Part shown: in pieces, positions 1 to 64,000 of the stretch
Layout of the letters: each line of letters opens with the position of its first letter
Numbering within the stretch: position 1 is the stretch's first letter
Assembly: GCA_037139415.1 (NCBI GenBank)
Contig: JBAXGN010000003.1
Coordinates: forward strand, 21,255-85,254
Source of the DNA: Verrucomicrobiota bacterium
Lineage (GTDB): Bacteria > Verrucomicrobiota > Verrucomicrobiia > Limisphaerales > Fontisphaeraceae
Direction of reading: 5' to 3'
DNA: 64,000 bases
The notes under the pieces: model-generated
The model's database searches: none
The model's input: only the letters and a program-made list of their open reading frames with translations
Told to the model about the DNA's origin: nothing
Translations under genes and position numbers: made by a program

Positions 1-629
1 GCAGCCGCACGCGTCAAAACCAGGGTGACAAAAAGTGCAAAACTCCCTCCGCATCCCTCCCGGCGGTAGCTTTTCCCTCATTTTTATGCCCGTCAATTTT
101 TCTGCAAAATTTGAGGTCTGCATGCGGTCAGAAATCGGTCAACAACGTACCGATTCCGTTCAGTTTTGTTCAGAAACGTACCGGTTTTGTACCGATTTTA
201 ATCCCAAAAATTCTCCACCGTAGGACCTCGCTCATCTCCCGAAAATATCCTCAAACCAGGCTTGAAGCTGCTGATTGTAAGCAAGTTAAAGCATATCCTG
301 AATCGCTAAAGCCGCGCTTGAATCGCCCGGTTCCAGAACACCGTTCGGTCAAAAACGAAAACCGTACCGATTTTGTTCAGTTTTGTACTAATGTTATCCC
401 CGCACCAACCTCACCCGGCAATGTTTCTGCATGGTTGGTTTTTCATTTTTATGCCAATAAATATTTTTGCCATGTTCCTGTTCTCAATTTTTCTACAAAA
501 TTTTCATTTCCGGTGTTCTCTGGTGCTCGCGGGTGCTTTCCAGTGCTTTGCCGCCCGCCGGGTGGCGGTGATAACCGCCCACCAAAACTTGAAGTTTCAT
601 CACCCTGGGAACGTCAAAAACACACGAAC
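1..629. other. Non-coding leader region with A/T-rich imperfect repeats
   Basis: I see no convincing gene here. An open frame runs in from position 111 but has no coding character before the signal-peptide start at 630. The stretch holds imperfect direct repeats: a GTACCGATT..GTTCAGTTTTGT block occurs near 145-170 and again near 361-385, and a CATTTTTATGCC block occurs near 78-90 and again near 445-457. It probably contains the promoter of the downstream esterase cassette, but I cannot place one. Confidence 0.5.
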
Positions 630-1880
630 ATGAATAAGCTCACCGCCCTTGCGTTGGCCGCCCTGTTGCTCCTTATTCCCGCAGGAGGCGTCGCCGCCAA
701 TCTCACCATCACTCCGGATCATGCCGATGGTTGCTACGCGGTGAGTGAGTCTGTGACTTGGACTGTTACGGGTGGCACGGCCGAGACCGCTCTTCCCTAT
801 ACTGTTCGAGCAGGCGGACTCACCGAGGTTGCCAAGGGGACACTAAGCTTTACCGACGGCAAGACGAAGGTGACCGCCAAGCTCGACCGGCCAGGCGCGC
901 TCCTGTTGACGGTGGCTCTGGATGAGAAAAAGAAGGTTCGCGGTGGCGCGGCCGTCGCCTGGCCGGAGATCAAACCATCCGCGCCGGAACCGGCCGACTT
1001 TGACTCATTCTGGAAAGAGAAATTAAAGGAACTTGCCGCCATACCGACGAACCCGCTCCTCGAGGAGGTGGATTCGGGTGTGCCTGAGATCCGACTCTGG
1101 AAAATCACTATGGACAACATCCGGGGCACCAAAATCCACGGTTATCTGGCGCGGTCGAAGGGAGAATCTCCGCTCCCGGCGATGCTGCAGGTGCAATACG
1201 CCGGGGTATATGCGCTGCAGAAGGATTGGGTGCTCGGCCCGGCAAAGAACGGATGGCTGGCCCTGAACATCATGGCTCATGATCTTCCGGTGGATCGCGA
1301 AAAATCGTTTTATGAAGCGCAGAGTAATGGCCCGTTGAAGGATTATACGACCCAGGGTGCCGATGATCGGGATAAGAGCTATTTTCTGCGCATGTATCTG
1401 TCCTGTTATCGGGCGGTGGATTATCTGGCTGGCCGCAGCGATTGGAACAAGTCCACCCTGGTGGTTCAGGGGGGCAGCCAGGGAGGAATGCAGGGCTTGA
1501 TCACCGCTGGCCTCCAACCGGCTGTGACTGTCGTGACGGTGGATGTCCCGGCGGGCTGCGATCAGACCGGAGGGCTCGTCGGGCGGGCCATTGGATTTCC
1601 CTGGTGGACTGGCAATGCGGCGAGGACCAAAACCTCCGGCTATTATGATCCGGTTAACTTTGCCAAGCGAATCCGTTGCCCGGCGCTGGTTGGCATGGGG
1701 CTGTGCGACACCATCTGTCCCCCGGAAGGCGTGTTTGCGATGTATAATCAGATCACCGCGCCCAAGCGCCTGGTGATCATGCCGGCGGCGGAGCACGTGG
1801 GCTGGCATGCCGCCTATGACACCGTCAGAAACTCGTGGTGGAAGGCGGCCGCCTCGGGCACATCTTTGCCGATGAAATAG
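630..1880 (+). CDS. Secreted acetyl-xylan-esterase-like alpha/beta hydrolase (AXE1 family)
   Basis: Predicted exported ester hydrolase of 416 residues, probably removing acetyl groups from plant or algal polysaccharide in the periplasm or outside the cell. The ATG at 630 opens a classic signal peptide (MNKLTALALAALLLLIPAGG); the frame is open upstream but lacks coding character. An N-terminal beta domain of about 100 residues precedes the hydrolase fold. The fold shows the nucleophile elbow GGSQGG (Ser283), a late acid in MGLCDTICPP, and His in PAAEHVG, in the order typical of acetyl xylan esterase / cephalosporin-C deacetylase. It is the first gene of a four-gene cassette of exported proteins. 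The family call is from motifs; the substrate is inferred. Confidence 0.8.
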   Translation: MNKLTALALAALLLLIPAGGVAANLTITPDHADGCYAVSESVTWTVTGGTAETALPYTVRAGGLTEVAKGTLSFTDGKTKVTAKLDRPGALLLTVALDEKKKVRGGAAVAWPEIKPSAPEPADFDSFWKEKLKELAAIPTNPLLEEVDSGVPEIRLWKITMDNIRGTKIHGYLARSKGESPLPAMLQVQYAGVYALQKDWVLGPAKNGWLALNIMAHDLPVDREKSFYEAQSNGPLKDYTTQGADDRDKSYFLRMYLSCYRAVDYLAGRSDWNKSTLVVQGGSQGGMQGLITAGLQPAVTVVTVDVPAGCDQTGGLVGRAIGFPWWTGNAARTKTSGYYDPVNFAKRIRCPALVGMGLCDTICPPEGVFAMYNQITAPKRLVIMPAAEHVGWHAAYDTVRNSWWKAAASGTSLPMK

Positions 1881-1905
1881 AAAACCTGAATCATTAAGCC
1901 ATTTT

Positions 1906-2103
1906 GTGAAATTAACTCTCACACTCGTTCTTGCCCTGCTGCTCCTTGTGCCCGGAGTGGGCTTTGCCGCCGATGCCCCCAAGCCCTTGGACTCGTTGCC
2001 AGCGTTCCAAGCGAAGCTGCAGACGACCTTGAGTCGGCATCTGAACCTGTTGCTTGGCGATGATGGCTCGGTCGCCATGCTCAAAGGGAAATCACTCCAA
2101 TGA
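1906..2103 (+). CDS. Small exported protein of unknown function
   Basis: Sixty-five residues starting at GTG 25 bases after the esterase and overlapping the next gene by ATGA. Residues 1-22 form a good signal peptide, close in sequence to that of the carboxylesterase two genes downstream (both follow the pattern K-x-x-L-T-L then a leucine-rich core ending G-F-A). Only about 43 residues remain after cleavage, with no recognisable motif. It could be a genuine small secreted protein, or the 5' remnant of a longer gene whose body was deleted. The ATGA coupling favours it still being translated. Confidence 0.5.
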   Translation: MKLTLTLVLALLLLVPGVGFAADAPKPLDSLPAFQAKLQTTLSRHLNLLLGDDGSVAMLKGKSLQ

Positions 2104-3335
2104 AATACATTCTCGCCCTAACCGCTCTGTTACTGGCTTCGCTGGCCGGGCTTAATGCCGCCAGTACGCTGGTGGTCGAAAAACTCGATGGGCCGGTCAC
2201 CGCCACGGAGATTCAGGCGTTTAAGAATTACCTGCGCGAAGTGCCGGTGCCGACGAATAACCTTCACAACGCGATGGTCTATGGTAGTGGCGGGACCACC
2301 GCTGAAGCCCTGGGCCGCATGTTTGAGATTTGCGGCGATCAGGAATTGCTCGATCGGATGCTCACGTTCACGGACCGGATGCTGGCCGCGCGCAACCACC
2401 CAAAGCAGGGCGCGGTCATCTGGACTGGGCAACGGGAACTGGTCTGGCCCAACACCGAGGTCACCGACGGCAAACCCGTTTACTCCGCAGCGGAGAACGG
2501 TGACGTAGTGGGCCATGTCGCCAATGCTGCCAGGCTCATCTTGCAGCGCCAGAACCTTTGGGAGTTGAAAGTCCCCGATGGTGACCCCTTTGGCTTTGGT
2601 GCAACCTATCGCAAACGCGCTCTGCACTACGTGCGTGAGCTGGACCGGACCATTGACAGTTTTATCCTCAAATGGCTCGTGCACCCTGGCTCATTGCGTT
2701 TTCACTTTCCTGACTCGCCACTTTACGAAGCGGTCACCAAATCCGGCACCGCTGGACGTCCGGTACCCTGGAATCAGCAGATGATGCTCAATCACGGTTT
2801 TCAGCGTCTTGCCGAATGTCACGCCTTGCTGGGCGATGATGCTGACCGTGTGACGCGATACGATGCAATTGTGAAGGCCTCGGTGGACTGGTTCTTCTCC
2901 CAGGTGCAACGCGTCACCGTCAAAGGCCACCTCTGCTATAAATGGGCTTATGTCGCCGAAGAACCGCTGCGCCACATCGAAGATGCTGGCCACGGCGGGG
3001 AAGACATCGCCGGACTCTACCGCGCCTACCTCAGCCGCCGTTACGGCATCACCGCCGCCATGATGGAACCGTTCGCCAACACTGTTCTTTACGTGATGCG
3101 ACAGCCCGATGGGAAGTTCATCCCGCGCGTGGACGGCACCCTCACTCCAGGCAGCCATCCCCCCGGCGGTCTGCGCAGTCCATGGCTGGATCTCTGCGAG
3201 TTTGCCCCCGAGTTGTTCCCCATGCTCCACGAGCTCAATCGCGGTCGGATCAAATCCAGTCCCGATCTCACGGCGAGCCTTCTCTGGCACAAACACCGTC
3301 GTTTAACGCTGCCCAAGAGCCAAGTTGCGCCATGA
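2100..3335 (+). CDS. Exported protein of unknown function, possibly an alpha/alpha-toroid enzyme
   Basis: A 411-residue protein with signal peptide MKYILALTALLLASLAGLNA. The mature part is rich in amphipathic helices with regularly spaced aromatic and His residues (HYVRELDR, NHGFQRLAECHALLGDD, HIEDAGHGGEDIAGLYRAY). This resembles six-hairpin / alginate-lyase-like toroid enzymes in the general style of its helices and conserved HGG-type loops. I do not recognise a definite family. It overlaps its upstream and downstream neighbours by ATGA, so it is probably co-translated with the esterases and may act on the same glycan. Confidence 0.6.
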   Translation: MKYILALTALLLASLAGLNAASTLVVEKLDGPVTATEIQAFKNYLREVPVPTNNLHNAMVYGSGGTTAEALGRMFEICGDQELLDRMLTFTDRMLAARNHPKQGAVIWTGQRELVWPNTEVTDGKPVYSAAENGDVVGHVANAARLILQRQNLWELKVPDGDPFGFGATYRKRALHYVRELDRTIDSFILKWLVHPGSLRFHFPDSPLYEAVTKSGTAGRPVPWNQQMMLNHGFQRLAECHALLGDDADRVTRYDAIVKASVDWFFSQVQRVTVKGHLCYKWAYVAEEPLRHIEDAGHGGEDIAGLYRAYLSRRYGITAAMMEPFANTVLYVMRQPDGKFIPRVDGTLTPGSHPPGGLRSPWLDLCEFAPELFPMLHELNRGRIKSSPDLTASLLWHKHRRLTLPKSQVAP

Positions 3336-4921
3336 AATTCGCCCTTACTCTCGCTGTCCCGTTGCTCCTCGCGTCCGGAACGGGGTTTGCCACCGATTCC
3401 GATTTGCGCAATCCCGTCCGGATTGAGTGGGGACTGGTGGAAGGCGTGGCCAATCAGGAAGATAATGTGGTTATTTTCAAAGGCATTCCCTATGCCGCAC
3501 CACCGGTGGGCAACCTGCGCTGGCGGGAACCCCAACCACCCGCCAAGTGGGAGGGAATACGCAAAGCCGACCAGTTTGGCGCGCAATGTCCCCAGCCGAA
3601 AGGCAACGCCGACACGCTGCCGTGGAGCATAAAAACTCCAAAAAACTCAGTACCACGGTCATTCAGCGAAGATTGTCTGTACCTGAATGTCTGGACCCCC
3701 GCAAAATCAGCGGCGGATAAACTGGCCGTCCTGTTTTATATTGCTCCCGGATCTTTTCCCGGGGAAGGGTTGGCGAAGAAGGGTATCCTGGTGGTCACGC
3801 TCAATCACCGCCTGGGAATTATCGGCGGGATGGGCCATCCGGAACTGACCAAAGAATCGCCACTTCATCTCTCCGGCAATTATGGCATGTTGGACATGAT
3901 CGCCGCGTTGCGGTGGGTGCATGATAACATTGCCGCCTTTGGCGGTGATCCGGATAAAGTGACCTTGGCCGGCTACTCGGTCGGCAGTACGACCGTGCAT
4001 TATCTGACCACCAGCCCGGTGGCCAAAGGATTGTTTCGCGGGGCGATCTGCATGAGTTTTCCGTACGATTACTTGATGGCGCCGCATAAAGTCGGCGGCG
4101 TATGGCAAAAGGAACAGGAAGGGCTGAAGTTTGCGGCCGTCAAAAAGGCCAAAACCATCGCCGAGCTGCGCCAGATGCCCGCCGGGGATCTCATCGCCAA
4201 TGATCCTGCGGTAAACGGTTTCACCCGGGCGGTGCTGGGAAGCGCCTTCTGTCTGGATGGCTGGGCTTTGCCATCAGAGTATCCCGTGGCACTGGATAAA
4301 GGACTGGCCAGCGATGTGCCAACTTTGACCGGCCTGACGGCGGATGATTCCCCGGGATGTCCGCCGGTCAATTACTTAAAAACCACCGTAGCTACTTTTC
4401 CTAGAGAATTGGTCAACGTATTCGGGGAGAAACGCGAGGCGTTTACCACCAAGCAAGCTGCCTATCTGGCCTTTTGTCCCTTGTCCACTGACCAGGAGGC
4501 GCGTGAACTGGTCAAGCGGGCGCAGCTTGAATACCGGATGTCCACCGTGTTTTATTGGGCTACACGGAGAGCCCGGAAAAACCAGGCTCCGGTTTACACC
4601 TATCTCTTTGAACAAGCCATTCCGTGCAAAGAGCATCCTGAGTTTGGCGCATTTCATACCTCGGATCTGGTTTACGAATTCAATAACCTGAATACGCTGG
4701 ATCATCCCTGGACCGAGGCGGATCGCCGGGTGGCGGATCAGGTATCCTCCTATTGGGTAAACTTTGTAAAAACCGGGAATCCCAACGGCGAAAACCTGCC
4801 GGCGTGGAAGGCCTTTGACCCCAACCAGCCTGCCACCATGGCGCTCGGCGCAAAACCCGGTCCCCGCCCGATCGCCGGAAAAGAAAGGTTGGGGTTCTAT
4901 CGGGACTTGCTTGAGCGATAG
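3332..4921 (+). CDS. Secreted type-B carboxylesterase
   Basis: A 529-residue carboxylesterase/lipase (COesterase, alpha/beta hydrolase fold), Sec-exported through MKFALTLAVPLLLASGTGFA. The start at 3332 is set by the ATGA overlap with the preceding stop and by the signal peptide; the frame stays open upstream without coding sense. Family signatures include FKGIPYAAPPVG, SEDCLYLNVWTP, the nucleophile elbow GYSVGS (Ser216) within FGGDPDKVTLAGYSVGS, and the catalytic-His region GAFHTSDLVYEF. It probably hydrolyses carboxylic esters of polysaccharide or phenolic substrates together with the first gene of the cassette. Confidence 0.88.
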   Translation: MKFALTLAVPLLLASGTGFATDSDLRNPVRIEWGLVEGVANQEDNVVIFKGIPYAAPPVGNLRWREPQPPAKWEGIRKADQFGAQCPQPKGNADTLPWSIKTPKNSVPRSFSEDCLYLNVWTPAKSAADKLAVLFYIAPGSFPGEGLAKKGILVVTLNHRLGIIGGMGHPELTKESPLHLSGNYGMLDMIAALRWVHDNIAAFGGDPDKVTLAGYSVGSTTVHYLTTSPVAKGLFRGAICMSFPYDYLMAPHKVGGVWQKEQEGLKFAAVKKAKTIAELRQMPAGDLIANDPAVNGFTRAVLGSAFCLDGWALPSEYPVALDKGLASDVPTLTGLTADDSPGCPPVNYLKTTVATFPRELVNVFGEKREAFTTKQAAYLAFCPLSTDQEARELVKRAQLEYRMSTVFYWATRRARKNQAPVYTYLFEQAIPCKEHPEFGAFHTSDLVYEFNNLNTLDHPWTEADRRVADQVSSYWVNFVKTGNPNGENLPAWKAFDPNQPATMALGAKPGPRPIAGKERLGFYRDLLER

Positions 4922-5038
4922 ACGGCAGACCATGGCGTCACGACAGGTAAACGTGTCATCCATAAACAGGTTAGGCCTTGCGCGACGCAACTTGTGTGGC
5001 ACGTTATCGCGCGTCAGGAACATCAATAAAATCAGATT

Positions 5039-5572
5039 ATGAATGACGATACCAAATCTTCGCCAGGAGCGGTGGAATCACCGTTGCATTTAAACAAATT
5101 TGCGCACCGATCAGCGGGTGAAACCGATCCGGTGGTACCGGGAAGCGAAAGCCAGACCATCTTCATTAAGAAAACCGCGGAGGAATCGGCGGCACACCTG
5201 CCGCAAGCCGCTCCGGGAGAGGATGACGCGTTTGGACTCCCCATCAAAGACATGCTGGGAGTAATCACGTACTGCTACGTCCGGGGCGTTTTCAGCTCGA
5301 AGGAGATCGCCGAAAAACTGAAACAGGACCCGGAGTTGCGCAAAAGCTTCGGCAAACACTTGCCGGACGAAGCGGATATCAAGGCCTTTCGCCGGAGTTA
5401 TGCGGCGGAGATCGAGGACCTGCTTGAAACCGTATTCCGGGCTTTCCCGCCCAACGCCTCGAAAACAGACGGAGCGCAAGGCGTTGGCCAAACCGAAATC
5501 GTGCATCGCGAGGCGGTTGATCGGTTGCACGACGCCAACTGGGAAGACTCCATGCGCCGACATTTGCACTGA
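5039..5572 (+). CDS. Transposase-N-terminus-like protein
   Basis: A 177-residue protein, with no export signal. The first 70 residues are hydrophilic. The central part (DMLGVITYCYVRGVFSSKEI, followed by E-K-L, D-P-E-L-R and an F-R-R helix) resembles the N-terminal domain of IS5/IS1182-type transposases (DUF772-like). Such short stand-alone copies are, from memory, common in Verrucomicrobia. No DDE catalytic domain follows, so it is either a domesticated regulator or a truncated transposase. A GC-rich hairpin follows directly. It stands alone between the esterase cassette and the minus-strand SGNH gene. Confidence 0.5.
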   Translation: MNDDTKSSPGAVESPLHLNKFAHRSAGETDPVVPGSESQTIFIKKTAEESAAHLPQAAPGEDDAFGLPIKDMLGVITYCYVRGVFSSKEIAEKLKQDPELRKSFGKHLPDEADIKAFRRSYAAEIEDLLETVFRAFPPNASKTDGAQGVGQTEIVHREAVDRLHDANWEDSMRRHLH

Positions 5573-5584
5573 TGAGCCTGAAAA

Positions 5585-5605
5585 GCCCCGCCCGCCAGAC
5601 GGGGC
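5585..5605 (+). terminator. Probable hairpin terminator
   Basis: A six-base-pair GC stem (GCCCCG / CGGGGC) with a nine-base loop begins 12 bases after the stop of the upstream plus-strand gene and is followed by ATTTAATTT. It sits between convergent genes and could serve both. The T-tract is weak. Confidence 0.5.
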
Positions 5606-5673
5606 ATTTAATTTGGCGGGTTGCGGCAAACCAGTGCCAAGGTTTTAGCCTCGAATTACACGGTGGCGCGCGT

Positions 5674-6876
5674 TTAATTCGCAACGAACTGCATGATCCG
5701 CATGGCGTGGCCGGCGCTCTTGGTTTCGCCAGCCATGCGCAGGGTCAACGTATGTTTGCCACCGGTCAACTCGGAACCGAGCAGCACCGTGCGCGGATAA
5801 TGCAAGCCTTTGCTATAGGCATGGAACAGATCCACCGGACGGAACGGCCCGCCATCAACGCTCGCTTCCGCAATTCCCGCATCCGGTCCGGCGACGATGA
5901 ATGCGCCGATGGCCGTACCTTCAAACTCAAGTGATAATTCGGCTCCCGCCACGGTGGCGCAAAGCATGGGGATGGTTTTAAAGCGCGCGCGTTTTCCACC
6001 CGCGAGCGAATTCCAGTCAGGGATGCCCGTGGACCATCCATTTTTGATTTTGGCGAGTTTCGGGTCAATAAAGCGACCCGCACTGTAGTTGAGGGGATCA
6101 AGCGGCTGGGGCAACGGATGCGCGACGAGGGCGGCGGTTTTGGTGAGCGGCTCTTGCCACGCGCGGTTGAAGGCTTCATCAATCATCCGGGCGCAGATGG
6201 CGTTTCCAAACGGCGCGGGGTGTACGCCCCCGTATTGTTTCCAGGTCAACATGCCAGCGGTGATTTCCTCAGCGGCCTCCTTGGCAAGGTTGATGGTGGT
6301 GATGGCATAGTGTTTCGCGACAGCCTCGTGCGCCTCGATGGTGAGCGGCGTAACGCCCGACTGGAGGGCCTTGAGCATGCCTTCGTTCACGAAGAACGTG
6401 ATGATAATGTCCGTGTTCGGGTTATTCTGCCTGGCATGACGAATGATCCCTTCGAGCCCACGGATGCACTCGGCACGCGTATGATGTCCATCCTGGTCGT
6501 CGTTCACCGCAAACTCGATGAAGAACAAATCCACGGGCCCGCCGCCAAGCACGTCCCGATCCAGACGAAACGCGCCGCTGGTCGAGCACGTGGAGGAGAT
6601 CCCGGCATCAATAAAGGTGAACTCCGTTTCTGGGAATCGCTTTTTCAAAGCGTCGCACACCATGGGACGGTAGCCATCCATCTCGGTAATCGAGCCGCCC
6701 ATGAAGGCGACGCGCCCTTTCTTGTGAACGGTAAATTGGAGACGCGCGTTATTGAGGCTGCCGCGGAATTGGACATTTTCGCCAAAAGGCGGCTTCGTCT
6801 CGGCAGCGCGCGTGTCAGACGATTGGGCGAGGCCCATGAGAGTCAAAAGCAGAGTGGTGGCAAGCAACGGTTTCAT
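5674..6876 (-). CDS. Secreted SGNH/GDSL-fold hydrolase-like protein
   Basis: A 400-residue protein with signal peptide MKPLLATTLLLTLMGLAQSS. Block I is MGGSITEMDGYR (catalytic Ser near residue 61) and block III is FIEFAVNDD (oxyanion Asn), so the SGNH fold is clear. At block V, where a D-x-x-H pair is expected, the sequence is YGGVHPAPFG: His is present but Gly replaces Asp. The last ~130 residues look like an appended beta-sandwich domain (YSAGRFIDPKLAKI onwards, FEGTAIGAFIVAGPD). It is probably an esterase or deacetylase acting on carbohydrate outside the cytoplasm. The odd block V may be a subfamily trait rather than a defect. Confidence 0.75.
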   Translation of the reverse strand: MKPLLATTLLLTLMGLAQSSDTRAAETKPPFGENVQFRGSLNNARLQFTVHKKGRVAFMGGSITEMDGYRPMVCDALKKRFPETEFTFIDAGISSTCSTSGAFRLDRDVLGGGPVDLFFIEFAVNDDQDGHHTRAECIRGLEGIIRHARQNNPNTDIIITFFVNEGMLKALQSGVTPLTIEAHEAVAKHYAITTINLAKEAAEEITAGMLTWKQYGGVHPAPFGNAICARMIDEAFNRAWQEPLTKTAALVAHPLPQPLDPLNYSAGRFIDPKLAKIKNGWSTGIPDWNSLAGGKRARFKTIPMLCATVAGAELSLEFEGTAIGAFIVAGPDAGIAEASVDGGPFRPVDLFHAYSKGLHYPRTVLLGSELTGGKHTLTLRMAGETKSAGHAMRIMQFVAN

Positions 6877-6913
6877 AAAACAGATGGCGGTTAAAATCGG
6901 TAAACAAAATTCA

Positions 6914-7262
6914 TCATATCGCCGCCAACCATAGCGAGGTCCGGCACAACGACCAACGAAAAAATAGCACCCAGTGCTTTAACTCGGTCAACACATGCAG
7001 CCAAAACTTGGCCCCCTCACTCGCAGCGGCCCACATCCCCAGCACCTCCTTCTGCCCGGTGATCGTGATCCCCAGCGCGAGGTAAACAGCCACCTTCGTC
7101 ACCTGGCCATTGTCCCGCACTTTGCCCCACAGCGCGTCAAAATACACGATCGGGTACACTTCCTCCAACGGTCGGTTCTGCCAGACCAGCACTTCCGCGC
7201 ACACGGCGTCGGTCACTTGCGAGACTAACGACGGCGACACTTCCACCCCGTAAATCGGGGGT
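6914..7262 (-). pseudogene. IS256-family transposase remnant
   Basis: About 115 codons match the middle of IS256/mutator transposases, with hallmark strings [18 protein letters not shown] and [13 protein letters not shown], including the first DDE Asp, then YLALGI and EVLGMW. Homology stops after VLTELK, where the frame runs into unrelated residues, and the N-terminal third and the C-terminal half are absent. It is an internal fragment and not functional. It lies just upstream of the tmRNA gene, a frequent site of mobile-element insertion. Confidence 0.85.
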
Positions 7263-7365
7263 GAACTTGGTTTTGTGGGTGGTGGTATGTGATCTTCACA
7301 GTCAAGGAACCGGCAGCGAAGAACTGAAGTGCGGGAACGGGCGCGTATTAAACGTTATCCGTACT

Positions 7366-7393
7366 TGACCTTCAGTGAAGCCGGTGCCATATT
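7366..7393 (+). promoter_or_regulatory. Possible sigma-70 promoter of tmRNA
   Basis: TTGACC at 7366 and CATATT at 7388 are separated by 16 bases. They lie about 22 bases before the mature tmRNA 5' end, which leaves room for a short leader removed by RNase P. The match to consensus is only fair. Confidence 0.3.
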
Positions 7394-7414
7394 ACACGTG
7401 CAAACTCTGAGTGT

Positions 7415-7766
7415 GGGGGCGTACTGGTTTCGACCTGAGATACACGCCGGAGGTGGCATGCCGAGGATGATCCGTGGGCCTCGTAAATCATCGGGTCAAA
7501 AAATAACAGCCAACACTGAATTGGCCCTCGCAGCCTAGTGCTGCGGCGTTCACTGCCGAACACCTGCTACGGTGGATGAACGATGCAGCAGGTATGGGTG
7601 ATGCCGGAGACAGCGCGGCAAAAGCCCGAGAAAAATTCATGCTGACTATGCGCACGGATTCTTGCCGAAAGGTTATCCGGACGTAGAAACTCTCTTTCGG
7701 CTAAGCATGTAGTCACGGCCGGTTTGCTTGTCAGGGACGGGGGTTCAACTCCCCCCGCCTCCACCA
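7415..7766 (+). ncRNA. ssrA: Transfer-messenger RNA
   Basis: A one-piece tmRNA of 352 bases that rescues stalled ribosomes and tags the unfinished protein for proteolysis. The 5' end GGGGGCGTACTGGTTTCGAC is the family signature. The acceptor stem GGGGGCG pairs with CGCCTCC (7756-7762), followed by A and an encoded CCA. The T-arm is GGGGG-TTCAACT-CCCCC. The resume frame begins at GCC 7509 and reads A-N-T-E-L-A-L-A-A then TAG (7509-7538), a typical tag that starts AN and ends LAA. The gene is complete. Confidence 0.97.
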
Positions 7767-7872
7767 TCCGCTGAGTCTCGATACCTCACCTACTCATGCC
7801 GACTCTGGTATGACGCCAATAAACCCCAATGCACCGGAATGGGTGCCCATCCAAAGGAAGGGTTTTGCCGTT

Positions 7873-8982
7873 CTATTCCAAATGCACCCGGATGGCACCG
7901 TTGGAAGTTCGAATTTCAGACACCCCGCCGGAATCCGTCAGCACGATCTGCTTTTGTTCCTTTTCGCCGGTAACGGAAATCGGTTTGCGCGGTCCATCCA
8001 CCTGGATGTTGCCGAAGGAGGTCGCGGCTTTGATGGTGCCCTTGGCGCTCGATGGCAAATAGACCGTCACCGCGCCAAAGGTGGCCGTCAACTGGAAGGT
8101 ATTCTCATTGCCTTTGGCGGGCGCGTACGTGAGCGTGCCATTGAGGCTGGAAAGATCGGCGGCACCCGTGACCTCCCGGGCCTCGACAGAACCAAAGGAG
8201 GTGCTGGCCGTGACGTCGCCGCGGATTTTCTCGATTTTGATCGCGCCGTTCGAGTTGCGAACGGCCGTTTTGCCGGCCACATCCCGGATCGTCACCGTGC
8301 CAAACGCCGTGGTCGCTTGCACCGCATCGCCCGCCTTGACCACTTCGATGCCGCCATTGCTGGTGGTGGCGTCCACCTTGCCCTCCACGTCGCGCGCCGT
8401 GATATGCCCAAACGAGGTGTTGGCTTTGACAGAGCCCGCGATCTGCTCGGCGGAAATCGCGCCATTGGAAGAACGCAGGGTGACCGGACCGCGCTGCTTC
8501 CTCACGGTCACGCTCCCAAAGCTGGTTTCGGCATCCACCGCGCCGCCCAGGCCCTGCAAATGAATCGCGCCGTTGGAGGTTCTGGCTTTGATCCCTTTGG
8601 CCTCCGGCACGCGCACCTCGAACGAGCAACCGGCACCGAAGCGCGAGAGCTTCGGGGCTTCCATCCAGATGGCCAGCACCTGTTCGGAACGACGCTCGGT
8701 TTTGACCAGAACGCGCGACAGGTTGGTTTTGGCTTCTTCCAAAGTCTCCCCGCCAGCATTGATTTTGGCGATGATCTCCACGTTCGTCACGCCGGAATCG
8801 GCCACCACCGAGATGCCACCGAAGGCCGTCCGCACCTCCAAACCGCTGCCCGCCACCGGCGGCACACTCAGGCGCCGATCCTCGCTGGCTTGTTGGAAAT
8901 TTACGTTAAGGCGGCAATTGATTACCCCCAGCGCCCACAACAACCCCAAGCCGACAAGTAAAAGACAGGTACGAAGTGTCAT
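7873..8982 (-). CDS. DUF4097-like secreted beta-solenoid protein
   Basis: About 369 residues with an N-terminal hydrophobic segment (LLLVGLGLLWALGVINC) that ends at a Cys, so a signal peptide or weak lipobox is possible. The ATG at 8982 was chosen; a TTG two codons upstream is also open. The body is a run of roughly 20-residue beta turns in which T-S/A-F-G-x-(I/V) strands alternate with (S/T)-N-G-(A/G)-I strands, at least five pairs. This is the pattern of DUF4097 / DUF2807 'putative adhesin' beta helices. It has no catalytic motif. The likely role is an envelope or surface structural protein; its function is unknown. Confidence 0.7.
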   Translation of the reverse strand: MTLRTCLLLVGLGLLWALGVINCRLNVNFQQASEDRRLSVPPVAGSGLEVRTAFGGISVVADSGVTNVEIIAKINAGGETLEEAKTNLSRVLVKTERRSEQVLAIWMEAPKLSRFGAGCSFEVRVPEAKGIKARTSNGAIHLQGLGGAVDAETSFGSVTVRKQRGPVTLRSSNGAISAEQIAGSVKANTSFGHITARDVEGKVDATTSNGGIEVVKAGDAVQATTAFGTVTIRDVAGKTAVRNSNGAIKIEKIRGDVTASTSFGSVEAREVTGAADLSSLNGTLTYAPAKGNENTFQLTATFGAVTVYLPSSAKGTIKAATSFGNIQVDGPRKPISVTGEKEQKQIVLTDSGGVSEIRTSNGAIRVHLE

Positions 8983-9021
8983 AGTCAACAGGTGTGGAAG
9001 GTTGTTAACGGCGTTCCCTCA

Positions 9022-10821
9022 TCACGGCACCCAGCGCAGCCGATAAAATTGACGCGATTGGATATCACCATCCGGCACCACAATATCCACCGTGCCGGAT
9101 TCGTTGTTCACCCCCGACAGGTTCACCCAGTCAATGAGGTTGGTGCTGCCATCCAGGTAATACGTACAACCGGGAATGCCCGTCAGGGTGAATTGGATCC
9201 CGGTGGCGGGATCATGAGCGGTGACATCCAAACGCGGCGGCGCGGGCGGAGTGATGACTTTGAGTGCCGTGACTGCACTGGTGCTGCTCACCGCGTTGTT
9301 GACCACCAGGGAATACTTTCCGCTATTGTCGGGTGTCACATTGCTCAACAAGAAAGTATAGGCGGTCGCACCGGGAATATCCAGCCCGTTGAATTGCCAT
9401 TGGATGACGGGGGCGTCACCCGCGATGCCGGCAGTCAGGAGCACATTGGTGCCCTGGACCACCATCTGGTTGGTGGTAATGCTGGTGATGCTCAACGGCA
9501 CCAGCACGGTCAGCGGCGCGGTGGCGCTGGTAAAATCACCCATCGGACCCGTGACATAGACCGAGTAATTGCCGCTATCCGGCGGCATAACGCCCGTCAG
9601 GGTCAAGGTGCCACTGGTGGCCCCCGAGATGCGTCCACCATCAACCAGGCTGATGCCGCCCTTGCGCCATTGGTAACTGAACGGCCCGGAGCCGCCAGCC
9701 GTCACCGACAAGGTCACCACGCTTCCGGCCGCCACAACCGGGCGCGCGGGCAGGACCGAGACATGGTTAAAGGAATCCAGGCCAAACACCTCCACCCGCC
9801 CATTGTTTGGTGCGGCGACAAATAGGCGGCCATACCCATCCAAGGCCACGGAGGTGGGCGTGGCGAGCTGCCCAACGCCATCGCCCAGCGCGCCGATTTT
9901 GGAAAGATACACGCCCTGCGAATCAAATACGCGCACAATGCTTTGAAAGGAATCCGCCACATAGAGACGGCCTTGGGCATCGCCCGTGATGCCCTGCGAC
10001 CTGCCGCCGGCCGCGCCCAACCCCATGCCCCCGAGCGGTGTCACCAGGGAAAAGGCCCGCAGTAATCCGCCATTGCGATCAAAGACCTGCACCTGATCAT
10101 TGTTCTGATCCACGACAAACAGTTCCCCAATGGCACTCACAAACACGCCCGTCGGAAAATCAAATACTGCGGCATTGGTCCCCTGCCCGCCCAATTGGAA
10201 GACGAACTTGCCATCGCGATATGCCTTGATGGCATTTGCCGGACTGTCCGCCACATACAGGATATCGCCGCCAGGTGCCGCGTCTATGGCAAGATGATTG
10301 GGCATGGCAAATTCAGTGTCACCAACCCCCACTTTATAGAGCAGATTCCACTGGGCATCAAAAACGCTGACGCTGCCGGTCTGCATTTCGCCCACGAAAA
10401 TGCGCCCATTGCCATCCACGGCAATGCCCAGCGGTTTCTGAAAACCCGATTTGACCGCCGTGACCTGACCAAACCCATTAAACACAACCACCCGCCCAGC
10501 TTTACTATCGGTGACATACAGGTTGCCAGCGGCATCCACCGCCAACCGCGTGGGCACCACCACTTGCTCGGTGTACGCACCCAGCGCAGTCGCGACGGGT
10601 GAAGCGGCTTGGGCCAAGGTCACGGACAAGCCACATACGATGGCCAGCACAGCGATATTTGTAGCCGTCGAGGTAAGGAGACGGAACGCGGCGATTGCGG
10701 ATTGCGGATTGCGGATTGCGGAATGGTCTATCTCCTTACAACGGACAGGCAAATCAAGCCCGCCGTGAAACATGCGGGCGGATTGCGCCAAGCGAATGAC
10801 ACATTGATACAATGCTTTCAT
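9022..10821 (-). CDS. Secreted NHL-repeat beta-propeller with Ig-like domains and 'FYR' C-terminus
   Basis: A 599-residue exported protein, last gene of the cytochrome operon; its ATG overlaps the radical SAM stop (ATGA). The apparent signal peptide (NIAVLAIVCGLSVTLAQA) lies at residues ~56-74. It is pushed inward by an in-frame palindromic repeat encoding HSAIRNPQSAI and LLTSTAT (residues ~25-54). NHL repeats follow (LAVDAAGNLYVTD, IAVDGNGRIFVGE and others; at least five, to residue ~340), then two Ig-like domains (~350-510). The ending is G-C-T-Y-Y-L-D-G-S-T-N-L then SRQFYRLRWVP. Extracellular binding or scaffolding is likely; no enzyme motif is seen. Confidence 0.75.
   Translation of the reverse strand: MKALYQCVIRLAQSARMFHGGLDLPVRCKEIDHSAIRNPQSAIAAFRLLTSTATNIAVLAIVCGLSVTLAQAASPVATALGAYTEQVVVPTRLAVDAAGNLYVTDSKAGRVVVFNGFGQVTAVKSGFQKPLGIAVDGNGRIFVGEMQTGSVSVFDAQWNLLYKVGVGDTEFAMPNHLAIDAAPGGDILYVADSPANAIKAYRDGKFVFQLGGQGTNAAVFDFPTGVFVSAIGELFVVDQNNDQVQVFDRNGGLLRAFSLVTPLGGMGLGAAGGRSQGITGDAQGRLYVADSFQSIVRVFDSQGVYLSKIGALGDGVGQLATPTSVALDGYGRLFVAAPNNGRVEVFGLDSFNHVSVLPARPVVAAGSVVTLSVTAGGSGPFSYQWRKGGISLVDGGRISGATSGTLTLTGVMPPDSGNYSVYVTGPMGDFTSATAPLTVLVPLSITSITTNQMVVQGTNVLLTAGIAGDAPVIQWQFNGLDIPGATAYTFLLSNVTPDNSGKYSLVVNNAVSSTSAVTALKVITPPAPPRLDVTAHDPATGIQFTLTGIPGCTYYLDGSTNLIDWVNLSGVNNESGTVDIVVPDGDIQSRQFYRLRWVP
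10661..10750. repeat. Palindromic element with ATTGCGG core, copy 1
   Basis: The left arm GTAGCCGTCGAGGTAAGGAG starts at 10661. A core of about four tandem ATTGCGG heptamers follows (~10693-10722), then a degenerate right arm (TCTCCTTAC and onwards, ~10727-10750). It lies inside the N-terminal coding region of the NHL/Ig gene, in frame. Copy 3 at 13778 has the same arms with a nearly perfect palindrome. Confidence 0.8.
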
Positions 10822-12335
10822 GTTATTGCTCCTGCGTTAAGGGGGATTGAACTGATGACCGCCAGTTCCGGAGACATCGGATGTTTCATCGCTGCTGCCG
10901 GTGTTTCGGCCATCCCTGAAGGGTGTCCCAACCCGGCCATTTGATCGCGCAGATACGAATGTTCCATCAGCAGTTTCATGAGGGTTTTCATGAACTCCTG
11001 CTTCCATGGCGGCATGGTATGCATACGCCGCATCTTGTTCTGGTAAAACTCGCGGAACCCGCTGAAAAGCTGCTCGCGCACTTCATCAAGGGTCATGGCG
11101 ACCGGCTTAATCACGGGTTCCACCAGGTTGTATTTCCGGTAATCCCGCACGGCGATATGATCTTTGACGTCGTTATACAGATCGGCATAGGGCCACGGTG
11201 TGATGGCGAGAAAAAACGCCATATCCGGATCAAAGAACTTGGCGAGTTCCACCGTGCGCTGCATGTCCGCCGTGGTTTCATCCGGCATGCCCATGACAAA
11301 GGAAGTTTCCGAAATCATCTCGTGCTGGTTGATCAACTCGATGGCGCGCTTGCCCTGCTCGACCTTGGCGTCCTTCTTGAACAGGTCCAGCGTAGCCTGG
11401 TTGACGGATTCCACGCCCACATAGATATGCTCGATGCCTGCCTTGCGATAGCGCGGCAACAGGTCGGCGTCGCGCAGAATATCGTCCACCCGGGTTTCCA
11501 ACAGCAGCGCCGTGCCCAGGTTGCGCTCAATCAGCAGGTCCAGGATTTTGCTCCAGCGCACCGGGTCCAGGGAGGGGATTTCATCGGCGAGCATGACCAC
11601 ATCCACACCGTGCGTATCGCGCAGCATCTCCAATTGGTTGACGAACCGTTCCGCGGAAACCGCCCGCCAGGATTCCTTCCAGAAAAGGCGCTGGGAACAA
11701 AACGAACAATGCTGCTTGCAGCCGCGCGAGGAGGAAACGACGGCAAGCGTGCTGCCGGGTTTGGGCCGATAACTGTATTCCTTCCACGGCACGAGATTCC
11801 AGGATGGTTCGAGCGCATCCAGATCGGTGATAAAGAGGCGGGGGGGAGTCGTCACAATCCGGTCGCCCTCCCGATAAGCAATGCCTGGCACGCGACTGAG
11901 GCTGGCATCCGCCTGCCAGGCCCGCATCAGGTCCACCGAGGTCTCCTCGCCTTCCGCCCGCACCACTACATCCACCTCCGGATGTTCGCGCAGGATTTCC
12001 TCATACATGAAGTGGGGATGGGTATTACCCAGCACGGTCAGTACTTGCGGCAATTCTTCCTTGGCGACGCGGCAAACTTCCATGCCATCCACCACCGTGG
12101 CGGTGATGCAGGAAACAAACACGGCATTCGGCTGTTCACGGCGGATCGTTTCGCGCACTTGTTCCAACGTGTCGAACCGGGTCATGGCATCATACAGCGC
12201 CACGCCAAAACCCGCGCGTTGAAGCGCCCCGCCCACATACAGCAGCCCCAACGGCAGCCACGACCCAGCCGACTCCACCACTCCCGAGTGGTAGGGCGGC
12301 GTCACTAGCAAAATTTCAGGGCGTGGTTTCATCAT
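10818..12335 (-). CDS. B12-binding-domain radical SAM protein (BchE-like)
   Basis: A 505-residue cytoplasmic enzyme. Residues ~1-140 form a B12-binding-like Rossmann domain (EILLVTPPYHSGVVES, LGNTHPHFMYEEIL). The radical SAM core follows with the C-x3-C-x2-C cluster site SRGCKQHCSFCSQ and a GVESVNQ strand. The layout resembles Mg-protoporphyrin monomethyl ester cyclase (BchE) and hopanoid or other B12-radical SAM methylases. The start ATG overlaps the CcsA stop, and its own stop overlaps the next ATG, so it is embedded in the cytochrome maturation operon. A role in modifying haem, a quinone or a peptide is plausible, but the substrate cannot be read from sequence. Confidence 0.82.
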   Translation of the reverse strand: MMKPRPEILLVTPPYHSGVVESAGSWLPLGLLYVGGALQRAGFGVALYDAMTRFDTLEQVRETIRREQPNAVFVSCITATVVDGMEVCRVAKEELPQVLTVLGNTHPHFMYEEILREHPEVDVVVRAEGEETSVDLMRAWQADASLSRVPGIAYREGDRIVTTPPRLFITDLDALEPSWNLVPWKEYSYRPKPGSTLAVVSSSRGCKQHCSFCSQRLFWKESWRAVSAERFVNQLEMLRDTHGVDVVMLADEIPSLDPVRWSKILDLLIERNLGTALLLETRVDDILRDADLLPRYRKAGIEHIYVGVESVNQATLDLFKKDAKVEQGKRAIELINQHEMISETSFVMGMPDETTADMQRTVELAKFFDPDMAFFLAITPWPYADLYNDVKDHIAVRDYRKYNLVEPVIKPVAMTLDEVREQLFSGFREFYQNKMRRMHTMPPWKQEFMKTLMKLLMEHSYLRDQMAGLGHPSGMAETPAAAMKHPMSPELAVISSIPLNAGAIT

Positions 12336-13225
12336 TGGAAATAGGCCGAATGCATGGACGGAAAAACAAATGGGAAAATCAACACGGTCAGCACCGAAAG
12401 CACAAAGCACGAAATCGTACCCCAGGCCAGCGTGGCCGGTTTCAGGCGGAAAAACAATCGGGCATGCAACAAAATGGCGTAGGCCAGCCAGGTCACCAGC
12501 GACCAGGTTTCAATCGGGTCCCATCCCCAGTAGCGCCCCCAACTCTGGTTGGCCCAGATGGCGCCGGCACCAATCGTAGTTGTCCAGAAAACAAAGCCGA
12601 AACCGATGAATCGTACCGTGTACGCCTCGACGACATCCGGCGCGGGCAGACGATCCAGCCAGCGGCCTGAAGCGCCCTTGAGTTTCCTTAATAGCACAAT
12701 GGCGGAAGCCATGGAGAGAATGAACGCCCCTACCGCCAGTTTGTTAAAAATGACATGGAACACGAGCCACAGCGAGCGCAGCGTGGGCGGCAGGTTGCGC
12801 GCCTCTGGATTGGTGAATAGGCCCAAGCCCACCATCAGGATGGAGACCGGCAAGGCCAGCAGGGCGAGCGGAGCCCAATTGGGTTTGCGCCAGACAAACA
12901 GGAGCAACATCACAATCGTGATCCAGGCATTGGAGGAGAGCACCTCGTACTTGAGCATGTACGGGCCATGGCCCACATGGATATAGCGCAGAACCAGCGC
13001 CACCGAATGCATCGCCAAGCCGGCCACGGTCACCCAAAGCGCCCCCTGAATTGCGGATTGCGGATTGCGGATTGCAGAATCAGGCTCTGGATTTGAGGAT
13101 GTCGAACTGACTATTTGTTTCGGCAGACCGCCGAAAAACAGGGCGTACGCAAACCCGACGGTTGCGGCAATGTACAACGCCACAGCCGACCAATGACAGA
13201 CAGTTTCCCACGCAAACGGGCTCAT
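12332..13225 (-). CDS. ccsA: Cytochrome c biogenesis protein CcsA/CcmC-like
   Basis: A 297-residue polytopic membrane protein of system II (Ccs) cytochrome c maturation, which moves haem across the membrane to the CXXCH ligation site. The diagnostic Trp-rich loop WGRYWGWDPIETWSLVTW is near the C-terminus, and conserved His residues flank it (FHVIFNKLAV, LLHARLFF). The start MSPFAWETVCHW at 13225 overlaps the ResB-like stop by ATGA; an upstream TTG is unlikely. An SAIRNPQSAI heptamer repeat (residues ~49-58) is inserted in the first periplasmic or cytoplasmic loop without breaking the frame. It operates with the upstream ResB-like protein for the many cytochromes in this locus. Confidence 0.88.
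   Translation of the reverse strand: MSPFAWETVCHWSAVALYIAATVGFAYALFFGGLPKQIVSSTSSNPEPDSAIRNPQSAIQGALWVTVAGLAMHSVALVLRYIHVGHGPYMLKYEVLSSNAWITIVMLLLFVWRKPNWAPLALLALPVSILMVGLGLFTNPEARNLPPTLRSLWLVFHVIFNKLAVGAFILSMASAIVLLRKLKGASGRWLDRLPAPDVVEAYTVRFIGFGFVFWTTTIGAGAIWANQSWGRYWGWDPIETWSLVTWLAYAILLHARLFFRLKPATLAWGTISCFVLSVLTVLIFPFVFPSMHSAYFQ
13050..13080. repeat. ATTGCGG heptamer run, copy 2 (core only)
   Basis: About four tandem ATTGCGG units, the last degenerate, lie inside the ccsA-like gene, without the long inverted arms seen in copies 1 and 3. The array keeps the reading frame and encodes SAIRNPQSAI. Confidence 0.75.
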
Positions 13226-15249
13226 GGTTTGGCTCCCTCCTTTGCGTTGGTTGGTCCCGCCATGCCATGCAGGGCGGCGCGATCCGCAATCCAAGGGGTC
13301 TGCTTGCGGCTAACCTGCGGCGGGGTGGTGAACTTGATCTCGTCCACCATCCAAGCCTTATCAATTTTCTTAAAAATATACAGCATCTCGTAGTTATCCA
13401 GGGAAGCTTCACCCACTTGTTGCCCGCTGCCAATTTTTAAATCGCGATAATGCCATCGCTCTTTGGTGCGGACACGCAGTTCATCCTTCGCCTTGGACAC
13501 CTCGATCACTTCCAGCGCCAACAGACGGGAATCCAGCGTGATGCCCAAATCCAGCCGAACGCCGATCAAGCCGGTTAGCTTCTTGCCTTCATTGGGTCCC
13601 ACCACCGGGTCCACCAGCTTGATGTCGCCCCGGCGATAGGCCTCGGAGACTACTTGATTGTAGCGTTCCACTAGTTGGCGCGCCTCGGCCAGATCATGGT
13701 TCTGGCAACCGGTCTGGCCAAACAAACAGAGCGCCAGCAAAAGCCAGCCGGCTAATCCGCATTTCTCACCCACCTTCGTAGCCGTCGAAGCAAGGAGACC
13801 GGAAATTGCGGATTGCGGATTGCGGATTGCGGAATGTTCCGTCTCCTTACCTCGACGGCTACATGGAACCGGCGATTCAAGCTGAGGATGAGCAATGGCT
13901 GGCTGTGGGAGAGAACCACCATTCTCCCGCACCAATTGTTCAAAACGTTCCCGGAATAGCGGAGCGAAACGCTGTGGCTTCAAGGCGATGAATACCCGCT
14001 CCCGCTCACCCACGGGAGTGATCATCACACAACCATCTACTTTGATGATCATGAATATCATGGCGGCACCCGCCATAACCAGGACAAAGCCGGCATAGGC
14101 CAGCCACAACGCCGCGTCATGACTGCCGCGCAACCGCGCCCAAAGAGGTGTGCCGTGCAATACCAGTTTTACGCCGTCTGCAAGCACGCAGGTTTGGCCT
14201 ACGCGGGCATCTCCGAGATAAAGTAGTGCTTGATCACGCATCACCCGCACTTCCAGCACCGATGACGGATGACCGGCGTCATCCATCTGTCCGCGCAAAT
14301 GGGCACAGAGGCCATTGGGACCCGCAACCGACGCGACAAAACCGCTGTTTCCCTGTTCCGTCAGCAATACACTCTGAAAAATTGGATCATGGCCTTGGTT
14401 TCGCCATTCCAGCAAGGCAGCAGGCCCAAAATCCGCCGCCAAAAAAAGCCGTTCCCCTGAGAGATGCAAATCCTGATTGACCGCCACCTCCACAGATTGG
14501 GTTCGGCCACCCCCTGGCATATCCAGAATCACTTTAAGTTCGCGTAAATCGCCATCTTCGTAGCGTCTTGCCTTGACCGTCTTCAGGATGATCGGCTGAT
14601 CCAGGCAGACGGGCTTTCCCCAGACGCCGGGCCATTGGGCCGCCCAGGCCGAAGCCTGCGGTGCCAAGGTTTCGCCTTCCATCAAATCCACCACCGCGTC
14701 CGCCCCAAATAAAGCACGCCAGGCACCAGCGGTGATGACCAGCAATAGGCCCAGATGAAACACTGCGGAACCTGCCAACCCCAGACGCTTTTCGCTCCAA
14801 ATATGAAGGCGAGTGATGGTTTCCCGTGTAGATGAGACCACCGGTCTTTCAAATTCCGCGACGAATGGCGCGGATTGAAAATGGGCCGGACTCAAGCGCA
14901 ACGACCATTGCGCCCATAATCGTTGAACTTGTTCCACCACGATGATCAATAGGGAACCCGAGAGCAACCCTGTCAGAACCAGAAACCAGACACTTCGGAA
15001 AATATGATCAAGCGCAAAAGTTTGCACCAGAGCCAGAACGAACGGCCCGCTTTCATGCAGACGAGCCAACTCTGCCGCAGTCGCGGTGCCCGCTTGTGGC
15101 AATACCGCGCCAATCACCCCAGCAAAGGCAATTCCCACCATCTCACCGAGGATGACTCTCGGCGATCTTAGGAGCTGTTTAACGGCGTTTGGCACAAGCG
15201 TGTTGTAGCGACGATATTGGAATCTACCAAGTCTCGTTGCCGGATCCAC
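13222..15249 (-). CDS. ResB-like cytochrome c biogenesis protein fused to a lipoprotein-like domain
   Basis: A single 675-codon frame with two parts. Residues 1-~450 are ResB-like: four membrane segments (MVGIAFAGVIGAVLP, SVWFLVLTGLLSG, AVFHLGLLLVITAGAWRAL, LAYAGFVLVMAGAAMIFMI) with a large periplasmic beta region, the CcsA partner in system II. Residues ~463-491 are the palindromic repeat (KETEHSAIRNPQSAI then LLASTAT). Residues ~493-675 look like a separate lipoprotein, with a hydrophobic segment GLAGWLLLALCLFGQTGCQ, then a helical domain ending WMVDEIKFTTPPQV. A GTG at 13773 could restart translation at that lipoprotein. The 5' end overlaps the 13-haem gene by 26 bases; the GTG start at 15249 is the best available. 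Confidence 0.7.
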   Translation of the reverse strand: MDPATRLGRFQYRRYNTLVPNAVKQLLRSPRVILGEMVGIAFAGVIGAVLPQAGTATAAELARLHESGPFVLALVQTFALDHIFRSVWFLVLTGLLSGSLLIIVVEQVQRLWAQWSLRLSPAHFQSAPFVAEFERPVVSSTRETITRLHIWSEKRLGLAGSAVFHLGLLLVITAGAWRALFGADAVVDLMEGETLAPQASAWAAQWPGVWGKPVCLDQPIILKTVKARRYEDGDLRELKVILDMPGGGRTQSVEVAVNQDLHLSGERLFLAADFGPAALLEWRNQGHDPIFQSVLLTEQGNSGFVASVAGPNGLCAHLRGQMDDAGHPSSVLEVRVMRDQALLYLGDARVGQTCVLADGVKLVLHGTPLWARLRGSHDAALWLAYAGFVLVMAGAAMIFMIIKVDGCVMITPVGERERVFIALKPQRFAPLFRERFEQLVRENGGSLPQPAIAHPQLESPVPCSRRGKETEHSAIRNPQSAISGLLASTATKVGEKCGLAGWLLLALCLFGQTGCQNHDLAEARQLVERYNQVVSEAYRRGDIKLVDPVVGPNEGKKLTGLIGVRLDLGITLDSRLLALEVIEVSKAKDELRVRTKERWHYRDLKIGSGQQVGEASLDNYEMLYIFKKIDKAWMVDEIKFTTPPQVSRKQTPWIADRAALHGMAGPTNAKEGAKP
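13778..13862. repeat. Palindromic element with ATTGCGG core, copy 3
   Basis: An 85-base near-perfect inverted repeat. The left arm is 13778-13804 (GTAGCCGTCGAAGCAAGGAG, then ACCGGAA) and the right arm is 13837-13862, whose complement reads GTAGCCGTCGAGGTAAGGAG then ACGGAA. Between them lie about four ATTGCGG heptamers. It joins the ResB-like and lipoprotein-like parts of the surrounding frame. Confidence 0.88.
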
Positions 15250-17773
15250 CAGAATGATGGCTACAGGTAGTTTTACAGTATCCGCTTTCCGGGTAAGAAT
15301 AGGAGGATTTTCTGAACTGCGTTATGTTTACATAACTGAGGTTATTGCTAAACGCATACCTGGCAGGCATGGAAGTAGTAGCGATGAGGCGCGACACTTT
15401 GCCGCCGTGCGGAATAACAATGTGACAGGAGTAACACCCGGCAACCGCGCCTTGATGGTTTCCATGACCACTAAAGCTGGTTCTGTCGTTGTGACAATTT
15501 GCACACCAACTTGAGGTGAAAGTGGTAGTATTGGGCCAGATACCGGGCCCGCGCAGCATGAACTGGGTCGCTGACCCATGCGGACCTTGAGCCGCAGTAG
15601 TAGCGCCATCGGTATTATGACAATCCGAGCACATCATGGTTTGCTGGCCAACATTATTGGTCCAAGGCGGCTTCATGGCTTGTATTTGCAGCCCTCTTTT
15701 CGATGGAGTACCCACCGGAATTGAATTTGAAAAATAGTCCAACCCAGCCACAACCGGATGCCCTGACATGTTGTAAGGACTAAATTCCTGCGCCAAATCG
15801 GTTCCCCCGGACATGGCATATCCCTGACCTGAGACGGTGGCACCCGCGTAAGGCGGGGTGATGGACAGACTGGTGGTACTGGCCACATTCGTAATGCGAT
15901 AGGCGGCAGCAGGGTTATTGGTGAGATAAATCCAAAGTCCCACCATGCCCGCGCCGTTCGTAGTACCCGTTCGCCACGTGGTTCCCGATCCAGTAACCAG
16001 AGTACTATTGGTCGTAAAGCTCACCGTGCCAATAGTGTACAATGGGGTAATGCCAGCGGGTGGCGTCGAGCCAAACGCATACGCGGTATGGCACTTGAAA
16101 CAAATTTGATACTCGTTGGTCGCTCCAAAAGTCGTACTGCTGCCCTTGGAGACGAATGCGTAGTTCGCCTGATTGGTCGCCTGCCAATTATTCGTCTTGG
16201 TAGAGTAATTATAATACACCCCGGAAACGCCTTTTAACGGATTACTCACCTGATTACGCGCGGACGTCGCGATGTTGGTATAGACATGCGCTCCAACTTG
16301 GGCGAGATGCGGGTTATGGCAATCCTCGCACTCGACCGAGCGATTCGCACGTCGCCATGGATCGGCATCGCCAACGGGATGATGCACCTTATCGCCAAAA
16401 TCGGTTTTGACATTCTTATTGGCCGGGCCATCGGTGTCGTGGCACGTGAAGCATACATTTTCTTCCACATCCACCAGAAGCTTGGGATAATGCGTTGCGG
16501 TATTCGTGGCGTTGGGCCAGCCATGCGGGGCATGACAATTCACGCAACTGGCCCGGTCGGCCGCGTTGCTGCGAGCCGGAAACGTACTGCCGTATTGCCC
16601 ACCGGGCCAAAGCAAGGCGGTGTTGGTCGTGACAAAGTGCGCATCGGGAGTAATCGTATCGGCCAGTTGATGGCATTCCAGGCACATCGTGGTGCTGTTG
16701 GTAATTCGCAATAAATCCCCGTCATTGGCCTGAGCCAAATGCATCATATGGCAGGTGAGACAACGGACGTTGCTAGTGGTCTTTTCCAGTGGCAAATTGG
16801 TGGTATATTTGTAATAGGCATTGGTCACGCCCTTCAATCCCACCGGATGCGAGCCCGAAACCGAGTTGGTAACGTTGCGAACGGCATGACAATCCACGCA
16901 CATTTGTTCCGTGTTATTCGCGATGCGCATGAAATGCCGGCCCGCCCCCGTATTCGTCCCAGCATAAGCGGGTGCCTTGGGATCAAACGGTGCGTTGGTC
17001 TGGCTGTGAACATCATGACATACCGAACAATGCACCAACCCGTTGCTCATCCGCATCCACAGCGCCGCATTGGTGGGATGCCGTAGATCAGCGCGCACAA
17101 ACAGGTACCACTTATCGCTTACCTGAAACGAGGTGCCCGTACCATTAGTACACAAAAGGCCCACCCCTTCATTCAAATAATTGCTCGCAGCCACCACCAC
17201 GTTGGAAGCCCCCAAGCCACCCGGCGTGGTGGTCCAATTAAACCTGGCCGCACCCACATTGCCGTTAGTGACAATGGTAATCGTATAGGTCTTGGCGTAG
17301 GCGCCCGTGTAGAGTCCGCTGGGCAGCAACTGTCCGGTGGAAGCCGTGACCGCCCCGCGCATAAACTGGAGACGCCCGGCTGCGCCGGAATCCCAGCGGT
17401 GCGAATCACCAGTCACGATGATATTGGTATCGGCAGGCAACCCGGGCCAAACCACCGCCTGATCGCTCGCGACCAGCACTTTATTAGAGGCGCTTCCCCC
17501 GTTGATATGGCAACTGGCGCAGAGGTTAAAAATGCCGGCATTTTTTAAGATGGCGCCATTCGGACTGCCATGGGAAATGTGGCAACCGGCGCAGTTGGTG
17601 CTGGTCAGATGCGGCGGGTCCGTCGCAAAAATTTCGGATGGCAGCAGCAGAACCAGCGCGAACAGGATGGCAAACGACATCCGGGAGAGCATTCTCCAAA
17701 ATAAAATGCCGCCCCTGGCCCCCTCGAACCATGGATATATGCGCCGACTGACGGCGGCGGCTACGAGCTTCAT
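15224..17773 (-). CDS. Exported 13-haem c-type cytochrome with inserted beta domains
   Basis: An 849-residue multihaem cytochrome for periplasmic or extracellular electron transfer. I count 13 CXXCH motifs: CAGCH, CASCH, CSVCH, CVDCH, CLTCH, CLECH, CVNCH, CFTCH, CEDCH, CFKCH, CSDCH, CANCH, CYSCH. A final CKTTCSHH is of unclear status. A hydrophobic export segment (SFAILFALVLLLPSEIFA) sits at residues 32-49; GGAGG lies about 6 bases before the ATG at 17773, supporting that start. Two haem-free insertions occur, between haems 2 and 3 (~120 residues) and between haems 10 and 11 (~577-651), the latter resembling a phage tail-fibre beta domain. First gene of the minus-strand operon; divergent from the Rrf2 cluster. 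Confidence 0.88.
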   Translation of the reverse strand: MKLVAAAVSRRIYPWFEGARGGILFWRMLSRMSFAILFALVLLLPSEIFATDPPHLTSTNCAGCHISHGSPNGAILKNAGIFNLCASCHINGGSASNKVLVASDQAVVWPGLPADTNIIVTGDSHRWDSGAAGRLQFMRGAVTASTGQLLPSGLYTGAYAKTYTITIVTNGNVGAARFNWTTTPGGLGASNVVVAASNYLNEGVGLLCTNGTGTSFQVSDKWYLFVRADLRHPTNAALWMRMSNGLVHCSVCHDVHSQTNAPFDPKAPAYAGTNTGAGRHFMRIANNTEQMCVDCHAVRNVTNSVSGSHPVGLKGVTNAYYKYTTNLPLEKTTSNVRCLTCHMMHLAQANDGDLLRITNSTTMCLECHQLADTITPDAHFVTTNTALLWPGGQYGSTFPARSNAADRASCVNCHAPHGWPNATNTATHYPKLLVDVEENVCFTCHDTDGPANKNVKTDFGDKVHHPVGDADPWRRANRSVECEDCHNPHLAQVGAHVYTNIATSARNQVSNPLKGVSGVYYNYSTKTNNWQATNQANYAFVSKGSSTTFGATNEYQICFKCHTAYAFGSTPPAGITPLYTIGTVSFTTNSTLVTGSGTTWRTGTTNGAGMVGLWIYLTNNPAAAYRITNVASTTSLSITPPYAGATVSGQGYAMSGGTDLAQEFSPYNMSGHPVVAGLDYFSNSIPVGTPSKRGLQIQAMKPPWTNNVGQQTMMCSDCHNTDGATTAAQGPHGSATQFMLRGPGIWPNTTTFTSSWCANCHNDRTSFSGHGNHQGAVAGCYSCHIVIPHGGKVSRLIATTSMPARYAFSNNLSYVNITQFRKSSYSYPESGYCKTTCSHHSGGSGNETW

Positions 17774-18346
17774 GGATAACCTCCGTTTATAATCAAGATA
17801 ATCATGTTCATGCTATGGCAGCGCCAGTCAACTTCGCAAAACCAAGCCGCCATCCGCAAACAAGGCGGCAAATAGGGGCAAATAACGGCGAGCACGCATA
17901 AAATATAACCTTGCCTGACGGCGCGGCAGAGCAGGTCGAACTCGTCTCATTTGACAACTATTCAAAAACATATCGGCGCAACGTAAAAACTTTTCGTCAA
18001 CGTGCTGACCCAATATACAAACTTTTCAGGAACATGCCAGCACAAATTCCATTTCAGCGTCATTTGAAAGCACGTTTCGCGCCAAAGAGTCAATTATCGG
18101 GAATGGATGCGTAAAATCGTGCCATGCCATTTATGATAAGTATTATTTATATGTACTATTATTGGAAAACCCAGCCACGCACTGTCTAAACGTGAGTCAG
18201 GAGACGGTATTCCAATCCACATACCAACCATCAGTATGGTCAGAACTCGTTGTTAATAAGCAGTATTCGAAAGTGTTCAGGGTTAGAGAAACGCATGAAA
18301 CGGAGTTTGATACCTGGCACGGCGATTGCTTTTCGCAATATTAGTT

Positions 18347-18417
18347 TTGCGTGATATAGGCAAACTTAGCCGGTTGGTTCTGAGGCAGCAGGAGCCGGGT
18401 TGTTGACACGCAACCGG
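18347..18417 (+). promoter_or_regulatory. Possible structured leader RNA with alternative hairpins
   Basis: TTGCGTG (18347-18353) is complementary to CACGCAA (18407-18413), closing a 67-base domain containing GGCAAAC and GAGCCGGGTTG. The 3' strand can instead pair locally: CAACCGG (18411-18417) is complementary to CCGGTTG (18370-18376), and, with a bulge, to CCGGGTTG (18395-18402). Mutually exclusive pairing of one strand is what riboswitches and attenuators show. It lies about 140 bases before the Rrf2 start. I could not match it to a known class. Confidence 0.3.
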
Positions 18418-18494
18418 AGATGAATGAAATTGAACCCATTGAAATAACGATGAATGGAATTAAAAAAACACGGCAAAACAACGACAGATTACAA

Positions 18495-18516
18495 AAAATG
18501 ATGTCATTATCATTTT
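18495..18516. promoter_or_regulatory. Inverted repeat upstream of Rrf2 gene, possible operator
   Basis: AAAATGAT-GTCATT-ATCATTTT is a perfect eight-base inverted repeat with a six-base spacer. It lies 41 bases before the Rrf2 start codon, a suitable place for autoregulation or for a regulator of the cytochrome operon. Confidence 0.4.
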
Positions 18517-18556
18517 TATTGTTGCCGATTAAATATTGTCATGCTATTTCTCGTGT

Positions 18557-19117
18557 ATGCTAAGTTTGTCACAGAGTACCGGCTATGCCATTCATGCCCT
18601 CAGTTGCATGAAGCATGACGGCGTGTGCCTGATCCAGGATATCTCCCGGCGCACAGGCATTCAGAAGCCGTATCTGGCCAAGCTCGTCCACAAACTTTCA
18701 GGCCTGAACCTGATTCTCAGCAAACGCGGTCGCCAGGGCGGAATCATGCTGGCTAGGCCGCTCGATGAAATCACCGTGCTGCAAGTGGTAGAGGCGGTGG
18801 AAGGGCGCGCTTGGATGGGACAGTGCCTGCTGGGATTGCACGCCTGCAACGCGCAGCATATTTGCCCCTCCCACAAATTGTGGACGAAGATGAAAGAGCA
18901 GATTTGCAAGTCGCTGCAAAAAATCACGCTGGCGGATGTGTCGGCGGAGAAGTTACGAAATCAGGGCAACTGCATGCCGGACCGCTGCCAGGCGTCCGGG
19001 CGACGGCGGCCAAGCGGCAGGCCGACGCAAACAAAGGACGCAAATCAAATTTTCGGTGACGGTGACAGACCAACCGACGCCAAAACTGTGGTGCAAGGAG
19101 CAAGGAAGCCCCACTGA
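18557..19117 (+). CDS. Rrf2-family Fe-S transcriptional regulator
   Basis: About 186 residues. The N-terminal winged-helix matches Rrf2 proteins (LSLSQSTGYAIHALSCM, ISRRTGIQKPYLAKLVHKL, the wing KRGRQGG, then ITVLQVVEAVEG). Cys90, Cys97 and Cys103 (C-x6-C-x5-C) occupy the place of the IscR/NsrR cluster ligands, so it probably senses iron-sulphur status, NO or redox state. ATG 18557 fits the conserved family N-terminus; a TTG seven codons upstream is open. The C-terminal ~50 residues are a basic, Pro-rich, probably disordered tail. It is the first gene of the plus-strand cytochrome cluster and its likely regulator. Confidence 0.88.
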   Translation: MLSLSQSTGYAIHALSCMKHDGVCLIQDISRRTGIQKPYLAKLVHKLSGLNLILSKRGRQGGIMLARPLDEITVLQVVEAVEGRAWMGQCLLGLHACNAQHICPSHKLWTKMKEQICKSLQKITLADVSAEKLRNQGNCMPDRCQASGRRRPSGRPTQTKDANQIFGDGDRPTDAKTVVQGARKPH

Positions 19118-19191
19118 AGTAACAATAACATAAGTAAAACGGTAAACAAAGCAAAAAACGACAGTACAACAACCTACAACAAACAAAACCC

Positions 19192-19827
19192 ATGAATGCA
19201 GTAAAATACCTATTCAAACTCGCCGCCGCAGTTGCTATTGTGGCCAGCTCCATATTGGCCACTGCGGTCACTGCCAACGGCGCGACCACCATCAAAGGCA
19301 GCAAACATGATTTGACCCTTCAAACTTGGGGGACCAATCAAATCTGCATCTATTGCCACGCCTCACACAATGCGCTATCCACCTTGGTGCCATTGTGGAA
19401 CCACGGAACCACGGTACAGGCCGCCTATACCCTGTATGGCAACCCGAACGGCACGATGCAGGCGGTAACGGCCCAGCCCTCCGGCACTTCCAAGGCCTGT
19501 TTGAGCTGCCATGACGGAACGGTGGCCAACGACACCTTCGGCGGGGCAACGGGCAGCCACAGCATCTCTGGCCTCTCAAATCTGGGCACCGACCTCAGCA
19601 AAACACATCCCATATCATTCACCTATGACGCCGCGCTAGCCATCGCGGACAAAGCGCTGGTCTCCCCGGCCTCCGCCGCCAAAGTGGACGCGGCAGGCAA
19701 CATTCCGCTCTTCCTCGGAAAAGTGGAGTGCGGTTCCTGCCATGCCGTGCATGATAGCACCTATACTCCCTTCTTGCGGATGAACAACAACGGCAGCGCG
19801 ATGTGTCTGACCTGCCATATTAAGTAA
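19192..19827 (+). CDS. Exported tetrahaem c-type cytochrome
   Basis: A 211-residue protein with signal peptide (VKYLFKLAAAVAIVASSILA) and four CXXCH sites: CIYCH, CLSCH, CGSCH, CLTCH. The order QICIYCHASHN, LWNHG, ACLSCHDGTVA, THPISFTYD, VECGSCHAVHD, MCLTCH is repeated closely by the N-terminal four haems of the 578-residue cytochrome at 24484, so the two share a tetrahaem module. It is probably a periplasmic electron shuttle between the membrane protein at 26239 and the outer-membrane complex. A strong hairpin follows the gene. Confidence 0.9.
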   Translation: MNAVKYLFKLAAAVAIVASSILATAVTANGATTIKGSKHDLTLQTWGTNQICIYCHASHNALSTLVPLWNHGTTVQAAYTLYGNPNGTMQAVTAQPSGTSKACLSCHDGTVANDTFGGATGSHSISGLSNLGTDLSKTHPISFTYDAALAIADKALVSPASAAKVDAAGNIPLFLGKVECGSCHAVHDSTYTPFLRMNNNGSAMCLTCHIK

Positions 19828-19917
19828 ACAGGGACTGCCACGGCTCGTGGCGCACACGCCACCTGAACAACTGACGTCGGCATAGCCGGCGTGCAAAGGA
19901 AAATCAGGGTTTTGCGC

Positions 19918-19948
19918 GGGCATCCTGCCAACTGACGGCAGGATGCCC
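19918..19948 (+). terminator. Strong hairpin, probable terminator or attenuator
   Basis: GGGCATCCTGCC (19918-19929) and GGCAGGATGCCC (19937-19948) form a perfect 12-base-pair stem with a seven-base loop, followed by TTATA. It lies between the tetrahaem cytochrome and the first NHL gene, so it may separate transcription units or set a step in expression. Confidence 0.7.
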
Positions 19949-20001
19949 TTATAATGAAGCAACAAGGGTCCTAAACGAACTGGATATACGGAACGGATAT
20001 T

Positions 20002-21108
20002 ATGCAATCCATTGGTCAGAAGATGAAGCGGTTGCCCTTGCAAGCTGGGTCAATTGGCTGGCTGGTCGGCGCAAGCGCGTGCTTTTGGGTAGCGATCACC
20101 TTGCCCCTCATAGCAGCGGCTCCAAAAGAGGCCGCCGCCGGCGCGAATAAACGATTTATCTTTTATCCCCCCCGCCCTGCCCCGCCGCGCATTCAGTACT
20201 TGTTCAGTTGCGGCAACAACGAAGATTGGGGCGTTCGCCCCAGTACCTTCACGCAATTTTTAGTGGGCAAAGAACCGCCCAAGACATTTCTCAAGCCGTA
20301 CGGCGTGGCCATCCGGGACAATCAAATTTTTGTCGCCGACACCGGCGCCAGAAATATCACGATTCTGGATTTGAACAAAAAGTCCATGCGCTATTTTGCG
20401 CCAAGCGGAGAAGGCCGACTGGGGACCCCCATCAATATTTCGGTGGACGCGGACGGCACCCGCTACATTGCCGACACCGGACGCGGGCAGGTGTTGATTT
20501 TTGGCAAGGACGAATCGTTCCTGGGTGCCATTGGCAACAAAGAGGAGACGCGGCCCACCGATGTGAAAATATTTAAAGACGCGTTGTATGTGGTGGATGT
20601 GAAAAAACGCTGCATCCGGGTTTATGACAAAGCCAGCCACAATTTAACGCGCACCTTTCCGGACCAAGCCAAGGCGGAAATTACGCAATTAATTTCCCCC
20701 ACCAACCTGGCCTTGGATACTCAAGGGCGGTGTTACGTGGCTGACTTGATGGGGAAAGTGCTGTGCTTTGGAGCCGACGGCCAATATTTGCGGGCCATTG
20801 GCAATATCGGAGATTCGCCGGGCGAATTTGTCCGGCCAAAGGGAATGGCGGTGGATCGCGAGGATCGGTTGTATGTGGTGGATGCCGCCAGTCAAGTGGT
20901 GCAAGTTTTTGATTCCGCCGGCCGGTTGTTAATGTATTTTGGTGACGCGATCTTAAACCTTCCGGCGGGCATCGCGATTGACTATGAGCATAACAACCAT
21001 TTCCAAAAATACGTAGCCCCCGACTTCAAGCTGGAATTCCTGATTCTGGTCATCAGCCAAGTGGGTGAAGAAAAACTCAGTGTCTTTGGTTTTGGCCATA
21101 AACTTTGA
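20002..21108 (+). CDS. Exported NHL-repeat beta-propeller protein (first of pair)
   Basis: A 368-residue protein with hydrophobic export segment (IGWLVGASACFWVAITLPLI). Start is ATG 20002, or ATG 20023 seven codons later. After it comes the Pro-rich signature FYPPRPAPPRIQYLFS. Six-blade NHL/beta-propeller repeats follow (YGVAIRDNQIFVADTGARNI, ISVDADGTRYIADTGRGQV, LALDTQGRCYVADLMGK, MAVDREDRLYVVDAASQV). A paralogue with the same pattern (VWPEPPAPPRLAYVQS) lies three genes downstream. It has no haem motif. A periplasmic or surface scaffold that docks the cytochromes and barrel is plausible by context. Confidence 0.8.
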   Translation: MQSIGQKMKRLPLQAGSIGWLVGASACFWVAITLPLIAAAPKEAAAGANKRFIFYPPRPAPPRIQYLFSCGNNEDWGVRPSTFTQFLVGKEPPKTFLKPYGVAIRDNQIFVADTGARNITILDLNKKSMRYFAPSGEGRLGTPINISVDADGTRYIADTGRGQVLIFGKDESFLGAIGNKEETRPTDVKIFKDALYVVDVKKRCIRVYDKASHNLTRTFPDQAKAEITQLISPTNLALDTQGRCYVADLMGKVLCFGADGQYLRAIGNIGDSPGEFVRPKGMAVDREDRLYVVDAASQVVQVFDSAGRLLMYFGDAILNLPAGIAIDYEHNNHFQKYVAPDFKLEFLILVISQVGEEKLSVFGFGHKL

Positions 21109-21371
21109 TCCCGAGCGTGCGCGCCTCACCCCAACATCGTTCCCGTCCAAGAGCAGAAGCACGCCTGTTTTGGTGTTGTCTGGTCGTGGGCATGGGCCTC
21201 GGGCTTTTGCTGGTCAGCGGCTGTGCGACCCAAACGAAACACGCTTGGTTGACGTTTTTCTTTGATGGCGTACCGCCGGTGACAACGAAGGGTGTCAGCG
21301 CCATGCCAGCCACCGTGGTTGGGACCACCAACGCCCCCGTAAACCCTGATGTCAGCAGGGGAATTCAATGA
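21105..21371 (+). CDS. Small lipoprotein with FFFDGVPP motif
   Basis: Up to 88 residues, starting at TTG 21105 overlapping the preceding stop, or at GTG 21117. A hydrophobic segment ends in a lipobox, LLLVSGCATQT, so it is probably lipid-anchored. The short mature part carries KHAWLTFFFDGVPPVTT; similar K-H-x(3-4)-F-F-F-D-G-V-P strings occur, as I recall, in small proteins next to multihaem cytochrome clusters of other phyla. It overlaps the barrel gene by ATGA, suggesting a fixed stoichiometry with the porin. Confidence 0.65.
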   Translation: MIPSVRASPQHRSRPRAEARLFWCCLVVGMGLGLLLVSGCATQTKHAWLTFFFDGVPPVTTKGVSAMPATVVGTTNAPVNPDVSRGIQ

Positions 21372-23380
21372 ACGCCTGGCCGATCAAGAACAGTGCGCCG
21401 GTATGGCTACTCCTGCTGGGACTGGTTGGCGTTGGCAGCCCCCTGATGGCCCAGTATCGGAATGAGGACCAGTCACCACAATTTCAATGGCTGCGCGCCA
21501 AAGTAACCGAGGTGGGGGTAACCTTGGAAGTCGAGAGCGAGAATGAAACCCGGCAAAGTCCTAACTCCGACGTCTCAAAACGCAGCTACACGTACATCGC
21601 CCCCCTGGTCAACCTGGGCATCCAAGGTTCGATCTATCACCCCAACTTGATGGAGTTCAAACTGAGCGGACAGGATGGGGTCAGTTGGCAGCAACAAACG
21701 CTCAACCAGCAGGCGGGACGCAACCAACCCGGCAGCGAATCCGCGTTTCGCTTTTTGCAGCGGTACCATGGTGACTTAAACATTCTCAAAGAAAAGCCGT
21801 TTTCGCTCAATTTTTTCGCGGACAAGGACCATAATTTCCGGCAGTTCGATTTTTTCAATCGCTCCACGGTGGATAGCCAACGGTATGGCGGACGCGCCGG
21901 TTACCAGGAAGGTCCACTGCCCTTCAATCTGGGCGTGACGCATTTGGACGAGCAAGTTTCAGCGACAATTCGTCCGACCACCTTGGATGAAACCACTGCC
22001 TCCTTTGATATTCGCCATGATCGCTCGCGCACCTCCAACACCCGGTTGAGCTACAGCTATGATCAATTTGACCGCCGGGAGTCGGGTGTTCCCGTCCAAC
22101 AAGGCACGTATCACGCGGTGAATCTGCTGGATGATGAGGCGTGGGGCAAGGACGACCGGTACAAATTATCGTCCAGCCTGTTTTACAACAAACTGGAGAA
22201 CCAGATGCTGCCCACGACCAGCCTGCTGATCCAGGAACATGGCATTGCGGAACACACCAAGGAACTGCAGAGCAATTTGGAGTATGGGTTTGATAACAAC
22301 ACGGCGGGAACCACGCAGAGCCAGGGCCAAAACGGCCAGATCGCCTTGCGCCATCAATTATACGAGAGCCTATCCTCGGTCTTGGAAACGCATCTCCACA
22401 CCCTCGACTCTTCCAGTCCGACCGCCAGCACGGAGAATCTGCGGTACGGGGTTGGTCTGAGCGAGTCCTATACGAAACATGTGGGAAGTTGGGGAATTCT
22501 GACTTTGGGCTACAACGGCCGGTATGATATCGAACAACGCCAAAACACCGGAACCATCATTCTGATCGTGGGTGAGCCACACACCATGAAAAAAGGGATC
22601 ATTGTTTATTTAAACCAACCACGCGTCATTAAAGTCATTCGCATCACGGACATGACTGGCAAAGCGTATGTGGAAAATCTCGACTACCGACTCGTCCCGC
22701 ACGGGGATTTGATGCAGATTGATTGGGAGACCCTGCCCGCCACCACGATCAAGGATGGCGATGGCATCCTGGTGGACTATCAAGTCGCCGTCCAACCGTC
22801 GGCCACCTTCACCACGATCGCCAACCAGTTGTACTTCCGCCTGGACATCCTAAAAGGTCTGGTGGGCATCTATGGACGCTGGAATGCGGTCAATAACCAC
22901 GGCGGGCGGGACGTCATTTTGCAGAATATTTCGGACAAAGTCATCGGCACTGATTTTTCCTGGCGCTGGTTCCGGGCCGGGGCGGAATACGAACTCTACG
23001 ATTCCAACCTGGCCCCGTATAATTCCAAACGGCTGTTCGAGGCGTTCAATTTTGAACCCGACGCGAACTCCGTGCTGGGTATTGATCTGGACCAGACGTG
23101 GTTCACATTTACGGATAGCAACCGGCGGCGGGCCAGCTATAGTTTTATCTCGCGCTACAACACCCGCTTTACCACCCATCTTGCCTGGTCGGCGGAGGGC
23201 GGGGTACGCATGGATCGCGGCGTTGGGTTTGACCAAACCATGGTGGTGGCCAAGACCGGCCTCGAATACACCCGCAACCTGCTTTCGTTAAAAATGGGCT
23301 ACGATTACTCGGATCAGGATTACCTGGGTGAATTGCGAACGCGCCACTTCTTTTTCCTGCACATCAAGCGATCCTTCTAA
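21368..23380 (+). CDS. Outer-membrane beta-barrel protein of the cytochrome cluster
   Basis: A 670-residue exported protein (signal peptide ending SPLMAQ). The body alternates polar and aromatic residues in many predicted beta strands (YTYIAPLVNLGIQGSIYHPN, LSYSYDQFDRRE, SFISRYNTRFTTHLAWSAEG) and ends HIKRSF, a C-terminal aromatic as in outer-membrane barrels. A central soluble segment near 395-480 (ITDMTGKAYVENLDYRLVP) resembles a small beta domain. It lies between two NHL proteins and upstream of a multihaem cytochrome, as in porin-cytochrome conduits, so it is the best candidate for the channel holding a cytochrome across the outer membrane. There is no sequence-level match to MtrB that I can name. 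Confidence 0.75.
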   Translation: MNAWPIKNSAPVWLLLLGLVGVGSPLMAQYRNEDQSPQFQWLRAKVTEVGVTLEVESENETRQSPNSDVSKRSYTYIAPLVNLGIQGSIYHPNLMEFKLSGQDGVSWQQQTLNQQAGRNQPGSESAFRFLQRYHGDLNILKEKPFSLNFFADKDHNFRQFDFFNRSTVDSQRYGGRAGYQEGPLPFNLGVTHLDEQVSATIRPTTLDETTASFDIRHDRSRTSNTRLSYSYDQFDRRESGVPVQQGTYHAVNLLDDEAWGKDDRYKLSSSLFYNKLENQMLPTTSLLIQEHGIAEHTKELQSNLEYGFDNNTAGTTQSQGQNGQIALRHQLYESLSSVLETHLHTLDSSSPTASTENLRYGVGLSESYTKHVGSWGILTLGYNGRYDIEQRQNTGTIILIVGEPHTMKKGIIVYLNQPRVIKVIRITDMTGKAYVENLDYRLVPHGDLMQIDWETLPATTIKDGDGILVDYQVAVQPSATFTTIANQLYFRLDILKGLVGIYGRWNAVNNHGGRDVILQNISDKVIGTDFSWRWFRAGAEYELYDSNLAPYNSKRLFEAFNFEPDANSVLGIDLDQTWFTFTDSNRRRASYSFISRYNTRFTTHLAWSAEGGVRMDRGVGFDQTMVVAKTGLEYTRNLLSLKMGYDYSDQDYLGELRTRHFFFLHIKRSF

Positions 23381-24487
23381 ATGCGTTCAATCCTCACATA
23401 TCCATGGTTGAAAAAGCCGGATACGACCCAGGCTGGGGAAAAGCATCTGGTGGGGTGGGATGTAAATACGGTTCCGTATGCCATCCTCACCCTGGCGCTC
23501 AGCACGTTTTTGTTCAGTGGTTGCAGCTTGGTAAAGGCCCCGCACGTTGCGGACAAGCCGGTGTATCGCGTCTGGCCGGAGCCCCCTGCTCCGCCGCGTC
23601 TGGCGTATGTTCAGAGCGTGTATGAACCGGCCGATCTGGGAGTCCGCTGGAACGGCAGGCAACGATTCTCACGCTGGCTGTTTGGCACGGAACCTGGCCA
23701 GGGCAAACTGATCAAACCTTTCGGCGTGGCGTTGGACGAAACGGATAACCTTTGCCTCACGGATACCGGGTCCAGGGTGGTATGCTATTTCGACCGCACC
23801 CGGAAAACCTGGCAGAGCTGGAATAAGATCGGGCGAATCCAATTGGTCTCTCCCGTCGCGGTGGCCAAATATCAAAACCGGTTGTTTGTCGCGGACTCGG
23901 GCTTGGGCAAAGTGCTGGCATTCGACCCGCAGGGAAAATTCCTGTTCGAGTTGAATCATCCACTGGAGCGTCCAGCGGGCCTGGTGATCGCCAATGGCAA
24001 ACTGTATGTGGCGGATGCGGGCGCGCATCAGGTTTTGGCGTTTGATCTGCACGGCAACTTTCTGTCCGCCATGGGCACCCGCGGCACCGGACCCGGCGAA
24101 TTGAATTACCCGACCCACCTGGCAACCGATGGGCAAGGCCGGGTGCTGGTTACCGACTCGATGAACTGCCGGGTGCAAATCTTCGATACCGAGGGACGTT
24201 ATGTGCAAACCATTGGCAGCCAGGGCGACAGTTCGGGCAACCTCAGCCGCCCCAAGGGAGTGGGCGTGGACAGCGACCGCAATGTGTATGTATTGGACGC
24301 CCTGTTCGACAATGTACAAGTATTTGATCAGGAAGGGCGTTTTCTATTAGGGGTGGGTGGCCCCGGGCCGGGGGCGGGAGAGTTTTGGATGCCTGCCGGA
24401 CTGGCGATTGGTCGGGACAACCAGATATTTGTGGCGGATACGTATAACCGCCGGATTCAAATTTTCAAATACCTCCATCAGCCATGA
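23381..24487 (+). CDS. NHL-repeat lipoprotein (second of pair)
   Basis: A 368-residue protein starting at the base after the barrel stop. A hydrophobic segment ends in the lipobox STFLFSGCSLV (Cys near 49), giving a lipid-anchored protein. The signature VWPEPPAPPRLAYVQS precedes NHL repeats (FGVALDETDNLCLTDTGSRV, VVAKYQ-type blades, THLATDGQGRVLVTDSMNCR, VGVDSDRNVYVLDALFDNV, LAIGRDNQIFVADTYNRRI), about six blades in all. It is the same length as the paralogue at 20002. The ATGA overlap with the next gene couples it to the 12-haem cytochrome. Confidence 0.82.
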   Translation: MRSILTYPWLKKPDTTQAGEKHLVGWDVNTVPYAILTLALSTFLFSGCSLVKAPHVADKPVYRVWPEPPAPPRLAYVQSVYEPADLGVRWNGRQRFSRWLFGTEPGQGKLIKPFGVALDETDNLCLTDTGSRVVCYFDRTRKTWQSWNKIGRIQLVSPVAVAKYQNRLFVADSGLGKVLAFDPQGKFLFELNHPLERPAGLVIANGKLYVADAGAHQVLAFDLHGNFLSAMGTRGTGPGELNYPTHLATDGQGRVLVTDSMNCRVQIFDTEGRYVQTIGSQGDSSGNLSRPKGVGVDSDRNVYVLDALFDNVQVFDQEGRFLLGVGGPGPGAGEFWMPAGLAIGRDNQIFVADTYNRRIQIFKYLHQP

Positions 24488-26220
24488 ACGCGAACCCAAT
24501 ATCAGTCCGAATACGCGGCACCGCGCGCAAGCCAAACGGTCCGTTTTGGCGAGGCTGGATTCTCGTAGCGCTGTTGCCATTCGCAAGCGTGGCGGACCCG
24601 ATCGGGCAAGGCATTCGCAGTTCCAAACACAACCTCTCGGCATCCAGTCCGGGCACCGTCAAGTCGGTGACGGAAACCGAAATCTGCATTACCTGCCATA
24701 CCCCGCACACCGTGAAACGACAGGCGCCACTCTGGAACCACCAAGATTCCGGTGCGGTGTACACCCCCTACACTAGCTCGACCAAAAAAGCTACGATCGG
24801 ACAGCCCACCGGCGCATCCAAGCTTTGCCTGAGTTGCCATGACGGTACCATCGCCATGGGCATGGTGCAAAAAACACGTCTCAATAAAAGCGCGCAGCCG
24901 GAGATCCGGACCCTGGCCTCTGGGGCAATCAAAATCGGCCCGGACTTATCCGATGATCATCCGATTTCGTTCACCTACGACTCCGCCCTGGTCATGGCCA
25001 ACGGCCAACTCCGCGATCCAGCCAGCCTGACCGGACCGGTTCACCTGGACGCAAACAAGCAGGTGCAATGCACCTCGTGCCATTCCGCGCACGACAACAA
25101 GAATGGCAAATTCCTGGTACAAAACAACTACGGTTCCACCCTGTGCATGGCCTGCCACAACCTGGCCCGGTGGGACCTATCAGTGCATAAACTTTCCACC
25201 AAAACGTGGAATGGCGTCCCCCCCAACCCCTGGTCGCATACCAAGGAAACGACGGTGCTCGCCAACGGTTGTGAGAATTGCCACCGGCCGCACTCGGCCG
25301 GCACCAAAGCCCGGTTGCTTAATTATCCCGGGGACGAATCCAACTGTTACCCGTGCCATAATGGCAATGTGACGGCGAACAGCATCCAGAAGGAATTCAA
25401 CAAAACCTCGGTCCACCCCATCACGTTCACCACCGGCGTGCATGATCCCATGGAAGATGCGGTGAATGCCACCCGGCATGTCACCTGCGTGGATTGCCAT
25501 AATCCGCACGCGGTCAACGCGCAAACCGCCAAGGCCCCGCTGGTTTCCGGCTCCCTGGCCGGCGTCAAGGGTGTCACTGCCACCGGGGCCCGCATCACCC
25601 CGATCTCCCGTGAATACGAGTTGTGTTTCCGTTGTCACGCAGACAGTCCGGGGCGCGGGGCACCCTCCGTGCAACGCCAATTTCCGCAAACAAACACCCG
25701 GTTGGAATTTGGTTCCGCCAGCGGTTCCTATCACCCGGTGGTCAATCTCGGCAAAAACCCGAATGTCCCCAGCCTGATTTCACCATGGACCACCAGCAGC
25801 CTGATGTATTGCACGGACTGCCACAATAATAACACCGGACCGGGGGCGGGTGGGAATGGGGCCAAAGGGCCGCATGGCTCGACCTATGCGCCGATCCTGG
25901 AACGCCGCCTGGAGTTGACCGATAATCAAATCGAAAACTCCGCCTCATACGCGCTTTGCTACAAATGCCACAGTCGCGCCAGCATCCTAAGTGATCAGAG
26001 CTTCAAAACGCACAATAAACACATCACCACCGCGCGAACCGCTTGTACCACGTGTCACGATTCGCACGGGGTGGCGGCCGCCAACCATTTGATTAACTTC
26101 AACACCTTGTACGTGACCAAATCCTCCGGCGGACGTTTGGAGTTTGTTGACAATGGCACGTATCGCGGAACCTGTTACCTCACCTGCCATGGAAAGGATC
26201 ACAACCCTTTGTCGTACTAG
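24484..26220 (+). CDS. Exported multihaem cytochrome, 11 CXXCH plus one CX3CH
   Basis: A 578-residue protein with export signal (WRGWILVALLPFASVADP). CXXCH sites are CITCH, CLSCH, CTSCH, CMACH, CENCH, CYPCH, CVDCH, CFRCH, CTDCH, CYKCH and CTTCH. The C-terminus ends GTCYLTCHGKDHNPLSY, a CX3CH arrangement that could bind a twelfth haem. The N-terminal ~200 residues repeat the tetrahaem module of the 19192 cytochrome. Given its place behind the barrel and NHL lipoprotein, it is the likely outer-membrane or surface electron carrier of the conduit. Known: CXXCH binds haem c covalently. Inferred: location and partner. Confidence 0.88.
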   Translation: MNANPISVRIRGTARKPNGPFWRGWILVALLPFASVADPIGQGIRSSKHNLSASSPGTVKSVTETEICITCHTPHTVKRQAPLWNHQDSGAVYTPYTSSTKKATIGQPTGASKLCLSCHDGTIAMGMVQKTRLNKSAQPEIRTLASGAIKIGPDLSDDHPISFTYDSALVMANGQLRDPASLTGPVHLDANKQVQCTSCHSAHDNKNGKFLVQNNYGSTLCMACHNLARWDLSVHKLSTKTWNGVPPNPWSHTKETTVLANGCENCHRPHSAGTKARLLNYPGDESNCYPCHNGNVTANSIQKEFNKTSVHPITFTTGVHDPMEDAVNATRHVTCVDCHNPHAVNAQTAKAPLVSGSLAGVKGVTATGARITPISREYELCFRCHADSPGRGAPSVQRQFPQTNTRLEFGSASGSYHPVVNLGKNPNVPSLISPWTTSSLMYCTDCHNNNTGPGAGGNGAKGPHGSTYAPILERRLELTDNQIENSASYALCYKCHSRASILSDQSFKTHNKHITTARTACTTCHDSHGVAAANHLINFNTLYVTKSSGGRLEFVDNGTYRGTCYLTCHGKDHNPLSY

Positions 26221-26238
26221 CGTCGGGGACCGCCTCAC

Positions 26239-29200
26239 ATGAAATACCGGGAACTCATCCAGTTTGAACCCCTCACGGGAGCGGTTCGGCTTCAAGACGC
26301 CAATCGCAAGGACGCGGCGAAGCGGCTGGTGTCCGACTTCCTGATTTCCGGGGAGATGGCCGCCCGACTGACGGGACAGATTTTCCCCCATCTGCAACTC
26401 GAACGCGCGGGCGAAGGCAAGGCGCTGCTGGTGACCGGCAACGGCGGACGCGGCAAAACCCATTTAATTGCCGCAGTATCCGCCCTCGCGGAATACGCGG
26501 AGTTGGCGGAAGCCGTCACCAACCCTAAGGCGGTCCAGGCAGAGGCCACCAACCGCAAAGGCAACGCCGGAATCGAAGCCATTGCCGGCCGCTTTAAAGT
26601 CATTCGCATTGAGCTTGGCGCATCCTCCAAGACGCTGCGGGATCTCCTCACCCGCCGCTTCACCACCTACCTGGCTTCCCAGGGAGTTGCGTACACCTTC
26701 CCGCCTTTCACCAGGGGTAAAGTCCACAAATCGGGATTCGAGGGAATGATGGCGGCGTTCCATCAGCAGTTTCCCGACCACGGGTTATTGGTGGTGGCGG
26801 ATGGTTTGCAAGCGCATCTGGAGCCACGCAAAGGTCAGGAATTGGCCGAGGATTTGCAGTTCCTGCGCGAACTGGGCGAGGCGTGCCAGCACTTGAAGTT
26901 CCGCTTCCTGGCCAGCTCCCGGGACGCGCTTTTCGACCATGCCCAGGACAAACCCACCACCGACATTCTCCACCGGGTCAAGGAGCAATTTCACACGGTG
27001 GCGCTCAACACCCGAGATGCCGCCTATATCGTGGCCGAACGCCTGACCCGCAAGACGCCCGAACAAAAGGCGCAGGTGCAGTCGCATTTGGCCAGGTTTG
27101 CCAAATACTATGGCAACCTGAAGGATCGGATGTCGGAGTTCGTGGCCTTGTTCCCGCTTCACCCCGACTTCCTGACCGTCTGCGAAAAGATCAACTTCGC
27201 CGAAGGCCAGTGCCTGCTGCGCGCAGTCTCAGACCTCATCAAGCAGCGGTTGGACGAACCGCTTCCCCAAGACGATCCCGGCCTGATTGCCTATGACCAT
27301 TACTGGGACATCATCCATACCCGGTCAGCCTGGCAATCCATACCTGAAATCGAGGCTGTCACCGAGCGTTACATCACCTTAAATGCCAAACTGGGGAAAG
27401 TCCTGGCGTGCTCCGATCAACAAGATCTGGCCCGGCGCCTTCTGAATGCCTTGTGCGTGTACCGCCTAGCCACCAGCGATATTTATTGCCAGACGGGTGC
27501 CACCGCCCCGGAATTTCGGGATCTGCTCTGCCTGTGCCGACCCGGCTTGGAGACCGACGGCGTGCAACCGGCGGAAAAGCTATTGGCTGAGGTGAAAGAG
27601 GTGCTCACCGCGCTGCACCAGGCGACGGGCAACCAGATCCTCTCCTTTAACCCGGAGAACCAGCAGTACTATCTGAATTTCCAAAAGTTCCGGCGCTTCG
27701 TCCGTCCGGAGTTGGTGCTGCACTGGGTCAACGCCGTTCCGTTCGTCCTCTTGATGCTCACCGGCGGCATTATGGCGGCAGCGCGATTCTTCCAGATGAA
27801 CCGCGAATGGATGTCCATGGTGGTGCTGGTACACAAGGTCTTTGCCATTTTCTGGATCACTGCCCTGCCCCTCGTGGTGTTGCTGCGGCCCAAGGTCCAC
27901 TGGGCGCACATCCGCATCGTGTTGAGCTGGGGCAAAAAGGACCTGCTCTGGATGGTGCAATCGGTGCGCAGCCTGTACGACAAAAAAGCCGTCATCGCCG
28001 CCGTGGGCCGCTTCAACACCGGCCAGAAGATCAACGCCTCCCTGGTGATGGTGTATTTCATTGGCTTTGGGTTGACCGGCCTGCTCATGCTGTTCAAGGG
28101 CACCATTCTGGTGCCATGGTATCTGCATGCGGCGTTGTTCTTCGCCACCACGGGCTCGGTGGGCGGTCACCTATTCCTGGCACTGCTCAATCCCAGCACG
28201 CGCATTGCGCTGATGGGCATCTTTCACGGCTGGTCGCCCATGGAATACGTCGAGCATCATCACACCCTCAGCTTGCCGCCCTCAATGCGTTCGCACGCCG
28301 AACCGGCCAGCAACAAAACCATCATGGAGGAAATTTTTGTTTCCAAGGTGGAAGTTGTCATCCTCGCGGTGGCGGTGATCATGGCCATCCTTGGCGCCAT
28401 CGTATTCAGCCAGGCTCCACTGGCCTCGGCAAAACAGCAATTCTCCAAGCATTTCTCGGCCACCATCACCCCAAATCAATTATCCACCAAGCATCGCCTT
28501 GGACCGGCGGCGGAATCCTGCACCAAGTGCCATGCCTACGCGGGCGAAATCCCCGACGCCAAATGCGTGGAGTGTCATAAGGACGTTCAGGCGCGACGCG
28601 TCAGCCTGGCCGGGTACCACGGCACCCTGAAAGGTTCCTGCATCAGTTGCCACAAGGAACACTTGGCCATGGGCAAATCCATTGTGCCGCTGGTCAAAGA
28701 GAAATTTGATCACAACCTGGCCAGCTTCAAGAAAGAGGGCAAACACATCAAAGTGAATTGCGATGAATGCCATAAGAAAACCCGCACCAAGGATACCCCC
28801 GGCATTTATTACATCGGCATCAAGTACCAGCAATGCACCGATTGCCATCGCGATCAGCACAATCAGCAGTTCGCCGCCAACACCTGCGAGAAATGCCATA
28901 CCGTTAATGGCTGGACCGGAAAGGATCTGAAGTTTGCGCACGACAAGGACTCCACATACAAGTTGACGGACAAACACGCCTCCGTGGAATGCTACAAGTG
29001 TCACAAACCCAAAGCGCCCGCCACTGCACTGGGCACCGCCGTATTCAAAGGGCTCTCGCAGGAATGCGTGGCCTGCCACGAAGATCCCCACCGCAAACAA
29101 TTCGCCGCCCAATGCACCACCTGCCATACCCCCAAGGGCTGGAACAAGGAATTATTGACGTTCGAGCATAACAAGGATTCCAAGTTCAAACTGACGGAAA

Positions 29201-30237
29201 AACATACCGCGGTGGCCTGCGACAAATGCCACAAACCCGAGCTCGGGAAAAAGCTCGCTTCCGCGCTCTTCCGTGGTCTGAAATCTGAGTGCGTGGAATG
29301 CCACAAGGACCCGCACAACAGACAGTTTCAGCAAACCTGCGCCAAGTGCCATGCTGCCACCGGTTGGAAGAAGGAACTGTTGGCGTTCGATCACAATAAA
29401 GACAGCAAGTTCAAACTGACGGACAAACATGCCGCTGCCGCCTGCGACAAATGCCATAAGCCGACCGACCCGGAGAAGAAACTGGCCTCCGCACAGTTCC
29501 GTGGCTTGAAGTCCGAGTGCGTGGATTGCCATAAGGACCCGCACAATGGACAATTCCAGCAGGCCTGCACCAAGTGTCACACCGCCCCCACCACCTGGAC
29601 GATCAAGCAACTCGCGTTTGACCATACCAAGGACACCAAGTTCACATTGACGGGCAGGCATATCCCGTTGGAGTGCGTGAAGTGTCACAAGCCGACCGAT
29701 GCGGACAAAAAACTCGCCTCCGCCAAGTTCAAGGGGCTCGACACCACCTGCGACAAGTGTCATACCGTCAAACACCCGGAACAGTACGGTTCGCTCTGCG
29801 TCTCCTGCCACTCCACCGCCAATCCATTCATCAAGAAAGACCCGGGCACCACGCATATTCTGCGTTATACCTGCTTTGGCGAAGCCCTCACCGGCAAGCA
29901 TTTGAAAGCCAAATGCAACACCTGCCATGAACCCGCGAAAATCGCCCTTCTGGGGCAATTAACCCCGGCGGATCAGACGTGCCTGCGCTGCCACCAGAAG
30001 GATGACGCGCACAAGGGCATGCTGGATGCCAACTGCACCAAGTGTCACGGCATGGAAGGTTGGAAGGGCGAACATCTCCAGTTCGACCACAACACCATGT
30101 CAAGCTACCGGCTCAACCAGGACCACAAGAATGTGGCGTGTGCGAAATGCCATAAGGATGGCAAATGGAAACCGGTGAGCACCGCCTGTGAAAGCTGCCA
30201 TCCAAAATTCTTCGAGGGCGGGGCCAAGAAACCGTAG
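26239..30237 (+). CDS. DUF6079-like ATPase / cytochrome b / 23-haem cytochrome c fusion
   Basis: A 1332-residue protein with three parts. (i) Residues 1-~485: a P-loop domain matching the DUF6079 (PglY-type, BREX-associated) pattern, with KYRELIQFEP, Walker A GNGGRGKT (67-74), LRDLLTRR, LFPLHPDF and NPENQQYYL. Its Walker B reads LLVVADGLQAHL, with Gly189 where Glu is usual. (ii) Residues ~486-680: a four-helix FdnI/HydC-type b cytochrome with His495, His532, His630 and His644, plus one more helix at ~705-730. (iii) Residues 761-1321: 23 CXXCH motifs in tandem units. Topology should be ATPase in the cytoplasm and c-haems in the periplasm. It resembles CbcL-type quinol oxidases in function but has a different domain order and an added ATPase. 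No start codon with a ribosome site marks an internal gene boundary. Confidence 0.85.
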   Translation: MKYRELIQFEPLTGAVRLQDANRKDAAKRLVSDFLISGEMAARLTGQIFPHLQLERAGEGKALLVTGNGGRGKTHLIAAVSALAEYAELAEAVTNPKAVQAEATNRKGNAGIEAIAGRFKVIRIELGASSKTLRDLLTRRFTTYLASQGVAYTFPPFTRGKVHKSGFEGMMAAFHQQFPDHGLLVVADGLQAHLEPRKGQELAEDLQFLRELGEACQHLKFRFLASSRDALFDHAQDKPTTDILHRVKEQFHTVALNTRDAAYIVAERLTRKTPEQKAQVQSHLARFAKYYGNLKDRMSEFVALFPLHPDFLTVCEKINFAEGQCLLRAVSDLIKQRLDEPLPQDDPGLIAYDHYWDIIHTRSAWQSIPEIEAVTERYITLNAKLGKVLACSDQQDLARRLLNALCVYRLATSDIYCQTGATAPEFRDLLCLCRPGLETDGVQPAEKLLAEVKEVLTALHQATGNQILSFNPENQQYYLNFQKFRRFVRPELVLHWVNAVPFVLLMLTGGIMAAARFFQMNREWMSMVVLVHKVFAIFWITALPLVVLLRPKVHWAHIRIVLSWGKKDLLWMVQSVRSLYDKKAVIAAVGRFNTGQKINASLVMVYFIGFGLTGLLMLFKGTILVPWYLHAALFFATTGSVGGHLFLALLNPSTRIALMGIFHGWSPMEYVEHHHTLSLPPSMRSHAEPASNKTIMEEIFVSKVEVVILAVAVIMAILGAIVFSQAPLASAKQQFSKHFSATITPNQLSTKHRLGPAAESCTKCHAYAGEIPDAKCVECHKDVQARRVSLAGYHGTLKGSCISCHKEHLAMGKSIVPLVKEKFDHNLASFKKEGKHIKVNCDECHKKTRTKDTPGIYYIGIKYQQCTDCHRDQHNQQFAANTCEKCHTVNGWTGKDLKFAHDKDSTYKLTDKHASVECYKCHKPKAPATALGTAVFKGLSQECVACHEDPHRKQFAAQCTTCHTPKGWNKELLTFEHNKDSKFKLTEKHTAVACDKCHKPELGKKLASALFRGLKSECVECHKDPHNRQFQQTCAKCHAATGWKKELLAFDHNKDSKFKLTDKHAAAACDKCHKPTDPEKKLASAQFRGLKSECVDCHKDPHNGQFQQACTKCHTAPTTWTIKQLAFDHTKDTKFTLTGRHIPLECVKCHKPTDADKKLASAKFKGLDTTCDKCHTVKHPEQYGSLCVSCHSTANPFIKKDPGTTHILRYTCFGEALTGKHLKAKCNTCHEPAKIALLGQLTPADQTCLRCHQKDDAHKGMLDANCTKCHGMEGWKGEHLQFDHNTMSSYRLNQDHKNVACAKCHKDGKWKPVSTACESCHPKFFEGGAKKP
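28831..29760 (+). repeat. Tandem ~228-base trihaem coding repeats
   Basis: About four units encode E-C-V-x-C-H-x-D-P-H, then Q-F-x-x-x-C-x-x-C-H, then K-D-S-K-F-K-L-T and C-D-K-C-H-K-P. The unit starting near 29290 and the one near 29518 are 228 bases (76 residues) apart and similar at base level. Each carries three CXXCH motifs. The outer units are more diverged, consistent with growth from the middle. Confidence 0.8.
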
Positions 30238-30353
30238 CGGTGCCCAGCCTGATTGATGCATACATATCCGCTTGGCACACCCTGAAATGATAGACGGCAC
30301 GATCACGGGCAGCTAAGTACTCTGTGGCGTAAATTCGGTGACGTATTCCCAAC

Positions 30354-30793
30354 TCAAGCCGCCAGCGTCGCACAGTTACGTTGATTGATTTTGGCGATCA
30401 GCACCAGCAAGTCTGTCCGCGTGAATTTCCAAGCAAACGGCTGCGCGATCTGTTCGTAGTAAGTTTGAAATGCCAGCAGGCGTTCGGCCACTTCTTCAAC
30501 GACGTAAAATCATTGGGCGTGAGGACTTTTCGCTGCACGATCGAAACGTAAATTTCCACTTGGTTTAGCCAACTGGCATGGACTGGCAAATGAACCAAAA
30601 CCAAATTGGGGTAAGCCGTTTGTAGCCGTCGGATGGCGGCGGCACCGCGATGGGAGGATCCATTGTCCACGATCCAAAAGACCCGCTTGGCGTGGCGGTA
30701 GGGTTCCTGGGCCATGACTTGCTGGACTACTCCAGTTTGACCAATCAGGCCGCGTGGTTTGGAAATGGCATGACCCCATGCTTTGCCGGCAGC
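30354..30793 (-). pseudogene. IS630-family transposase remnant, frameshifted
   Basis: The complement encodes the C-terminal half of an IS630-type DDE transposase: AWGHAISKPRG, RVFWIVDNGSSHRG, then LVHLPVHASWLNQVEIYVS and VQRKVLTPNDF. Near 30510 the frame slips, and the usual ending continues in another frame (ERLLAFQTYYEQ then FAWKFTRTDLLVLIAKI, stop at 30354). A stop codon lies just upstream of the homologous part, and the N-terminal half is missing. It separates the electron transfer locus from the polysaccharide operon. Confidence 0.82.
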
Positions 30794-30893
30794 ATCCCGG
30801 CGTGATCATTCTGGATGACCTTGATCCCGCAGTGCTTAACGATGATGTGACCTCGGTGCCAGGGCCGATGCGATAGAATTCCGGTTGGCCGGA

Positions 30894-31361
30894 TCAGGGT
30901 TGCGGCGCCGGTTTGGGGCCTTTGGAGGCGCCACCGGTGGTGGCATTCGGACGGCCCTTGGAAAGGTCACCATCGTTACGCCGGGTCATGCGTGGCTTGG
31001 CGAGTTCTTCAAATTGTTTCTGCTGTTCCGGGGTCAATACGGCTTTGATTTCCTGACGGACTTTGGCGGTTTCCTCCTGCAACAGCGGCCCAATCAATTC
31101 CCAAAGCGGTTCGATGCGCTGATTGCTTTGACGCAGGATGACGGCCACCTTATCCGCCTGTTCGGAAGTCAGTCGCAATTCCGTTTTGAGGCGTTGCAGG
31201 AACTCCGGACGCTGCATCATCCAATTGCGGCCCACGCCCTCGGGTTGACGGGGAATAGGGGACTTGACCGCCGTCATAAGCCGGTGCGCAACCGTCGCAC
31301 CGGTGACGATTCCGGCAACAAAAATGACCAGCGTCGCAAGAATGAGTTTCCAAGTCTTCAC
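30894..31361 (-). CDS. Spy/CpxP-like periplasmic protein with membrane anchor
   Basis: A 155-residue protein. The GTG at 31361 overlaps the previous stop (GTGA) and opens an N-terminal membrane segment, LILATLVIFVAGIVTGATVA. The soluble part is a helical hairpin with the two L-T-x-x-Q motifs of the Spy/CpxP/CnrX family (LRLTSEQADKV and VLTPEQQKQFEEL). The C-terminal ~30 residues are Pro/Gly-rich and disordered. Family members sense or buffer envelope stress. Located after an ECF sigma factor and a probable anti-sigma factor, it is likely part of that envelope-stress system. Confidence 0.72.
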   Translation of the reverse strand: MKTWKLILATLVIFVAGIVTGATVAHRLMTAVKSPIPRQPEGVGRNWMMQRPEFLQRLKTELRLTSEQADKVAVILRQSNQRIEPLWELIGPLLQEETAKVRQEIKAVLTPEQQKQFEELAKPRMTRRNDGDLSKGRPNATTGGASKGPKPAPQP

Positions 31362-31654
31362 CAGCCGTTGTCCACCTGGTTCAGACCAGCCACGACGGTC
31401 GTTTCCAAATCCTCGGCCAAGCTGTCCGTGGCGGTTGGAACGAGCATGGACAACGCGCACAGGCACAGCATGGCCGCCACACTGGTGACTGCCGCCCGCC
31501 AGAGCGCCTGCGTCCACAGCGCCACCGTATCCACCGCGCGGGTGGCTTTGAGGCGCGCCAGGATGCGCTGCTCGAAGGCATACGGCACATGATCGGAAGG
31601 CGCATTGTTGCGCGCCACTCGAATCAGATTCTGTTGTAGTTTATCCAAATCCAT
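31358..31654 (-). CDS. Probable membrane anti-sigma factor
   Basis: Ninety-eight residues, with an N-terminal cytoplasmic helix region (LDKLQQNLIRVARNN, then FEQRILARLKA) and one membrane helix (AAVTSVAAMLCLCALSML). It follows the ECF sigma gene and overlaps the Spy-like gene. Small single-pass proteins in this position usually bind and hold an ECF sigma factor. No zinc-binding H-x3-C-x2-C motif is visible, so it is not of the ZAS type. The call rests mainly on position and topology. Confidence 0.6.
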   Translation of the reverse strand: MDLDKLQQNLIRVARNNAPSDHVPYAFEQRILARLKATRAVDTVALWTQALWRAAVTSVAAMLCLCALSMLVPTATDSLAEDLETTVVAGLNQVDNGW

Positions 31655-31694
31655 AACGGTTCCAAATTTTTAGACGGTCATCATGCCGCACAGG

Positions 31695-32279
31695 TTACAA
31701 ATACTTATTTTGGGAAATTTTGGCCAGAACTTTACGCATTTCCGCGCGCGCCCGAAACGCGCGCACCTTGACCAGCGGCACCGACCAGCCGGTTAATTCC
31801 GCAATTTCTTTGACGCTTTTTTCCTCAATTTCCAAGAGTGTGATGACCAGGCGCGCCGATGGAGAAAGTTGTGCCAACACACGTTCCACCAACTGTTTGG
31901 CCGCATTCGAGTCGTCCGACGACGGTTCGGGTTGGGCGGCAAACCGTTCGAGCCAGTCATGTTCTTCGTCACTGATTTCCGTGAGCGTAATTTCGCGATT
32001 GCGCTGGTGCCCGCGCAGAAAGTCGTAGCAGACATGCACGGTGAGCCGCATGAGCCAGTGTTCAAACGGGGCTTCGCCGCGAAACGTGCCGAGCCGCTGA
32101 AAAGCCCGCAGCCAGACTTCCTGGACAATATCCTCCACCTCGCTCTCCCGGCGGGCATAACGGCGCGCGGTCGCAAACACGCGGGGCGAATACTTTTTTA
32201 CCAGGGGCTCAAAACTGACGGTATCCCCTTGCAGAACAGCGGCAATGAGTTCGGCATCGGTGCGCTCCATGGAAATCAT
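31695..32279 (-). CDS. ECF-type RNA polymerase sigma factor
   Basis: A 194-residue sigma-70 family protein. Region 2 is seen in FEPLVKKYSPRVFATARRY and VEDIVQEVWLRAFQRLGTFR; region 4 in LSPSARLVITLLEIEEKSVK and EIAELTGWSVPLVKVRAFRA, a helix-turn-helix contacting the -35 element. The ATG overlaps the stop of the O-antigen ligase-like gene by ATGA (an alternative ATG is three codons later), so polysaccharide assembly and this regulator are co-expressed. It probably controls envelope or exopolysaccharide genes. Confidence 0.92.
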   Translation of the reverse strand: MISMERTDAELIAAVLQGDTVSFEPLVKKYSPRVFATARRYARRESEVEDIVQEVWLRAFQRLGTFRGEAPFEHWLMRLTVHVCYDFLRGHQRNREITLTEISDEEHDWLERFAAQPEPSSDDSNAAKQLVERVLAQLSPSARLVITLLEIEEKSVKEIAELTGWSVPLVKVRAFRARAEMRKVLAKISQNKYL

Positions 32280-34786
32280 CCCGCCCAGATAATCAGGCGC
32301 TCGGCGAGCTGCACCGCCAGACGCGCGGCCCCAGCCAGCTTGTTTTGATCCCGCTCAGTTTGATAGGCCAGCCAGAGGAAACGCGGCTGGTTGGGAAAGC
32401 GCGCGGCCAATTCCTGGAACAAGGCGGAATCGCGCGATTTTACGGGCTGCAAATAGGCGCGCTCGGCCAGACGCTGGGCGAGGCTCTCATTATCCGGTGA
32501 GGCTCGCCAAGCGGACAGCAGTGCTTCCAGCGGCGGTAAATCTTCTTCGTTCTGTGCGATGGGAAAACGCGCTTGCAGCCGCTTGCGAACCTGGGAACCC
32601 GCCCAGAACACCTCCGCTTGGCGAATGGTATCGGCATACTGTCTCAGCTCGTACAAAGCCTGAATCTGCACCAGTCGGACATTCAGATTATTGGATGGCA
32701 AGGGGAGCAGGTTGAGCGCGGCTTCCGGCATTTTGATGCGCAGAAACTTTTTGGCCAATTCCAAGCGATCTTCCCGGCCCACCAACATTTGATATGCTTG
32801 AGCCGCCTGAGTATTCAAGCCGCGTTCCGCCGCAAAGTCACCCAGCACTTTCAGGGTACCCGGGGTATCCGGGGTTAGGGACCAAAGGACTGACGGACGA
32901 GAATCACCCAGCCAGGCGATTTCCAAGGCGGGCCGCAGCAGGTCCGGTTTGGTTAGGTCCAACCGGCGCAGAAACTCCATGGAGGTCAAGGGATCGCGCC
33001 GGGCGAAATGGCGGGCGAAACGCAGGCAAATGCGCGTTTCCAACGGGTTGAGTCGAACCACCTCAAAGGCCTCCTGACGCGCCCGCACCGCATTGGTGGA
33101 AAATGCCAAGTCCAACCAAGTCCGCTCCAGCCGGAGTTCCCAGTTCATCGGGTCCAAGCACAAGGCATGATTCAGTCTCTCTCTGGATGCGCCCGCACTC
33201 GCCCGCTGGACGGAACGATTTTGCGAGGCAAACAGTTCCACCTCGCCGCGTGCCAAGCCAACCTCCCGGCGGCTATCCAAAGGCCACCACTCGCGAGCTT
33301 TTCTGGCCTCAGCGACGAAAGCGGCTGGCGCGCGCACCTGCTGCGCGCTCTGCCAGTGCCAGAACGCCACCCCCTGCAACACCGCAACCAGGGTCAGGAC
33401 ACCCGCCCAGGCAAAATTGACCGCGACCCGCCAATTCGCCGGCGGCAAGGGTAATGCCGGACGGCACGGCTGATCCCGCATTCCCACCAGCACACCAAGC
33501 AACACGGCAGCCAGGATGGCATTGGCCGGAATTTGGAACACAAACTCGAACAAGGCATGAAAGGCGAAGACGGTCAAACCCGCCAAGGCGCCGAAACATA
33601 ATTCCGGTTCCGGCATGGTCTCCTTTAATGCAAAACCAATCACGCGCCAAAGCAGCCAGCCCAGGCAAACCCCAAAGAAAAGCCCCCCCACAGCCCCGGT
33701 TTCAACCAACAGTTGCAACCAGTCGTTTTCCACGTGCCAAATCATCCGTTCCCCCTCCATCTGCTTGTAATGGCTGAACACCGAAACGAAGCTGCCCAGT
33801 CCGGTGCCAAACAGGGGAAAATGTGCCGTCATTTGCACTGCCTGTTTCCAAATTTCCACCTTGAAAGGGAATTGGGAGCGGACGGTGGCCAACCGGTCAA
33901 ACAGCAAGCTGCTGGCCGATACCAATGCCAACACCAGCAAGAACAAGGATATCCCCACCCCAAGCCAGCGTTTATGGCTGTGCGAACGCAACGACAGAAA
34001 GGCACCCCACACGACCAGGCCCACGCCAAAAGCAATAAAACCACCGCGCGACCCACTCAACGCCGCCATCGCCAGCCCAAATATCAGGGTTCCAAAAATC
34101 GTCACAAACCGGAGCGGTGAACGTTTCTTTCCGCCATACAATATGGTGCGGGCCGCATGCAGCGGTTGGGCATTCCGAATCAACCAGCCAAACAGGAACA
34201 GGCTGGCCATATAGATGTAGTTGGCAAAATGATTACGATTGGCAAAGGTGCCGGCGGCGTAGGCGCATTGAACCTCCCAGATTCCCATGATGCTTTTCCC
34301 GCCATGATACCGCAGCCAGACATCGCTGAGCGCCAAAACGGCAACGGTGCCCGTAAGCACTCCAGCGAGATGCAAAGGAAACGCCGGGCGTGCCATGCCC
34401 AAACGCGCCAGGCAAAAAAAGGTGGCCACCAAACTCAATTCCCACAGCCGTTGTAACGCACCGCCAACGCACAAACCGAACGAAAGCCAGGTCGAAGGGT
34501 GTCCTGATTCGATCGGAAACGACTGCGCCAACAAGGCACGCTCCGGGCACAACGCGCCCACCACCCCTGCCGGTAGCGGCACCAACGGGAGCAGGATGAT
34601 TCCCAGCGCCAGCAACTTGCACCAGCCCGGGAACAGGCGCACCGACCACGCGCCCCATTCAGCGGACAATAGCGCGACACTCAACGCCAGCAAAAGCCCC
34701 ACCATCACCTGCCCTTCGGCAGTGATGGAACCGTAAAGCAATGGGGATAGAAACAACGCCACCAACCATGGATAATGCCGCCACAT
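32276..34786 (-). CDS. O-antigen ligase/polymerase-like membrane protein with TPR-like tail
   Basis: An 836-residue protein. The first ~470 residues are polytopic (about 11-12 helices) with the Wzy_C / O-antigen ligase hallmarks AGTFANRNHFANYIYM, SGSRGGFIAFG and FPLFGTGLGSFVSVF. The C-terminal ~350 residues are helical, TPR-like and probably periplasmic. It would polymerise or ligate undecaprenyl-linked repeat units into exopolysaccharide. It follows the Wzz/BY-kinase by 127 bases and overlaps the sigma gene. The exact acceptor (EPS chain versus lipid A core) cannot be told. Confidence 0.82.
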   Translation of the reverse strand: MWRHYPWLVALFLSPLLYGSITAEGQVMVGLLLALSVALLSAEWGAWSVRLFPGWCKLLALGIILLPLVPLPAGVVGALCPERALLAQSFPIESGHPSTWLSFGLCVGGALQRLWELSLVATFFCLARLGMARPAFPLHLAGVLTGTVAVLALSDVWLRYHGGKSIMGIWEVQCAYAAGTFANRNHFANYIYMASLFLFGWLIRNAQPLHAARTILYGGKKRSPLRFVTIFGTLIFGLAMAALSGSRGGFIAFGVGLVVWGAFLSLRSHSHKRWLGVGISLFLLVLALVSASSLLFDRLATVRSQFPFKVEIWKQAVQMTAHFPLFGTGLGSFVSVFSHYKQMEGERMIWHVENDWLQLLVETGAVGGLFFGVCLGWLLWRVIGFALKETMPEPELCFGALAGLTVFAFHALFEFVFQIPANAILAAVLLGVLVGMRDQPCRPALPLPPANWRVAVNFAWAGVLTLVAVLQGVAFWHWQSAQQVRAPAAFVAEARKAREWWPLDSRREVGLARGEVELFASQNRSVQRASAGASRERLNHALCLDPMNWELRLERTWLDLAFSTNAVRARQEAFEVVRLNPLETRICLRFARHFARRDPLTSMEFLRRLDLTKPDLLRPALEIAWLGDSRPSVLWSLTPDTPGTLKVLGDFAAERGLNTQAAQAYQMLVGREDRLELAKKFLRIKMPEAALNLLPLPSNNLNVRLVQIQALYELRQYADTIRQAEVFWAGSQVRKRLQARFPIAQNEEDLPPLEALLSAWRASPDNESLAQRLAERAYLQPVKSRDSALFQELAARFPNQPRFLWLAYQTERDQNKLAGAARLAVQLAERLIIWAG

Positions 34787-34913
34787 TATTGAATGTTAAA
34801 ACGCCCCAATCGCATGAAAAAACACGCCAAATCCGCCCTATTCGACACCGGATGAACCAGCTCGACGGACGCAGTCACTGGAATCTCATGTGAGTTCGGT
34901 CTCAACCTTTGGT

Positions 34914-37163
34914 TCAGATATTACCTTCAGTTTTAACTTCCGTGTTCGCGGCAGAACCCCCCTTGGCGGACGGCGATGCCGCGTCGTCCGTCCGGGTTGG
35001 ATGGTCGTCGTCGTCGGAAACCGCACGGCCCTTGCGATAATAACCATGATAGTAATGGTTATAGTAATAGTAGGGATTATCGGCGGTGATACCATTCAAA
35101 ACAATACCAAATATTTGCCCCCCGCGCTGATGCACGGCGGCCAGGGCGTTTTTGGCAAAACGCAGCGAGGTTTGTCCAGCGCGGATCACGAACAGAATTC
35201 CATCCGCAGCGGGAACCAAGGCAAACGCGTCGTCAATGGCGGTCAACGGCGGACAGTCAAACACGATGTAATCAAACTCATTGCGCACTTCCTCAATAAA
35301 GGGGGTGGTGAGCGGGCCAATCAGCAATTCTCCGGGATTTTTCGGCAGGCTGCCGGTGGTTAGGAGAAACAGCGTTGGAACCTGTGTGGTTCTTATTGCC
35401 TCACGCCAATCCGTCTTGCCACTTAAAACGTCAGCCAACCCCAAAGTACGCTCCAACTTGAAATAGTTGTGGGTATTGCCGCGACGCATATCCGCATCCA
35501 CCAACAACACTTTGTTGCCAGCCGCCGCAAGCGTGACGGCAAAATTGACGGTAAACGTGGTCTTGCCATCACCCGGAATGGCGCTGGTGACAATCAGCAC
35601 CTGCTTGCGTTCGGCTTCCACACCCAACATGACCGCCGAGCGCACCACCCGGATGGATTCTGCAAACATGCTATGCTCGTCCATGTCCGAAATCAGGATG
35701 CTGCCTGCTCCCGACTTGCGCTTGATCAACGGTACTTGGCCCAACACCGGTTCCTCCAGCTCGGTTTCAATGTCTTCCGCCAGTTCCAGCCGGTCATCCA
35801 GGCGATCAAGGAGATAGATGATACCCATTCCCAGCGCGAGCCCGACCAACAAGCCGCTGAGAATGATTTTCTGCCGGTCTGGACTTACCGGTGCAGGTGT
35901 ACCGATGCCTTCCTCGAGGATTGTGAGCATGTTGTCCCGGTTATTGTTGGCTTCCAACGAGCGAACCGTCTTGCGCAGATCCTCCAAATCCGCTTTGACA
36001 TCATTCTCATCCGACTTTAAGCGTTCAAACTCGTTCTGGACGCCGCGTGATTCAAATACTTGATTGCGCAGATTATCAATCAGGGGCTTATAACTCTCCT
36101 CATCGCGGCGCAGGGACTCAATGCGGGCTTTGCGCTTTTCCTCAATCATCTCCAACTGGTACTGCAAATCCCGCCGCAGCCGGTCCAAGTCCGTGGTCAA
36201 ACTAACCATGTACGGATGCTTGGGCTTCAAAGTTTTGAGCCAATGATTGTAATCCGACTCGCGGTTGCGCAGTTGCAGATCCACGTCGCCAAACTTCGTT
36301 TCCCCCAGAAAGCGATCCAATGGGTCAATGGTATCATTACGGGCATTGCCAGTCTTATCTGGGTTGGCGGACTTCTCAGGAGTTTTACGGGTTTGCATGA
36401 GCCCACCCCGGGCAAGGTCCTGGCTGGTTTTATTTTCGAGCCGTTGGCGCATCGTCTGGATGGCGGTAAACTCATCCAGCAGGTTATCCAAGCGTTGCTG
36501 CGCGGCATCCGCAGTTTCCTTGACACTCGCAATGTTGTTCTTTTTTTGGAAATCCTGCAACGTTTGCCGGGCATGTTCGAGCCGTTTCTCGTAGCGCTCA
36601 ATATCGCGCCGGGTTTCCGCGAGCCGCTCGGAAACCACCCCTTGGTTGCGTTCATCCAGAAAGGACATGAATTCACGAGCCCAGAAAATGGAGAACTGGC
36701 GGGCGAATTCAAAATCAACACTTTCGACCGTCATCAGAAAATAGCCGACGCCGCGCGAAGCCATGGGCGTGGCGGTGGCTTTGTTATCCGCAAACTGACG
36801 GTTGGCGCGTAACTTTTGATCCACCCGGTTCAGCACCGCGCTGCTATGCATGTACTGCAAGTGATTTTCATAAAAGCTGGTCAGGTCCACCACCAACTGG
36901 CCGCCTTTGTCGTACGGGGTCACCACCCGCGGGGCAATGCCAATCTTGCTGGTGGCACGATATTTGTTCGGCGTGGTGAAGGCGTTATGCGCGGCAAAGC
37001 CGACGGAGACAATCACGGCCAGAACGAGCACGAACCATCTCCGCGCCAGCATTTTGAGATAGCGCCGAACGCGAAAATAGATATTCACCCGGTCCATCAC
37101 GCCGGTACCGAAACCCATGGACTGTGGCGCTACATTAGGCTGTGGTGCATTCATGACCGTCAA
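34914..37163 (-). CDS. Wzz-type co-polymerase fused to bacterial tyrosine kinase
   Basis: A 749-residue inner-membrane protein controlling exopolysaccharide chain length and export. The N-terminal Wzz domain has a membrane helix (WFVLVLAVIVSVGFAAHNAF), a long coiled coil (~170-440) and a second helix (KIILSGLLVGLALGMGIIYL). The cytoplasmic BY-kinase has Walker A SAIPGDGKTTFT (~residue 530), Walker A' LLVDADMRRGN and Walker B YIVFDCPP. A Tyr-rich autophosphorylation cluster NPYYYYNHYYHGYYRKG lies near residue 690. The TTG at 37163 overlaps the Wza-like stop; the ATG three codons later (37154) is the more usual start. Confidence 0.92.
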   Translation of the reverse strand: MTVMNAPQPNVAPQSMGFGTGVMDRVNIYFRVRRYLKMLARRWFVLVLAVIVSVGFAAHNAFTTPNKYRATSKIGIAPRVVTPYDKGGQLVVDLTSFYENHLQYMHSSAVLNRVDQKLRANRQFADNKATATPMASRGVGYFLMTVESVDFEFARQFSIFWAREFMSFLDERNQGVVSERLAETRRDIERYEKRLEHARQTLQDFQKKNNIASVKETADAAQQRLDNLLDEFTAIQTMRQRLENKTSQDLARGGLMQTRKTPEKSANPDKTGNARNDTIDPLDRFLGETKFGDVDLQLRNRESDYNHWLKTLKPKHPYMVSLTTDLDRLRRDLQYQLEMIEEKRKARIESLRRDEESYKPLIDNLRNQVFESRGVQNEFERLKSDENDVKADLEDLRKTVRSLEANNNRDNMLTILEEGIGTPAPVSPDRQKIILSGLLVGLALGMGIIYLLDRLDDRLELAEDIETELEEPVLGQVPLIKRKSGAGSILISDMDEHSMFAESIRVVRSAVMLGVEAERKQVLIVTSAIPGDGKTTFTVNFAVTLAAAGNKVLLVDADMRRGNTHNYFKLERTLGLADVLSGKTDWREAIRTTQVPTLFLLTTGSLPKNPGELLIGPLTTPFIEEVRNEFDYIVFDCPPLTAIDDAFALVPAADGILFVIRAGQTSLRFAKNALAAVHQRGGQIFGIVLNGITADNPYYYYNHYYHGYYRKGRAVSDDDDHPTRTDDAASPSAKGGSAANTEVKTEGNI

Positions 37164-37825
37164 TTGATGACAAACCCTTTCTCCGGCACATCAATGATGT
37201 CGCCGTTTTGCAAAACGACATTGTTGGTGCGATTGCCACGCCGGATTTCTTCGAGATCCACAACCCTGGTTGTAGCTTTTTGCGTCACCGGGTCCACGCG
37301 CTGCAGCTTCACTTTCTTTAAATTGGCAAATTCATTGACACCCACCTGATATACGGCCTCGAAAATGCGTTTTTCCTCGCCCGGCGCAAGTTGCAGCATG
37401 TTGCCACGGGAACCTTTGCCAATGAACAGCACCTGTCCAAACTTGGGCGCGGAATCCTTCAACTCCAGCTTCACATGGGCATCCTGATAAAAGTCGCCAT
37501 CCAATTTTTCCTTAAGCTCCCGGCGCAGATCAGCCACGGTTCTGCCGCGCGCCTTCAAGGTGATGGTCATGTCCGAGCCGCGGGAGACACGAAACGAGGC
37601 ATCCCCGGCGGCATTGACGCCGATCAGGTCCACATCCTGCGCCTTCACCGGGTCTTCCTCGACCAGATAAATCAGGCGATCCTGCGTATTCAGAGTATAT
37701 TCCACGTTCGTGCTGGCAGGCGCCACACTATTGGTAACCAGCTCCTCCGCTGCCAGCGCCTGTGGCAAAATCACCCCGCCCGCCAGTCCAGCGATCAGCA
37801 CGAGAATGTTTATAACGGTACGCAT
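37160..37825 (-). CDS. Polysaccharide export (Wza-like) protein
   Basis: A 221-residue exported protein (signal MRTVINILVLIAGLAGGVIL). It shows the poly-export motif (LNTQDRLIYLVEEDPVKA, GDASFRVSRGSDMTITLKAR, TVADLRRELKEKL) and then a SLBB-like segment (VLFIGKGSRGN through LQNGDIIDVPEKGF). No lipobox is present, unlike Wza. It forms the periplasmic or outer-membrane export channel together with the barrel encoded upstream. The start at 37825, one base after the preceding stop, gives the signal peptide at the N-terminus. Confidence 0.87.
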   Translation of the reverse strand: MRTVINILVLIAGLAGGVILPQALAAEELVTNSVAPASTNVEYTLNTQDRLIYLVEEDPVKAQDVDLIGVNAAGDASFRVSRGSDMTITLKARGRTVADLRRELKEKLDGDFYQDAHVKLELKDSAPKFGQVLFIGKGSRGNMLQLAPGEEKRIFEAVYQVGVNEFANLKKVKLQRVDPVTQKATTRVVDLEEIRRGNRTNNVVLQNGDIIDVPEKGFVIN

Positions 37826-37826
37826 G

Positions 37827-39122
37827 TTAGAATTTTCGATGCAAATCAATCACCACCCGGTTTTGGTAGTACCCATATCCCAGCCCCGACTCATTCCAAG
37901 AGAACGTATAGCCGAGTCCCATATCCCATTTGCGATCCAATTGCAGGCCAGTGCCAAGGTAAACCAAATAACGGTCGCCGTAATCGCCACCTTTTTGCGA
38001 AACCCGGTAATGATCGTAAGACAACATGGAGTTAAGCGAAACCCCGCGGGTAAGCCGGGTTATCAAGCTGTATTGAATGCCCCAATTTTCGGTATAATTG
38101 CCCCCATAGCCAGTGCCAATTGAATGGCCAACCCTCAACGTTTGCGTGGTCGTGCTGTTCATGCGATGCCGCGCGCTCAACTGGAAACTGAGGCCCTGGT
38201 AATTCGAGCGGTCAGGCAGCAAACCGGAATCGCCGAAAAAGGTTTCCGTATAGCTGAGGGAAGCATCGAGGCTGATAAACTGGGTGACTTGCCACGTGGC
38301 GAACGGCCCGACATTCCAATTTCCACCATCGTTCTGCACGCCGTTGCGAAAATAGATCAGACTCACGCTGCCGTTGAGACCGACGGTAAACCGTGAAGAG
38401 GGCATGTAATAGGCACCCAACATGAACGTGTGCGAATCGTAATCAAGATCAAGGAACTCGCTGCTCAGGCTTCGGTCCAGCGTATAGTCATACCCAGCCA
38501 GAAACCCCCATTGCCGCCAGGGCCGCCACTCGCCAATGGCGCCAACGGTGTTAATGAATCGGCGAAACTTCAACGGTTGCGCAGCCTGCCCTTTCACATA
38601 CACCTGGGTTAGCGGATCGGAATGAATCGTAAAATTGTCATGGAGATTAATCTGCACGTCATCCATGAAAATCCGGTAATCCAGCCGGGAACGCGGTGCC
38701 AGATTCAAGCTGCTTACGGACGGAGTGTTCAGATACCAGCGATACCCGAACCCAACGTCGAATGTGAGCACGTTTTCACGGGAGGTTGGCAGAATGAAAC
38801 CCACGGTCACCATGGGCGCGATGCTGATATCCGCGATCCGTCCTTCTTTGGCCAGATTGATGTTATCGTTAAATTCAAACTGAACATTTCCCTCGATGCG
38901 CGCAATCAGTTTTCCCCACTTAAGATTATAATTCGCCGGCTCCGGGTAACTATAGACCGGATAGGGCATGGTTTGCATCAAGTAAGGACGATCCGTTTGC
39001 GCCAAGGCTGCCGACGGCAACCCCAACAGCAATCCCGTCAGCCAAGGCCGACAGACAAACCAGTGGATCAAGGCTTGCCGCCTGGTCCGTTTCGCGCAAA
39101 TTTTATGTTTCTTTGGTGCCAC
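37827..39122 (-). CDS. Outer-membrane beta-barrel protein of exopolysaccharide operon
   Basis: A 431-residue protein with GTG start, a basic N-region, then an export segment (WLTGLLLGLPSAALAQ). The rest is a run of amphipathic beta strands (LTFDVGFGYRWYLN, RFTVGLNGSVSLIYF, FISLDASLSYTETFF, WDMGLGYTFSWNESG) ending in F (IDLHRKF), as expected for a barrel of 14-18 strands. Comparable barrels (BBP2/PelB-like roles) accompany Wza in non-enteric EPS loci. It is probably the outer exit pore or an assembly partner. Confidence 0.75.
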   Translation of the reverse strand: MAPKKHKICAKRTRRQALIHWFVCRPWLTGLLLGLPSAALAQTDRPYLMQTMPYPVYSYPEPANYNLKWGKLIARIEGNVQFEFNDNINLAKEGRIADISIAPMVTVGFILPTSRENVLTFDVGFGYRWYLNTPSVSSLNLAPRSRLDYRIFMDDVQINLHDNFTIHSDPLTQVYVKGQAAQPLKFRRFINTVGAIGEWRPWRQWGFLAGYDYTLDRSLSSEFLDLDYDSHTFMLGAYYMPSSRFTVGLNGSVSLIYFRNGVQNDGGNWNVGPFATWQVTQFISLDASLSYTETFFGDSGLLPDRSNYQGLSFQLSARHRMNSTTTQTLRVGHSIGTGYGGNYTENWGIQYSLITRLTRGVSLNSMLSYDHYRVSQKGGDYGDRYLVYLGTGLQLDRKWDMGLGYTFSWNESGLGYGYYQNRVVIDLHRKF

Positions 39123-39133
39123 TTTTCCCCTGT

Positions 39134-40912
39134 TTATTTACCGTACACGGTCACCGGTGGTTCCGATACCCGCGGAGCCAACATCGCGGGATCAGTCATG
39201 GGTGGCTGCATTTCCGTGCCCAACCCCAAATTCGGGGCATTAAAGGTCGCTCCAGGAATAACAAACCCAAAGGTCATTACTTCCGCCGCACCGCCCGCTT
39301 CATAAAAAACAGTGGCCCCTTCGCCGCGCGACAAATAGCTGCCATCCTTCGCGCAAATAATGGTGATGACTCCCCCGGGGTTAACCATGGGCGCCTGCCC
39401 TTCCGGGGTGGTGAACGTGACGGTTCCAGTATTATCGGACGACGCTTGCACAATGAAGACGCCCTTGAGACGATCCCAAGTGACGTTTACCAGATCACCT
39501 TGAGCGACATCCATGGTCCACTGGCCCAACGGATCAAATTTAATGCTCACGTCGGCACTCATGCTGCGAATGCCCACCGAACCAGACGGATCCACCGCCA
39601 CGTCGAAAACGCCCGACCCGCCCTGCTGGAGGGAACGCCGAGAATTGGGGGAGAGCAGATAATCGCCGGCGGTGCCGGTAACCTTGAGATCCTGCTTGTT
39701 CCAGCCCAGGGAGAGGGAATTGCGGGGGTGGCTGATATTGCGGGGATCAGCAGGGATGCCATTTTTAAAGGTGGAGGCGCCTGGGCTGATCAGCACTTCT
39801 TGCCCAATATCCGGGTTGAACATGCCGACCTTGCCACGTTGGGCATTCGCAGTGAACGTCGTGCAGTTATTGACGTTGGCATACTGGAAGCCCACGCCGG
39901 CGGGCACGCTGCATGAAATGCGATTGGCGATTTTTACCAGAATGTCGCGCGCCACCACAAAAGCGTTGGTGGCGGTGTAGCTGGAAATATCCACCGCGTT
40001 ATTGGCGGGATCCCACAGAATACTCGCTTGTTGATCCGCCAGCGCGGAAGCGCTCCAACAATCCATGCCGCCCACCCACAACCGGCAGGCACCTTTGGGC
40101 ACCCGCAAATCCAAATAGTTGTTGTTTGGATTCTGAATAAAATCAATGACCGTCCCGTTGTGCAATTCCACCCGCTGCGACTGCTTGGAAGGCAGGATGA
40201 TTTTGTTGGTCCCCACCACAATTTCCAGATCCCCGCCCGCCGGACCGGAAATGGATACCTCGGTCAAAGGCGTCATCCGTATCCACCGCGTTGCCCCTTG
40301 GTTGTCCTTGAACCGTTTGAGCGGCCCGCCAGTCATTGGCAGCAGGTACTGGTTAAGATGACGTTCCTGGCCATCGGCATCCTTGGCCAGAACTTTTCCG
40401 CGCCCGGAAAAGTAATACGTTTGATCCCACAAGGCGTCCAAGCGGCCAAAGGAGCCGGGCCCCATGATTGCCTTGCCGCCGTCATGAAACATCACCTCGA
40501 TACTGGCAGGATTATTGCTGGAAGTGACGATGTCAATCATGCCGCCATTCGTTGCGATCCGAAATCCGGCTTGATTGCCGGCGGGCACGCGCGCGGACCA
40601 GCCCGCAAAACCCTCTGCTTCAACCATTACGTCCTGGGCCGATTGGAATGAATGGATGCCCTGTCCAGACGCATCCATGGTCACCGTTAACCCCTCGTGG
40701 GTAGCACCTTTGAGCATGCGCAATTCCACCGGGGCTTTACCGTCCACCGAAATTTGTGTCTGTGCGTTGGTGGAAAATGAAAGCAGTGCCAATACCGGCT
40801 TGGTGGTTTCAGATTCCGCACCGTAACCAATAAGCGAAACACTCAACCACACCAAACAGGCTGCCGACGGCCAAGGTATTTTCCGCGACGTTGGTAACAT
40901 AACTTTATCCAA
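39134..40912 (-). CDS. Exported FecR-like beta protein, first gene of EPS operon
   Basis: A 592-residue secreted protein (signal WPSAACLVWLSVSLIGYGAE). It consists of several beta-rich segments with FecR-like features (GGMIDIVTSSNNPASIEVMF, VELHNGTVIDFIQNPNNNYL then DLRVPKGACRLWVGG, CSVPAGVGFQYANVNNCTTF). I cannot assign a precise family. It heads the operon FecR-like, barrel, Wza, Wzz/BY-kinase, polymerase, sigma. A role in sensing or organising exported polysaccharide at the outer surface is a guess from context. Confidence 0.55.
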   Translation of the reverse strand: MDKVMLPTSRKIPWPSAACLVWLSVSLIGYGAESETTKPVLALLSFSTNAQTQISVDGKAPVELRMLKGATHEGLTVTMDASGQGIHSFQSAQDVMVEAEGFAGWSARVPAGNQAGFRIATNGGMIDIVTSSNNPASIEVMFHDGGKAIMGPGSFGRLDALWDQTYYFSGRGKVLAKDADGQERHLNQYLLPMTGGPLKRFKDNQGATRWIRMTPLTEVSISGPAGGDLEIVVGTNKIILPSKQSQRVELHNGTVIDFIQNPNNNYLDLRVPKGACRLWVGGMDCWSASALADQQASILWDPANNAVDISSYTATNAFVVARDILVKIANRISCSVPAGVGFQYANVNNCTTFTANAQRGKVGMFNPDIGQEVLISPGASTFKNGIPADPRNISHPRNSLSLGWNKQDLKVTGTAGDYLLSPNSRRSLQQGGSGVFDVAVDPSGSVGIRSMSADVSIKFDPLGQWTMDVAQGDLVNVTWDRLKGVFIVQASSDNTGTVTFTTPEGQAPMVNPGGVITIICAKDGSYLSRGEGATVFYEAGGAAEVMTFGFVIPGATFNAPNLGLGTEMQPPMTDPAMLAPRVSEPPVTVYGK

Positions 40913-41333
40913 GCTTCAAACTGTTACAAAACTAAAAGTACAGTCAATTGCCCATGTTTGCAACACGATTTTCGGTATTATTCATGCTTTTTTGATCCAT
41001 AAACGGATTCGCTTCGCCCTGTTATAATAACTTCTTATCACACCTGTTCAGGGCTACATGAACCAAACTGCCCCCCCCCTCCAAATTTTACGGGTATATT
41101 GACAAAATTTGCGTTAGAAAATTCACAATCCAGTTAGCTTGGCTAATTTACCAGATGAATTTTATTCCCACCGGATGAGATCGCCCACCTTCCCTACCAG
41201 AAAACACCGGTCTGGCGCAGAAGGAACGCCTTAACTGGCCATATTGGCAGGTAAAGGTGGCCACCAAACATGCCAAATTACCATCCGTGATTTTAGCGGG
41301 CATTCAAGCTTCGCCCCTGCGCGACGGGTTGTT
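40913..41333. other. Intergenic region, promoter of EPS operon expected
   Basis: A 421-base A/T-rich stretch between two minus-strand genes. It must contain the EPS operon promoter on the complement, but I cannot assign one with confidence. A plus-strand TTGACA occurs near 41098. From about 41185 to 41337 a plus-strand frame without a start reads L-A-Q-K-E-R-L-N-W-P-Y-W and ends in TAG; this may be the tail of a lost gene, but the evidence is thin. Confidence 0.4.
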
Positions 41334-42347
41334 TTAGCGAATCACCGGGCGCAATACCATATTCCGGTAATCTATGCTCGAATGGTCGCCTTGCAGGTAA
41401 ATAGGGCCGGGCTTTGACACATCCGAGGTGAGCGCGCCGCCAGTGCAGCCAAGTACCGGATGGTTATCAATGATTTTCTGGCCGTTGAGGATCACGGTTA
41501 AATGACGGTCCACCAAGGTAATATCCATGGTTTGCCACTCGCCGACCGGTTTTTCCGCCGATACGGTGGGGCAAATGCGGCTGTAGAGGGCACCCATATT
41601 GTGCGGGTCAAGCGGCTTGCCGTAGCTATCGAGCACCTGAATTTCATAGATGCCGCGCAGATAAATGCCACTGTTGCTGCCTTTTAGCGTGCGTACCTCG
41701 GTGGTTAGATTGAAATCTTCAAATTCCGCCTCGGTGCGAATATTGCCATAACTCTTGTGCGGTTTGCCTTCCTCTTGGACTGGGCGGTTCATCAACACCC
41801 CGTCCGCCACGCTCCAGCCATTCGCATTGTTGGGGTTGATCAACCGCCAGCCGGTCAGGTCCTTCCCATTCATCAGGGCAATCGGCGCGCCAAACTTGAC
41901 TTTGGCAAGGTCCGGTTTGGCCGGCAGGGGCGGAACGCGTTTGCCGGTGAATTCCGCGCGACCAAACTCCTTGCCGTCTTCCCCGACTTTCACGGTTACC
42001 AGTTTCATGTCATCGCCGGACAGCTTGGCCGTGATGGTTTCGGTGACCTTGGTCTTTTTCTCTTTGCCAGTGGCGTCCTTCTTCTTCTGTTCACTGACGC
42101 GTTTGACAACCAACGCATCGTCCGCCACCTCCACGCTGGTCACGGGCAACACGCTGCCGCCCCCCCAAAGGAGACTGCCTTTGAGTTTACCATCCTTTTC
42201 CTCGACGCCCAACCAGCCAGCGCCACCGCCCGGGATGGTCAGCGCCCAATAACCCTTGAAGGGAGTGTCCGCCGCGAAGGCGGTTGCCCCAACTGCCAGT
42301 AAAGCACCGGCCATCAGGCCGCCGATTCGTTGAGTCCAGAATTTCAT
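41334..42347 (-). CDS. Secreted DUF1080-domain protein
   Basis: A 337-residue exported protein (signal IGGLMAGALLAVGATAFA). The C-terminal ~185 residues are a DUF1080 / 3-keto-disaccharide hydrolase domain of lectin-like jelly-roll fold, with ALMNGKDLTGWRLINPNNAN, YGNIRTEAEFEDFNLTTEVR, NSGIYLRGIYEIQVLDSYGK, GEWQTMDITL and HSSIDYRNMVLRP. The N-terminal ~130 residues are an uncharacterised beta region. Such proteins are numerous in Verrucomicrobia and Planctomycetes and act in carbohydrate breakdown. The ATG at 42347 is preferred over a TTG four codons upstream. Confidence 0.85.
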   Translation of the reverse strand: MKFWTQRIGGLMAGALLAVGATAFAADTPFKGYWALTIPGGGAGWLGVEEKDGKLKGSLLWGGGSVLPVTSVEVADDALVVKRVSEQKKKDATGKEKKTKVTETITAKLSGDDMKLVTVKVGEDGKEFGRAEFTGKRVPPLPAKPDLAKVKFGAPIALMNGKDLTGWRLINPNNANGWSVADGVLMNRPVQEEGKPHKSYGNIRTEAEFEDFNLTTEVRTLKGSNSGIYLRGIYEIQVLDSYGKPLDPHNMGALYSRICPTVSAEKPVGEWQTMDITLVDRHLTVILNGQKIIDNHPVLGCTGGALTSDVSKPGPIYLQGDHSSIDYRNMVLRPVIR

Positions 42348-42427
42348 ATTTTGATTCAATTATTGACGCACAACCACACCTGCGCATTCAAACGCATAGC
42401 CGTCCCAATAGTTTTTTACTGAACACC

Positions 42428-42512
42428 TGGTGGGCACGACAGGACTTGAACCTGCACGGATTTCTCCACGGGATCCTAAGTCCCGCGCGTCTGCCAATTC
42501 CGCCACATGCCC
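42428..42512 (-). tRNA. tRNA-Leu (anticodon UAG)
   Basis: An 85-base class II tRNA on the complement. The acceptor GGGCATG pairs with CGTGCCC, followed by A and an encoded CCA. The D-arm GTGGCGGAATTGGCAGACGC is typical of tRNA-Leu. The anticodon loop CTTAGGA between GGGA and TCCC gives UAG, and a long variable arm (GTGGAGAAATCCGTG) is followed by the T-arm GCAGGTTCAAGTCCTGT. Confidence 0.96.
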
Positions 42513-42846
42513 GGCCAAAGAGGGAATTTCCCGCTTTTGCGGGCACAAGTCAAGCGCTGCCAAGCCGAATGCAATACGATTACTGCCAAGTCGGTGGGAT
42601 AGAAAATATCATTAGCCGCGAAAAGGCTCAAAAATCGCAAAAAATGAATGCTTGTGTAGGTTAAGTTACGGACTTATCAGTAAGCCCGAAGGCCATTTGC
42701 CGTGCATTGAACCAACTGAATGAAACCACGAGGGACAGGCCGATACCGAGGCGAGCGGCACGGCACCCCAAACATGCAACCGCCCCCACTCTCGCAAGGG
42801 AGAACCCTGGCATCGAGTAAAGTTCAAACCGCAGGCTCTCCAGTCA
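42513..42846. other. Intergenic, nothing recognised
   Basis: 334 bases between tRNA-Leu and topB (both on the minus strand) with no supported gene or repeat. It should hold the promoter of the tRNA and the 3' end of the topB transcript. Confidence 0.5.
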
Positions 42847-45672
42847 CTACGCTTCTTCCCGTTCCGGGAACTCGAATTCGACTTTGCCTTTTTCCTTTAA
42901 GACGAGAAACGCCTTGAAAGTGCGGCCGGTCTTGCGTGACATAAACTGCGTCAGCAGGTCGGTGCGACCGGTTTCCAGAAGTTTCTTCATCTGGTCACGG
43001 TCCACTGCCTGGTGCAATATTTCTTTACCGGATTTAAATTTGCAGGGTTTGGTTTCCGCCTGGCTTTTCTCGCAGATATAATCCGTTGGCGATTCAAATA
43101 CCCGGCTACCGCACTTGGGGCATTGGCCGATGGGCGTCAACCCGGTGAAATCCAGCTTCGCAGCCGGCTCTTTGGGCTTGTCGTCCTTGGCCGCTTTGCC
43201 GCGCGCTTTGCGCTCGGCAAATTTGAACTTCACATCCCCATCCTTATCGAGCACCAGGTACGCCTCAAAGGTACGCCCGGTCTTTTTCGAGACAAATTTG
43301 GTCAGCAGATCGGTTTGCCGGGTAGCCAGCAACTTTTTAATCTGCTCGCTATCCACCGCCTGCTGTAAAATGATGGCACCAGTCTTGAACTTGCAGGCCT
43401 TTTTCGCGTCCACTGCTTTTTCGCACACGAAATTCATGCCGTTCTCGAAGACATTACCGCCGCATTTCGGGCATTTGCCCAGCGGCTCCTTGCCGGTAAA
43501 ATCCACCGGGGCCGCCGGCTGTCCGCCATTAGCCGCATCCTTGGATTCATCATTACCGAAATCGAATCCGATTTTAAACTCGGGTGCCGGCCCCAACCGC
43601 ATGATGGCGGCAAATGGGAAGCCTTTCTGGCTACGGAATCCCTGTAACGGTCCCACCACGCCCTTGCTGAGCAGGTCCTCCGCCTCGGACTCCTCAAACT
43701 GGCGTCCGGCGATGATTTTCCAAAAGGCAAAGTCGCACTTCGTACACTGAAACTTTTTGTACGTTTCCTTCACCAGCCCGCCGCACTTCGGGCACGGGAC
43801 TTTCAATTGGCCGAAATCGCCCGGAATCGTGTCGCTCTCGTAGCTTTTTGCCTGGGCCACCATGTGTTTGGTGATCTCGGCAATTTCGCGCATGAAGACC
43901 TCGCGCTTTAAGGTGCCGCGCTCCATCTGCTTGAGCTGGAATTCCCAATCCCCGGTTAGTTCCGGACGCGTCAGTTCGGGGATGCCCAAGCCATTCAGCA
44001 ACGTGATCAGCGAAAACGCCTTGGCGGTTGGCTGCAATTCCCGTCCGTTACGGTGAATGTATTTCTCGTAAATCAGGCCTTCGATAATGGAGGCGCGCGT
44101 AGCGGGAGTGCCCAGACCTTTTTCCGCCATGGCTTCGCGCAACTCTTCGTCTTCGATCAATTTCCCGGCGCCTTCCATGGCCGAAAGCAGCGTGGCTTCC
44201 GTGAGCCGTGCCGGCGGCTTGGTTCGGTTGGATTCGACCTCAATTTTGGTCGTATCCACCTGTTCGTTGGGGACCACCGGCACGAGGTTGGGGGTATCCC
44301 CGGATTCCGCCTCTTTCCCGTAAATGGCCATCCACCCGGCGTTAATCATCACCTTGCCTTCGCTCTTGAACGGCTCGCCTTCCACCCGGGTAATCCGCGT
44401 GGTCACCTGGAATTCCGCCGCCGGGAAGAACACCGCCAGGAAGCGTTTGGCAACCATGTCATAAACCTTGGCTTCCGCCTCGCTCAGGTGCTTGGGCGGC
44501 AGCATGGTGGGGATAATGGCAAAGTGATCCGACACTTTGGCATTGTTGAACACCCGCTTGTTGGGGCGCACCCAGCCTTGTTTCAGAATCGTTCCGGCAA
44601 ACGGCGCATAAGCGGTGCCATCCATCGCTTCCATCGTCTTTCGCACGGTCCCAAGATAATCCTCGGGGAGCGCGCGAGAATCGGTACGCGGATACGTCAG
44701 CACCTTGTGCCGTTCATACAACGCCTGCGCGATAGAGAGCGTCTGCTTGGCGGAAAACCCAAAGCGCCCGTTAGCCTCACGCTGCAGCGAGGTCAGATCA
44801 TAAAGCAGCGGTGACAATTGCGTGGTGGGCTTGCTTTCCTCCGTCACCACTCCCGGTTTGCCCAGACACTTGGCTTGAATTGCCAAGGCCTTGGCCTGAT
44901 CCCATACCCGCTCCGGCTTAAGATCAGCGTCGTCCTTGTCCTTGGAGAATTTCTCATCAAACCAGCGCCCGTCATACGTGCCGGCGTGTGCGGAAAATGT
45001 AGCGTGAACTTCCCAGTAGTCACGCGACACAAAGTCACGGATGCGCTGCTCGCGCTCAACCAGGATGGCCAGGGTGGGCGTCTGTACGCGTCCCACTGTG
45101 GTGAGATGAAAACCGCCGCTCTTGGAGTTAAACGCCGTCATGGCCCGGGTGCCGTTAATCCCCACCAGCCAGTCCGATTCCGAACGGCAGGTAGCCGCGT
45201 CAGCCAGCGGCAGCATTTCGGCATCACTGCGCAACGTGGCAAACCCCTCCTTGATGGCGGCGGGGGTCATGGATTGAAGCCACAGCCGCTTGATCGGCTG
45301 TTTGGCATCCGCATACTTGACGATGTAGCGGAAGATCAGTTCCCCCTCCCGTCCGGCGTCGCACGCGTTAATGAGGGCATCCACTTCCTTGCGCTTGATG
45401 AGCTTCTGCAACAGGTTCAGGCGCGACTTGGTCTTCTCGTGCGGGCGCAGGTCGAAATGTGGCGGAATGACCGGCAGATGCGCAAAACTCCATTTACCAC
45501 GCGTCACTTCAACACCCTCTGGTGGACAGATTTCCAGCAAATGACCGATGGCTGACGAGAGCACAAACTGGTCGCTCTCGAAATAATCGTCATGTTTCTT
45601 AAAACCGCCCAGCGCCTTGGCGATGTCGCTGGCCACGGACGGTTTTTCCGCAATTATTAAGGCCTTGCCCAT
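42847..45672 (-). CDS. topB: DNA topoisomerase III with repeated zinc-ribbon C-terminal domains
   Basis: A 941-residue type IA topoisomerase. The toprim domain opens MGKALIIAEKPSVASDIAKA with the DxD-type ACDAGREGELIFRYIV. The core has TVGRVQTPTLAILVERE and the active-site Tyr in VLTYPRTDSRALPEDYLGTV (about Tyr326). The C-terminus carries a zinc ribbon (CPKCGGLVKETYKKFQCTKC) and then about three ~110-residue topoisomerase C-terminal repeats, two of them preceded by CPKCGGNVFENG- or CPKCGSRVFESP-type zinc fingers. It decatenates DNA and acts with RecQ-like helicases. It stands alone as a gene. Confidence 0.95.
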   Translation of the reverse strand: MGKALIIAEKPSVASDIAKALGGFKKHDDYFESDQFVLSSAIGHLLEICPPEGVEVTRGKWSFAHLPVIPPHFDLRPHEKTKSRLNLLQKLIKRKEVDALINACDAGREGELIFRYIVKYADAKQPIKRLWLQSMTPAAIKEGFATLRSDAEMLPLADAATCRSESDWLVGINGTRAMTAFNSKSGGFHLTTVGRVQTPTLAILVEREQRIRDFVSRDYWEVHATFSAHAGTYDGRWFDEKFSKDKDDADLKPERVWDQAKALAIQAKCLGKPGVVTEESKPTTQLSPLLYDLTSLQREANGRFGFSAKQTLSIAQALYERHKVLTYPRTDSRALPEDYLGTVRKTMEAMDGTAYAPFAGTILKQGWVRPNKRVFNNAKVSDHFAIIPTMLPPKHLSEAEAKVYDMVAKRFLAVFFPAAEFQVTTRITRVEGEPFKSEGKVMINAGWMAIYGKEAESGDTPNLVPVVPNEQVDTTKIEVESNRTKPPARLTEATLLSAMEGAGKLIEDEELREAMAEKGLGTPATRASIIEGLIYEKYIHRNGRELQPTAKAFSLITLLNGLGIPELTRPELTGDWEFQLKQMERGTLKREVFMREIAEITKHMVAQAKSYESDTIPGDFGQLKVPCPKCGGLVKETYKKFQCTKCDFAFWKIIAGRQFEESEAEDLLSKGVVGPLQGFRSQKGFPFAAIMRLGPAPEFKIGFDFGNDESKDAANGGQPAAPVDFTGKEPLGKCPKCGGNVFENGMNFVCEKAVDAKKACKFKTGAIILQQAVDSEQIKKLLATRQTDLLTKFVSKKTGRTFEAYLVLDKDGDVKFKFAERKARGKAAKDDKPKEPAAKLDFTGLTPIGQCPKCGSRVFESPTDYICEKSQAETKPCKFKSGKEILHQAVDRDQMKKLLETGRTDLLTQFMSRKTGRTFKAFLVLKEKGKVEFEFPEREEA

Positions 45673-45838
45673 GTATCAAATTTAGTCTGCGAGGCGGACT
45701 TTGCCGCCCAGTTATTCTTAAACAATTAAGCGGGGGAAAATGGACCAAAGGCCGGGTAATGTCAAAAGCTAATTGAAAAAATGTCAGGAACGGCAGAGCA
45801 TCGCACTGCCGCCCCCGAAGCGGAAAGGAGGTGGGCTG

Positions 45839-46039
45839 ATGATGATAAAGAGGCTCAGGCAAATTGACTTGGTCCCGATTGTTTCGACCCAATCACCGAT
45901 TGGTAATGGCACCCCTTCCGTAACAAACGGAATGCCATTACTACTGACAGCCCACCGCCCAAAACCAACTCAGGCGTTCAAAGCCGGATTCAGGTTGGCA
46001 AACGGATTATTGGTAAAGCCATTGGGCTTTTCAGGCTGA
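45839..46039 (+). CDS. Candidate small ORF behind a strong Shine-Dalgarno
   Basis: AGGAGGTG at 45826-45833 is placed correctly for ATG 45839 (an ATG pair). The frame gives 66 residues beginning MMIKRLRQIDLVPIV. The distal half overlaps the C-terminus of infC antisense and passes through its terminator hairpin, which argues against it. It could be a small peptide or chance. Confidence 0.2.
   Translation: MMIKRLRQIDLVPIVSTQSPIGNGTPSVTNGMPLLLTAHRPKPTQAFKAGFRLANGLLVKPLGFSG
45904..45940 (-). terminator. Hairpin terminator after infC
   Basis: TAATGGCA (45904-45911) pairs with TGCCATTA (45933-45940), and the inner TTCCG (45916-45920) pairs with CGGAA (45928-45932). This makes a two-part stem 30 bases downstream of the infC stop. 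There is no long T-tract. Confidence 0.55.
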
Positions 46040-46752
46040 ACGGGACGCGGTGGTCGGTTATCCCCCGGTTGGGATTCAGGCGAGTTAACCTCGTACTCAT
46101 CCCGCTCCTCCTCCTCTTGATCCTCCTCGTCCGGCACGTCCAACTCGGATGGCATCGGTCGTTGCCCCTCATTGGGATTCTTGGCGCGCTTGGAACGCGG
46201 CAGCGGGCTGATCATCGCGTTCAAGCCGCGCCCCATCAGCTTCGGCGTGAAGTCCGGCTGCCCCCAAGGGGCCAGTTCCTTCAGGAATTTATTGACCACT
46301 TGGAAGCCAAATTCCTGATGCATCATTTCGCGCCCGCGGAATTTGAGGGTGATCTTCACCTTCATATCCTCGCACAAAAAGTCAATGGCATGTCCCTTTT
46401 TGACCCCGAAATCGTGCTCGCTGATGTTCGGGCTCAACTGGACCTCCTTGACCTTGTTGGCGTGCTGATGCTTCTTGGACTCTTTGTCGCGCTTGGCAAT
46501 CTCGTACCGGTATTTGCCGAAGTCCACGATTCGGCAGACCGGCGGAACTGCGGTAGGCGCTATTTCCACCAAATCCAAGCCATGGGCGCGGGCCATTTGC
46601 AGCGCGTCATTGAGTTGAATGACACCAATTTGTTTGCCGTCAGCGCCAATCACCCGGACCTCACGGGCACGGATTTTACCGTTGACCCTGACGAAGGCGC
46701 TGGCGGACCCTTGATTACGTGAAGCGTGAGGGTGGCTCACGCAACCCCCCAC
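45970..46752 (-). CDS. infC: Translation initiation factor IF-3 with long acidic C-terminal extension
   Basis: A 260-residue frame. The IF-3 N-domain is seen in VRVNGKIRAREVRVIGADGK and LVEIAPTAVPPVCRIVDFGK, then linker YRYEIAKRDKESKK. The C-domain has ISEHDFGVKKGHAIDFL, KITLKFRGREMMHQEFG and PKLMGRGLNAMISP. After about residue 195 comes a ~65-residue tail, first acidic (DVPDEEDQEEEERDEYEV) then Pro/Asn-rich, absent from typical ~180-residue IF-3. The GTG at 46752 is the longest start; a GTG at 46740 or a rarer codon nearer VRVNGK is possible, since infC often uses unusual starts. The usual rpmI-rplT genes do not follow. Confidence 0.93.
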   Translation of the reverse strand: MGGCVSHPHASRNQGSASAFVRVNGKIRAREVRVIGADGKQIGVIQLNDALQMARAHGLDLVEIAPTAVPPVCRIVDFGKYRYEIAKRDKESKKHQHANKVKEVQLSPNISEHDFGVKKGHAIDFLCEDMKVKITLKFRGREMMHQEFGFQVVNKFLKELAPWGQPDFTPKLMGRGLNAMISPLPRSKRAKNPNEGQRPMPSELDVPDEEDQEEEERDEYEVNSPESQPGDNRPPRPVQPEKPNGFTNNPFANLNPALNA

Positions 46753-47051
46753 CGTTGAAGTTTATTCATGCAGTCGCAAAAACTTTACCATAAACTGCCA
46801 CACCTCATGGTGCGGCTAAATCGGAAATAATTAAATCCAATACCGAAACAAGAGCAAGCAGAAATTTATCAAAAATTAACGTTTTTGGTTTGGACCTCGG
46901 TTTTTCGATTTTTGCCCAAAAGGCATCTTATCTTGGCTATCTATTTGCCAAAAAACGTCCATTCAATAGCAAGCCGGGTGTAGTTGTTTGGCGTCCATTG
47001 CTGCAGCTTATACACACTAGAGTAAACCCGATAGTTAGAATATATTGAGCG

Positions 47052-47990
47052 ATGTCTGATTCACCTGCCAGTGAATATGTGGTTCATCCGCCGTCCCCAA
47101 AGGACGACGGGAAGTCCGGTCATGGAGTGGGACACCGGGATGTTCTGCCACAAGAATCCGCGCTTGGGGCACCGCAGGATTTCTTGAACAACCGCTTTGT
47201 TTACCTGGTCATCTCCGCCCGGGCGCGCGGCCTTTCCGTCGGGGTCAACATGAGCCCCTCGAAACTCTGTAGTTTTGACTGCCCTTACTGCGAAGTGAAT
47301 CGCGCCACGCCCGCTCGTGAAACCCATTTGGACGTGGATGCCATGGCGCAGGAACTGGAGCAAACCATCAACTATGTCCGTTCCGATCGAATTCATGAGC
47401 ATCCCCGGTTAGGCGCCTTGCCGCGCGAACTGACCACCCTGCGTCACGTGGCCCTGAGCGGCCATGGCGAACCGACCCTGTGCCCGAACTTTGTGGAGAC
47501 AGTTCAAGCGATCACCCACCTGCGCGCATTGGGACGCGTGCCATTCTTCAAAATGGTGCTCATCACCAACGGCACGGGGCTGGATACCGATAGCGTACAA
47601 TCCGGCTTGAAATACTTTACGCACAACGATGAGATTTGGGCCAAGTTGGACGCTGGCACCCAGGAATACATGGACTTGGTGAACCGTTCCCAAGTGAAGC
47701 TCGAAAAAGTTCTGGCGAATATCCTGATGATTGGACGCCAGCGCGCCATCATCATCCAAAGCCTCTTCGCTTCCTTTGGCGGCTTGGAACCGCCACCGGA
47801 GGAAATCGAGCAGTATGCCCACCGTTTGCGTGAGTTAAAAAAAGGTGGCGCCCAAATTTCCCTGGTTCAGATTTATTCCGCTACGCGTCCGGTGCATAAT
47901 GCCGACTGTCGGCATCTGCCGTTGCGCGTGCTTTCTCGTATCGCCCAGACCGTGCGCAACGCCACCGGTTTGCGGGTGGAAGTGTTTTAA
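47052..47990 (+). CDS. Radical SAM protein
   Basis: A 312-residue cytoplasmic enzyme. The cluster motif C-x3-C-x2-C is in KLCSFDCPYCEVNRA; the GxGEP strand appears as ALSGHGEPTLCPNF; further core strands are MVLITNGTGL and IIIQSLFASFGG. The first ~45 residues are a polar extension. It resembles the small wyosine-type / PflA-like radical SAM proteins that act on RNA or activate other enzymes. No partner gene is adjacent. The ATG at 47052 is the only sensible start. Confidence 0.85.
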   Translation: MSDSPASEYVVHPPSPKDDGKSGHGVGHRDVLPQESALGAPQDFLNNRFVYLVISARARGLSVGVNMSPSKLCSFDCPYCEVNRATPARETHLDVDAMAQELEQTINYVRSDRIHEHPRLGALPRELTTLRHVALSGHGEPTLCPNFVETVQAITHLRALGRVPFFKMVLITNGTGLDTDSVQSGLKYFTHNDEIWAKLDAGTQEYMDLVNRSQVKLEKVLANILMIGRQRAIIIQSLFASFGGLEPPPEEIEQYAHRLRELKKGGAQISLVQIYSATRPVHNADCRHLPLRVLSRIAQTVRNATGLRVEVF

Positions 47991-48014
47991 CTGTCTCCTT
48001 CCCGACAGCTTGGA

Positions 48015-49229
48015 TCACTTGGCCCAGGCGCGGATGTAGTCCACGTACATGAAGGAGGGGTTGGGGGTTTTGTCAATCGGCCAACCGCCACCAAGGGCCA
48101 GGTCCACCAGCAGGTACATGGGGACTTTGGCTTCTTCCGGGGTTTTGATCCGGCGCAGTTCCACGCCGTCGAAGTAGTAGGTGATCCAGTCCGGGGTCAC
48201 CAGGACGCCGTAGCGGTGAAAGTCGTCGGCCATGCCGCTGAGGATGAATTTGTCGCCGTCGCTGCGGTGCTTCTTGTCCGGAAACCACCAGTGCAGGTTG
48301 ACGTGCAGGCTGTTGGGGTGAACGCCGTATTGTTCCACCACGTCAATTTCGATGCCGGTGGCCGATTTGTCCTTGAGCTTGGGCACGCCCAGCAGCCAGA
48401 AGGCGGGCCAAGTGCCCGGACCTTTGGGGAACTTGGCCCGCATTTCAAAGTAGCCGTATTGTTGGGCGAAGCCGTTGGCGGTGCGATCCACGGAGGAGAG
48501 GAGTCCGGACTGCCAGCGTTTATCGGTCTTGCGCGCTTCGATGCGCAGGATGCCGTTCTCGACGGTGAAGGGGAAGTTATTGGTGGGATTGGCAAACCGG
48601 GCGTCGCCAAAGTCGCCGTTGTAGGGGGTGTGGGCGATCCAGCGGGTGCCCGGGCCCCAAGCGGAGACGCTCAATTCTTTGTCTTTGAAATCTTCGTCAA
48701 AGGTGACGTGGTAGCCCTCCAGGTTCAGGGTGGGCGCGCCCAGCGCGGGGATGGGCGCATCGGCGGTGACTTTCAGCACGCCGATCTGGCATTGGTCCTC
48801 CGCGAGGGCGGTCACGCCATTCCCCGGTGTGAGGGCGGGGCGGCCATTGACTTTGGGTGCGTAGAGGCCGATTTGGATTTTGTATTCACCCGGGGTGATT
48901 CCCGAGGGCATCACGAGGGTGCGGGTGTAGGCCACCGGTCCGGACCATTGCGAGGTGGGCGTGGGTAAATCATGGTCATCCTGAAGCATGATTTTTCCAG
49001 TGGCATCCTTGATATGCACAAAGGCTTTGTAATCCCGGTCCAAGGGCTTGGCATCCCAGCGGTAGGTGATTTTGACGCCGTAATCCGGGCGGCACGCCGG
49101 CTGCGAGAAGAGGCACGCGAGCACCGTGGGTTTGCCGACTAACGGCACGCCGGCACGGAGACGATCGGACTCCGCAGCACCAAATGCGCATAGGGAGACA
49201 CAGAGCCCGAGGCAGGGTAGTAATCGCAT
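48015..49229 (-). CDS. Secreted glycoside hydrolase family 16 protein
   Basis: A 404-residue exported protein (MRLLPCLGLCVSLCAFGAAE). Residues ~25-155 form a beta domain of unknown type (YRWDAKPLDRDYKAFVHIKD). Residues ~165-404 are GH16, with the catalytic E-I-D-x-x-E motif GIEIDVVEQYG near residue 295, and YGYFEMRAKFPKGPGTWPAF, HVNLHWWFPD and VDLALGGGWPI. It should cleave beta-1,3/1,4-glucan, laminarin or a related galactan outside the cell. It stands alone, convergent with the radical SAM gene. Confidence 0.92.
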   Translation of the reverse strand: MRLLPCLGLCVSLCAFGAAESDRLRAGVPLVGKPTVLACLFSQPACRPDYGVKITYRWDAKPLDRDYKAFVHIKDATGKIMLQDDHDLPTPTSQWSGPVAYTRTLVMPSGITPGEYKIQIGLYAPKVNGRPALTPGNGVTALAEDQCQIGVLKVTADAPIPALGAPTLNLEGYHVTFDEDFKDKELSVSAWGPGTRWIAHTPYNGDFGDARFANPTNNFPFTVENGILRIEARKTDKRWQSGLLSSVDRTANGFAQQYGYFEMRAKFPKGPGTWPAFWLLGVPKLKDKSATGIEIDVVEQYGVHPNSLHVNLHWWFPDKKHRSDGDKFILSGMADDFHRYGVLVTPDWITYYFDGVELRRIKTPEEAKVPMYLLVDLALGGGWPIDKTPNPSFMYVDYIRAWAK

Positions 49230-49265
49230 GAGGAAACTGTATGCTATTGGTCGCGGTTTTCAACG

Positions 49266-49409
49266 GTTAAATCCGAAGGCCGAAAACCGAACTATACCGG
49301 CAAAGCGGTGGAGACCGATGGCAAACTGGTCACCACCACCGGATTTGACCGCGCCACGGTCCATGAATTCCTGAAAGCCCTTTACCGGACCGTGCGCAGC
49401 AGCACTTGA
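49266..49409 (+). pseudogene. C-terminal fragment of a lost gene, possibly DJ-1/PfpI-like
   Basis: A plus-strand frame without a start codon reads K-P-N-Y-T-G-K-A-V, then DGKLVTTTGFDRATVHEFLK and ALYRTVRSST before TGA at 49407. The order N-Y-x(4)-V-x-x-D-G-x-L-(V/I)-T-x-x-G followed by a helix resembles the end of DJ-1/PfpI glutamine-amidotransferase-like proteins. The rest is missing. This is evidence for a deletion next to the GH16 gene. The family call is tentative. Confidence 0.4.
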
Positions 49410-49504
49410 TGCCGTGGCTACCTCGCTCAGGGGGTTGCGTTTCGCCCCGCGAATCATGTGCGTCAGCGTTCTGAGGAAGTCATTTTTCCCTCGCGCTCGG
49501 GGGG

Positions 49505-49930
49505 TTATCCGTGCTGTAGCCGCCATGCTTCAGCTCGGCGTTTTCCTTCCTCGTAATTTTTTTTCGAGAATAGATTGCTGAGATCACGGTTCATGTCATT
49601 CAATTCTGTTTTGGCATCCTCGTCCCCTTGCTCTGCCGCCAATATGGTCCATTTATATCCTTCAGCTTTATCTTGCTTCACACCTTTCCCGTTGTTGTAG
49701 CAGAGGCCAAGCCAGTACATTGCCGCCGCATGTCCCAGCTCTGCCGCCTTGGAATACCAGGCCGCGGCTTCCACTGCATCTTGCTTCACGCCTTGCCCAT
49801 TGGCGCAGCAGAGGCCAAGATTGGCGTAGTAGGCAGCAAGATTGGATATTGCATCTGCATTTCCCAGCTCCGCCGCTTTGCGGAGCCACTTCAGCGCTTC
49901 CTTTTCATTTATATCAACATGGCAAAAAAA
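49505..49930 (-). pseudogene. 5'-truncated Sel1-like repeat protein
   Basis: The complement encodes about three Sel1/TPR-like repeats: EALKWLRKAAELGNADAISN, LGLCCANGQGVKQDAVEAA, AWYSKAAELGHAAAMYWLGL, then CYNNGKGVKQDKAEGYKW. The frame is closed by TAA just upstream, and no ATG or GTG start precedes the first repeat; the first Met is internal, at 49789. Thus the 5' part has been lost, or translation begins at a non-standard codon. Sel1 proteins mediate protein-protein contacts. Confidence 0.6.
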
Positions 49931-50013
49931 TGGTTGGCAGAAAAATTATGAATTGGAAACCGGGGACGCAAACGAACGCTTGGAAAAATGAAGGGGAAAC
50001 GCAGGAGCCGCAT

Positions 50014-50246
50014 ATTTTGGAGTGCGGCGGCAAGGCGGGGTGATGGGGGCCGCGACGCCGCTTTGGATTTGCGCGCAAGTAACGCTTTGATTTTCCCTCG
50101 CCGATGAACGCAGGAACACCGCAGGTCACCAGTGGAGAAACTCAATGGCCTCGCGCGCTCACTCAAGTAGACGGCACAAATCCAAAGCGGTGTCGCCCGC
50201 CGCCCCTTTTTCCCCCTTCGGTTGCCACCGTACTCCAAATTTTCCC
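50014..50246. repeat. Long imperfect inverted repeat, MITE-like
   Basis: The left arm (~50014-50071) includes TTTTGGAGTGCGGCGGCAAG and ends GACGCCGCTTTGGATTTG. The right arm (~50177-50246) begins CAAATCCAAAGCGGTGTCGC and ends GTACTCCAAATTTTCCC. The innermost 14 bases (CCGCTTTGGATTTG) are perfectly inverted; the outer parts match with gaps. About 105 bases lie between the arms, without a gene. It is probably a non-autonomous or dispersed palindromic element. Apart from this the stretch 49931-50323 shows nothing coding. Confidence 0.65.
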
Positions 50247-50323
50247 GCGCCGTTACATCTGATCCGCGCAATCTTTTCCGTCGGGAGCAGCATGCGGTTC
50301 CGCCCCCCTCCCTGGCCCTCTGT

Positions 50324-51190
50324 TTAGGCCGCTAATTTTTCCAAAATGGCGCGCTTTTCTTTCGGCACCAAAATGGCGTCATTCCCCACATTTCTCCGGG
50401 TAAGATCCGCTACCGGCACCCCGACATCGCTCAGCAGGTTCAACAGATAATCAGGCGGCACCTTGTGTTGAATTTGGGAAAATTGATTATCCGAAAGCAG
50501 GCCATGCTCAAAAATGATCACCGGTCGCTTGGCAGCGATGATTCCGCTTAACCCGGCAAGCACCTCAAGTTCGTACCCTTCCACGTCAATCTTGATCAGA
50601 TCGGGCAGGTCAATTTTCTGTTCTCGAGCATAACGGTCACCGTGGCGCACCTGGATCAGCACCTTCCGCCCGTTAGGCAGCTCGCGCACCAGAGAGCCGC
50701 ACGGCGTGGCCCCGGGCGGCACGCTCATGGTCAGTTCCTGATCGGTCATGCCCAGCCCCACCGGATGCACCGTCACCCATGGATGATTTTGAAACAGCGA
50801 CTGCAGGGTCGTCAACGCGGCGGGGTTCGGCTCAAACGAGTGCAGCCGTTGCAGTTGCCGGGGCTGCAGCGCAAAATACAGGCTGAAATAGCCGATGTTG
50901 GCTCCGATGTCCCACAGCACCTGATTCGGTTTTACCAGCCGGTCGAAGCACCGGAACAAATGCGTGTTATGTCCGTAATCCCCCAGCACCACATTCAGCA
51001 TGCCGAATGCCCCGTCGTCGCGGAAATCCAGCCGCGCCGTGCCCACTTCCGGGATATGGAGTGGGTAGTCCCACAAGCCACGCACGAACGGCAGGCAGCG
51101 ACGGAGTAGCAGTCCAGCCCCGGGCAGCTTCAGTGTGCCATGGACAAAACAGTAATTACGAACCAGCAGCTTTGCGATCACACCGCTCAT
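50324..51190 (-). CDS. FkbM-family methyltransferase
   Basis: A 288-residue protein. The SAM-binding motif I is LWDIGANIGYFSLYFAL, followed by LHSFEPNPAALTTLQSLFQN, VHPVGLGMTDQELTM and the FkbM strand DLIKIDVEGYELEVLAGLSG, with IIFEHG after it. FkbM enzymes O-methylate sugars or small molecules; here the target is unknown, possibly surface polysaccharide. The ATG at 51190 (MSGVIAKLLV) is preferred over a TTG four codons upstream. Confidence 0.88.
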   Translation of the reverse strand: MSGVIAKLLVRNYCFVHGTLKLPGAGLLLRRCLPFVRGLWDYPLHIPEVGTARLDFRDDGAFGMLNVVLGDYGHNTHLFRCFDRLVKPNQVLWDIGANIGYFSLYFALQPRQLQRLHSFEPNPAALTTLQSLFQNHPWVTVHPVGLGMTDQELTMSVPPGATPCGSLVRELPNGRKVLIQVRHGDRYAREQKIDLPDLIKIDVEGYELEVLAGLSGIIAAKRPVIIFEHGLLSDNQFSQIQHKVPPDYLLNLLSDVGVPVADLTRRNVGNDAILVPKEKRAILEKLAA

Positions 51191-51313
51191 GCTAATTACC
51201 AACGTTGAACCGTCAAGTTCATTTGGTGATGATTCAAACTTCCAAACGCAAATGCGATGGCTCCGCTATTGACAATCTCAGCGTTATGGATTTTGATCTA
51301 CCGCGTTGCCAGT

Positions 51314-51388
51314 GGCGCATTCGTCTATCGGTTAGGACACGGCCCTCTCAAGGCTGAAAGATGGGTTCGATTCCCATATGCGCCGCCA
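51314..51388 (+). tRNA. tRNA-Glu (anticodon CUC)
   Basis: Seventy-five bases including an encoded CCA. The acceptor GGCGCAT pairs with ATGCGCC, with G as discriminator. The D-arm is TCGTCTATCGGTTAGGACAC, a hallmark of tRNA-Glu. The anticodon loop CTCTCAA within CGGCC/GGCTG gives CUC, and the T-arm is TGGGTTCGATTCCCA. Confidence 0.96.
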
Positions 51389-51484
51389 TAACGTCCGGGC
51401 TGGACGCGGCGGCATAATATAAAACCAGTGTATTGAACCGGCGTGCTTGTGAAAAGTTGACCTAGACTAACCTGAAATAACTGT

Positions 51485-51856
51485 ATGTCCTTGTTTCAAA
51501 TCATTTTTAATCCGACCAGCGCGGCAGAATTAGCGCGTATGCCCAAGGAACTGCAATTGAACATTTTGGGGGAATTTCGCGGTCTGCCGCATGAAGTGAT
51601 GAGCACCGAAATGGATCGTTTCGGAAAACTGCAACGTGCCGGCAAGTCATTGTATCGCTTCCGCCTAGGGGATTATCGCGTATATTTTGAAAAACATGAT
51701 CTGGGGGTGGTGGTGCATCGCATCATGAATCGCAACACCTTAAAGGACTTCCTCTTTCGCTCCAATCTCCCCACCGGAGAAGACGAGGCATTACAGCAAA
51801 ACCCCAAGTTTTGGGAGCAGATTGATAGCGTCAAAAGTCCGGCGGAAAAGAAGTAA
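51485..51856 (+). CDS. RelE/ParE-superfamily toxin-like protein
   Basis: A 123-residue protein. The RelE-type core is visible: IIFNPTSAAELARMPKELQ, then RFGKLQRAGKSLYRFRLGDY, RVYFEK and VHRIMNRNTLKDFLFR. RelE-like toxins cleave mRNA on the ribosome or poison gyrase. The extra ~25 residues at the C-terminus (NLPTGEDEALQQNPKFW) are not part of the usual fold. No antitoxin gene is adjacent: the tRNA lies upstream and the giant secreted protein downstream. It may be an orphan or a domesticated member with a different role. Confidence 0.7.
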   Translation: MSLFQIIFNPTSAAELARMPKELQLNILGEFRGLPHEVMSTEMDRFGKLQRAGKSLYRFRLGDYRVYFEKHDLGVVVHRIMNRNTLKDFLFRSNLPTGEDEALQQNPKFWEQIDSVKSPAEKK

Positions 51857-52101
51857 TCCAAGGCGGATTATTCCCTCTCCAGCATCGGGCCGAATGCCCG
51901 GGCTGACTCCGTTCCTTGTCAAAACCGGGAGGTTTGCTTGATTTCGCCCCTGTAAGCGCCAGCCAGCAACTGGGAGGCAACAATTGCGCCCGTATAAACT
52001 TGCGTTTTCACTAAAGTTCGCGGACTGTTTCTTATCGACCAGCCATGGCAAGACACGCGGACGCGCGGGGATGGTTGCCGGGGCTGGTTCAAAGACCTTG
52101 T

Positions 52102-55100
52102 ATGATCACTTTATCGGATATTCGTGCATGGGCAGGCTGCGCTCTGATAGTTGCCTGTCTTTGCGCAGTTCCAGCGCAGGGACAGTCCACCAATGGCATA
52201 TTGCGCGAGGTGTATGTGGGTATTGCCGGCACCGATGTCACCAATCTCACTTACAGCGCCAAATATCCCAATTCGCCGGATTCAAATTTTCTGGTTACTA
52301 CCGGATGTGAATGCCCGGTAAGCGTTGCCGACCAATTTGGCCAGCGGATGCGTGGCTGGATTCAGCCACGTACCAGTGGTTCGCACACCTTTTATCTCTC
52401 GGCAAATGATTCGGGTGAGTTGCGGCTCAGTAGTGATGAAAACCCGACCAATGCGGTTAAAATCGCCGCCGTATGGAGTGCACTGAATCACTGCAGTTCC
52501 CGGGGTTGGGTTACTAGTGGTCAAACCAACCAGACTTCTGCCGCGCAAACCCTGGTGGCGGGGAAGCTATATTATATCGAGGCGCTGATGCAGGACAATA
52601 GTGGTTCGGATAATTTGGGGGTAGCATGGCGGCGCCCCGGTGATGCCGTTCCAGCCAATAGTTCCGCCCCCATTCCTAATAGCAACCTGGTCATTCAACT
52701 GCTACCGGTGATCATTACCAACCCCGCGAGTTGCACGGTGCTTAATTCTCAAGGGACCACTAACTTTCAGGTCGCCCTAGCCAACCTTTACACCACGAAT
52801 TCATATCAATGGCAGCGTAATAGCAACAATATCGCCAATGCGACCAATGCCGCCCTCGCGCTAACCAATGTGACCGCCAGTGACCATAACACATATTACC
52901 GATGTGTCGTCACCAATAGTTTTGGAACAACGGTGTCGCTGAACGCCCTGCTAAGCGTGTTGGTGCCGCCGGTGGTCACCAATCAGCCACTCAGCCAAAC
53001 GGTCGGCATCGGTTCAAATATTACTTTTACAGTTGCCGCAACTGGTACTGCGCCATTGGCCTATCAATGGCGATTTAACAGTGTCAATTTGATGAATGAG
53101 ACGAATACCACCTTAAACCTGAATAACGTGCAACCGGTGAACGCTGGACCGTATTCGGTGGTGGTGACCAATGTGGCTGGCGCGATCACCAGTGCGGTAG
53201 CCACGTTGACCGTGTTATCAAATCTCACCGTGACCACGGTGACGCCTGCCGACGGCAGTGTGGTCAGCAACCTGAATCAAGTAACGGTGCGGTTCAATAA
53301 ATCTGCGGTGGGGGTCGAGGCATGGAACTTGCAGATCAACGGGAACGCCGCCACCACCGTCAGCAGTTCGGATTATACCAATTTTACCTTCACGTTTTCC
53401 CAGCCGCAGTATGGCACCGTTTACATGTCGTGGGATCCCGCGCAAGGCATCACGGACCTTTTGGGGAATACGTTCAATGGCGGCTCATGGCAATACACCT
53501 TGGTGGATACTATGCCACCAGACATGGCCGCGCTAAACCCTCCGGCGGGCGGGGCGGTGGGAAATCTGACGCAACTCGAAGTGAACTTTACCGAACCGGT
53601 GCTCGGGGTGGATGCCACCGACCTGCTGGTCAATGGAACGGCGGCCACCAATTTTTCGGGAACCGGGGCCGGCCCATATTACTTCCAGTTTGCAGCACCA
53701 ACCACCGGCGTGGTGCAATTTGCCTGGGCATCCAACCACGGGATTACCGATGCATCGGCTTTGCATAATGCGTTCACGGGCGGCACTTGGAATGTGACCT
53801 TCAACCCGGCGGCGGCCTCCGGGAATTCCACCGGCACCGTGTTAATCAACGAACTCCTCACCGCGAACGTCAACATCAATGGTTTGAAGGACGAAGATGG
53901 TGAATTACAGGATTGGATCGAACTTTATAACCCTGGCACTAACCCGGTGCGCTTGTTGGGTTGGTCACTGACGGATGATCCCGACCAACCCGGCTTGTGG
54001 ACGTTTCCCGATGTGACCCTGAACTCGGGACAGTACCTGGTGGTTTATGCCTCGGGTAAAAACCGGAAACCCACCGGAGTTGGGACCAAGTTGCATACGA
54101 ACTTTAAATTGAACGTCAATGGGGATTACCTTGCCCTGTTCAATGCAGAGTCACCGCGAATTGCCCTGACGGAATTCCCAAAAAAATTTCCAGAGCAGCG
54201 CAATGACTACAGCTACGGGCTCACGGCCAGCAATCAATGGCGATATTTCAGCACCCCAACCCCCGGAGCAGCCAACGGCAGCAGTTCCATTACCCAAGTG
54301 CTGGGCCCGGTGCATTTCAGCGTGCATCGCGGCGTTTTCAATCAGCCGTTCACCGTGCTGCTAACCTGCCAAACACCGGATGTCACGATTCGCTACACCA
54401 CGGATGGCACCCCACCCACCGAGACCTATGGCTCAAACTATTCCAATGGCGTTCTGGTCGGTGGTACGACCATCTTGCGAGCCGCTGCTTTCAAATCCGG
54501 CATGCTGCCGTCGCGGGTGGAAACCCATACCTATATTTTTCCTGCGAATGTGATCGCCCAGTCGAATGCGCCCGCCGGTTTTCCGACCACCACGATGTGG
54601 AGCGCCACATACGGGTGGCCGTCGTATTATCAGATGGACCCCAAGGTGGTGACGAACCCGCTTTATAGCGCAACTATCCAAAACGATCTATTAACCTTGC
54701 CCACGCTTTCCGTGGTGATGAAGACCGATGATATGTTTTCGACGAACAGCGGACTCTACACGCACGCGAACAACCTGACGCTGGAGGCGGGTTGTTCCCT
54801 GGAACTGATCAATGTGGATGGCTCCTCCGGTTTTCAGGCCGATGCCAGTATTCAGATGCATGGGGGCGGCAGCCGGGTGGGAACTTTGAAACATCCGTTT
54901 CGCATTAATTTTCGCGGGTCATATGGCCCCAGCATGCTGGAATACCCGTTTTTTCCGGGCAGCCCGGTAACCAAATACGATACCCTTGATTTGCGTTCCG
55001 ATTACAATAATCACTGGACGCATTGGGATGTGACGCAACGTGCGCGGGGCCAGTTAATCCGGGATGCCTGGGTCAAGGACACCATGTGGAAGATGGGGGC

Positions 55101-58100
55101 GTTTTCCAGCCATGCCAGTTTCGTGCATCTTTACATCAACGGCCTCTACTGGGGCGTGTACAACCCGGTGGAACGGCCGGATGGTAGTTTTGCGGCGGCC
55201 TATTTCGGGGGTGATAAAACAGATTATGATGCGTTTAACGGGAGCGGCGCCCAGTTGGTGGATGGCGATACGGTGGCGCGCAATGCCATGCTGGCCTTGA
55301 ACAATAGCGGGCTCACGAATCTCACCCAGTATGAGAAAATTCAAACCTACCTGAATTTGGATCAATTTATTGATTATCAAATTCTTCAACTTTTCTGCGC
55401 GAATCTGGATTGGGGGCCGCAAAAGAATTGGTACTGTTTCCGCAAACGTCAGGCGGGTGAAGGGTTTTATTACATGGCGTGGGACGGAGAACGGATTCTG
55501 GAGGGCAACAATGACTGGGCCAATACCAGCCCGGATGGGCTGCATTCCAACCTGCTGTATAACGCCGAATACAAGCTTCGCTTTGGGGACCATCTGCATA
55601 AGCACTTTTTCAACAACGGTTCCCTGACCACGAATGCTGTCATTTCCGGTTATCAGAGCCTGGCTGCCAAACTGGATCGCGCGATGGTTGCTGAGTCTGC
55701 CCGTTGGGGGGATTCAGTGCCGAATGGCAAAACCGCCCTGAACCCTTATCCGGGATATACCACCAATACGCCCTACACTCGAAATGAAAACTGGCTGGGG
55801 GAACAAACGCGTTTATTGACCAAATATTTTCCCGTGCGATCCGACATTGTCCTGGCTAAATTCCGCACCTTAGGGCTGTATCCCAGCAATTCCGCGCCCT
55901 CGTTCAGTCAACATGGTGGCCGGGTTCCCCGTGGATATGGGCTTAGCATGATGGCGACCAACACCATTTATTACACCACCAATGGTCTGGATCCGCGCGT
56001 TTATTATTCCGGCGCCATTGCCGCCGCAGCCCAGGCGTATTCCAACGGTGTGCCGCTGGTCATCAATAATTCCATGATCGTGAAGGCGCGCCTGTTGATG
56101 GGGACCAACTGGAGCGCCATGAACGAGGCGGCCTTTCAAGTGGATGATCTTTTGCCGCAAATTTGCATCGCAGAATTGATGTACAATCCGCCCGGGGGTG
56201 ATGCCTATGAATTTCTGGAACTTCAGAATCGTGGGAACACTCCTTTGGATTTGAGCGGCTATTATTTTGATGGCATCACGTATCAGTTCTCGCCGGGCAC
56301 CTTGTTGGGGGCAGGAGGTCGCCTGGTGCTGGCTTCCAATGCGAATACCAACGCGTTTCGGTCCCGTTATCCGGGAGTCATGGTCACCGGGTGGTATTCC
56401 GGCAAACTGGCCAATGGCGGAGAGCGCATTGCCCTGTTCGATTCCGGTAACCGGATGGTGTACGCGGTGACCTTCAGTACAACCGGCGGGTGGCCAACCG
56501 CCGCCAATGGCACTGGATATTCCTTGGAAATTGTGGATCCCAACGGTGATCCGGATGATCCCGCCAATTGGCAATCGAGCACCAATCTATACGGAACTCC
56601 TGGGGTTCCCAATGCGCAAGCCGCTCCGCCACTGATTCAGCTTAATGAAGTCATGGCCAATAATGTCGCAGCGGTGACCAATGGTGGCACTTGTCCGGAT
56701 TGGGTGGAACTCTACAATCCGGGCAACAAGGAGGTGAACCTGACAAATTGGAGTCTCAGTGTGGATGGCAACCCGCGCAAATTTGTCTTCCCCGCCAATT
56801 CGACTTTGGCCGGCGGAGGGTACTTGGTAGTTTGGTGCGATGCGCCGACGAACGCTGCTCCCGGACTGCATACCGGTTTTGCCCTGAGTCGGCAGGGCGA
56901 AAGTGTCATGTTATACGATGCCAACACCAATCGGGTGGACGCCATCAGCTTTGGGTTGCAATTGCCAGACTACTCGATTGGACGCGTGGATGGGACCTGG
57001 GCATTGACTTCACCCACACCGAATGCCGCCAATCTTGCCGTCGCGCTGGCGGCAGCCACGAATCTGGTCAACAACGAATACCTGGCAAATTCCGCTGCCG
57101 GGGGCAGCGATTGGTTGGAATTGTATAATCGTTCCACCAATGCACCCGTATCGTTACAGAACATTTTTGTGGGCCGCAGTAACGCGCTCTGTCAATTGCG
57201 CCGCCTTGCGTTTCTATCACCGGGAGGGTACGTTCAATTGTTTGCGGATGACGTTGCCGGGGTGGATCACTTGGGCTTCAAACTGCCGGCCGAGGGGGGC
57301 TTTATCGTGCTATATGATGCCGCTGGTGCGGAGGTTTCCCGCGTAAGCTATGGTGCGCAAATTGAAGGTGTTTCGCGTGGCCGTTGGCCGGATGGTAACA
57401 CCAACGATGTGGCGTTTCCGGGCAGTACCAGTCCGGGCACCACCAACTATGTCCCTAATTACCAGGGACCCATTTTAAATGAAATCATGGCCAGTAATGT
57501 TGGCGCAGTGACCAATGCGGTGGGCCGGATTACGGATTGGATTGAACTGTATAACGGCAGCTCGAATGCGTGGAGTTGGGACGGGTGGAGCATGAGTGTT
57601 GGGACCATGAAGCCCGGCAGTTGGGTATTCCCATCGGGCGCGATGATGAACCCGAATAGCTACCTGATTATTTGGTGCGATGGCGACCGTCCGGCTTCGA
57701 CTTCGGCCAACCCCACAAACTTGAATCTGGGCCATTCATTGGCTCGCGAAAGCGGCGGCATTTACCTGTTCAATCCCGCCGCTCAGTTGATGGATTACGT
57801 GGAATACGGCTGCCAGCCAGCCAACCTGTCGATTGGCAGGAGTGGAGGAACCTGGCGGCTACTGGCAAATCCAACGCCAGCCGCCGCCAATTCGGTGCCT
57901 GCCCTGCTTGGCTCACCCGCCAACCTTCGCCTCAATGAATGGATGGTCGCGCCGATTTCAGGTGAGGACTGGTTTGAGTTATTCAATGTGGCTGACTTGC
58001 CTGTGGAACTGAGCGGATTGCACCCAACCGATGACCCTTCCTTGTCCGGTCAGACTAATTTTACCATTGCTCCCCTGAGTTTCATTGGCGGACAGGATTG

Positions 58101-60933
58101 GGCGGTATTCATCGCCGATGGAACCCCCTCCAACGGACGGGATCATGTGAACTTCAGCTTGGACGCTCTCGGCGAATCCATCTGGCTGTTTGATACGAAT
58201 TTGGCTCTGATTGATGTGGTTAATTTTGGGGTGCAAACCAATGGAGTTTCTCAGGGACGATGGCCGGACGGTGCCGCAACAATTATGGCATTTCCCCAAT
58301 CAGCGTCGCCTGGGCACGCCAATTATTTACCGCTGACCAATGCCTTGATCAGCGAGGTACTTACCCGCCCCAGCTTCCCGCTGGAGAACGCCATCGAGTT
58401 ACTTAATACTTCGTCCGTACCTGTGAATATCAGCGGTTGGTTTCTCAGCGACGCACGTTCTAATTTCAAGAAATATCGCATTGCAGACGGGACGACCCTG
58501 GGGGCCAATGGGTTCCAGGTATTCTACGAATACCAGTTTTATGTTACTAATACACTTGCTCCTTTAAAATTCGATCCAGCGCACGGTGGCGAGCTATGGC
58601 TTAGCGAAGCGGATACGAATGGCCTGCTGACTGGCTACCGATCTGCCGTGATTTTTGGTGTGTCGGAAACCGGTGCTCCTTTTGGGACTTACTTTACCAG
58701 TGTGGGAGTGAACTTTACCGCTCTTATTAAAGATACCTTTGGCGCCGATAATCCAGCTACCGTTCAGGAATTTCGCCTTGGCGCTGGCAAAACCAACGCC
58801 GGTCCTCGAGTGGGACCCGTGGTGATTAATGAGATCATGTATCATCCAGCCGACCTCGGTGGCGTTGACAACACGCTCGATGAGTATGTGGAACTGTATA
58901 ATCCTGGTGGCGATTCCATATCCCTGTTTGACCCAGCCTATCCCACCAACACCTGGCGATTGCAGCAAGGGGTGGATTATTCGTTTCCCACCAATACCAC
59001 TCTGCCTGCCGACGGATATCTGCTGGTGGTAAATTTCAATCCTGCCACGGACACCAATCAATTGGCCGCCTTCCGTGCCAAATACGGAGTGCCGGCGAAT
59101 ATTCCTATTTACGGTCCCTATGGTGGCAAGCTGGATAATGGCGGAGAAATGATTGTGCTGACCAAACCGGATGCGCCTTTGACCAGCGGGCCTGAGATCG
59201 GGTATGTTCCCTTTATCGTGGTGGATCACGTCACGTATTCCGATCAATCACCCTGGCCAGCCACTGCGGATGGCGGTACGAATGGCACCGGTAATTCATT
59301 GCAGCGACTCCTGCCTGCGGGATACGGAAACGATCCCGTGAACTGGAAAGGCGACGTCCCGACGCCCGGACGAACGAATGGAATTTTCGTGCCTGTTCCA
59401 CCCTTTATCACCCTGCCCCCACAATCTCAAAGTGCCGTGGTGAACAGTAATGTCATACTGCAAGCGACGGCGGCGGGAACGAGACCGCTTTATTACCAGT
59501 GGCGCATGAATGGAACAAATCTGGTTGCCGCCACCGATAACACGCTCCTGTTGTCGAATATCCAACCGCGTGACGCGGGTGGGTATGATGTGGTAGTGAC
59601 TAATGCCGTGGGGATGGCTACCAGCACGCTGGCGGTCGTGACCGTACAGCTTCCACCTACCATTGTGGGCCCGCCAACGAATCAGACGGTGATGATTGGT
59701 GCCACTGTGAACTTCAGAGTTTCTGCCATTGGTACGATTCCGCTATCCTATCAGTGGCGTTTCAATGGAGTGAATCTCGCTAATGCCACAAATGCGTTAT
59801 TGGTTCTCAATAATGTACAGGCGGTTTATGATGGAGCCTATACGGTATTGATCACCAACGTGGCTGGTTCGGTAACCAGCAGTGCTGCTACCTTGACAGT
59901 CCTGATGCCCCCCGCGATTGCCAGCCAACCGGCCAATCAAACTGCGATTGCTGGTTCTAACGTTACCTTCACGGTAACCGCCTCCGGCACGGCACCGTTG
60001 GTGTACCAATGGTCCTTCCATAGTACCAACCTGGTGAACGAGACGAACGCAACCCTGACGCTGAATAATGTGCTGCTGGTCAACGCCGGGCCGTATTCCG
60101 TGGCAGTGACCAATGTGGCGGGAAGTATCACCAGCGCCGTGGCGACGCTAACTGTGCTCGTGCCGCCCATGAACATCGCTATCGTACCCATGCAGACCAA
60201 CTTTGTTTTAGCAGGGAATCCCGCGGGATTCCTGGTATCGGCGGAGGGAACTGATTTAACCTTCCGGTGGTATATGAACTCGAATTTAGCACTGGTTCAA
60301 GGCATGGGCGTGGCATTCACGAATCCAATGGTGACTTGCACAAATGATGGCGATTATTACAACGTGGTTGTCAGCAATAGTCTCAATACAGCTACCAGTG
60401 CTCCCTGTTATGTGCTCGTCACGGATACCAATATTCCGGTGTTCAGCCCGGAGTTGAGCATGATGGTAACAAATATGGCGAAGGGTTCCAACTTTACGGT
60501 CACTGTTAGCATGGCAAACAACTGCAATCAGCCAATGTTCCAATGGTATTTTAACTCGACCAACCGGCTCCATGTTCAGGTCGCGAAAACCTTGACGTTG
60601 ACCAACCTGTCGCTAGCGGACACTGGTATCTATTCGCTGGCCGTATCAAATCAGAACGGGATATCACCGACAGGCATGGTTTTGGCCTTGACGGTGAATT
60701 ATGCCATCTTCAGCCCGGTGTTCACCAATCTGGTTGGTACCACCAACTCACTGAGCGTGGAGACGGAGCCTGGGCGGGCGTATTGGATGGAGGTTCGGAA
60801 TAACCTGAACCGTGGTTCGTGGCAGGTGATCTATCCCGGAATTACGAATGTTAGCGGGGCACAGCAGTTATTGGACACCAACGCCGCAAGTCAATCTCGG
60901 TTCTACCGGATTGGCACCGCCCCCGTACCCTAA
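52102..60933 (+). CDS. Giant secreted multidomain protein (PA14, Ig, CotH, lamin-tail)
   Basis: About 2943 residues from ATG 52102, which opens the signal peptide (IRAWAGCALIVACLCAVPAQ). Order: a PA14-like domain (~30-185); two Ig-like domains (YQWQRN, YQWRFN); two Big-type domains with TPADGSVVSNLNQVTVRFNK; lamin-tail domain 1 (ELQDWIELYNPGTNPVRLLG); a chitobiase-type domain (RYTTDGTPPTE); a CotH-like region (SIQMHGGGSRVGTLKHPFRI, GLYWGVYNPVERPDGSFAA, YYMAWDGERILEG); seven more lamin-tail domains (NEVMANN, NEIMASN, NEIMYHP types); five Ig-like domains; and an 'FYR' C-terminal domain (SQSRFYRIG). CotH proteins are atypical kinases; its K and D residues need checking. Probably an adhesin, spore-coat-like or extracellular structural protein. 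Its stop directly abuts the convergent mlaD stop. Confidence 0.85.
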   Translation: MITLSDIRAWAGCALIVACLCAVPAQGQSTNGILREVYVGIAGTDVTNLTYSAKYPNSPDSNFLVTTGCECPVSVADQFGQRMRGWIQPRTSGSHTFYLSANDSGELRLSSDENPTNAVKIAAVWSALNHCSSRGWVTSGQTNQTSAAQTLVAGKLYYIEALMQDNSGSDNLGVAWRRPGDAVPANSSAPIPNSNLVIQLLPVIITNPASCTVLNSQGTTNFQVALANLYTTNSYQWQRNSNNIANATNAALALTNVTASDHNTYYRCVVTNSFGTTVSLNALLSVLVPPVVTNQPLSQTVGIGSNITFTVAATGTAPLAYQWRFNSVNLMNETNTTLNLNNVQPVNAGPYSVVVTNVAGAITSAVATLTVLSNLTVTTVTPADGSVVSNLNQVTVRFNKSAVGVEAWNLQINGNAATTVSSSDYTNFTFTFSQPQYGTVYMSWDPAQGITDLLGNTFNGGSWQYTLVDTMPPDMAALNPPAGGAVGNLTQLEVNFTEPVLGVDATDLLVNGTAATNFSGTGAGPYYFQFAAPTTGVVQFAWASNHGITDASALHNAFTGGTWNVTFNPAAASGNSTGTVLINELLTANVNINGLKDEDGELQDWIELYNPGTNPVRLLGWSLTDDPDQPGLWTFPDVTLNSGQYLVVYASGKNRKPTGVGTKLHTNFKLNVNGDYLALFNAESPRIALTEFPKKFPEQRNDYSYGLTASNQWRYFSTPTPGAANGSSSITQVLGPVHFSVHRGVFNQPFTVLLTCQTPDVTIRYTTDGTPPTETYGSNYSNGVLVGGTTILRAAAFKSGMLPSRVETHTYIFPANVIAQSNAPAGFPTTTMWSATYGWPSYYQMDPKVVTNPLYSATIQNDLLTLPTLSVVMKTDDMFSTNSGLYTHANNLTLEAGCSLELINVDGSSGFQADASIQMHGGGSRVGTLKHPFRINFRGSYGPSMLEYPFFPGSPVTKYDTLDLRSDYNNHWTHWDVTQRARGQLIRDAWVKDTMWKMGAFSSHASFVHLYINGLYWGVYNPVERPDGSFAAAYFGGDKTDYDAFNGSGAQLVDGDTVARNAMLALNNSGLTNLTQYEKIQTYLNLDQFIDYQILQLFCANLDWGPQKNWYCFRKRQAGEGFYYMAWDGERILEGNNDWANTSPDGLHSNLLYNAEYKLRFGDHLHKHFFNNGSLTTNAVISGYQSLAAKLDRAMVAESARWGDSVPNGKTALNPYPGYTTNTPYTRNENWLGEQTRLLTKYFPVRSDIVLAKFRTLGLYPSNSAPSFSQHGGRVPRGYGLSMMATNTIYYTTNGLDPRVYYSGAIAAAAQAYSNGVPLVINNSMIVKARLLMGTNWSAMNEAAFQVDDLLPQICIAELMYNPPGGDAYEFLELQNRGNTPLDLSGYYFDGITYQFSPGTLLGAGGRLVLASNANTNAFRSRYPGVMVTGWYSGKLANGGERIALFDSGNRMVYAVTFSTTGGWPTAANGTGYSLEIVDPNGDPDDPANWQSSTNLYGTPGVPNAQAAPPLIQLNEVMANNVAAVTNGGTCPDWVELYNPGNKEVNLTNWSLSVDGNPRKFVFPANSTLAGGGYLVVWCDAPTNAAPGLHTGFALSRQGESVMLYDANTNRVDAISFGLQLPDYSIGRVDGTWALTSPTPNAANLAVALAAATNLVNNEYLANSAAGGSDWLELYNRSTNAPVSLQNIFVGRSNALCQLRRLAFLSPGGYVQLFADDVAGVDHLGFKLPAEGGFIVLYDAAGAEVSRVSYGAQIEGVSRGRWPDGNTNDVAFPGSTSPGTTNYVPNYQGPILNEIMASNVGAVTNAVGRITDWIELYNGSSNAWSWDGWSMSVGTMKPGSWVFPSGAMMNPNSYLIIWCDGDRPASTSANPTNLNLGHSLARESGGIYLFNPAAQLMDYVEYGCQPANLSIGRSGGTWRLLANPTPAAANSVPALLGSPANLRLNEWMVAPISGEDWFELFNVADLPVELSGLHPTDDPSLSGQTNFTIAPLSFIGGQDWAVFIADGTPSNGRDHVNFSLDALGESIWLFDTNLALIDVVNFGVQTNGVSQGRWPDGAATIMAFPQSASPGHANYLPLTNALISEVLTRPSFPLENAIELLNTSSVPVNISGWFLSDARSNFKKYRIADGTTLGANGFQVFYEYQFYVTNTLAPLKFDPAHGGELWLSEADTNGLLTGYRSAVIFGVSETGAPFGTYFTSVGVNFTALIKDTFGADNPATVQEFRLGAGKTNAGPRVGPVVINEIMYHPADLGGVDNTLDEYVELYNPGGDSISLFDPAYPTNTWRLQQGVDYSFPTNTTLPADGYLLVVNFNPATDTNQLAAFRAKYGVPANIPIYGPYGGKLDNGGEMIVLTKPDAPLTSGPEIGYVPFIVVDHVTYSDQSPWPATADGGTNGTGNSLQRLLPAGYGNDPVNWKGDVPTPGRTNGIFVPVPPFITLPPQSQSAVVNSNVILQATAAGTRPLYYQWRMNGTNLVAATDNTLLLSNIQPRDAGGYDVVVTNAVGMATSTLAVVTVQLPPTIVGPPTNQTVMIGATVNFRVSAIGTIPLSYQWRFNGVNLANATNALLVLNNVQAVYDGAYTVLITNVAGSVTSSAATLTVLMPPAIASQPANQTAIAGSNVTFTVTASGTAPLVYQWSFHSTNLVNETNATLTLNNVLLVNAGPYSVAVTNVAGSITSAVATLTVLVPPMNIAIVPMQTNFVLAGNPAGFLVSAEGTDLTFRWYMNSNLALVQGMGVAFTNPMVTCTNDGDYYNVVVSNSLNTATSAPCYVLVTDTNIPVFSPELSMMVTNMAKGSNFTVTVSMANNCNQPMFQWYFNSTNRLHVQVAKTLTLTNLSLADTGIYSLAVSNQNGISPTGMVLALTVNYAIFSPVFTNLVGTTNSLSVETEPGRAYWMEVRNNLNRGSWQVIYPGITNVSGAQQLLDTNAASQSRFYRIGTAPVP

Positions 60934-62199
60934 TCACTTCGGAGCTGGTTTTGGATCACGTGATTCGTTTGAAGGAACAACGATTTTCTTATCTTCCGGA
61001 CGCACAGCAGGAGGCGTTGTTTTCCTGAACCAACTGCTCGGGTTGAAAACCCGTATGAAAAGGTTTCCTTGAATTTCCTCAAAGGTCTTTCCAGCGGTGG
61101 AAACCAAGGAGCCCATCTGGCTTAGCATGTTGGTATTGGCTGCCACTTGTTCACGTAAATTACCGGTGATACCCGCCAAATTGTCCAAGGAACGCACGAT
61201 GTTGGACACAATCAGGTCCAGGTTGGTGCGGTTGTGCTCAATCGCCAAGCTCGTGCTGCGCAACGTCATTTCGATCTCCTGCTGAATATTCGTCGGCAAC
61301 AGCCATTCACCCATCGAGCCGCCCTGCCCTTTTAATCGTGAGGTAATGATCTGTATGTTGGTGGCTGATACTTGCAGGCCGCGCGCAAATACCGCTGCTT
61401 CCGTAAAGAAATCATTGGCGTTACTCAAGCCAGGTTTCAGAACCAAGGCCGCTTGATCAATGTTGGAAAGCGCCTGCACCGTGTGATTAAGTACCTGCCC
61501 GATTTGATTGGTCAGGTTGAGAATGCCGGGTAGCGCTTTTTCGATCTGCGACATCACCTTGTCCGCCCGATCCGAGAGCGGTGGGGATTCGTCCGGGTTT
61601 AAATAAAAAACGGCATCGTTGGTATAAGGCATGCAAAAACGCGAGGGATTGGCCTTCCAGGCCGCCAACAAATTGGTGCCCCCCGCGTTACGGAAGGCAG
61701 CGACACGGTTGGTATCAAGCACGCCTTGAATTACTCCCACTGGATCTTGCTTGGTTTTTTCAATATCAAAAATGGGAACACCGGTTTGGCCTCTGACAAC
61801 TTCCAGGTTACGACCACCAAAGAGGTCTGAGGACTGGATGCGCACGACCGAATCGCTCCAAATATATCCACAAGACCCTTTGCGATCGTGCCTGACTTCA
61901 AAATAGATCGTCAGCGCGTACCCGGCAAAAGGCTCATTGGGCTCGATGCGGGTCACTTCGCCGATGGTGGTCCCGATCATCTTCACTGGATCACCAATCT
62001 TGACGTCGGCAGCGCTGTTTAAGCAGGTGCAAAACTGAATTTTTTGAGCGAACCAGCCTTTGCGGATGGCCGTGTGGTACAGGTAGTAGAAAAATCCGGT
62101 GGCCAGCAGCACTATGGCCAGCAACACGAACCAGCCAACCACTTTTTCCAGCCGGCCCAAGCGCGTTCTCAATTGTGGCGTTAAGTCTTGTAATGCCAT
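60934..62199 (-). CDS. MlaD/MCE-domain lipid transport protein
   Basis: About 421 residues. The start ATG 62199 gives a short cytoplasmic stretch, one membrane helix (VVGWFVLLAIVLLATGFFYY) and then the MCE domain (ADVKIGDPVKMIGTTIGEVT, YALTIYFEVRH). A long C-terminal helical region (~190-400) carries repeated N-rich coiled segments, as in MCE proteins that form a needle or tunnel. It binds phospholipid in the periplasm and works with the MlaF-like ATPase and MlaE-like permease encoded just upstream. The longer frame to 62460 lacks coding character and overlaps mlaF. Confidence 0.88.
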   Translation of the reverse strand: MALQDLTPQLRTRLGRLEKVVGWFVLLAIVLLATGFFYYLYHTAIRKGWFAQKIQFCTCLNSAADVKIGDPVKMIGTTIGEVTRIEPNEPFAGYALTIYFEVRHDRKGSCGYIWSDSVVRIQSSDLFGGRNLEVVRGQTGVPIFDIEKTKQDPVGVIQGVLDTNRVAAFRNAGGTNLLAAWKANPSRFCMPYTNDAVFYLNPDESPPLSDRADKVMSQIEKALPGILNLTNQIGQVLNHTVQALSNIDQAALVLKPGLSNANDFFTEAAVFARGLQVSATNIQIITSRLKGQGGSMGEWLLPTNIQQEIEMTLRSTSLAIEHNRTNLDLIVSNIVRSLDNLAGITGNLREQVAANTNMLSQMGSLVSTAGKTFEEIQGNLFIRVFNPSSWFRKTTPPAVRPEDKKIVVPSNESRDPKPAPK

Positions 62200-62212
62200 A
62201 GTCAGGGTAAGG

Positions 62213-62998
62213 CTAATCGAAATGCGCGGTTTGTGCGAGTAATTCTTGCACTGCTGGGTTGGTGTGGTTGCGTACCGCCTCACGGTTGCCAACTTCCAGC
62301 CAGGTTTGATCCCGAACCACCGCGAAGTTATCCCCCCAATCCAGCCAGGGTCGAAAATCCTCCGTGGTAACCACCACCGTGATCGGTTTGCCCTCCACCA
62401 AGGCGTGTCCCTCGGAAAGCCCTTGGATGACGTCGCTCCACCACCGCGTCTGACGCACATCCATGCCGCGCAGCGGGTTGTCCAGAAACAGCAGTCTGGG
62501 ACGCGTAATCAGGGCGCGGGCCAGCGCCACGCGTGGACACAAATTACGCGGAACACGATTGGGACTCAAATTACCGCAATCTTTTAAACCGGTCAGTTTG
62601 AGCAAGCGTTCCACTTCAGGCACCGCACTCTCAAAACTCAGGTTGCGATGATATTGATATGGCAGGGCGATATTCTCCGCCGTCGTCATCTGGGCAAACA
62701 GCCGGCCTCCGCCCTCAAACAACATGCCCAATTGGCGACGGCACGAGGCGTGATCGGCTTCGGACAGGTTGCGGCTTGGAATTCCGAACAATTCCAGCTC
62801 ACCTTGCAACGGATTCAGCAGCCCAACGGCGGTCATCAGCAGGGCGCTTTTGCCACAACCGGGCAGACCACCGATCACCCAGCGGTCCCCCATCTCAATG
62901 CGCCACTGCATGGTTTGAATGGCCGGCACGGCACCATCGCGCGTCGAGGGAATCACGACGTCCTTCATTTCCAGCAGCACTGGTTGATCTTTGGCCAT
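62213..62998 (-). CDS. MlaF-like ABC transporter ATPase
   Basis: A 261-residue ATPase energising lipid movement between inner and outer membrane. Walker A is GGLPGCGKSALLM, with the Q-loop region RRQLGMLFEGGGRLFAQMT. The ABC signature position reads NLCPRVALARAL rather than LSGGQ, and Walker B is LLFLDNPLRGMD, with Asn in place of the catalytic Glu. The switch His is not obvious (VVVTTEDF). The start ATG 62998 is 2 bases after the permease stop; the frame upstream to 63133 is non-coding shadow. ATP turnover may be slow or the protein atypical. Confidence 0.87.
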   Translation of the reverse strand: MAKDQPVLLEMKDVVIPSTRDGAVPAIQTMQWRIEMGDRWVIGGLPGCGKSALLMTAVGLLNPLQGELELFGIPSRNLSEADHASCRRQLGMLFEGGGRLFAQMTTAENIALPYQYHRNLSFESAVPEVERLLKLTGLKDCGNLSPNRVPRNLCPRVALARALITRPRLLFLDNPLRGMDVRQTRWWSDVIQGLSEGHALVEGKPITVVVTTEDFRPWLDWGDNFAVVRDQTWLEVGNREAVRNHTNPAVQELLAQTAHFD

Positions 62999-63000
62999 AC

Positions 63001-63852
63001 CTAGAAGAGCAGGAAGCCGAGGATGAACAATACATCCAACAGGGCGCAACCCACCACCCCTTGAATCACCGCGCGGTTGGCCGCGCTGGCGATTTGATCT
63101 AGGGCCACCGGGTGGGATAGCCCTTGGTAGCAAGTAGTCGCAGCAATATAGGTCCCAAACACCACGGTTTTGAACGCCAGCATCACAAAATCCAGGTAGG
63201 TCAGCGCGGAAGCCAACTGGCGGAAATACTCCCCCGGCATGAGTGGCACATCTTGCAAAAAGATAAACACATATCCGCCGATCAATGAGGTAATCACCAG
63301 GAAAACCGTAAGCGTAAAGGTGCTAAGTACCACGCCGATCATGCGCGGCACCACCAGGTAGTGGAGCGGATCAATCCCCAATACTTCGAGGGTTTCAATC
63401 TCCCCCATGGCGCGGGCGGTCCCCAGTTCAATGACGGTGGAGCTGCCCGTGCGGCTTAAGACCAGCAGCGCCGTCACCAGTGGCCCCAGTTCACGCACAA
63501 TCGCGGTAATCATGACGGTGCCCACGAGGTCTTGGGCGCGCACGCGCGTCAGCAAAGAAACCGTCTGGCCGATCACCACCCACCCAAGCACCAGCGAGAC
63601 AAAGATGACCATGGGCAATAGCCGAATCCCGGTGCGATGAATTTGCTGGAGCACCTGCGGGTAAACCACCCGGTAACCCACCCGGAACCGCGTCACCATA
63701 ACCAGGAAGGTAGCGACCGTGAAGGCACCCAAACCAGTGATGCTCCGACCGACGCGAATAAATTCGCGGCCTGCCAGTTGCACCAGCGCCTGCACCGCCG
63801 AGGGTGGGGCGGGCATCAAGTCCTTCACCGATGCGCGATCCATGGCCGGCAT
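63001..63852 (-). CDS. MlaE-like ABC transporter permease
   Basis: A 283-residue inner-membrane permease with 5-6 helices and the MlaE signature (VMITAIVRELGPLVTALLVL, SRTGSSTVIELGTARAMGEI, ETLEVLGIDPLHYLVVPRMI). The C-terminal helix is VVGCALLDVLFILGFLLF. First gene of the operon mlaE-mlaF-mlaD. It forms the membrane core of a phospholipid transport system that maintains outer-membrane asymmetry. No MlaC or MlaA gene is seen inside the window. The 148 bases upstream (63853-64000) should hold the promoter. Confidence 0.92.
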   Translation of the reverse strand: MPAMDRASVKDLMPAPPSAVQALVQLAGREFIRVGRSITGLGAFTVATFLVMVTRFRVGYRVVYPQVLQQIHRTGIRLLPMVIFVSLVLGWVVIGQTVSLLTRVRAQDLVGTVMITAIVRELGPLVTALLVLSRTGSSTVIELGTARAMGEIETLEVLGIDPLHYLVVPRMIGVVLSTFTLTVFLVITSLIGGYVFIFLQDVPLMPGEYFRQLASALTYLDFVMLAFKTVVFGTYIAATTCYQGLSHPVALDQIASAANRAVIQGVVGCALLDVLFILGFLLF

Positions 63853-64000
63853 TTAAACTGTAAGCATCCGATTTGTCGAAACGTTTTTTGAACGAGTATT
63901 GAAATTCCCCAGCCAAATAACCGAAAAGAATTCCCGTCGAATGGCGGTAATGCGTCAGTGACGGCGGGAACGGCAGGGTTTTCATAAAAACACAAAAAAT

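What the first reader, a model, noticed from the sequence alone, without database searches (positions are those of the whole stretch)
26239..30237. DUF6079-type ATPase fused to a b-type cytochrome and a 23-haem c-type domain
One uninterrupted frame of 1332 codons joins three normally unrelated parts: a P-loop domain of the kind associated with BREX-like phage defence (PglY/DUF6079), a four-helix FdnI-type dihaem b cytochrome, and a periplasmic domain with 23 CXXCH motifs. The b-haem His spacing (495/532/630/644; steps 37, 98, 14) is very close to that of formate dehydrogenase-N gamma as I remember it. The junction is clean, running from the conserved DUF6079 ending (NPENQQYYL) straight into the b-cytochrome start (RPELVLHWVN). 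The protein could couple quinol oxidation and external electron transfer to a cytoplasmic ATPase: a redox-gated sensor, a defence trigger, or an assembly factor. I know of no described protein with this architecture.
Basis: partly seen in the sequence, partly recalled or inferred. Interest (0 to 1): 0.93.

Follow-up and report, generated by a model that had tools for sequence, protein, structure and literature searches.

The report
Defence ATPase piece capping respiratory nanowire
One protein family, whose named carriers are nearly all Verrucomicrobia, welds the predicted ATP-binding end of a phage-defence protein onto a membrane cytochrome that is predicted to send electrons out of the cell, which would give these cells a likely way to tie external respiration to their energy state.

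Summary
The 1332-codon frame joins the N-terminal AAA+ plus winged-helix part of BrxC/DUF6079 (profile positions 1-473 of 1238), an FdnI-like b-cytochrome domain and 23 CXXCH motifs. It is no artefact: one search found 17 further such proteins (45-56% identity), and 85 classified proteins include 70 fusions. Of these, 21 lack the P-loop core but keep the helical/winged-helix part; a single loss is rejected (p-AU 0.0005). In the other 49, Walker A and the Walker-B Asp persist in 47, while catalytic Glu plus both arginine fingers are complete in only 3, against 99 of 100 stand-alone relatives. Winged helix to first haem-ligand His is 16 residues in 70 of 70. The gene ends a porin-like/NHL/multihaem cluster; the genome has no PglZ hit and no other DUF6079.

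Best reading: an inner-membrane quinol-oxidising cytochrome of an extracellular electron conduit, with a BrxC-derived cap that likely binds but rarely hydrolyses nucleotide and tunes it. The electron path is well supported; gating is inferred. My searches found no printed description.

The parts
26239..30237 (+). Fusion gene, 1332 codons: BrxC-type AAA+/wHTH - b cytochrome - 23 x CXXCH
26239..26265 (+). N-terminal peptide (residues 1-9, MKYRELIQF); a counterpart is kept in 19 of 21 core-less relatives
   Evidence: short strand signals in models
26326..27024 (+). P-loop AAA+ core, residues 30-262; absent in 21 of 70 fusions
26437..26460 (+). Walker A GNGGRGKT, residues 67-74
26788..26805 (+). 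Walker B region, residues 184-189; Asp188 kept, catalytic Glu position is Gly189
27025..27690 (+). Helical bundle (lid) and first winged helix, residues 263-484, present in all 70 fusions (cut short in P0132 and P0155)
27676..27723 (+). Junction, residues 480-495, wing end to first haem-ligand His; no length change in 70 of 70
27703..28188 (+). Four-helix FdnI-like b-type domain, residues 489-650, His 495/532/630/644
28312..28464 (+). Fifth long helix, predicted membrane exit before the haem domain, residues 692-742
28519..30201 (+). 23 CXXCH motifs, residues 761-1321, largely built of about 76-residue units with three motifs each
24484..26220 (+). 11-CXXCH multihaem cytochrome; 18 bases separate it from the fusion gene
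23381..24487 (+). NHL-repeat protein
21368..23380 (+). 670-aa protein without a Pfam match, likely outer-membrane porin (by position and its look; not shown)
20002..21108 (+). NHL-repeat protein
19192..19827 (+). 4-CXXCH cytochrome
18563..19117 (+). Rrf2-family regulator, E 2.6e-30
15224..17773 (-). 13-CXXCH cytochrome of the divergent operon
13222..15249 (-). ResB-like cytochrome c biogenesis protein
12332..13294 (-). Cytochrome c assembly protein (CcsA/ResC type)
10818..12410 (-). B12-binding radical SAM protein
9022..10821 (-). NHL plus Ig-domain protein

Best explanation
The 1332-residue protein joins the AAA+-winged-helix part of the phage-defence ATPase BrxC to an FdnI-like b-cytochrome domain and a 23-CXXCH domain, and it is predicted to pass electrons from quinol to an extracellular electron conduit under likely control by nucleotide bound to the BrxC part. 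Shown by calls: the domains, the gene cluster, the family, the repeated loss of the P-loop core, the retained binding residues and lost hydrolysis residues, and the invariant junction. Inferred: quinol is oxidised near the cytoplasmic-side b haem (His495/His644); electrons cross to the second haem (His532/His630), enter the periplasmic c-haem arm and pass to the 11- and 13-CXXCH cytochromes and the porin-like protein. Inferred: the winged helix, fixed 16 residues before the haem-ligand His, caps the cytoplasmic face; in core-bearing members ATP (or ADP) binding shifts this cap and tunes quinol access or pairing of two cytochromes, so that electron export follows the cell's energy charge. Core-less members would run without this control.
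Confidence: 0.45

Rival explanations
1. The BrxC part is now only a structural cap: lid, winged helix and N-terminal peptide stabilise the b cytochrome or bind a partner, and the P-loop core is a passenger that is being lost.
Against: 47 of 49 cores keep Walker A and the Walker-B Asp, the relatives at 26-52% core identity to the window protein; a passenger should lose these as readily as the fingers.
Confidence: 0.3
2. ATP-driven pairing scaffold: ATP-bound BrxC parts bring two or more cytochromes together to assemble or align the conduit, without gating flux.
For: BrxC 1-551 dimerises with ATP and the Walker-B mutant holds the dimer (PMC13326643, passages); many fusions have lost the same Glu.
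Against: The arginine fingers that contact the partner's ATP are both present in only 4 of 49, and 21 of 70 lack the core.
Confidence: 0.15
3. Membrane-tethered redox sensor that binds DNA through the winged helix.
For: Winged helix present in all 70 fusions; DNA-binding winged helices appear among weak fold matches of the core-less model.
Against: BrxC 1-551 alone did not bind DNA; the helix at 444-463 of the window protein is not rich in basic residues.
Confidence: 0.05
4. Defence trigger or BREX part.
For: BrxC-PglY profile match, E 1.5e-150.
Against: No PglZ hit, no other DUF6079, no BrxF-like hit (a search without a positive control); C-terminal two thirds absent; neighbours are electron-transfer genes.
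Confidence: 0.03
5. Assembly or frame artefact.
For: The window lies in a draft assembly of 378 contigs; no reads were available.
Against: Same architecture in 17 further proteins at 45-56% identity and in named loci.
Confidence: 0.01

Closest known systems
BrxC (DUF6079), AAA+ ATPase of BREX; structures 9zdx, 9zll, 9zn5
   Different: Only positions 1-471 of 1231; no alpha+beta domain, second wHTH or dimer end; catalytic Glu and fingers mostly lost; fused to a membrane cytochrome; no PglZ hit or second DUF6079 in the genome. The NCBIfam PglY model (NF047891) gave no hit for P0001 at E 0.01.
FdnI, b subunit of formate dehydrogenase-N (1kqf_C; TIGR01583)
   Different: TIGR01583 41.7 bits against a cut-off of 115.85; no formate dehydrogenase among the neighbours examined; a fifth helix leads to c-type haem motifs.
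b cytochrome plus multihaem proteins without BrxC part (P0175, P0176; Thermodesulfobacteriota/Proteobacteria by source name)
   Same: 44-45% identity over the b and c parts; same four His.
   Different: Short N-terminal tail in place of the BrxC part.
CbcL, Geobacter inner-membrane quinol dehydrogenase
   Same: Role: quinol oxidation feeding external electron transfer (PMC7096707, passages). That CbcL also joins b- and c-haem parts is recalled.
   Different: No BrxC part (recalled; not compared by sequence here).
Porin-multihaem clusters of freshwater Verrucomicrobia (PMC5615132, PMC6344600; passages)
   Same: Phylum, porin plus multihaem gene clusters, proposed external electron transfer.
   Different: The terms 'cytochrome b' and 'ATPase' do not occur in the main text of PMC5615132, nor 'cytochrome b' and 'AAA' in that of PMC6344600. 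Whether the clusters are homologous was not tested.

Membership tests
BrxC (BREX) | N-terminal ORC/Cdc6-type AAA+ with wHTH | tested here: met
BrxC (BREX) | Central alpha+beta domain, second wHTH and C-terminal dimerisation part (about 1200-1300 aa) | tested here: not met
   Profile match ends at 473 of 1238 and 471 of 1231; cytochrome follows
BrxC (BREX) | Walker A, Walker-B Glu, arginine fingers | tested here: not met
   Window protein: Walker A yes, Glu to Gly189, R246 yes, R to Gln250
BrxC (BREX) | Occurs with PglZ | tested here: not met
   No PglZ hit in a 98% complete genome (two control genomes rang)
PglY (BREX-2) | NCBIfam NF047891 equivalog score | tested here: not met
   No hit for P0001 at E 0.01; stand-alone P0023 16.6 bits against 1700
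FdnI-type di-haem b cytochrome | Four-helix fold with four haem-ligand His | tested here: met
   haem binding itself not tested
FdnI (TIGR01583 equivalog) | Score over the curated cut-off | tested here: not met
   41.7 against 115.85 bits
FdnI | Quinone site at cytoplasmic-side haem | not testable with these tools
   needs binding assay or structure
External-electron-transfer quinol dehydrogenase (CbcL/CymA role) | Inner-membrane b/c cytochrome encoded with a porin-multihaem conduit | tested here: inconclusive
   Multihaem, NHL and cytochrome c assembly genes are there; porin identity of 21368-23380 is likely, not shown
External-electron-transfer quinol dehydrogenase (CbcL/CymA role) | Quinol oxidation and external reduction activity | not testable with these tools
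   needs biochemistry
Inactive STAND (iSTAND, BrxB/BrxF type) | Degenerate Walker A and B | tested here: not met
   Walker A and Asp188 intact in P0001 and in 47 of 49

The most novel reading that the evidence does not exclude
A phage-defence AAA+ switch has been captured by respiration: its ATP-binding head sits directly on the quinol site of a nanowire cytochrome and works as an energy-charge valve for electron export, a kind of direct nucleotide gating of an extracellular respiratory chain for which I know no precedent; several lineages later cut out the switch and kept its adaptor.
Probability: 0.3. Interest if true: 0.95.

Novelty: new variant of a known kind. Interest (0 to 1): 0.8.

Why it matters
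Bacteria that dump electrons outside the cell must match that flow to their energy needs, and no direct link from nucleotide level to the inner-membrane electron gate is known to me. This family offers a ready natural experiment: related cytochromes with an intact binding head, with a decayed one, and with the head cut out. It also shows a defence ATPase module moved into bioenergetics, with binding and hydrolysis residues parting ways. Even if gating fails, the family would define a new inner-membrane component for multihaem clusters of a kind already reported from humic lakes.

Tried and rejected
Artefact: rejected and named loci. 'DUF6079 ending': rejected, it is position 473 of 1238. Active ATPase as the common function: rejected. 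One single loss of the core: rejected (p-AU 0.0005, 19 of 21 core-less rows; P0132 and P0155, which start mid-lid, left out). Core gained later rather than lost: disfavoured because 19 of 21 core-less rows still begin with a DUF6079-like N-terminal peptide. Sensor-2 Arg400 as a sign of nucleotide binding: dropped, since core-less forms keep it. Plain phmmer of the whole protein and of a stand-alone against solved structures found nothing; profiles did. The model of the core-less P0130 is poor beyond the b domain (mean pLDDT 54.5), so no reading of the haem arm was made. The BrxF-like search of the own genome had no positive control. Paper searches 53 and 75 served only to find background; nothing from 75 is used. 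Searches handed jobs in; 39, 59, 65, 68, 70 and 72 only waited.

Limits: one search listed 120 of 212 hits and one search listed 120 of 1024; 85 proteins (P0001-P0020 and P0121-P0185) were classified, the 35 remaining (P0186-P0220) were not. 100 stand-alones (P0021-P0120) served as comparison, 26 of them in the lid tree, which was a quick tree with four long rows (P0132, P0158, P0159, P0172). The 7 b+c-only rows of the b/c tree were my choice out of more. The genome-contig scan used two short peptide patterns, so other carriers may be missed. In one search the G269 fusion frame (1364 aa) was not opened, and G242 was read only as a contig-end piece. Several loci and proteins are the same genes (for example L008, L036 and P0002), so the sets must not be added up. 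Of the eight stand-alone loci L026-L033, three were tested for BrxF.
Full report

IT IS A FAMILY. One search found 17 further proteins (P0002-P0018) with BrxC part, b part and c part at 45-56% identity over 94-100% of the query. One search, with the b and c parts as query, listed 120 of 1024 hits. I classified 85 proteins (P0001-P0020, P0121-P0185): 49 with P-loop core, lid and b part; 21 with lid and b part but no core; 13 with b part only (fragments and b+c-only proteins); 2 with none of these. On a tree of the b and first c part (77 rows) the 70 fusions stand apart from 7 chosen b+c-only rows with support 100/100. On a quick lid tree the 26 stand-alone proteins used lie on one side of a branch (SH-aLRT 96). 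This fits one fusion event but does not prove it. Twelve named loci came from genome contigs (L008-L019). Eleven titles name Verrucomicrobia or Opitutae; the twelfth (L011) says 'bacterium', but it has the same place and start as G464, a genome of the window's phylum. L020-L025 are b cytochromes at 23-27% identity and were dropped. One database protein (P0142) bears the label Candidatus Paceibacterota.

HOW COMMON. In the window's order, PF19557 rang in 37 of 320 genomes. Reading the loci showed core-bearing fusions in G013, G073, G101 and G268 besides G000; G269 is likely, its frame not opened. Core-less matches are in G232, G233, G242 and G246, with G242 only a contig-end piece without haem motifs. 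Eight loci (L026-L033) are stand-alone BrxC-type genes. Three of these eight (L026, L031, L032) were tested and all three have BrxF next door. In an even sample of the phylum, 2 of 387 genomes had a fusion (G000, G464) and 7 a stand-alone N-terminal match. The family is rare. These sets overlap with the loci.

BINDING KEPT, HYDROLYSIS LOST. BrxC uses K78 (Walker A), E269 (Walker B), R430 (sensor 2) and K326/R330 of the partner (fingers) (passages). The stand-alone profile aligns with BrxC, which puts E269 at window residue 189 and the fingers at 246 and 250 (my reading of that alignment). In 49 core-bearing fusions: Walker A and Asp188 47; Glu189 18 (Asp 20, Gly 4, Gln 3, others 4); R or K at 246 in 25; R at 250 in 11; both fingers 4; everything 3 (P0005, P0016, P0170). 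Of 100 stand-alones 99 have everything. A second alignment gives the same counts for these positions. The window protein has GNGGRGKT, Asp188, Gly189, Arg246, Gln250. Against a strict reading: 38 of 49 have an acid at 189, and 31 of 49 have two basic residues somewhere in 244-252, against 26 of 26 stand-alones. In BrxC the Walker-B E269Q change stabilises the ATP dimer, and the 1-551 piece alone has reduced ATPase activity. So I expect nucleotide binding with slow or no turnover. In fusions the core lags the lid by 0.07-0.14 in identity at lid identity 0.55-0.80 (60 pairs), against +0.10 to -0.05 in stand-alones in the same bins: the core is under weaker constraint, which also fits the passenger rival.

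RIGID JUNCTION. From the column of L479 at the wing end to His495 there are 16 residues in 70 of 70 fusions, while the six b+c-only relatives printed have short tails of varying length before the same R-F...E..LHW start. The BrxC part is thus set at a fixed distance from the first haem-ligand helix.

THE CONDUIT. His 495, 532, 630 and 644 are invariant in 70 of 70 and 7 of 7. A fifth long helix (692-742) would carry the chain to the periplasm. The c part has 14, 17, 20, 23 or 26 CXXCH motifs in 1, 1, 43, 23 and 2 of 70 fusions: always steps of three, from units of about 76 residues (three units of the window protein are 51-68% identical). Upstream on the same strand lie Rrf2, a 4-CXXCH cytochrome, NHL, a porin-like protein, NHL and an 11-CXXCH cytochrome; divergent are a 13-CXXCH cytochrome, ResB, CcsA-type, B12-radical SAM and NHL-Ig. 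L008 keeps the seven same-strand genes in order plus the divergent 13-CXXCH gene. A porin-like homologue was seen in 6 of 12 loci, the 11-CXXCH homologue in 7, the 4-CXXCH homologue in 6. The ResB, CcsA-type, radical SAM and NHL-Ig homologues occur together in 7 of 12 (L009, L010, L011, L013, L014, L016, L018), the radical SAM protein at 73-78% identity; L012 has the NHL-Ig homologue at 45%. So each of the 12 has at least one neighbour homologous to the window's cluster; several contigs end close by. Porin-multihaem clusters of humic-lake Verrucomicrobia were proposed for external electron transfer in PMC5615132 and PMC6344600 (passages). The same role is likely here; homology of the clusters was not tested.

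NOT BREX. The genome has no other DUF6079 and no PglZ hit. A BrxF-like query found nothing (no positive control).

MECHANISM AND CONFIDENCE. Electron path from quinol through b haems to the c arm and the conduit: about 0.85, from families and cluster. Nucleotide binding by core-bearing members: about 0.7. Tuning of the electron path by that binding: about 0.45; the passenger rival stands at 0.3.

IN PRINT. DUF6079 occurs in 2 papers of the library, both on BREX. In PMC12839542 the searched words 'heme' and 'cytochrome' (listing) have no occurrence. Searches listed no paper that looks to describe this fusion (listings, apart from the passages named). Most subscription journals are not in that library. 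Databases already hold such proteins under names like 'DUF6079 family protein' or 'cytochrome b subunit of formate dehydrogenase'.

Noticed in passing
28519-30201 and 70 fusion proteins: CXXCH counts are 14, 17, 20, 23 or 26, always differing by multiples of three; the arm seems to grow or shrink by whole three-haem units.
   Followed up: partly
18563-19117 (+): The Rrf2 regulator at the head of the cluster has Cys at 88, 95 and 101 (C-x6-C-x5-C), perhaps an iron-sulphur sensor of the IscR/NsrR kind (recalled likeness).
   Followed up: no
10818-12410 (-): A B12-binding radical SAM protein sits among cytochrome c biogenesis genes; it is 73-78% identical in 7 of 12 loci, the highest identity of the four divergent genes compared. 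Its role there is unknown.
   Followed up: partly
L027 and L028 (genomes G141 and G055, different family codes): The stand-alone BrxC-type locus has the same gene layout and starts in two genomes of different families, which suggests recent transfer or cross-contamination.
   Followed up: no
L015 and L019 (both from assembly bin-1644): One Opitutae assembly holds two different fusion genes.
   Followed up: no
52045-60933 (+): 2962-aa protein with lamin-tail, Ig, CotH-kinase and chitobiase-like domains.
   Followed up: no
P0019 and P0173: Fusions with a core-like stretch but without Walker A, apparent halfway stages of core decay.
   Followed up: partly
residues 554 and 673-675 of the fusion: His554 and His674/675 on the predicted cytoplasmic side are invariant in 70 of 70 fusions (His673 in 69); the triple His is also in 7 of 7 b+c-only rows, His554 in 2 of 7. 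A metal or quinone role is possible.
   Followed up: no
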